In this document: one piece after another, positions 1 through 21,389 of the stretch | How positions within the stretch are numbered: position 1 is the stretch's first letter | Layout of the letters: every line of letters starts with the position of its first letter | From: a virus | Length of the DNA: 21,389 nt | Virus record (IMG/VR): IMGVR_UViG_3300046817_000813 | Span: 1 to 21,389 of that record | Reading direction: 5' to 3' (one strand) | Made by a program: the position numbers and the translations under genes | Notes under the pieces: generated by a model | Databases searched by the model: none | Told to the model about the DNA's origin: nothing | The model's input: the letters and a program-made list of their open reading frames with translations, nothing else

Positions 1-2
1 TC

Positions 3-248
3 GTGGACGCGCTGCGCCGGATCGGCGTACGCGTGAAGGTCACCAGCAGCGCCGGCGACGGCTTGACGGATTTGCTGATGTTCTACCGCGGGCAAACCCT
101 GATCGGCGAGATCAAGCGCGACGACGATCAGGAACTCACGCCGGCGCAGGCCGAACTGCACGCCCTGGCGCTCGAAGCCGGTGTCGTGATCCCGATCTTC
201 ACGTCGGTGGACAATGCCCTGCTGTTTTTCGGAGCGCAATCGCAATGA
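3..248 (+). CDS. VRR-NUC-type nuclease domain protein, 5' end probably cut by window
   Basis: The 81 visible residues match the core pattern of the VRR-NUC branch of the PD-(D/E)XK nucleases. A Gly-Asp-Gly lead-in (18-20) comes before Asp23. A short strand follows, then Glu36-Ile-Lys38 as the E-x-K catalytic pair, then a Gln49 in the following helix. A final strand-helix segment (about 61-76) resembles the usual end of this domain. Such domains in phages are stand-alone nucleases thought to act on branched or structured DNA. The GTG at position 3 is only the first start codon in the window; family members usually have further N-terminal residues, so the true start is probably upstream. The stop overlaps the next start as ATGA. 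Family assignment rests on motif reading; the substrate is unknown. Confidence 0.7.
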   Translation: MDALRRIGVRVKVTSSAGDGLTDLLMFYRGQTLIGEIKRDDDQELTPAQAELHALALEAGVVIPIFTSVDNALLFFGAQSQ

Positions 249-439
249 GCAAATCGCGCTTCTACGGCGAGCGGCCGCCCTGGACCTGGGAGAAGCTCGA
301 GCGGATCCGCGTGGAGATCGAGCTGGACGTGCGGCGCGGCGTGTATTCGTTCGCGGCCGAGAAAAGGCTGCGCCAGCTGCGCGTGCTGCTCGCCCTCGAT
401 GAGGCCATCGCGCGCATACCGCAGAGCCTGCCGTCATGA
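245..439 (+). CDS. Small phage protein, unknown function (64 aa)
   Basis: I do not recognise this protein. It starts at an ATG that overlaps the stop of the nuclease gene (ATGA) and ends in another ATGA overlap with the next gene, so the three are almost certainly translationally coupled. The sequence has an aromatic N-terminal stretch (PPWTWEKL, 11-18), then an amphipathic Arg/Glu-rich helix-forming region to about residue 57. There is no signal peptide or membrane segment. Codons show the strong G/C third-position bias of the surrounding genes, which supports real coding. Its place next to a nuclease may imply a DNA-related helper role, but that is only inference from position. Confidence 0.65.
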   Translation: MSKSRFYGERPPWTWEKLERIRVEIELDVRRGVYSFAAEKRLRQLRVLLALDEAIARIPQSLPS

Positions 440-780
440 GCCGCCGCGAGCTGACGTTCCGCTTCCGGCCGATCTGGCGCGTCGAGCCGACCGACGACCT
501 GGTCGCCCGCTCGCGGGATCTGCTGCGCAGGATCCACAGCATCTGGCACAAGACGCAGACGGCCGTGTACGTGTTCGCCGACGCCGACGGCAGCGTGTAC
601 CTGGTCGCCACCGAGAACCCCTACGCCGAGCGCCTGGCGCGCATCGAGCGGCGCTACTTCGTCGGCAGCTACGGCGCGCACGCGCTGTTTCCCACGCCCG
701 ATCAGCTGCGCGAGGATCTGATCGCGCACTACTTCGAGCTGGACGACCTCACCCAACGCCTCATCCGCGAGGCCGGCTGA
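436..780 (+). CDS. Phage protein, unknown function (114 aa)
   Basis: Unrecognised soluble protein. The start is fixed by the ATGA overlap with the upstream gene. The predicted pattern is mixed alpha/beta: a basic N-terminus, a helix around 20-38 (LVARSRDLLRRIHSIWHK), two strands with YVFADADGSVYLVAT (about 45-59), then Arg/Glu-rich helices. Codon usage matches its neighbours, and the frame ends 26 bases before the next start. No catalytic motif is visible. It is probably an accessory protein of the same polycistronic message as the nuclease. Confidence 0.65.
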   Translation: MSRRELTFRFRPIWRVEPTDDLVARSRDLLRRIHSIWHKTQTAVYVFADADGSVYLVATENPYAERLARIERRYFVGSYGAHALFPTPDQLREDLIAHYFELDDLTQRLIREAG

Positions 781-806
781 TTCACCCACCCAACGGAGGA
801 TCCACC

Positions 807-1115
807 ATGTACGAGAAAACCGCAGAACGCGCCCTGGGCGCCGGCAACGCCATGGAGCGCGACCGCAGCCCGGTCGAGGTTCTGTTCGAACGCCTGGCCG
901 AGCAGCTGGAGAAGACCCACCATGTGTTCAGCAGCCTGGAAGGCCGCATCGAGGGCGTCCTGGCGTCCGCGCCGGCGCAGCAGCCGAAAGTACCGCTGGT
1001 CGGCGTCGAGGCGGGCGCCGGCTCCAAGATCGAGGAACACCTGCAGCGCCTGATCAACCAGGCGAACGGCCTGACCGAGCGGATCGTGACCGTCATCGAC
1101 CGCGTGCGACTTTGA
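807..1115 (+). CDS. Small coiled-coil protein, unknown function (102 aa)
   Basis: The ATG at 807 is preceded by GGAGGA at 795-800, a strong ribosome binding site; this start is preferred over the long upstream extension of the same frame, which overlaps the real upstream gene out of frame. The protein has two predicted helices (about 22-50 and 70-100) separated by a Pro/Ala-rich linker (about 51-66). Hydrophobic residues are spaced as in a short coiled coil, and the C-terminus ends in RVRL. There is no membrane segment or signal peptide. Small two-helix proteins of this style are common beside phage late genes, but no function can be named from the sequence. Confidence 0.65.
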   Translation: MYEKTAERALGAGNAMERDRSPVEVLFERLAEQLEKTHHVFSSLEGRIEGVLASAPAQQPKVPLVGVEAGAGSKIEEHLQRLINQANGLTERIVTVIDRVRL

Positions 1116-1300
1116 GAGTAAAACCCTGATCCGCCGGCGGGAGGAAAGACGACGGCGCCTTGTCGAGATGACACAACGTCGAGCCTGAACCGCCGGCGAG
1201 CCATCCTTCCCCGGAGAAGCACGACGGCAACAGCAAAACGCACAACTCCCCCCACCTTTGGCCCGCCGGCACTTTTCACCCCACCCACAGGAGATCCGCC

Positions 1301-1738
1301 ATGAAATCATCCGCCCAACCCAAGCCCGTGCACAGCGAGAACCGCGCGCCCAAGGCCGCCGTCACCGAGCCGGTCGCCGAGCATGTGCCCGCCATCGAAT
1401 CCGGTCCCCTCGGCACCACAGTAGACGGCAAGCCGGTGACCCATGCGCAGGCGCAGGCACTGGCCGAGCTGGCCGTCGCCGCCGACGCCGCAAACCAGGC
1501 CGAGCGCGCCGACGCGGCCGCGGAAGCCAAAGCCGTAACCGACGCGGTGCGTGCCGAGCGCGAGGCCGATCAGGCCGCCGCCGACGCCGAGAAGGCGGCC
1601 GAACACGCCAAAGAAACCGCCGCCGCGGCCAAGGCGGCCAGAGTCGCGGCCGACAAGGCCAAGGCCGATGCGGCCAAACACGCCGACGAGCGCGCCAAAG
1701 CCAAGGCCAAGGAGAAGCCGCGGGCGGTCGCCGCATGA
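1301..1738 (+). CDS. Ala/Lys/Glu-rich helical protein (145 aa)
   Basis: The start has AGGAG at about 1288-1292 and an 8-base spacing. From about residue 48 to the end the protein is almost entirely Ala, Glu, Asp, Lys and Arg, predicted as one long charged helix or coiled coil of the kind seen in TolA-like spacers and some phage structural or anchoring proteins. The first 45 residues are more mixed and probably disordered. The stop overlaps the start of the lipoprotein gene (ATGA), linking the two in translation, so a rod-like partner or spacer for the lipoprotein is a reasonable guess but not demonstrated. Low complexity makes homology searches unreliable here. Confidence 0.7.
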   Translation: MKSSAQPKPVHSENRAPKAAVTEPVAEHVPAIESGPLGTTVDGKPVTHAQAQALAELAVAADAANQAERADAAAEAKAVTDAVRAEREADQAAADAEKAAEHAKETAAAAKAARVAADKAKADAAKHADERAKAKAKEKPRAVAA

Positions 1739-2499
1739 ACGCCGCGGCCAGGATCGGGGTCTGTGCAGGCCTGCTCCTGGCCGGCTGCGTCGAGGACACG
1801 CTGCGCCCCGACTACGCGGCCTACCTGCTGGCGCAGCAGAACATCGCGGCGGCGCAGGCCGAGCAGCGCTCGATGCTCGAGCGTGACCTGACCGCGCAGG
1901 CGAATCGCTGCACGACCGACGCCTGTTCCATCGCGGTCGCCGGCTTCCGCGCCCTGGCACTTTCCGGTGGCGGCCAAGCCACGATCCAGATCGCCTCGCC
2001 GCCGGTCGAGCGCAACGCTTGGGATCGGGCCATCTCCCTGATCGGCGCCATCTCGCCGCTGTTCGGCGACCTGGTGCAGTACAAGTCCATCGTCGAGGCG
2101 AACAAGACGCAACGCTTTACCTCGCAGGAGAACGCCCAGGTGCAGATCGCCCAGGCCACGGCCTGGACCGGCGTCCTGCGCGACGTGGCGGCCACGCCGA
2201 GCTTCTACGTCGGCGGCAACTACGCCGGCAACGACATGGTGGGCCGCGACAAGACCGGCCGCGACAGGATCGATGTCGGCACCGGCCTGTACAACACCGG
2301 CGACCGCAACCGCTTCAATTCCCCCAATCAGGGCGGCAACGCTTCGAACTGCCCCGGTGGCGCCGGCGGCACGGGCGCACCAGGCGGCACAGGCGGCTCT
2401 GTGGGCGACATGGGCGGAACGGGCGGCAACGGGGCGGCCGGGGGCGCGGGTGCGCCTGGCGGCGACACGGGCTGCGTCGGCGGGGCCGCCGGCGGCTAA
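1735..2499 (+). CDS. Phage-encoded lipoprotein with glycine-rich C-terminal tail (254 aa)
   Basis: The N-terminus is a lipoprotein signal: two-residue polar start, Arg6, a hydrophobic core, then the lipobox LLAGC with lipidation at Cys18. The residue after Cys18 is Val rather than Asp, so outer-membrane sorting is plausible in a Gram-negative host. Residues 19-200 are a mixed soluble region with a Cys pair (NRCTTDAC). From about Cys206 to the C-terminus at 254 the chain is glycine-rich (GG, GGTGG and GAPGG blocks) with a second Cys at 247, so a disulfide closing the tail is possible. The gene overlaps the Ala-rich gene upstream (ATGA). Possible roles are a lysis-associated, superinfection-exclusion or virion-tip protein; the sequence does not decide. 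Confidence 0.75.
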   Translation: MNAAARIGVCAGLLLAGCVEDTLRPDYAAYLLAQQNIAAAQAEQRSMLERDLTAQANRCTTDACSIAVAGFRALALSGGGQATIQIASPPVERNAWDRAISLIGAISPLFGDLVQYKSIVEANKTQRFTSQENAQVQIAQATAWTGVLRDVAATPSFYVGGNYAGNDMVGRDKTGRDRIDVGTGLYNTGDRNRFNSPNQGGNASNCPGGAGGTGAPGGTGGSVGDMGGTGGNGAAGGAGAPGGDTGCVGGAAGG

Positions 2500-2519
2500 T
2501 CCACCAACGGGAGTGCGAC

Positions 2520-2720
2520 ATGTCAGCTATCGGGAAAATGCTCAAGCGCCAGCCGATCAAGAAAACCGGCTCTTTCCGCGGCAAGTCCAATGCGTTAGGC
2601 ATGGGCGGCCAATCCGCCCAGCTCGCGGCACAGGGAGTGCCGGGAGGGGTTATCGGCAACCTGGCACGCGCGGCGCAGACGGCGCCAGGCCAGAAGAACT
2701 TCCACAGAGGCAAGCCATGA
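2520..2720 (+). CDS. Small basic phage protein, unknown function (66 aa)
   Basis: Begins 20 bases after the lipoprotein stop with a GGGAG site at 2509-2513. It is basic, with a Lys/Arg-rich first third (KMLKRQPIKKTGSFRGK) and a Gly/Ala/Gln-rich centre containing QGVPGGVIGNLARA. No membrane segment or enzymatic motif is visible. Its stop overlaps the next start (ATGA), so it belongs to the same operon as the two membrane peptides. A nucleic-acid-binding or virion-internal role would fit its charge but is inference. Confidence 0.6.
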   Translation: MSAIGKMLKRQPIKKTGSFRGKSNALGMGGQSAQLAAQGVPGGVIGNLARAAQTAPGQKNFHRGKP

Positions 2721-2881
2721 TTATCTACCTGAGTCTGCTCGTCGCCGTCATTGGTCTGGTGATGTACTTCATCTGCTCCAATCCCAAGCTTGAACACGTG
2801 GGCGAGATCATGCTGTGCTGCGGCCTGCTCGCGTTCCTGCTCAGTGCGCGTGAGGCGCTGACCGTCATCGGCGCCCATTGA
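2717..2881 (+). CDS. Small two-helix membrane protein (54 aa)
   Basis: Two hydrophobic segments are visible, about residues 2-20 and 30-44, separated by a short polar loop (SNPKLEHVG). This is the size and shape of a class II holin or other small phage inner-membrane protein. No dual-start motif is seen. The start is fixed by the ATGA overlap upstream, and the stop shares one base with the next start (TGATG). No endolysin gene is visible in the window, so a lysis role is only a possibility. Confidence 0.65.
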   Translation: MIIYLSLLVAVIGLVMYFICSNPKLEHVGEIMLCCGLLAFLLSAREALTVIGAH

Positions 2882-2988
2882 TGCTCGCGATCCTCGGCTG
2901 GATCGCGCTGGGCATCGGCATCGGCATCGTGCTGGTGTGGAGCCTGCTGAAGTGGGCGGAAAGCAACTGGCGCCCGCCGTGGTGGTGA
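2881..2988 (+). CDS. Very small single-span membrane peptide (35 aa)
   Basis: A 35-codon frame starts at the ATG sharing its first base with the preceding TGA stop, a typical coupled arrangement. Residues 2-23 form one hydrophobic span rich in Ile, Gly, Leu and Val, followed by a Lys/Glu patch and a Trp/Pro-rich end (NWRPPWW). Its stop lies exactly at the foot of the terminator hairpin that closes the region. It could be a small lysis helper or membrane peptide; tight packing and codon bias support it as real, but no family is recognised. Confidence 0.55.
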   Translation: MLAILGWIALGIGIGIVLVWSLLKWAESNWRPPWW

Positions 2989-3018
2989 AAAAAAAACGCC
3001 GGCATTTCGCCGGCGTTT
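2988..3018 (-). terminator. Intrinsic terminator at convergent gene ends, strongest for minus strand
   Basis: A perfect 10-bp stem (AAACGCCGGC at 2994-3003 with GCCGGCGTTT at 3009-3018) encloses a 5-base loop. Read on the minus strand, the hairpin is followed by six more T residues (2988-2993). On the plus strand only TTT follows. It sits between the convergent plus-strand operon and the minus-strand HTH gene, so it can end both but mainly the minus-strand transcript. Confidence 0.85.
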
Positions 3019-3041
3019 CGCGTACTGCGTTTGTCAGTACC

Positions 3042-3284
3042 TCAACTGCGCAGCAGCTCCCGGCGGCGCGCGTTGGCCTCGGCGAGGACTTCGAGCGTGA
3101 ACTGCGCGGTGTAGGGAATCTCGCGCATCGAGGCCGCTTCGACCGGCGCCAGCCACGCGCGCATCGTGCGCGTCGTCACGCGCAGCGCACGCGCCGCCGC
3201 GGCCTGCGTCAGGCCGGCCTTGTCGAGCAGCCGGCGCAGGTATTCCGGATCGGGGTTGTAGGTGGCGGGGTTCGGTTTCTTCAT
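3042..3284 (-). CDS. Small helix-turn-helix DNA-binding protein (80 aa)
   Basis: Residues about 15-45 form a helix-turn-helix (LLDKAGLTQAAAARALRV then TTRTMRAWL), the XRE/Cro-like pattern in which AGLTQ-A-A begins the first HTH helix and TTRTMR the recognition helix. The rest is a short C-terminal helix. The ATG at 3284 is chosen because it has AGGAAGG upstream and overlaps the stop of the methyltransferase-like gene; the longer frame upstream overlaps that gene out of frame. It is the last gene of the minus-strand block, directly before the terminator. It is a plausible regulator of this block or of late genes, and a candidate to bind the repeated operator-like sites upstream. Confidence 0.75.
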   Translation of the reverse strand: MKKPNPATYNPDPEYLRRLLDKAGLTQAAAARALRVTTRTMRAWLAPVEAASMREIPYTAQFTLEVLAEANARRRELLRS

Positions 3285-3952
3285 GGTCCTTCCTCGATGG
3301 GTGGTGCGGGGAGCGAGCCCCACTGATCGGCCATCGCTTCGGCGATGCCGGTGTACGTTTCGGCCCGTTTCTGCCAGCGGTCGTCCGCCGGCGTGAGCTT
3401 GTTCTGGCCGCTGTCGGTCTGGTTCGCCCAGCGCGGCCTGCCGTCGACCAGCCGCGGCTCGACGTAGCCCGTGGCGCGCAACCGCGGCAGGTTCTGCAGC
3501 CACAGGCAGGTGCGCTTCGAAGCGTCATGGCCGAATTGGTACGGCTGGATCGTCTGATCGGCGCGGCGGATGCGCGTGGAGATGCACGACACCGGGTTTT
3601 CGATCGCGATCCGGGCGATCGGCGCCGCCATCAGCCGGCGCACGAAGTCGAGCGCCTTTTCGGTTTCGGCCGCGCGCCCCGGCCGGCGCCCGTTCCAGTG
3701 CAGGCCCGACACGGCGAGGAACTGGCACGACGGGTGCGCGATCATCAGGTCGAAGGCGATCGGCTCCGCGCCGGCGCCGTCGAGGAAGTCGAAAATGTCG
3801 CCCTGATAATGCTGGCCGATCGGCGAGCCGATGGCGCCGAACGGCGCACCGTCGGCTGCCGGCAACAGGTCGCACGACACGACGAAGTGACCGCGCGCGG
3901 CGAACGCGCGGCGCACGGCACCGGAGGATTCGCAAGCCACCAGAACCTTCAT
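3281..3952 (-). CDS. Cytosine-C5-methyltransferase-like phage protein (223 aa)
   Basis: The N-terminus (MKVLVACESSGAV) looks like the SAM-binding loop and CDLLPA (28-33) like the strand that follows. A catalytic-loop-like segment IAHPSCQFLAVSG (71-83) has Pro74-Ser75-Cys76 where true C5-methyltransferases have Pro-Pro-Cys. Glu118-Asn119-Pro120 resembles the ENV motif. The end (RWQKRAETYTGIAEAMADQWG region, about 192-212) is typical of a phage family usually annotated as DNA cytosine methyltransferase. At 223 residues it is shorter than classic enzymes and has no clear target-recognition domain. The start ATG at 3952 overlaps the next upstream gene by ATGA. It may modify phage DNA against host restriction, or be a diverged relative acting on nucleotides; activity is unproven. 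Confidence 0.6.
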   Translation of the reverse strand: MKVLVACESSGAVRRAFAARGHFVVSCDLLPAADGAPFGAIGSPIGQHYQGDIFDFLDGAGAEPIAFDLMIAHPSCQFLAVSGLHWNGRRPGRAAETEKALDFVRRLMAAPIARIAIENPVSCISTRIRRADQTIQPYQFGHDASKRTCLWLQNLPRLRATGYVEPRLVDGRPRWANQTDSGQNKLTPADDRWQKRAETYTGIAEAMADQWGSLPAPPIEEGP

Positions 3953-4134
3953 GGCGTCACCCGCTTGGCCCGCGCGGCCTCGGCATCGAGCCTCTCGGAC
4001 AAGTCGGCCATGCGCCGGCCGTGATATGCCCGCGCCTGCTGGCGCGTGATGCTGCCGTTGTACTCGACCAAGACGGCCTGAATATCGGCCTCGTTCGCGT
4101 GCGCGGCGAAGTAGGCGCGCAGGGTCAGTTCCAC
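3949..4134 (-). CDS. Small unknown protein, GTG start (61 aa)
   Basis: This short helical protein starts at GTG 4134, with a purine-rich GAGGGGGA site about 7 bases upstream. It overlaps the preceding gene by 10 bases and the following gene by ATGA, so it is translated as part of the chain. It reads as three short helices with charged residues (ITRQQARAYHGRRMADLSERL) and has no membrane segment. I do not recognise a family. The ITRQQARAYHGRR stretch could be part of a small DNA-binding fold, but that is weak. Confidence 0.55.
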   Translation of the reverse strand: MELTLRAYFAAHANEADIQAVLVEYNGSITRQQARAYHGRRMADLSERLDAEAARAKRVTP

Positions 4135-4373
4135 GGGCCATCCCCCTCTTCGTCGCGGTCGTCGTTGCGCGAGTCCGCCTCGGCCTCCTCGGCCGCTTCG
4201 TTCGCGGCGTCGATATCGGCCTGCATCAGCTCGCAGGCGCGCTCGTACACCTCGTCAACGTCCGCCTCGGCACCAAGTTCGGCACGCGCCGCGTCGTACT
4301 GCGCGCGGCTGGGCTCGACTTCGTCTTCGAACGGGCTGGCCTGTTTCCACAGGTCGTAGCCGGGGATGCTCAT
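4125..4373 (-). CDS. Very acidic small protein (82 aa)
   Basis: I count about 26 Asp/Glu against 6 Lys/Arg in 82 residues, concentrated in the second half, which is one long predicted helix ending in an Asp/Glu-rich tail (NDDRDEEGDG). Small highly acidic phage proteins can mimic DNA and block host nucleases or polymerase factors, but charge alone does not prove this. The ATG start at 4373 overlaps the stop of the upstream 133-aa gene (ATGA). No homologous family is recognised. Confidence 0.6.
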   Translation of the reverse strand: MSIPGYDLWKQASPFEDEVEPSRAQYDAARAELGAEADVDEVYERACELMQADIDAANEAAEEAEADSRNDDRDEEGDGPWN

Positions 4374-4771
4374 GCCGATTCTCCCAGCTTGGTCAGTGCG
4401 GTTTCGACGCGGGTCTGCAGGCCCATCTCCTCGTTGCCCACGAATTCCAGCGGATCACCGACGCAATCGGCATCGGCGCGGCCGGAAAAATAGTCGTGAC
4501 ATTCGTTCAGAATCTGAACGATTTCCGCGTTCGTTTCGATCAGGTCGCCGGCGCCTTCGATCGAGGCATACGCGGCCTGCCACGGCGCCTCGGCATCGGA
4601 GCCGAACCCGTCGTGCCACGTTTCGGTGTCGGGCTCATACGCGCACGGGTCCGCGGAGTACGCCCACGGCGCCGCTTCGTTGTCGGCGCAAGCGGAGATC
4701 ACGCGCGTGCTGCCGTCGTCTTCGACGGTGACGGTGACCTTGAGCAGGACGGGGATTTCGTAGGTTTTCAT
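4370..4771 (-). CDS. Acidic phage protein, unknown function (133 aa)
   Basis: Strongly acidic (about 27 acidic to 6 basic residues). The N-terminal half begins with alternating hydrophobics (EIPVLLKVTVTVEDDGSTRV, 5-24), a pair of beta strands, and continues with Trp/Tyr-rich loops; the C-terminal half is helical. Several Cys residues (32, 44, 97 region) could be structural. Both ends are ATGA overlaps with neighbours. The function is not recognised; together with the adjacent 82-aa protein it forms an acidic pair typical of phage accessory regions. Confidence 0.6.
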   Translation of the reverse strand: MKTYEIPVLLKVTVTVEDDGSTRVISACADNEAAPWAYSADPCAYEPDTETWHDGFGSDAEAPWQAAYASIEGAGDLIETNAEIVQILNECHDYFSGRADADCVGDPLEFVGNEEMGLQTRVETALTKLGESA

Positions 4772-5121
4772 GCGATCACCTGCGCGTCGATAGCCGGATA
4801 GAGGTTCGCCTTGGCAACATCGGCGCCGGCGCGATAGTAGGCATAGCCGATGGTCGCGCGGTCTTCGCGGGTGCTGAATCCGCCGATGCCCTTTTTGAGC
4901 CCGTCGAAACCGTTCCAGAAGTAGGTCGCGAACGATGACCCGTAACCACCACCACCGCGGTACAGCGGGCGACGACGGTCGCCGGTGGTGGACACGAACA
5001 GGTCACGGTGGCGGATGGCGAAAGCCAGTCGCGCGGAGTCGTACTGGGCGCGCATGGTGGTATCGCGGAACGGGTTGCGATAGGTGGCGCGGATCGCGTC
5101 ACGGGTTGCGGTATCGATCAT
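4768..5121 (-). CDS. Phage accessory protein, unknown function (117 aa)
   Basis: The ATG at 5121 has AAAGGAA about 7 bases upstream and follows a likely promoter and leader hairpin (5138-5188), so this gene probably opens the distal part of the minus-strand block. The sequence is rich in Arg, Tyr and Gly: an N-terminal helix, a loop with STTGDRRRPLYRGGGGYGSS (44-63), then WNGFDGLKKG and a C-terminal helix. No known motif stands out. The Gly/Tyr/Arg loop might bind nucleic acid, which is only a guess. It ends in an ATGA overlap with the next gene. Confidence 0.6.
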   Translation of the reverse strand: MIDTATRDAIRATYRNPFRDTTMRAQYDSARLAFAIRHRDLFVSTTGDRRRPLYRGGGGYGSSFATYFWNGFDGLKKGIGGFSTREDRATIGYAYYRAGADVAKANLYPAIDAQVIA

Positions 5122-5137
5122 TGCGGTTCCTTTGGAG

Positions 5138-5210
5138 GCAGCGGGATGCTGCGTGCGTAGTGTGGAGGATAAAACGACCTATGTGCAAAGGCCTTTACAA
5201 CAATTTACAA
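5138..5210 (-). promoter_or_regulatory. Candidate promoter, operator and leader hairpin for the distal minus-strand genes
   Basis: Read on the minus strand: TTGCAC (5183-5188), an 18-base spacer, then CACACT (5159-5164) give a weak sigma70-like promoter. Inside the spacer is GGTCGTTTTATCC (5167-5179), similar to the perfect inverted repeat at 8374-8386. Just upstream are a 10-bp palindrome AAAGGCCTTT (5187-5196) and two copies of TTTACAA (plus strand 5194-5200 and 5204-5210) exactly 10 bp apart, one helical turn. A GCAGC-N5-GCTGC hairpin (5138-5152) would lie at the start of the mRNA leader. The individual boxes are weak; the combination and its twin at 8368-8397 make it credible. Confidence 0.45.
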
Positions 5211-5410
5211 ATGCCGCCCAGGATCTCGATCGCGTTCGACCTGGCCGCTCGACCTGGGCGCCCAGGCGCCAAGGCACGCCCGCCCGTAGAACCGCACAGG
5301 ACGCGATTTGCGGCCCGCGGCCGAAAAACCGCTGGCTCCGCACGCGGGGCAGGGGCCGCGGCCCGCCTGCGCTGGCGGTCGCGGCCTGTCGTGCCTTCGG
5401 GGGTGGCGGG
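5211..5410. other. Non-coding GC-rich stretch
   Basis: Between the promoter-like region and the 79-aa gene I see no convincing reading frame on either strand. The stretch is GC-rich with overlapping self-complementary pieces (for example GGGCGCCCAGGCGCC at about 5258-5272) but no T-run terminator. Confidence 0.5.
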
Positions 5411-5650
5411 TCAGGCCTCCGCGGCGAGATAGGCCTCGATCGCCTGAAACGTGGGCTTGATGCCCAGCAGCCGGCAGGTGCGCTTCACGCCGGCGCCTTC
5501 CTTGGAGGCCTTGCGGCCGGCGCGCAGGCCGGCGGTGATCGTCTCGGCGAGCGCCTCGGGCGTCGTCGTTCCGGCCACGGTGGCGTAACGCGGGTCTGTG
5601 GCGAACAGCGCGCGGTATTCGGCCGCGAGGGTCGTCTGAAAGGTGGACAT
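5411..5650 (-). CDS. Small phage protein, unknown function (79 aa)
   Basis: Starts at ATG 5650 with a GAGGT site 8 bases upstream, downstream of one copy of the duplicated structured element. The protein is mostly helical: an N-terminal helix with LAAEYRALFAT, a middle segment (LAETITAGLRAGRKASKEG) and a C-terminal helix (FQAIEAYLAAEA). The central part is basic. It might be a small DNA- or RNA-associated protein, but no HTH geometry is clear. Codon usage matches neighbouring phage genes. It does not overlap its neighbours, so the element upstream probably sets its expression. Confidence 0.6.
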   Translation of the reverse strand: MSTFQTTLAAEYRALFATDPRYATVAGTTTPEALAETITAGLRAGRKASKEGAGVKRTCRLLGIKPTFQAIEAYLAAEA

Positions 5651-5670
5651 GGGGGTTACCTCGAAAGAGC

Positions 5671-5730
5671 GCAGCGGAGCGCTGCCTAGAACCGCCCCGG
5701 ATATCGGGGCGGCTCCGGGCAGGGTTCTAC
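5671..5730 (-). repeat. Duplicated structured intergenic element, copy A
   Basis: About 60 bp, matching copy B (6609-6667) at roughly 48 of 60 aligned positions with one gap. It starts at the stop of the gene above and ends just before the ribosome binding site of the gene below. It contains an inverted repeat CCGCCCCG/CGGGGCGG around GATAT (5692-5712 region), an outer pairing TAGAACC (5687-5693) with GGTTCTA (5723-5729), and a small GCAGC-N5-GCTGC hairpin (5671-5685). Confidence 0.7.
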
Positions 5731-6077
5731 AGCTCGACCGGCGGCAGCGCCGCGCCGAGACGTTCGGCCACCGTGCGGAACGCGATCGGGTGCACGCTGC
5801 GATCGTTGAGCATGTCGTCGGCCAGCGTCCATAGCTCGCGCGCCGGCGCCGCCGGCAGCAGCTGCAGCGCCGCGAGATTCAGCACCAGATAGTGGCCGTC
5901 GTCGTGCGAGCCTCTGAACCAGCCCATTCCGGGGCGGGTCAGCGCGTCGCGCATGTCCGCCTCGCTGGCGTCATGCCAGCCGCCGGTCGCGTTGAAATTC
6001 GCGACCAGCTGATCAATCGACATCACGGCCGGCAGCTCGCCGGTCGAGGTATAGAAAACCTGAAATTGTGCGCTCAT
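5727..6077 (-). CDS. Phage accessory protein, unknown function (116 aa)
   Basis: The start MSAQF at 6077 is preferred because a GGAG box lies 9 bases upstream; an in-frame ATG at 6083 would place that box only 3 bases away. The protein begins with a strand (FQVFYTSTGELP), then a helix with SIDQLVANF, a Gly/Trp segment (GMGWFRGSHDDGHY) and a Leu/Ala-rich helix. It has no membrane segment. Unrecognised; this mixed compact pattern is common in phage early proteins. The stop codon TAG lies inside copy A of the intergenic element. Confidence 0.6.
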   Translation of the reverse strand: MSAQFQVFYTSTGELPAVMSIDQLVANFNATGGWHDASEADMRDALTRPGMGWFRGSHDDGHYLVLNLAALQLLPAAPARELWTLADDMLNDRSVHPIAFRTVAERLGAALPPVEL

Positions 6078-6093
6078 GGTCATGGGCTCCGGG

Positions 6094-6585
6094 TCAAAAG
6101 GTTTTGTAGATGGCGAGCGCGTCCGCGAAGGGCAGCGCATTGAGGATCTGCGAGGCTTTCAGGCTCGCCAGCGACGCGGCCAGCGCGGCCGGTGTATCGA
6201 AGGCGAGCGAGGCATGGTGTTTGGTCTGGTAGCACTTGCCCTCGCGCAGGAACATCACGTGGCGCTTGAGCGCGCGCGTCAGGTCGCGCGCCGTCAGGTG
6301 ATCGTGCAACAGGTCATCGATCACGCCGGCGCCGTCGGGCTGGTAGGTGAAAAAGCCGCCGGGCTCGTCGTCGGCCTTGATGTTGGTCACGATGCGCGGC
6401 AGCGTCGCGGCGTAGGCGTCGAGGGTCTTTTCCAGCTCGCGCGGGTGAATGTGCGTATGTCCCCCGCGGCCTTCATTGTCGGCCGTGCCGGCGCGCTTGC
6501 CATCCACCCAGATGGTGGCCTCGAAACAGGACGTTTCCTCGCTCGCAAAAGCGGCATATTTGACGGCGCGTAGTTCGATTTTCAT
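6094..6585 (-). CDS. Phage accessory protein, unknown function (163 aa)
   Basis: The ATG at 6585 has GAAGGAAA about 8 bases upstream and lies 23 bases after the leader hairpin of copy B; the longer frame upstream runs through that element and the previous gene. The N-terminal half looks like a small beta sheet (MKIELRAVKYAAF, then FEATIWVDGKRAG) followed by NEGRGGHTHIHP, with two His that could bind metal. The C-terminal half is helical (ALKRHVMFLREGK). I do not recognise a named family. It is followed 16 bases later by the next start, in the same transcript. Confidence 0.6.
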   Translation of the reverse strand: MKIELRAVKYAAFASEETSCFEATIWVDGKRAGTADNEGRGGHTHIHPRELEKTLDAYAATLPRIVTNIKADDEPGGFFTYQPDGAGVIDDLLHDHLTARDLTRALKRHVMFLREGKCYQTKHHASLAFDTPAALAASLASLKASQILNALPFADALAIYKTF

Positions 6586-6608
6586 GTGCGGGTTTCCTTC
6601 GTTGATTC

Positions 6609-6667
6609 GCAGCGGAATGCTGCCTGATGCCGCCCCGGATATCGGGCGACATCGGGCAGGGTTCAGC
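6609..6667 (-). repeat. Duplicated structured intergenic element, copy B
   Basis: Second copy of the element at 5671-5730, in the same orientation and the same gene-to-gene position. The small hairpin (6609-6623) is kept, with loop bases changed but GCAGC and GCTGC arms intact. The outer stem pairs CTGCC...GATG with CATC...GGGCAG, so different bases still pair, as expected if the RNA structure is under selection. Confidence 0.7.
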
Positions 6668-6974
6668 CCACCTGCAGGCATTTGTGGCAGGCCGTGCACT
6701 CGACCCAGTCGACGCCGCCGCGGCGGTCCATGTGCACCGTCGGATATTCGCAAGGCACCGCGCAGCGGCACCAGCGCGCGGCCTCACGTGCCAGCGCGCG
6801 GGCCCGTGCCGGTGTCAGCTGGCCCGAGCCCTCGCACGCGAAGCACGGCATGCGCGTGACCGATTCGCTGCGGCCGGCCGGGCCGAACGTGGTGACCGGC
6901 ACGTCATACCGGCCGGTGCCTTTGCACGTCGGGCAGGACTTCGACTTGCCCCGGATATCGGCCGCGGCGGTCAT
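6663..6974 (-). CDS. DnaJ-type zinc-finger protein (103 aa)
   Basis: Two CxxCxGxG repeats are clear: Cys14-x-x-Cys17 with Gly19 and Gly21, and Cys44-x-x-Cys47 with Gly49 and Gly51, the zinc-binding pattern of the DnaJ central domain. The C-terminal half has a second Cys cluster (Cys69, 71, 75, and Cys93, 96, 99) that could hold another zinc. There is no J domain or peptide-binding domain, so this is a stand-alone zinc protein rather than a chaperone. Such small proteins occur in phage accessory regions and may bind protein or nucleic acid. The start ATG overlaps the stop of the upstream gene (ATGA). Confidence 0.7.
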   Translation of the reverse strand: MTAAADIRGKSKSCPTCKGTGRYDVPVTTFGPAGRSESVTRMPCFACEGSGQLTPARARALAREAARWCRCAVPCEYPTVHMDRRGGVDWVECTACHKCLQVG

Positions 6975-7273
6975 GCCAGCCCCCCGCGCGGCGCGTTGAG
7001 ATGGCCGATAATTTCATGCGCGCAGCAATAGGCCACGTGCGCGTAGTGGTGGCGCCGGTCATTGGACCGCGGAAGCTTGGCCGCGCGGGCCGAAGCGTAG
7101 AAAGCTTTCGCGGCAAGGGCCGCGCAGCGCGCGCGCGTCAATTCCCCTTCGACCATCACGGCGAGACGCACCACGGATTGTTCGCAGTCCGCGGCCGCGG
7201 CATCGTTGCCCATGGCGCGGAAGACGCGCGCGCGCTTGGCGTAAAAAATGGCATTTTCGCTAGAGGTATACAT
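6971..7273 (-). CDS. Small helical protein, unknown function (100 aa)
   Basis: The ATG at 7273 with AAGGGAA about 8 bases upstream is chosen over the GTG at 7354, which would touch the stop of the small membrane gene but place the 11-bp hairpin at 7315-7343 inside the gene. The protein is Ala/Arg-rich and almost all helical, with three Cys (30, 50, 83 region plus a neighbouring Cys84) and a His-rich stretch (RRHHYAHVAYCCAHE) that may bind metal. Unrecognised. The stop overlaps the zinc-finger gene start. Confidence 0.55.
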   Translation of the reverse strand: MYTSSENAIFYAKRARVFRAMGNDAAAADCEQSVVRLAVMVEGELTRARCAALAAKAFYASARAAKLPRSNDRRHHYAHVAYCCAHEIIGHLNAPRGGLA

Positions 7274-7314
7274 TTGCTTTTTCCCTTCTCTTGATCCGGT
7301 CGAATGTGACCGCC

Positions 7315-7343
7315 ACGCGCCAGCCTTCGGGGGGCTGGCGCGT
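7315..7343 (-). other. Perfect 11-bp intergenic hairpin
   Basis: The arms ACGCGCCAGCC (7315-7325) and GGCTGGCGCGT (7333-7343) are fully complementary with a 7-base loop. No T-run follows on the minus strand, so this is probably an mRNA-stability or processing structure rather than an intrinsic terminator. It lies between the tiny membrane gene and the 100-aa gene. Confidence 0.7.
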
Positions 7344-7354
7344 AGCTGTTGCAC

Positions 7355-7504
7355 TCAGCGGCGCCGGCGCCTTGGCCGCGGCGCCGGGCCTTCGGCGCCG
7401 TCGCATACGCCCCAGATGATCAAGGCGACGATCGCGAAAATGCCTACCATGATCGCGATGGCGACAATGCCCATCGGGTCTGCCAATTCCTGCGCCAGTG
7501 TCAT
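7355..7504 (-). CDS. Small single-span membrane protein with polybasic tail (49 aa)
   Basis: The ATG at 7504 overlaps the stop of the gp88-like gene (ATGA) and opens a 49-codon frame ending in TGA at 7355-7357. Residues about 11-31 are one long hydrophobic span (GIVAIAIMVGIFAIVALIIW), followed by CDGAEGP and a terminal RPRRRRR. The positive tail would stay on the cytoplasmic side. Such small phage membrane proteins can act in superinfection exclusion or envelope changes, but the sequence does not say. It is below usual gene-finder length limits and easy to miss. Confidence 0.6.
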   Translation of the reverse strand: MTLAQELADPMGIVAIAIMVGIFAIVALIIWGVCDGAEGPAPRPRRRRR

Positions 7505-8325
7505 GCGGCCACCTGCAGCGCAAGCGGGTTTGCAATCTGGTACTGAACGCGACGGTTAAACTTCGCCGCATCGATCACGAAAGGCCCGGTACTTTTCTTG
7601 GCGCGGCCCTTGGCCTTCAGGCCGACGACAACGCCAGCCGGATCAAGGAATCGCAGATCGGTCTCGTCGCCGTTGACCACGGGCCGCCCAAGGAATTCGG
7701 CCGGGAATTTGCCATCGCGAAAGCACACTACGATGTTCAGGCCCGCGGCCATGGCCTTGGCCACGTGCGGCAGGTAGCCGGCCGCGGAACTGAACGAATA
7801 GCTCAGGTGATAATTGCCGATGTGCGACACGCGGCGATTCGAAATTTTGGTGTAATCGTAGGCGGTCAGGTCCGGGAAAGCCGCGAACATGTGCGGATAG
7901 GTGGCGCCGTTCCGGATGACCGGGACATTTTCCCAGCGGATGTCTGAGGTACCATTGAGGCGCAGGACTGGCGTTAGACCACGCTTCAGCGCGCGACGCT
8001 GGAAGGCCTCAACCTCGCGCACCAATTGCGCGAGAAAGGCCGGCCGGTCTAGGTGAAACCAACGGGTGCGCGCGATGCGGCAGCGCTGAACCGGATTTTC
8101 CGGCAGCGGGCCGGCCGGTGTATCGAACGTGGCGCCGTTTTTTGAGTAGCTGGAATGCAAGCCCGACACGTTCAGACATTCGTGCACGCATTGCGCCAGC
8201 GTGGCCATCGGGCAGACTTCGAACCCGCTAGCATTCGCGGGCGCGAGATACAGCACGGCGGTCATAAAGCCGCGGGCCTGACCTTTGACCGTCTTGGCGT
8301 TTGAATCGATGTTGAGTAATTGCAT
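7501..8325 (-). CDS. Gp88-like phage protein (274 aa)
   Basis: The pattern fits the phage family known from mycobacteriophage gene product 88. The opening MQLLNIDSNAKT is a typical start for it. There is a Cys cluster (Cys38, Cys46, Cys50 in CPMATLAQCVHEC), a basic RTRWFHLDR segment (86-94), then LRLNGTSDIRWE (121-132), YDYTK (156-160) and NYHLSYSFSS (171-180). The conserved Cys group suggests a metal or iron-sulfur site, but the biochemical activity of the family is not established to my knowledge. The ATG has AAGGA about 11 bases upstream and a promoter candidate at 8368-8397, so this is the first gene of the minus-strand block. Codons are less G/C-ending than in the head genes. Confidence 0.75.
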   Translation of the reverse strand: MQLLNIDSNAKTVKGQARGFMTAVLYLAPANASGFEVCPMATLAQCVHECLNVSGLHSSYSKNGATFDTPAGPLPENPVQRCRIARTRWFHLDRPAFLAQLVREVEAFQRRALKRGLTPVLRLNGTSDIRWENVPVIRNGATYPHMFAAFPDLTAYDYTKISNRRVSHIGNYHLSYSFSSAAGYLPHVAKAMAAGLNIVVCFRDGKFPAEFLGRPVVNGDETDLRFLDPAGVVVGLKAKGRAKKSTGPFVIDAAKFNRRVQYQIANPLALQVAA

Positions 8326-8367
8326 GGTGGCGCTATCCTTCGGAACACGGCGAAATACCGTGCGCGA

Positions 8368-8397
8368 AGTATAGGACGAAACGTCCGCCTAGCGCAA
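8368..8397 (-). promoter_or_regulatory. Promoter with embedded operator for the minus-strand block
   Basis: On the minus strand TATACT (8368-8373) is a 5-of-6 match to the -10 box; TTGCGC (8392-8397) sits 18 bases upstream as a weak -35. Filling the spacer next to the -10 is GGACG-AAA-CGTCC (8374-8386), a perfect 5-bp-arm inverted repeat ideally placed for a repressor to block polymerase. Transcription would start near 8361, giving a short leader before the gp88-like gene at 8325. Confidence 0.55.
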
Positions 8398-8478
8398 TAG
8401 CTACAGCGTCACAATTTCACGCTTTCGCCGCGGCCGGCGTTGACGTGATCGGCCGGCTGGCGTAGCGTTCCGGACTCG

Positions 8479-8526
8479 AAAAAATTTTTGGCCCGTTGAC
8501 CTGGCGCGCGGCCGAAAAAAATTTTT
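8479..8526. repeat. Paired A-tract/T-tract blocks upstream of the small terminase gene
   Basis: Two near-identical blocks, six A then five T at 8479-8489 and seven A then five T at 8515-8526, each preceded by CG and followed by G, with centres 37 bp apart. AnTn tracts bend or stiffen DNA and are common at protein-assembled sites. TTGAC boxes lie beside them (8440, 8496, 8525), but none has a convincing -10 partner. Similar blocks occur on the other side of the terminase gene (9632-9640, 9715-9724). Confidence 0.6.
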
Positions 8527-8549
8527 GACGTATCAAGGTCTTCCGCGCG

Positions 8550-9104
8550 ATGTCCGATCATTCCGGCAATCCCATCGCGCCAGCCGAACCCCCCGCAACA
8601 TCCGAAGCAAAACCCGACGTCGGCGCCAGCAAACAACATCACGGCGGAGCCGGCCACCCCATGGACCAAGGCCCGCTTGTCGCCGAAATCTGCGAACGAT
8701 TGGAACGCGGCGAAGACCTAACTTCCATCTGCCGCAGTGATCCAAAATTCCCGAGCTATAACGCCATTCGCGATTGGGCGGAAAATTCGGCCGAAGTTGG
8801 TGCAAACATCGCCCGCGCGCGTGCACGTGGTTTTGACACTATCGCATTGAATTGTCGAAAGATTGCGCGCGGCGACACAGAGGCCGGCAGCACGGGCGAC
8901 ACGCAACGCGATCGCCTGATTGTCGACACCGATTTAAAGCTTTTGGCCAAATGGGATCCCAAGAGATACGGCGATCTCTTGCGACTGGGCGGGCCGAACG
9001 GCGAAAGCTTGGCGCCGCCCGTGGTGAATCAGTTCATTGTGCAGCCGGTCATTGCGGTCGCGCGGCCCGCGGCGCTTGAGGTTGAGCCCGATGCTGGCGC
9101 CTGA
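8550..9104 (+). CDS. terS: Terminase small subunit
   Basis: Recognises viral DNA and hands it to the large subunit for packaging. The pattern is that of the Sf6-type small-terminase family: an N-terminal helix-turn-helix (about 43-80: ICERLERGEDLTSICRSD, then SYNAIRDWAENSAE), a helix with ANIARARARGFDTIA, and the family-typical ending LLAKWDPKRYGD (131-142). Before it is a Pro/Ala/Ser-rich segment (1-37), probably disordered; a later in-frame ATG at 8661 could be the start, but neither start has a strong Shine-Dalgarno. Codons here end in A or T more often than in terL or portal. Unusually, terL does not follow at once: two small genes and a long intergenic region separate them. Confidence 0.8.
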   Translation: MSDHSGNPIAPAEPPATSEAKPDVGASKQHHGGAGHPMDQGPLVAEICERLERGEDLTSICRSDPKFPSYNAIRDWAENSAEVGANIARARARGFDTIALNCRKIARGDTEAGSTGDTQRDRLIVDTDLKLLAKWDPKRYGDLLRLGGPNGESLAPPVVNQFIVQPVIAVARPAALEVEPDAGA

Positions 9105-9357
9105 ATGCCGGCTCTGTGGCGCGCGCCATTGGACGAATGCGCCGCACGTATTCCCGGCCGAAGGCCCGCGGCCGGCGCCTGAGTCACGGCGAGAGTCACG
9201 GCGAGAGTCACGGCCGGCGCCGCGTGAGTCACCAAGGCCCGCGGCCGTGACTCGCAAGCGGCCGTTGACGCCGGCCGAACGTCGGGCCCGGTGGCGCAAG
9301 GCGAACCCCGAAAAGCACGCGGCGCAGCAGGCGCGCTACCGCAAGCGGAAAGTGTAG
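9091..9357 (+). CDS. Small basic Arg-rich protein with Cys pair (88 aa)
   Basis: Starts at ATG 9091, overlapping the end of terS by 14 bases. It opens with CRLCG and a His (ECRLCGARHW, 5-14), like half of a zinc knuckle. A Pro/Arg/Glu/Ser repeat follows (ESRRESRRESRPAPRESPRP), encoded by the 12-bp DNA repeats at 9181-9214. It ends in a strongly basic RRARWRKANPEKHAAQQARY segment (67-86). This C-terminal style occurs in many small phage proteins thought to bind DNA. A stronger start was not found. It may be a DNA-binding partner of terS; function not known. Confidence 0.5.
   Translation: MLAPECRLCGARHWTNAPHVFPAEGPRPAPESRRESRRESRPAPRESPRPAAVTRKRPLTPAERRARWRKANPEKHAAQQARYRKRKV
9181..9214 (+). 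repeat. Three 12-bp-spaced GAGTCACGGC iterons
   Basis: GAGTCACGGC occurs at 9181, 9193 and 9205, exactly 12 bp apart. A partial GAGTCAC follows at 9226-9232 and the inverted complement GCCGTGACTC at 9244-9253. They lie inside the 88-aa frame and encode its Arg/Glu/Ser repeat, so they may simply be coding; their spacing near terS also resembles protein-binding iterons. Confidence 0.6.
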
Positions 9358-9745
9358 CGTCGGCGCCACATGCCGGCCGGTATACTATTACACCTAGCCC
9401 AATCAATGACTTGCGGGCGATTTGACATAATGGCTATATGTGCACGTTCGTTCAGGTTGGGCGTTTTGCTAGACGAATCAATAACTTGCGGCCAGGGGCT
9501 CGAGCCCGGCCCTTGGCGCGGCCGCGGCGCCGGGCCGGCGCCAGCCCAGAATTCCCGGCCCCCCCGGCCCCCCGAATCGGTCCGGATCCGCACGCGCGCA
9601 GCGGCGCGCAAAACTCTGCCTCACCCCCCCGAAAATTTTTCATTTGGACCCCCCCGGATTTTTGGACCCCCCCCGGAAAAAAGTATGCTCGCCGGGCGCG
9701 ATGAGGATCCCGGCAAAATTTTTTCGAAAGGCGAGGAGGCGGATC
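9358..9745. other. Long intergenic region with repeats and C-runs
   Basis: This 388-base stretch has no gene I trust. It holds a 16-bp direct repeat AATCAATRACTTGCGG (9401-9416 and 9476-9491, one mismatch); -10-like TATACT (9381-9386) and CATAAT (9426-9431) without good -35 partners; and a very GC-rich self-complementary section (about 9500-9545). Next come three runs of C (9624-9630, 9649-9655, 9667-9674), two of them within GGACCCCCCCGGA-type repeats, and AnTn blocks at 9632-9640 and 9715-9724. Strand-specific function is unclear; a packaging-recognition or control site is the best guess. Confidence 0.55.
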
Positions 9746-10153
9746 ATGGACACGCACGCGATCGAGTGGGCGGTGGCGCGGTGGCACGCGGAGGTCGGAC
9801 ACAGGCCGCTGGTGAACGTGCACCGCCGGAGTCTGGATGACACGTGGCGGCAGGTGATCCGGCATTTCGGCGGGGATCCGTTTTCGCTCATCGGGCCGGC
9901 GCACGACGAGCTGCTGGCGGCGCTCGAGCCGGGCGAGCGGGCCGCGATGTTCGCCGACGGGCCGAGCGAGTCGGCGCTGGACCTGGCGTTGCGGTTCCAC
10001 GCGGTGTACGAGCGGCTGGCGCCGGCCTACGGGTATGAAACGCGGCCCGACACGCGCGCGTTCGATGCCGGTTCGAAGAACGGGCGGCTGATGATCGCGG
10101 TGTGCGAGGAGCTGCTCGGGCAGTGGCGCGACGCGCAGGGCGGCGGGTCGTGA
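9746..10153 (+). CDS. Phage protein, unknown function (135 aa)
   Basis: The start ATG 9746 has an excellent GAGGAGG site at 9733-9739. The frame stays open upstream through the C-run repeats, but that part looks non-coding. The sequence is helical with conserved-looking Trp/His/Arg groups (WAVARWHAEV, 8-17; SLDDTWRQVIRHFGGDP, 28-44), an Ala/Glu-rich middle and GSKNGRLMIAVCEELL near the end. It has no membrane segment. I do not recognise a named family. Lying between terS and terL it might help packaging or regulate late genes. It is followed by the double hairpin at 10158-10197. Confidence 0.65.
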   Translation: MDTHAIEWAVARWHAEVGHRPLVNVHRRSLDDTWRQVIRHFGGDPFSLIGPAHDELLAALEPGERAAMFADGPSESALDLALRFHAVYERLAPAYGYETRPDTRAFDAGSKNGRLMIAVCEELLGQWRDAQGGGS

Positions 10154-10197
10154 AAAAAAAGGGAAGTGAGCTAGAGCACACTTCCCTTTCGTGTGCT
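10153..10197. terminator. Overlapping alternative hairpins before terL; minus-strand intrinsic terminator
   Basis: Hairpin 1 pairs AAAGGGAAGTG (10158-10168) with CACTTCCCTTT (10179-10189), 11 bp. Hairpin 2 pairs AGCACAC (10175-10181) with GTGTGCT (10191-10197). They share 10179-10181, so only one can form fully. On the plus strand hairpin 1 has no T-run after it; on the minus strand it is followed by T residues (10153-10160 read as A on plus), a good terminator for antisense transcription. Confidence 0.6.
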
Positions 10198-10210
10198 AGG
10201 GGCGCCTGAC

Positions 10211-11566
10211 ATGCCCGCCTACGACGAGCGCGTGCAGGTCCGCCGGGTGCACGTGCAGATTCCGGGGCCGCTCATGCCGCTGCTGGAACTCGGCCGCTGG
10301 CGCTTCAAGATCGCCCACGGCGGCCGCGGCGGGGCCAAGAGCCACTCGTTCGCCCAGGCGCTGATCATGCTGGCCGACCAGAACCCGCTGCGCATCGCCT
10401 GCTGCCGCGAGGTGCAGAAGACGCTGGCCGAATCCTCCAAGCAGGTACTCGAGGACTACATCGACCGCATGGGCGTGGCCGACTCGTTCTCGATCATCAA
10501 GAACGCGATCATCCACCGCCGCACCGGCAGCGCGTTCGGCTTCCACGGCCTGCGCGAACACACCGCCAAGTCGATCAAGTCGCTCGAGAACGTCAACATC
10601 GCCTGGGTCGAGGAGGCCGACTCGGTGTCCAAGCGCTCCTGGGAGATGCTCATTCCCACGATCCGCCCCGCGCAAAAAGGCGCCGTGTCGGAGATCTGGG
10701 GCTCGTTCAACCCGGACAAGGCCGACGACTACGTCTACGACCGCTTCGTCGCGCACACCGACCCCGACGCGCTGGTCATCCCCGTGAGCTGGCGCGACAA
10801 CCCGTTCTTCCCGCCGGTGCTGGAAGCCGAGCGGGTCAAGATGCGCGCGCTCAACGAGGATCTCTACCAGCACATCTGGGAAGGCAAGTGCCGCTCCGAA
10901 GTGGGCCTCATGTTCAAGCGCACCATGTTCGGCTGGTACGACCGCCTGCCCGAGCGCCTCTCGCTGTACATGTCTTCCGACTACGCGGTGACGCAGGACG
11001 GCGGCGACTTCACCGAACACGGCCTCTTTGGCCTCGATGAAACCGGCGAGACGTTCCTCGTTGACTGGTGGTACGGGCAGACCGCGCCGGAAGCGTGGAT
11101 CGAGGCGGCCGTGCACCTCATCCGCGCCTACAAGCCGCTGATCTGGTTCGAGGAGAAAGGCCAGATCCTGCGCGCGCTGACCGCGGCGATCGACGCGCGC
11201 CTGTTCGAACAGGATCCGCCGGTGTGGGTCTACCGCCACCCGCTGGCGTCCGCCGGCAACAAGGCCGCGCGCGCGATGGGCTTCCTGGCGCGGTGTTCGG
11301 CCGGCAAGGTGCACCTGCCGCGCGGCGCGGCCTGGGCCGAGCGCCTGGTCAACCAGCTGTGCGCGTTCACCGGCGAGAAAGGCCGCATCGACGACGGCGT
11401 GGACGTGTGTTCGCTGTTTTCGCGCGGCCTTGACGCGACCATGAATGCGCGGGAAGCTGCGCCGGCGCCGAAAAAGCCGTTCGTGCCGTTTACCCGCGCG
11501 CACTTCGAGGGCATCTCGGTGGACGAGGCAGAGGAAATCGAACGCAAGCGGGAGTACTACTCGTGA
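10211..11566 (+). CDS. terL: Terminase large subunit (ATPase-nuclease)
   Basis: The packaging motor that cuts concatemeric DNA and pumps it through the portal. The Walker A loop is GGRGGAKS at 37-44; Walker B runs through NVNIAWVEEAD (about 127-137) with the catalytic Glu near 135. Residues about 260-400 are the RNase-H-like nuclease domain: SSDYAVTQDGGDFTEHG, then LIWFEEKGQ, then DDGVDVCSLF near 396-405 carry the expected acidic residues. Length 451 is normal for the PBSX/Terminase_3-like group. ATG 10211 is chosen because AGGGG lies about 9 bases upstream; a GTG at 10193 is also in frame but lies in the hairpin. Its stop overlaps the next GTG start. Confidence 0.92.
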   Translation: MPAYDERVQVRRVHVQIPGPLMPLLELGRWRFKIAHGGRGGAKSHSFAQALIMLADQNPLRIACCREVQKTLAESSKQVLEDYIDRMGVADSFSIIKNAIIHRRTGSAFGFHGLREHTAKSIKSLENVNIAWVEEADSVSKRSWEMLIPTIRPAQKGAVSEIWGSFNPDKADDYVYDRFVAHTDPDALVIPVSWRDNPFFPPVLEAERVKMRALNEDLYQHIWEGKCRSEVGLMFKRTMFGWYDRLPERLSLYMSSDYAVTQDGGDFTEHGLFGLDETGETFLVDWWYGQTAPEAWIEAAVHLIRAYKPLIWFEEKGQILRALTAAIDARLFEQDPPVWVYRHPLASAGNKAARAMGFLARCSAGKVHLPRGAAWAERLVNQLCAFTGEKGRIDDGVDVCSLFSRGLDATMNAREAAPAPKKPFVPFTRAHFEGISVDEAEEIERKREYYS

Positions 11567-11934
11567 GCAAGGCCAAAGTCCTTCCCACCGTCGTGCCGGC
11601 CCTGTCGGCCTGGGCGATCCTGGTCGAGATCAAGAAGCCCGGCGAGCCCGTCGACTACTACGCCGAGCCGGTCATCGCCTGGCTCATCGACCCGCGCGGC
11701 GGGCCGCCCGTGCCGGTGACGGCCAAGGGCCGCGCCACGGTCGTCGCGCCCCTGCTGCGCCCCGACGACTCGGTCCGCCACGGCGATTACGACTACCCGG
11801 ATTTTTCCGCGTTCCTGCGCCACCAGCGCGGCGATGCCTGGGCGCCGGGCGAGCCGGCCGCCGCGGACGATTCGGTGCCGCTGGACCGGGCCACCGGCGA
11901 GCCGATCATCCGGCCCAAGCTGCTGGACTCCTGA
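11563..11934 (+). CDS. Small head-module protein, unknown function (123 aa)
   Basis: GTG at 11563 overlaps the terL stop (GTGA) and has GGGAG 8 bases upstream. The protein has a hydrophobic beta pattern early (WAILVEIKKPGEPVDYYAE, 17-35), another around TAKGRATVVAPLL, and a loop with Asp/Tyr (HGDYDYPDF), ending in a Pro/Asp-rich tail. It looks like a small beta-rich domain. No family recognised; it is conserved in position beside terL, so a packaging or head accessory role is possible. Confidence 0.65.
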   Translation: MSKAKVLPTVVPALSAWAILVEIKKPGEPVDYYAEPVIAWLIDPRGGPPVPVTAKGRATVVAPLLRPDDSVRHGDYDYPDFSAFLRHQRGDAWAPGEPAAADDSVPLDRATGEPIIRPKLLDS

Positions 11935-11936
11935 AC

Positions 11937-12263
11937 ATGAAATTCCGCGGGCCGGCCACCGCCACGCACTGGGCGCCGCAGATCCCCAGGAAAAACCCGT
12001 ACTCGCAGAACCTGCAGGGCGCCGCTTGGGAGGCGTTCGAGCTGTCCAACCAGTACTACGCCCGCGCCGCGGCCGAGTACCCGGCGCATCCGGACTACGC
12101 CCTGAGCCTGCAAGGCACCGCCGCCGGCCTGCGCGTGGGCGCCCGGCAAGCCGCCCAGATGGCCAGGGACGCGCAACGTGAACGTGATCGGAAGTCTCGA
12201 GTGGAAAAAGTACACAAGGCAGCATCCGCACCTGGTGCGCGCCGCCAACGAGCCGGTGTATGA
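11937..12263 (+). CDS. Small unknown protein; coding signal changes frame near its end (108 aa)
   Basis: Starts two bases after the preceding stop. Residues 1-80 look normal for this genome, with G/C in nearly every third codon position, and contain a helical Ala/Tyr-rich segment (AAWEAFELSNQYYARAAAEY). After about 12172 the third positions in this frame become A/T-rich and the translation turns into Arg/Lys/Gln low-complexity, while another frame (from 12178) takes on the G/C-ending pattern. The stop TGA at 12261 overlaps the next start. So the last 30 residues may not be true coding. Unknown function. Confidence 0.55.
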   Translation: MKFRGPATATHWAPQIPRKNPYSQNLQGAAWEAFELSNQYYARAAAEYPAHPDYALSLQGTAAGLRVGARQAAQMARDAQRERDRKSRVEKVHKAASAPGARRQRAGV

Positions 12264-12456
12264 GCGACCCGGTGATGCTGATGGCGGTGATCAAGGGCAT
12301 CACGGCGTGGGCCACCCCGTCGATGTCCCTGCGCTTCGCCGCCGCGCGCCTGACGCAGCCCAAGGCGCCGCTGACCTACCTGCTGCGCCCGCACGTGAGC
12401 CCGGCGAAGGCGAACGGCTCGCCGCGCCAGCGCCGCCACCCAAGCCGGTGACGTAA
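12178..12456 (+). CDS. Possible overlapping gene or frameshift product
   Basis: From GTG 12178 this frame carries the best codon pattern for about 28 codons (VIGSLEWKKYTRQHPHLVRA), then loses it near 12262 where the 63-aa gene's frame takes over. The frame has no stop until 12454-12456. It could be a short overlapping gene, a +1 frameshift extension of the preceding gene, or the trace of a small insertion/deletion. No ribosome binding site is clear. Listed with low confidence because real coding is likely for its first third only. Confidence 0.3.
   Translation: MNVIGSLEWKKYTRQHPHLVRAANEPVYERPGDADGGDQGHHGVGHPVDVPALRRRAPDAAQGAADLPAAPAREPGEGERLAAPAPPPKPVT
12260..12451 (+). CDS. Small unknown protein upstream of portal (63 aa)
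   Basis: Starts with an ATGA overlap at 12260 and has strong G/C third-position codon use throughout, so it is probably genuine. The first 25 residues are hydrophobic (MLMAVIKGITAWATPSMSL), perhaps one weak membrane or amphipathic helix. The end is basic and Pro-rich (SPRQRRHPSR). It lies five bases before the portal gene start, in the same frame order as the head operon. Unknown function. Confidence 0.5.
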   Translation: MSDPVMLMAVIKGITAWATPSMSLRFAAARLTQPKAPLTYLLRPHVSPAKANGSPRQRRHPSR

Positions 12457-14967
12457 ATGCCTGTCGACGGCGTCTTCCAGCAGGGACCGGACCAGGACAC
12501 CTCGATCCTGGAAGCCGGCATGCGCGGCGGCGTGGCGGTGAAAAAACAGGTCGACCCAGCGGTCTACGAAAAAGAGTGCGCCGACGTCCGCCAGTGGAAA
12601 AAGAAGATCGAGGAGGCGCGCAAGTTCGATGAAAACGCGCGCAAGCGCTACGCGATCGACCGCTCCTACGCCCGCGGCGACGGCGGCGCCTATACCGTCA
12701 TCGTCGACATCGCGCAAAGCTACATCGACGTGCTGGGCTCGATCCTGTTCGCCAAGGAACCCGACCTCAACATCTCGCCGGCGCCCTCGACCGAGCCGCC
12801 GCCGCAGAAGGAGCTGGAAAAGCAGGCGGCCAAGGAGTCGGCCGACGCCACCCAGGCCAAGGCCCAGCAGCTCGGCGCGCAGATCGGCCCGCTGGTCGGC
12901 CAGGCCGCCGCCACCGGCGGACTGCCGCAGATCATGCAGCAGCTGCAGGGCCTGGATCCGGGCAAGATCGCCGCGTCGGTCACGTCCGACGTCACGCCGC
13001 AAGCGATCGCGCAGCAGCGCGCGCAGCCCTACCAGCAGCGCCGCGCCGACGCCAAGCAGATCGCCGCGACCGCCGAGCTGTCGGTCATCCACCTGTGGAA
13101 ACAGGCGGGCCTGAAAGCCAAGGCCAAGCCGCTGGTGAAGTCCGCGCTGACCGTGGCCATCGGCTGGCTCAAGGTCACCTGGCAGGAGCGCACCGCCGGC
13201 CAGGACGACCCGACCATGCAGGCCGAGCTGGACACGCTCCAGGAGCGCATGGCCAAGGTCAAGGCGCTGACCGCGCAGATGGCCGAACCGGGCGGCTCCG
13301 CGCAGCCCGACGCCGACGCGGCTGAACTGGCCCAGCGCATCGCCGGCCTGCAAGACTCGATCAACGCGATCGCGCGCCGCGGCCTGGCGATCGACTTCGT
13401 CAACGCCGAGGACATCCAGTGTTCGACCGACGTCATGGGCCTGTGGGCGTACCTGGACTGCTCCTGGATCGCGCACCGATCGCTCATCCCCCGCCCCGAC
13501 GGCGAGGCCATGTTCCCCGACATCGACACCGACGACTGGGGCAAAGCGTCGCTGTACTACACGAAGAAGCCGAAGGATCCGACCGAAAAACGCGACGTCG
13601 GCGTGATCGCCGCCGACAACATGACGGCCGAGGACGCCGACTCGTTTTCCAAGGGCGGCGGCTCGGACGCGCCGACGCAAGGGCCGGGGCAAATCCTGGT
13701 GTGGGAGATCTGGTCGCGCTCGATGGGCATGATCGTGACCGTCATCGAGGGCATCGAGTGCTACGCGCGGCAACCGTACAAGCCCGACCCGACGACGACG
13801 CGGTTCTACTCGTTCTTCCAGTACCCGATCGGCGTCATCGACGGCGAGCGCCACCCGCGCTCGCTGATTTCGCGGTCGTGCACGCTGATCGATGAATACT
13901 GCGCGGCGCGCAGCGCGTGGAAGAAGGTGCGCTCGCGCGGCATCCCGAAGATGGGGTTCGACTCCACGCTGTACGAGGCGACCGAGATCAAGAAGCTCGA
14001 GGGCGCCACCGAGCAGGAGTTCGTGGGCCTCAAACCGCGCAAGCCCGGCGCCCCGATCCGCGACGCGGTGGTCGAGATCCGCCACGCCCAGGTCGACGCC
14101 GCGCTGTACGACACCGGCCCGATCCGCGCCGAGCTTGAAACCATCTGGGCCGTGCAGGAGGCGCTGTCGTCCTCGATCCACACCGCCAAGACCGCGACCG
14201 AGGCCGAGATCCAGGACAAGGGCACCTCCGCGCGCACCGGCTTCACGCGCGATGACCTCGACGACATGTTCACCGACCTGGCGCGCTACACCACCGAGAT
14301 CGCGTTCCAGAAGCTCTCGCGCGACGACGTGGTCGAGATCGCCGGTGCCTGGGCGCTGTGGCCCGAGGGCATCACGCCGGATCTGCTGCCGGCCTTGCTC
14401 AACGTCGAGGTCAAGGCCGGCTCTTCCGGCAAGCCCAACACGTCCGCCCGCCAGCAGGCCTGGGCGACGCTCATGCCGATCATCTCCAACGGCATCACGC
14501 AGATCGGCGCGCTGCGCGGCTCCACGCCCGCCGAAATCGCCGACTGCCAGGAAGAACTGATCATCGAGACGATCAACCGCACCGGCGAGCGGGTCGACGC
14601 CGAGCGCTTCCTGCCGGATCCGCCGGCCGCCGGCGAGCAACCGCCGCCGCCGCCGGGGCCGCCGCAGCCGATGGACGAGCAGGCCTTCACCGGCCAGCAG
14701 GTGACCGCGATGACCGCGGTGCTGACCGACGTGCGCGCCGGCCTGATCTCGCCGGCATCGGCCGCGCCGATCCTCATGGCCTGCTTCCCGAAGGTCGACC
14801 CGCAGCTGATCTCCGCGATGGTCGCCGGCGTCGTGCCGGCGCCTGCCCCGATCATCGGGGCGGCCAAGCCCGGCGAAGAGGCCAGGCCCGGTGACGCGAC
14901 CGAACCGGGCGAGGCGCGGGAGCCCGGCGAGCCGCCGGCGATGCCGCCGCCACCCACCGTCCAGTAA
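12457..14967 (+). CDS. Portal protein (836 aa)
   Basis: Forms the dodecameric ring at one vertex of the head through which DNA enters and leaves. The position (after terL, before scaffold and capsid), size and features support this: an N-terminal charged helix, AQSYIDVLGSILFAKEPDL (about 87-105), an Ala/Gln-rich insertion (120-200), then a long core with the LWAYLDCSW and RFYSFFQYPIG segments, a helical stem region, and LSSSIHTAKTATEAEIQDKG typical of P22-like or large podoviral portals. The C-terminus (about 800-836) is a Pro/Gly/Glu repeat (KPGEEARPGDATEPGEAREP), probably disordered. The start is ATG 12457; a later ATG at 12520 with GGAAG upstream is possible. Confidence 0.85.
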   Translation: MPVDGVFQQGPDQDTSILEAGMRGGVAVKKQVDPAVYEKECADVRQWKKKIEEARKFDENARKRYAIDRSYARGDGGAYTVIVDIAQSYIDVLGSILFAKEPDLNISPAPSTEPPPQKELEKQAAKESADATQAKAQQLGAQIGPLVGQAAATGGLPQIMQQLQGLDPGKIAASVTSDVTPQAIAQQRAQPYQQRRADAKQIAATAELSVIHLWKQAGLKAKAKPLVKSALTVAIGWLKVTWQERTAGQDDPTMQAELDTLQERMAKVKALTAQMAEPGGSAQPDADAAELAQRIAGLQDSINAIARRGLAIDFVNAEDIQCSTDVMGLWAYLDCSWIAHRSLIPRPDGEAMFPDIDTDDWGKASLYYTKKPKDPTEKRDVGVIAADNMTAEDADSFSKGGGSDAPTQGPGQILVWEIWSRSMGMIVTVIEGIECYARQPYKPDPTTTRFYSFFQYPIGVIDGERHPRSLISRSCTLIDEYCAARSAWKKVRSRGIPKMGFDSTLYEATEIKKLEGATEQEFVGLKPRKPGAPIRDAVVEIRHAQVDAALYDTGPIRAELETIWAVQEALSSSIHTAKTATEAEIQDKGTSARTGFTRDDLDDMFTDLARYTTEIAFQKLSRDDVVEIAGAWALWPEGITPDLLPALLNVEVKAGSSGKPNTSARQQAWATLMPIISNGITQIGALRGSTPAEIADCQEELIIETINRTGERVDAERFLPDPPAAGEQPPPPPGPPQPMDEQAFTGQQVTAMTAVLTDVRAGLISPASAAPILMACFPKVDPQLISAMVAGVVPAPAPIIGAAKPGEEARPGDATEPGEAREPGEPPAMPPPPTVQ

Positions 14968-14982
14968 CCAGGAACATGACTC

Positions 14983-16209
14983 ATGGCCAAAGCCGCCGCT
15001 TCGACCCCCGCCGCTACCGCAGCTGCAACGCCCGCCGCGGCCGAACCCGCGTCCACCCCCGCGCCAACCACGGGTACGCCCGAGGGCGATGCGGCAGCGA
15101 TCGCCACTTTCGACGCGGCGATGGCATCGGGTGCGGCGGAAACCGGGACCGATGGCGATCCGCCTGGCGGCGGATCGATTATTGAGGCCGAGCCGCCGGC
15201 GCCGGCCGAGGGCGTCGAGCCCGGCGAGGAAGCCGGCGAAGAGGCCGCCGAGGGCGAGCCGCCGGAAGGCGAAGAGCCGCCGCCCGAGGGCGAGGGCGAG
15301 CCCGCCCAGCCGGCGGTCGAGGCCGCCGCGCCGGCCAAGCCGGCCAAGGACAAGCCCGAGGACGCCGCCGCCAAGGCCGCGATCGAAAAAGAGATCACCG
15401 ACCGCGGCCTGAAGGGCGACACCGCGACCCGCTTCCGCGAGCTGTCGCACCAGGTGCGCGAGCTGTCCCAGATCCGTGACGTCGAGGTGCCGCGCCTCAA
15501 AGAGGTCGAGCGGCTGCACAACCAGTGGCAGGGCATCGTGGCCGATTCCACCGCCACCGCGCCGCAGCTGAACCAGGCGCTGGGCTACATCCAGTCGGTC
15601 AATTCCGGCGACCCGGCCCGTCTGGCGGTCGCCGCCAAGGCCATGCTCGAGGAGGTCAAGTGGGCCTTCGGCAAGCTCGGCTGGGAGCTGCCCGGCGTGG
15701 TCGATCCGGTGGCCGCGCATCCCGACCTGGTCGAGGCGATCGAAACGGGCGAACTCACGAAAAAGGGCGCGCTCGAGATCGTGCAGGCGCGCGCGCTGAA
15801 CGCCGCCAATGCCTCGCGCGACCAGCAGACCAACGCCCAGCGCGAGATCGCCGCGGCCGAAACCGAGGCGATCAAGGAGATCGACTTGCTGTCCGCACGG
15901 TTGAAGCGCGCCGACCCGGCGTTCGCGGCGAAACTGCCGTACCTGAAGCCCGCCGTGGACACCATCCGCGAAACGCTGCACCCGTCGAAGTGGCCCGCGG
16001 CGATCGAGCGCGCCTACCGGGCGCTGCCGACGCCCGCCGTCACGCCCGCGCCGCCGCCGCCGGCCCGCCGTCCCGGCCCCTCGCCGATGCCGCTGCGCCC
16101 CACCGGCGGCTCGCAGTCGCCGGCCGCCACGGTGCGCAAATTCACCAAGGAACAGGTCGATGCCGGCGATCCGTTCGACCTGGGCGTGGCCGAAGCGTCG
16201 GGCCGGTAG
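14983..16209 (+). CDS. Capsid scaffolding protein (408 aa)
   Basis: Scaffold proteins guide capsid assembly and leave before DNA packaging. This one has the expected composition: a long Ala/Pro/Glu-rich disordered N-terminus (1-115, PEGEEPPPEGEG), a coiled-coil core rich in Glu/Arg/Leu (about 130-330, RELSHQVRELSQIRDVEV), and a basic Pro-rich end (AVTPAPPPPARRPGPSP) before FTKEQVDAGDPFDLGVAE, which resembles the short capsid-binding tails of phage scaffolds. ATG 14983 has AGGA at 14969-14972. It lies directly between portal and capsid genes. The N-terminal half is low complexity, so homology may be visible only in the core. Confidence 0.75.
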   Translation: MAKAAASTPAATAAATPAAAEPASTPAPTTGTPEGDAAAIATFDAAMASGAAETGTDGDPPGGGSIIEAEPPAPAEGVEPGEEAGEEAAEGEPPEGEEPPPEGEGEPAQPAVEAAAPAKPAKDKPEDAAAKAAIEKEITDRGLKGDTATRFRELSHQVRELSQIRDVEVPRLKEVERLHNQWQGIVADSTATAPQLNQALGYIQSVNSGDPARLAVAAKAMLEEVKWAFGKLGWELPGVVDPVAAHPDLVEAIETGELTKKGALEIVQARALNAANASRDQQTNAQREIAAAETEAIKEIDLLSARLKRADPAFAAKLPYLKPAVDTIRETLHPSKWPAAIERAYRALPTPAVTPAPPPPARRPGPSPMPLRPTGGSQSPAATVRKFTKEQVDAGDPFDLGVAEASGR

Positions 16210-16212
16210 GCG

Positions 16213-16241
16213 TTGACACCCTTGGGGCCGTGGCGTATCAA
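16213..16241 (+). promoter_or_regulatory. Promoter for the capsid gene
   Basis: A perfect -35 TTGACA (16213-16218), a 17-base spacer and TATCAA (16236-16241, 4 of 6 to TATAAT) lie in the 200-base gap between scaffold and capsid genes. Transcription would begin near 16248, giving a structured leader of about 160 bases before the capsid start. It explains extra capsid transcription independent of the upstream operon. Confidence 0.65.
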
Positions 16242-16409
16242 TCCCGCCCACGACCGAAATCGCCGTAACCTGGGGGTCGCGCCCCGGCGGTCGCTCCGCG
16301 AAGCTGTAGGCCGGGCTCGCATCCGGTAGCACTGTACTGAGGCGTCGTGTTCCTCGCGCGGAAAGTTCAAGCCACCTGGCTTTTCCTTTCCCCTGTCGAG
16401 GACACCCCC

Positions 16410-17465
16410 ATGCCCGTCACACCCGCGCAGTTGGCGCTCGGCGCCAATTACCAGATCCAGGCCTACGCCAAGAACGACCCGATCGACCAGTTCACGAAGG
16501 ACCGGCCCTTCAGCCAGTGGCTGATCGAAAACATGGAACAGGTCGTATACGGCAACGGCATCTTCAACGAGAAGATCCGCTTCACGAACAATTCGAACTA
16601 CCAGAATTTCACCGGCGACGGCCAGGTCAGCTACAACCGCAAGGACACGGTGCGTCTGGCCGCGTTCTACCACTACGAGGCCCACGACGGCTTTGCGCTC
16701 AACGAAACCGAGCTGGCCGACAACGGCATCACGATGACGGACGACAAGACCGCCACGCCGACCGATTCGGAGAAGATCCAGCTCGTCAACAAGCTCAAGG
16801 AGGGCTACGCCACCTTGAAAGACGGCTTCCAGGAGCAGTGGGATCTGGAGGCGCACCGCAACGGCACCGCCTCGACGCTGGCCGTGCCGGGTCTGGACGC
16901 GCTCATCTCCCTCACCCCGGCCGTCGGCATCATCGGCGGCATCGACCGCTCCAACCCCGCCAACGCCTACTGGCAGAACTTCGCCTCGACCGCCATCGCC
17001 GCCGGCACCATCCTGGCCAAGATGGAAACGATGTGGCGCAACACGATCACCTTCGGCAAGATGGGACCGCCGAACAAGATCCTCTGCGGCTCCACGTTCC
17101 TCGACCAGCTCGCGCTCGAGATCCGCCAGCAGACCGGCACCTCCTTCCAGGTCGTCCAGCCGGCCAAGGGCGGTTTCGTCCTCGACGGCGCGCGCTCGCG
17201 CGTGTTCTTCAAGGGGGTCGAGGTCGAGTGGGATCCGACATTCGAGACGCTCGACGCGCTCGACGCGCCGTCCACCCCGTGGACCAAGCGCTGCTACATG
17301 CTCAACAGCAAGGTGCTGAAGCTCAAGCCCAACAAGGGCCGCTGGCTGATCAACCGCAAGCCGCCGCGCATGTACGACCGCTACGTGTACTACTTCGGCC
17401 TCACCGCCGACTACGGCATCACGATCCAGAAGCCCAACTCCTGCGGCGTGCTGGCCCTCGTCTGA
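16410..17465 (+). CDS. Major capsid protein (351 aa)
   Basis: Placed right after the scaffold, with the length (351) and soluble alpha/beta pattern of HK97-fold capsid proteins. The N-terminal arm (LGANYQIQAYAKNDPIDQF) is followed by an extended-loop-like segment (about 60-90), a long helix with QEQWDLEAHRNGTAS (about 145-160), and a beta-rich C-terminal half (VFFKGVEVEWDPTFETLD and KVLKLKPNKGRWLI). ATG 16410 has GAGGA at 16398-16402; the GTG at 16347 in frame has no such site. No protease or N-terminal propeptide is evident. I am confident of the role from position, less sure of the exact capsid subfamily. Confidence 0.8.
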   Translation: MPVTPAQLALGANYQIQAYAKNDPIDQFTKDRPFSQWLIENMEQVVYGNGIFNEKIRFTNNSNYQNFTGDGQVSYNRKDTVRLAAFYHYEAHDGFALNETELADNGITMTDDKTATPTDSEKIQLVNKLKEGYATLKDGFQEQWDLEAHRNGTASTLAVPGLDALISLTPAVGIIGGIDRSNPANAYWQNFASTAIAAGTILAKMETMWRNTITFGKMGPPNKILCGSTFLDQLALEIRQQTGTSFQVVQPAKGGFVLDGARSRVFFKGVEVEWDPTFETLDALDAPSTPWTKRCYMLNSKVLKLKPNKGRWLINRKPPRMYDRYVYYFGLTADYGITIQKPNSCGVLALV

Positions 17466-17484
17466 TCCCTTTTCGCCGTCCCCT

Positions 17485-17513
17485 GAGCGCGCGCCTTTGA
17501 AGGCGCGCGGCTC
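17485..17513 (+). other. Stable hairpin between capsid and decoration genes
   Basis: GCGCGCC (17489-17495) pairs with GGCGCGC (17502-17508) around TTTGAA, extended by GAGC/GCTC across a single bulge. No T-run follows, so it probably protects or shapes the capsid mRNA rather than ending it. Confidence 0.6.
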
Positions 17514-17548
17514 GAACCAAAAGCCTTCACTTCAAGAGGAACGCCAAC

Positions 17549-17938
17549 ATGGCAAACAGCGTAATCCAGACCAACTCGATGGTGACACTCAACATCGACG
17601 CAAACACCGCCGCGACCGGACAGGCCGCCGCACTCTCGCAGTCGCCGCTGCTCGGCGGCCGTCGCGTCAAGTGGCGCGCCAATGGCTGTCTGGGCGTCAA
17701 GCTGCAGACCGCGCCGCGCATCGATCCGGCCACCGGCCAGGCGCCGACCGCCGGCTCGGCCGCGTGGGTCGACGCCACGCTGATCCCGGCCGGGCCGGGC
17801 AACGTGCCGCCGGCCGTCGTGACGATGGCGGTCGGCACCCCGCAAAACGGCGAGCTGTTCACGGACTACTGGATCCGCGCCGTGGCCGCCGGCGGCGGCA
17901 CCGCCGGTTCGCAAATGGTGCTGGAAGGTATCCAGTAA
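17549..17938 (+). CDS. Probable head decoration or capsid-associated protein (129 aa)
   Basis: Follows the capsid gene, with an AGAGGA site 8 bases before ATG 17549. The protein is Ala/Gly/Pro/Thr-rich with beta-type alternation (SMVTLNIDANTAATG, VKWRANGCLGVKLQT, GELFTDYWIRAVAAGG), the style of small capsid decoration proteins. It has no charged helices or membrane segment. Position and composition support decoration, but some phages carry other capsid accessory genes here. It belongs to the short transcription unit between the capsid promoter and the 18314 terminator. Confidence 0.55.
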   Translation: MANSVIQTNSMVTLNIDANTAATGQAAALSQSPLLGGRRVKWRANGCLGVKLQTAPRIDPATGQAPTAGSAAWVDATLIPAGPGNVPPAVVTMAVGTPQNGELFTDYWIRAVAAGGGTAGSQMVLEGIQ

Positions 17939-17975
17939 CCTACCCACCCCACCCACTCCCACCCAGGTGTCCCCC

Positions 17976-18296
17976 ATGATCGAGATCGTCAAAATCTGCA
18001 TCGACCTCAAGCCCGGTTTCCGCGTTCCCGTCACGGTGCCGGATTACGAGCTGCCCATCCTGGCCGAGCTGCACGGCGAGGACCGCCTGGTCGAGGACGA
18101 GTCCAAGCCGCGCAAGAAGGTGGCCGACCCGTTCCTCGAGGACGCCTGGGCCGGGATCGTCGGCAAGTACTCCACGAAGGACGGCGAGGCCGCGCGCATC
18201 ACGGTCTATCGCAACGAGGCCGATTTCCGCCGGCAGACGAAGTTCAAGCACAAGCCACCCGATGCGGTCGTGGAGGACGAATCGGCCGCGGCCTGA
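17976..18296 (+). CDS. Small phage protein with acidic tail (106 aa)
   Basis: ATG 17976 is used because AGGTG lies 8 bases upstream; the in-frame GTG 17967 is part of that site. The protein is compact and mixed: IVKICIDLKPGFRVPVTV (about 4-21), a Lys/Arg patch (SKPRKKVADP), a basic segment RRQTKFKHK and an acidic Glu/Asp end. Unrecognised. It is the last gene before the strong terminator. It could be a small head-completion or regulatory protein, with no motif to choose. Confidence 0.6.
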   Translation: MIEIVKICIDLKPGFRVPVTVPDYELPILAELHGEDRLVEDESKPRKKVADPFLEDAWAGIVGKYSTKDGEAARITVYRNEADFRRQTKFKHKPPDAVVEDESAAA

Positions 18297-18313
18297 TCCT
18301 CTCCCCGCGTCAC

Positions 18314-18339
18314 CGGGCCGCTTCGGCGGCCCGTTTTTT
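18314..18339 (+). terminator. Strong intrinsic terminator before the tail gene
   Basis: A perfect 8-bp stem CGGGCCGC (18314-18321)/GCGGCCCG (18326-18333) closes a TTCG tetraloop and is followed at once by six T. It ends the capsid transcript; the next gene's ribosome site (AGGAG, 18341-18345) begins two bases after the T-run, so tail expression needs read-through or antitermination. Confidence 0.9.
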
Positions 18340-18353
18340 CAGGAGCCAACGCC

Positions 18354-21300
18354 GTGGCGCTTTCCCTCAACCCCGACACCGCCGACGACTACGAAACCCA
18401 GTCCTTGGCGGACATGCGCTCGATGGTGTTCGGCTCGCTGGCCTTCATCGACCCGATCACCTACCTGTCGGCCCAGCGCACGTTCGCGAATCTGCGCGCC
18501 GACATCCTGGCGTCACTGGGCTTTTCCGCCGGCCTTTCCTACACGCCGCCGCGCACGCTCAAGCAGATCCGCGACTCGATCGTCAACCGGCTGGGCCTGG
18601 CGCTGCCGCTGGTCGCCGGCTTTCTCGACAGCTTCAACAACATCTCGGCCGACGTGTACAACGCGCTCGGCTACGCCGGCCAGCCCGTTTCGCCGCCGGG
18701 TGTTTCCACGCTGATCGGCCTGTGGGTCGACCAGGCGCAGCAGACGCTGTGGTCGCGCATCGAATTCGACAAGGGCTCGGGCGGCTCCACCGCCAACGCG
18801 CGGCCGCCGAAATTCGTCGCCGGCGCCAACAGCGTGATCGACGCCACGGCGATCCGCATGCTCGCGATCGCCTACGGCAAGGCCCACGACGGCTCGCCCG
18901 ACGCCGCCGGCTGGAAGAACGAGTGCGAGAAGTACCTCGCCGACCTCACCCAGCGCACGCCGCCGAACATCATCGGCCTGTGCAACGCCACGATCATCGG
19001 CGCGCACAACACCCTCATCCGCCGCTTCGAGGTCAACTCGCCGGTCACCGACCTGACGTTCGGCAAGAAGATCATGCAGAGCGGCGACTACCGCGACGTG
19101 TCGGCCGGCGGCGGCTCGGACGCCGACGTCGCGCAGGCCGACGACAACGCCGTCGAGCTGCTCGCCCTGGCGATGATCAAGGAGAAGATCGGCCACCCCG
19201 ACGCCAAGGCCGCGCAGGCGCAGTACGACCAGTACCTGGCCGACCTGATGAAATATTCGCCGCCCGGCTACCTGGACGCGGTGAATTCGGCCCTGACGAG
19301 CGCGCACGAAACGATCTATCGCCGCTACGTCGTCGGTTTCGTCGGTCCCACGCAGCACGCGCAGACGCCCGGCTCGACGGTCGATCGCTTCCGCCTCGAC
19401 GGCGACTTGCCCGTCGTCGATGACCAGGCCGTCTATCTGCTGGCCCTGGCCGGGCTCGAGCAGAAATACGCCGTGCCGAGCTACAAGCAGACGCGCATGG
19501 ACTACGAAACCTACATGGACGACCTGTTCAAGCGCTCGCCGCCCTATGCCACGCGCGCGATCAACTCGATCTTGAAACAGGTGCAGGAGCAGCTGTACCG
19601 GCAATATTCGCTGTTCCGCTGCAAGTACTGGTACACCTGGACGCTGCTGGCCGGCCAGCGCTTCTACGGCACGTTCGGCCACGACGCGGCATCCGCGCTG
19701 CCGCCGACCGCGGTGACGGCCGTCATCGGCAATCCGGTCACCTCGCACATGATGAAGCAGGCGCGCTACTTCGCCGCCGGCGTCACCCTCGACAGCGGCA
19801 AGGTGCTGGTCATGGGCGGCTACGACGCCGCCGGCAACATCCTGAAAAGCGCCGAGCTGTTCGACCCGGCCGTCGGCACCTGGACGTCGACCGCCAACCG
19901 CATGAATTTTCCGCGCGCGCACCACACGGCGACCAAGCTTCTCGACGGCACCGTGCTGATCGTCGGCGACGTGTTCGGCAACGCCGCCACCACCGCGGAG
20001 ATCTACGATCCGGACTTCGACACGTTCACGCCGGTCGGCGCGACGGTCAAGCAGCGCCTCCTGCACACCGCCACGTTGCTGCTCGACGGCCGCGTGCTGA
20101 TCGTCGGCGGCCAGATCGACACCACGTCGGCCGAGCTGTTCGATCCGGCCACGAAAAAGTTCACCGCGACCGCGCCGCCGACCGTCGCCCGCAACGGCCA
20201 CTGCGCCGCGCTGGTCGCCGACGGCCGCGTGCTGGTCGCCGGCGGCGCCGCGCAGAACACGTGCGAGTGCTTCTCGCCGGTCGCCGGCACGTGGACGGCC
20301 GTGCCCGGCACGCTGTCCTCGATCCGCAACTACGCCACGGCGACGACGACCGGCGACGGCCGCGTGCTGATCGCCGGCGGCACGACGACGACGCTGATCA
20401 CCGGCGCGGTCAACACCGCCGACATCTTCGATCCGTTCGTCACGGGCCTGGCGCCGGTTGCCGGCACGATGACCTTCACGCGCTCCTCGCACAGCGCGAT
20501 CCAGCTGCCCAACGGTTTCGTGCTGATCGCCGGCGACAACAACGGCAGCGCCGGCGCGGAGCTGTACGATCCCGGCGCCGGCACGTTCCAGGTGGTGCCG
20601 TTCGCCATGCCGGTGGGCGTGAGCTGCGGCACGATCAACACGACGCTCAACGGCCGCGTGCTGATCGCCGGCGGCGTGACCGCCACGGTGCTGCCGAACC
20701 AGCAGCATCCCGGCGCCAAGCCGGCCGTCAGCACGTGCATGTTCTACGACTACGCGCCGCGCACCTTCAATTTCACCGGCAACTTGAACTGGGGCACCGC
20801 CTCGTACTACCGCGTGCGCGCGGTCACACCGAACGGCGCGGGCGGGCCGAGCATCGTCGTCCAGGTCGTCGCCGTGCCGCACGACAATGCCGTCGTGGTG
20901 GGCTGGACGCCGGCGCCGGGGCAGACCTTCGTGCGCTGGTTCGACGTGTACCGCAGCAACAGCAATTTCGGCGGCACGCCGACCAACCAGCAATTCATCG
21001 CGCGCGTGCCGGCCACGCAGACCAGCTACATCGACGAAGGCACGGCACCGCAGACCGGCCTGCCGATGGACAGCCCGAGCATGGTCCTGGATTCCTCGCG
21101 CGGGCCGGGGCGCCTGGATCCGCGCAAGATCGAGTGGGTCGGCATCTCGCAGGACAACGTCTCCTGGCGCGAACTGGTGATCGGCGTGCCGCCGACGACG
21201 TACAACAACAACCAGCAGGGCATCCCGCAGTTCGCGGAGATCCGCCAGGCCATCGAGCTGTGGCCGACGCCGGCGATGACCGGCTGGAAGCTGCGCATCA

Positions 21301-21389
21301 AAGGATCCTTTGCGCCGTTCGTGTTCGAGGCCGACACCGACCGCACGACCATCGACTGGCAGGCGATCTGGTTCTTCACCGTGGCCGAA
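18354..21389 (+). CDS. Giant tail/adaptor-type protein with seven-blade kelch propeller, 3' end outside window
   Basis: This frame is open from GTG 18354 (AGGAG about 9 bases upstream) to the last base, at least 1012 codons with no stop. The N-terminal region contains tandem units of about 65 residues plus linkers: a (D)D-x-A-(V/I) helix start (163, 263, 356), then (T/S)PP (203, 303, 396, and an earlier partial at 114), then an (R)RY/F end. Residues about 465-806 are seven kelch repeats with (D/S/N)G-x-VL(I/V)-x-G(G/D) at 481, 531, 578, 623, 668, 720 and 766, the number in a closed seven-bladed propeller. About 807-915 is an FN3-like beta domain (SYYRVRAVTPNG, WFDVYRSNSN). A beta-rich piece (RLDPRKIEWVG from 920) follows, and a new helical unit seems to begin at Asp1001. 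The role is probably tail, adaptor or receptor-facing. Confidence 0.85.
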   Translation, partial: MALSLNPDTADDYETQSLADMRSMVFGSLAFIDPITYLSAQRTFANLRADILASLGFSAGLSYTPPRTLKQIRDSIVNRLGLALPLVAGFLDSFNNISADVYNALGYAGQPVSPPGVSTLIGLWVDQAQQTLWSRIEFDKGSGGSTANARPPKFVAGANSVIDATAIRMLAIAYGKAHDGSPDAAGWKNECEKYLADLTQRTPPNIIGLCNATIIGAHNTLIRRFEVNSPVTDLTFGKKIMQSGDYRDVSAGGGSDADVAQADDNAVELLALAMIKEKIGHPDAKAAQAQYDQYLADLMKYSPPGYLDAVNSALTSAHETIYRRYVVGFVGPTQHAQTPGSTVDRFRLDGDLPVVDDQAVYLLALAGLEQKYAVPSYKQTRMDYETYMDDLFKRSPPYATRAINSILKQVQEQLYRQYSLFRCKYWYTWTLLAGQRFYGTFGHDAASALPPTAVTAVIGNPVTSHMMKQARYFAAGVTLDSGKVLVMGGYDAAGNILKSAELFDPAVGTWTSTANRMNFPRAHHTATKLLDGTVLIVGDVFGNAATTAEIYDPDFDTFTPVGATVKQRLLHTATLLLDGRVLIVGGQIDTTSAELFDPATKKFTATAPPTVARNGHCAALVADGRVLVAGGAAQNTCECFSPVAGTWTAVPGTLSSIRNYATATTTGDGRVLIAGGTTTTLITGAVNTADIFDPFVTGLAPVAGTMTFTRSSHSAIQLPNGFVLIAGDNNGSAGAELYDPGAGTFQVVPFAMPVGVSCGTINTTLNGRVLIAGGVTATVLPNQQHPGAKPAVSTCMFYDYAPRTFNFTGNLNWGTASYYRVRAVTPNGAGGPSIVVQVVAVPHDNAVVVGWTPAPGQTFVRWFDVYRSNSNFGGTPTNQQFIARVPATQTSYIDEGTAPQTGLPMDSPSMVLDSSRGPGRLDPRKIEWVGISQDNVSWRELVIGVPPTTYNNNQQGIPQFAEIRQAIELWPTPAMTGWKLRIKGSFAPFVFEADTDRTTIDWQAIWFFTVAE

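Follow-up and report, generated by a model that had tools for sequence, protein, structure and literature searches.

Tail adaptors are usually viewed as passive rings, and receptor binding is credited to fibres, spikes and tips. The adaptors of phages T7 (gp11) and KP32 are built of a single helix bundle and carry no insert. They share their domain plan with the adaptors of SU10, twelve of which make up a ring between portal and nozzle, their dock loops protruding radially; the SU10 dock region sticks out of the neck and holds the tail fibres (PMC9509320). Kelch propellers are known in phages from proteins of the jumbo phages CBB (CBB_552), PhiPA3 and Noxifer, which were among the structure matches in BFVD and of which CBB_552 was found in the virion (PMC5259590). 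Unlike the arrangement described here, these are separate proteins of large myophages and are not reported within an adaptor. Ig-like and FN3 domains on phage structural proteins are proposed as accessory binders (PMC13320782, citing Fraser 2006); they are the same kind of mobile beta module, displayed on capsid and other structural proteins, whereas the FN3 domain found here on an adaptor probably carries a second inserted domain. In a full-text literature search of incomplete coverage, neither a tail adaptor containing a kelch propeller nor an adaptor with several bundles turned up.

The stretch analyzed here (the window, 21,389 nucleotides of a viral contig) ends inside a gene that is likely to encode an adaptor of the SU10/T7 type with FN3 and kelch domains in its dock loop and multiplied helix bundles, which would serve as a secondary adhesin displayed at the neck. 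The features of the locus are given in Table 1.

Table 1. Features of the window and of the adaptor gene (blades are given in residues of the adaptor)
Feature	Position	Strand	Basis or remark
Terminase large subunit	10193..11566	+	PF04466, E 8.2e-36
Probable portal protein	12457..14967	+	Size and place; no family match
Major capsid protein	16347..17465	+	phrog_9953, E 1.8e-22; anchor for finding syntenic relatives
Adaptor gene with kelch insert (putative)	18354..21389	+	GTG start; 1012 codons in window; C-terminal part on L002:1-315
Four consecutive alpha-1 motifs, residues 17-32, 43-58, 68-83, 93-108	18402..18677	+	PSSM scan
Bundle 1 (alpha-2 and alpha-3/4), residues 114-202	18693..18959	+	PSSM scan, model, shuffle test
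Bundle 2, residues 203-301	18960..19256	+	PSSM scan, model, shuffle test
Bundle 3, residues 302-395	19257..19538	+	Extra bundle compared with three-bundle relatives
Alpha-2 of last bundle and left part of fibre-dock region, residues 396-449	19539..19700	+	
Probable FN3 strand A before propeller, residues 450-461	19701..19736	+	Alignment; strand 452-461 in model; weak statistics
Seven-bladed kelch block, residues 462-807	19737..20774	+	Pfam matches, AlphaFold2 strands, PDB matches, motif cores
Kelch blades 1-4	residues 475-512, 523-563, 572-606, 617-649		
Kelch blades 5-7	residues 662-701, 712-747, 760-807		
Rest of FN3 and linker, residues 808-918	20775..21107	+	FN3 profile 26.2 bits; model
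Right dock region and first helix of last bundle, residues 919-1012	21108..21389	+	

A tail adaptor homologue behind the capsid gene

About 90 syntenic loci were collected from IMG/VR through relatives of the capsid gene, and an adaptor search added more. Relatives of the ends of the window protein were located one or two small frames behind the capsid gene wherever the contig reached that far. Short forms of 218-265 aa matched the family PF24175 (SU10_adaptor) well above cut-off, and matches above cut-off were obtained for L011 (58.2 bits), L041 (55.4), L117 (38.9) and L060 (27.2). The score of the complete relative L007 rose from 22.0 bits to 34.2 bits, the latter above cut-off, once its insert was removed. 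The window protein gave no PF24175 match in the Pfam profile search, with or without its insert; its own score being too low, it was filed as an adaptor because of its homology to L007 (E 4e-159), L117 and L041.

The fold of helix bundle and beta dock was seen in the kelch-free, three-bundle homologue L041, the model of which reached a pLDDT of 85.9. Its ten best PDB matches were chains of adaptor size from the tail complexes of podoviruses, with VP1 (5.5e-6) and SU10 (1.7e-5) at the head and Pa223, cyanophage A4, GP4 and N4 also represented; the window model matched kelch only, with all 50 PDB matches listed falling on the kelch block. By homology to adaptors, the gene is predicted to encode the head-tail connector of an SU10/T7-type tail. 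It resembles SU10 gp11 (PF24175, PDB 7z47) in the helix bundle, the beta dock region and the C-terminal helical part, in its place among capsid and tail genes, and in the fold matches of L041. In contrast, SU10 gp11 has one bundle in about 230 aa, has no kelch or FN3 domain, and holds separate trimeric fibres by its dock loop. T7 gp11 and the KP32 adaptor gave no sequence match in the searches, PDB sequence searches with the adaptor profiles yielded nothing relevant, and a search of annotated phages with the window protein or its C-terminus found Myxococcus phage Mx1 only, through a weak kelch match, and nothing matching the adaptor part.

The frame remains open up to the end of the window. 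The first 123 bases of L002, a viral contig of 26,715 bases, match the last 123 of the window at 122/123 positions and extend the frame by 63 codons to a stop, which gives an adaptor of about 1075 aa. The join is supported by L007, whose C-terminus is like the end supplied by L002 (50% identity over 99 residues) and whose order of genes after the adaptor is also that of L002. The missing 3' end was thereby recovered, and the start of another unit at Asp1001, suspected in the preliminary description, carries on into a complete last helical pair.

The order expected for an SU10/T7-type adaptor is terminase, portal, capsid, adaptor, nozzle; the putative portal and nozzle genes are in these places and conserved among the relatives, but match no portal or nozzle family. 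The probable nozzle gene, located 3' of the adaptor, comprises two adjoining frames in the virus of the window (L002:312-1130 and 1131-3290), in L007 (13399-14187 and 14184-16358) and in L006 (10141-10917 and 10917-13412), and one frame of 588 aa in L011 (12261-14027) and L009 (12332-14098). A collagen-like fibre gene with a BppL_N match (L182:5944-8085) lies on the contig continuing the window. On the minus strand, a gene at 7501-8325 strongly matches Pfam GP88 (E 6.2e-31) and also matches phrog_1617, a family of unknown function. Two long minus-strand frames, 12376-16332 (1318 aa) and 18513-21389 (958 aa), lie opposite the portal and adaptor genes; they are most likely a by-product of a GC3 near 0.94 and no genes.

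The kelch-FN3 block and its insertion site

In a BLAST comparison of the window protein with L041, the left match stopped at L041 residue 308 and the right match resumed at 310; the flanks ended at 306/310 for L007 and 310/310 for L117. When the insert was removed in silico, the window protein and L007 each aligned with L041 in a single alignment (E 4e-63 and 6e-114, respectively). Since the flanks adjoin in the kelch-free L041 with a gap of about one residue, the kelch-FN3 block, 464-535 residues long among carriers, is a clean insertion. The insertion point is between a beta hairpin (YTWTLxxGQRFYG) and the strand KIEWVGI, and would correspond to a loop of the fibre-dock region, equated with the SU10 dock through fold likeness at 10-15% identity and the SU10 structure paper (PMC9509320). 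The proposal of a propeller inserted in a repeat-built adaptor is well supported by these comparisons: kelch-free homologues exist at the same gene position, both flanks meet cleanly in L041, and the kelch block has very probably been inserted into an adaptor homologue.

Most relatives carry no insert. FN3 alone was found in L062, L080 and L180, and FN3 with kelch in the window protein, L007, L060 and L117. Among 86 complete, distinct adaptors, five had more than 60 residues at the dock site, three of them kelch with FN3 and two FN3 only. Beyond these 86, the window protein and L004, both cut by contig ends, also carry dock-site inserts, L004 being a carrier by likeness only as it breaks off 11 residues into the insert. 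The FN3-insert adaptor of L080 lies in two overlapping frames (8136-8597 and 8584-9102), which may reflect a sequencing error, a pseudogene or a programmed frameshift. An N-terminal extension or extra units were present in 47/86 complete adaptors. Extensions of 60-500 aa were seen in L047, L062, L016, L083, L170, L173 and L119, some adaptor extensions containing bacterial Ig domains (Big_9); with so many adaptors extended, the N-terminus is a second site for added domains.

In the Pfam profile search the window adaptor matched Kelch_1 (83.3 bits, E 7.6e-24) and Kelch_6 (E 1.6e-23). Seven motif cores V-L-x-x-G-G with the double glycine start at residues 484, 534, 581, 626, 671, 723 and 769, at the spacing of 45-52 codons that had been described. 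The AlphaFold2 model, built on a 31-sequence alignment (mean pLDDT 76.2), contained helical bundles before the kelch block, exactly 28 strands at residues 475-807, which fall into seven sets of four, and an FN3-like strand set thereafter; pLDDT was mostly 80-95 across the first six blades. The predicted number of blades is therefore the seven first proposed. In Foldseek, the kelch domain of NS1-binding protein was matched at 2e-19, and target TM-scores to kelch domains of about 0.66-0.78 in most matches listed make it likely that the blades close into a ring. L007 also has seven blades, as have L060 and L117 when counted by eye. Between carriers the kelch blocks are 32-41% identical, versus 50-58% for the right dock region.

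The FN3 parts behind the propeller scored 26-78 bits in all four carriers on a profile of kelch-free FN3 domains. They seem to be without a first strand of their own, a short candidate strand lies just before the kelch block, and MAFFT splits the FN3 domain of L062 around kelch in the same manner. Across the four carriers, random 12-mers equalled the strand-A score in 9%, 6%, 85% and 3% of draws, which means that sequence alone does not prove kelch to be nested in FN3. We regard it as fairly likely that the propeller sits inside the FN3 domain, which is itself in the dock loop. Thus, an FN3 part does follow kelch as first described, but the propeller probably lies within the domain and not simply ahead of it. 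In L117 (2971-6369), a second FN3-like domain occupies residues about 120-250 in the alpha-2/alpha-3 loop of the first bundle, a site that is the counterpart of the dock loop of the last bundle.

Multiplication of the helix bundle

The units before kelch are copies of the helix bundle of the adaptor itself. The similarity of alpha-3/4 between bundles 1 and 2 and between bundles 2 and 3 beat 1000/1000 shuffles. The repeats previously noted upstream of the propeller are thus true repeats, but no simple tandem units: a series of alpha-1 helices (18-29, 44-54, 69-79 and 94-104 in the window model) is followed by units of alpha-2 and alpha-3/4, and then by alpha-2, dock and alpha-3/4, with the dock region kept by the last bundle only. 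Eleven adaptors had more than one bundle, namely, four bundles in the window protein and L004, three in L007, L060, L117, L041, L086 and L075, and two in L036, L076 and L119. The number of N-terminal alpha-1 motifs equalled the number of bundles in 11/11 (PSSM scan), with the last bundle of L004 assumed beyond the contig end and one low-scoring match in the unrelated N-terminal extension of L119 left out. This rule was noticed in these sequences and tested on them together with L117, L119 and the L036/L041 comparison, which came later. L036 and L041 are 82% identical where aligned, although L036 has one alpha-1 and one bundle fewer. Equal counts of alpha-1 and bundles in adaptors with 2, 3 or 4 bundles would be a new feature of this family, as judged by the motif scan.

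What the four-bundle forms have beyond the three-bundle forms is alpha-1 no. 2 and bundle no. 3. In mean scores, the alpha-1 rows of the shorter forms match 1, 3 and 4, the alpha-3/4 rows 1 and 2, and the alpha-2 rows 1, 2 and 4, with 2 and 3 nearly tied. The extra layer thus joins alpha-1 no. 2 to bundle no. 3, as a nested duplication would predict, and a parallel pairing of alpha-1 helices and bundles is disfavoured. A dock-less adaptor copy may have been inserted between alpha-1 and alpha-2 of another copy, in the manner of a matryoshka; we put this forward tentatively, as somewhat less probable than the sum of other routes. Each such insertion would add one alpha-1 and one bundle at once, so that one step per layer yields the order seen, whereas plain tandem duplication would require two distinct events coupled to each other. 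The bundles would then form a zipper, the first alpha-1 being paired with the last bundle, and the loops of the outermost copy would accept a further round of nesting, with FN3 entering the dock loop and kelch entering FN3. If this is true, the neck is an extensible display tower. TRF detected no tandem repeat at the DNA level, and the duplications are therefore old. A single clade of all multi-bundle adaptors was rejected on the capsid tree (p-AU 5e-9).

Probable position at the neck, proposed role and history

An FN3-like domain would have entered the dock-region loop in an ancestor that the window virus shares with a few relatives. To this domain a seven-bladed kelch propeller would have been added, probably between the first and second strand. 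The helix bundle would have multiplied separately, perhaps by the nested duplication, with the dock left on the last bundle only. Each adaptor would display one propeller sideways at the neck, at most 12 per particle if the ring is an SU10-like dodecamer, and the propeller would act, next to the product of the separate tail-fibre gene, as a secondary adhesin that binds sugar or protein on the host surface. The insert in the dock loop would probably surround the neck of the particle with a ring of modules that bind the host surface, and binding of the propellers to the host surface is the slightly favoured role. Of the two positions initially suggested, the head-tail joint is likely and the tail tip is not. 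Replacement of the fibres by the propeller is disfavoured; the virus also has the collagen-like fibre gene on L182 and need not rely on the propeller as its sole adhesin.

The propeller may instead be a structural spacer or collar that makes the neck wider and more stable, or supports the fibres or the capsid vertex, with no host contact. The dock region holds fibres in SU10 (PMC9509320), a separate fibre gene is present here, and bulky decoration is tolerated, to judge from the many extended adaptors. However, the kelch and FN3 inserts are rare and confined to few lineages, where a needed structural part would be kept, and kelch has diverged more than the dock, as expected of an exposed binding module and also of a relaxed one; we consider a spacer rather unlikely. 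A variant of the preferred adhesin explanation concerns copy number only. In it, one four-bundle chain occupies four of the twelve positions in the ring, giving three propellers per particle and not twelve. In its favour, the bundles each come with an alpha-1 of their own, the dock region is retained in the last bundle alone, and bundle counts of 2, 3 and 4 all divide 12. Against it, small numbers divide 12 by chance, the antiparallel pairing is explained equally well by bundles stacked radially or axially, and most portal subunits would be without a C-terminal embracing loop. This stoichiometry is unlikely, slightly more so than the spacer.

The seven-bladed kelch is also the fold of galactose oxidase, and Glyoxal_oxid_N matched the window protein with 42.2 bits (cut-off 37.5), which would fit a galactose or glyoxal oxidase-type enzyme acting on surface sugars. 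No invariant cysteine column was found in the kelch block of the window protein, L007 and L060, so the Cys-Tyr copper site of such oxidases (AA5) is not conserved in these three carriers; the best PDB matches were protein-binding kelch domains, with oxidases scoring lower at an rmsd near 18 Å. An enzyme is very improbable on these grounds. The probability that the kelch-FN3 block is a mis-assembly or chimera is practically negligible. Although the window is one metagenomic contig ending inside the gene, GC3 is even along the whole adaptor gene, and the artefact was refuted by the independent contigs L007, L060 and L117, which have the same arrangement and junctions with kelch blocks 32-41% identical.

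Where the secondary adhesin reading holds and a binding fold sits in the adaptor dock, host recognition can be hard-wired into the connector. The series of empty loop, FN3, and FN3 with kelch, together with one to four bundles, offers ready natural variants for tests of how much growth a symmetric ring tolerates and how an accessory adhesin is gained.

On the capsid tree, the kelch carriers clustered; forcing them into a single clade was not rejected (p-AU 0.746) and raised the likelihood, so one gain of kelch is enough. The kelch-free L036 is close to the carriers on this tree, and loss or exchange of kelch must therefore be allowed. FN3-only forms appeared at three places. The lower identity of kelch than of the dock region, together with the even GC3, indicates an old acquisition followed by faster change. 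No kelch-form adaptor was present at three bacterial loci from a genome scan or in 234 genomes of one host family, which contained kelch-free or FN3-only adaptors only. Kelch-free relatives occurred in Luteibacter and Stenotrophomonas genomes and in one Thioalkalivibrio MAG, which points to gammaproteobacterial hosts for this virus group.
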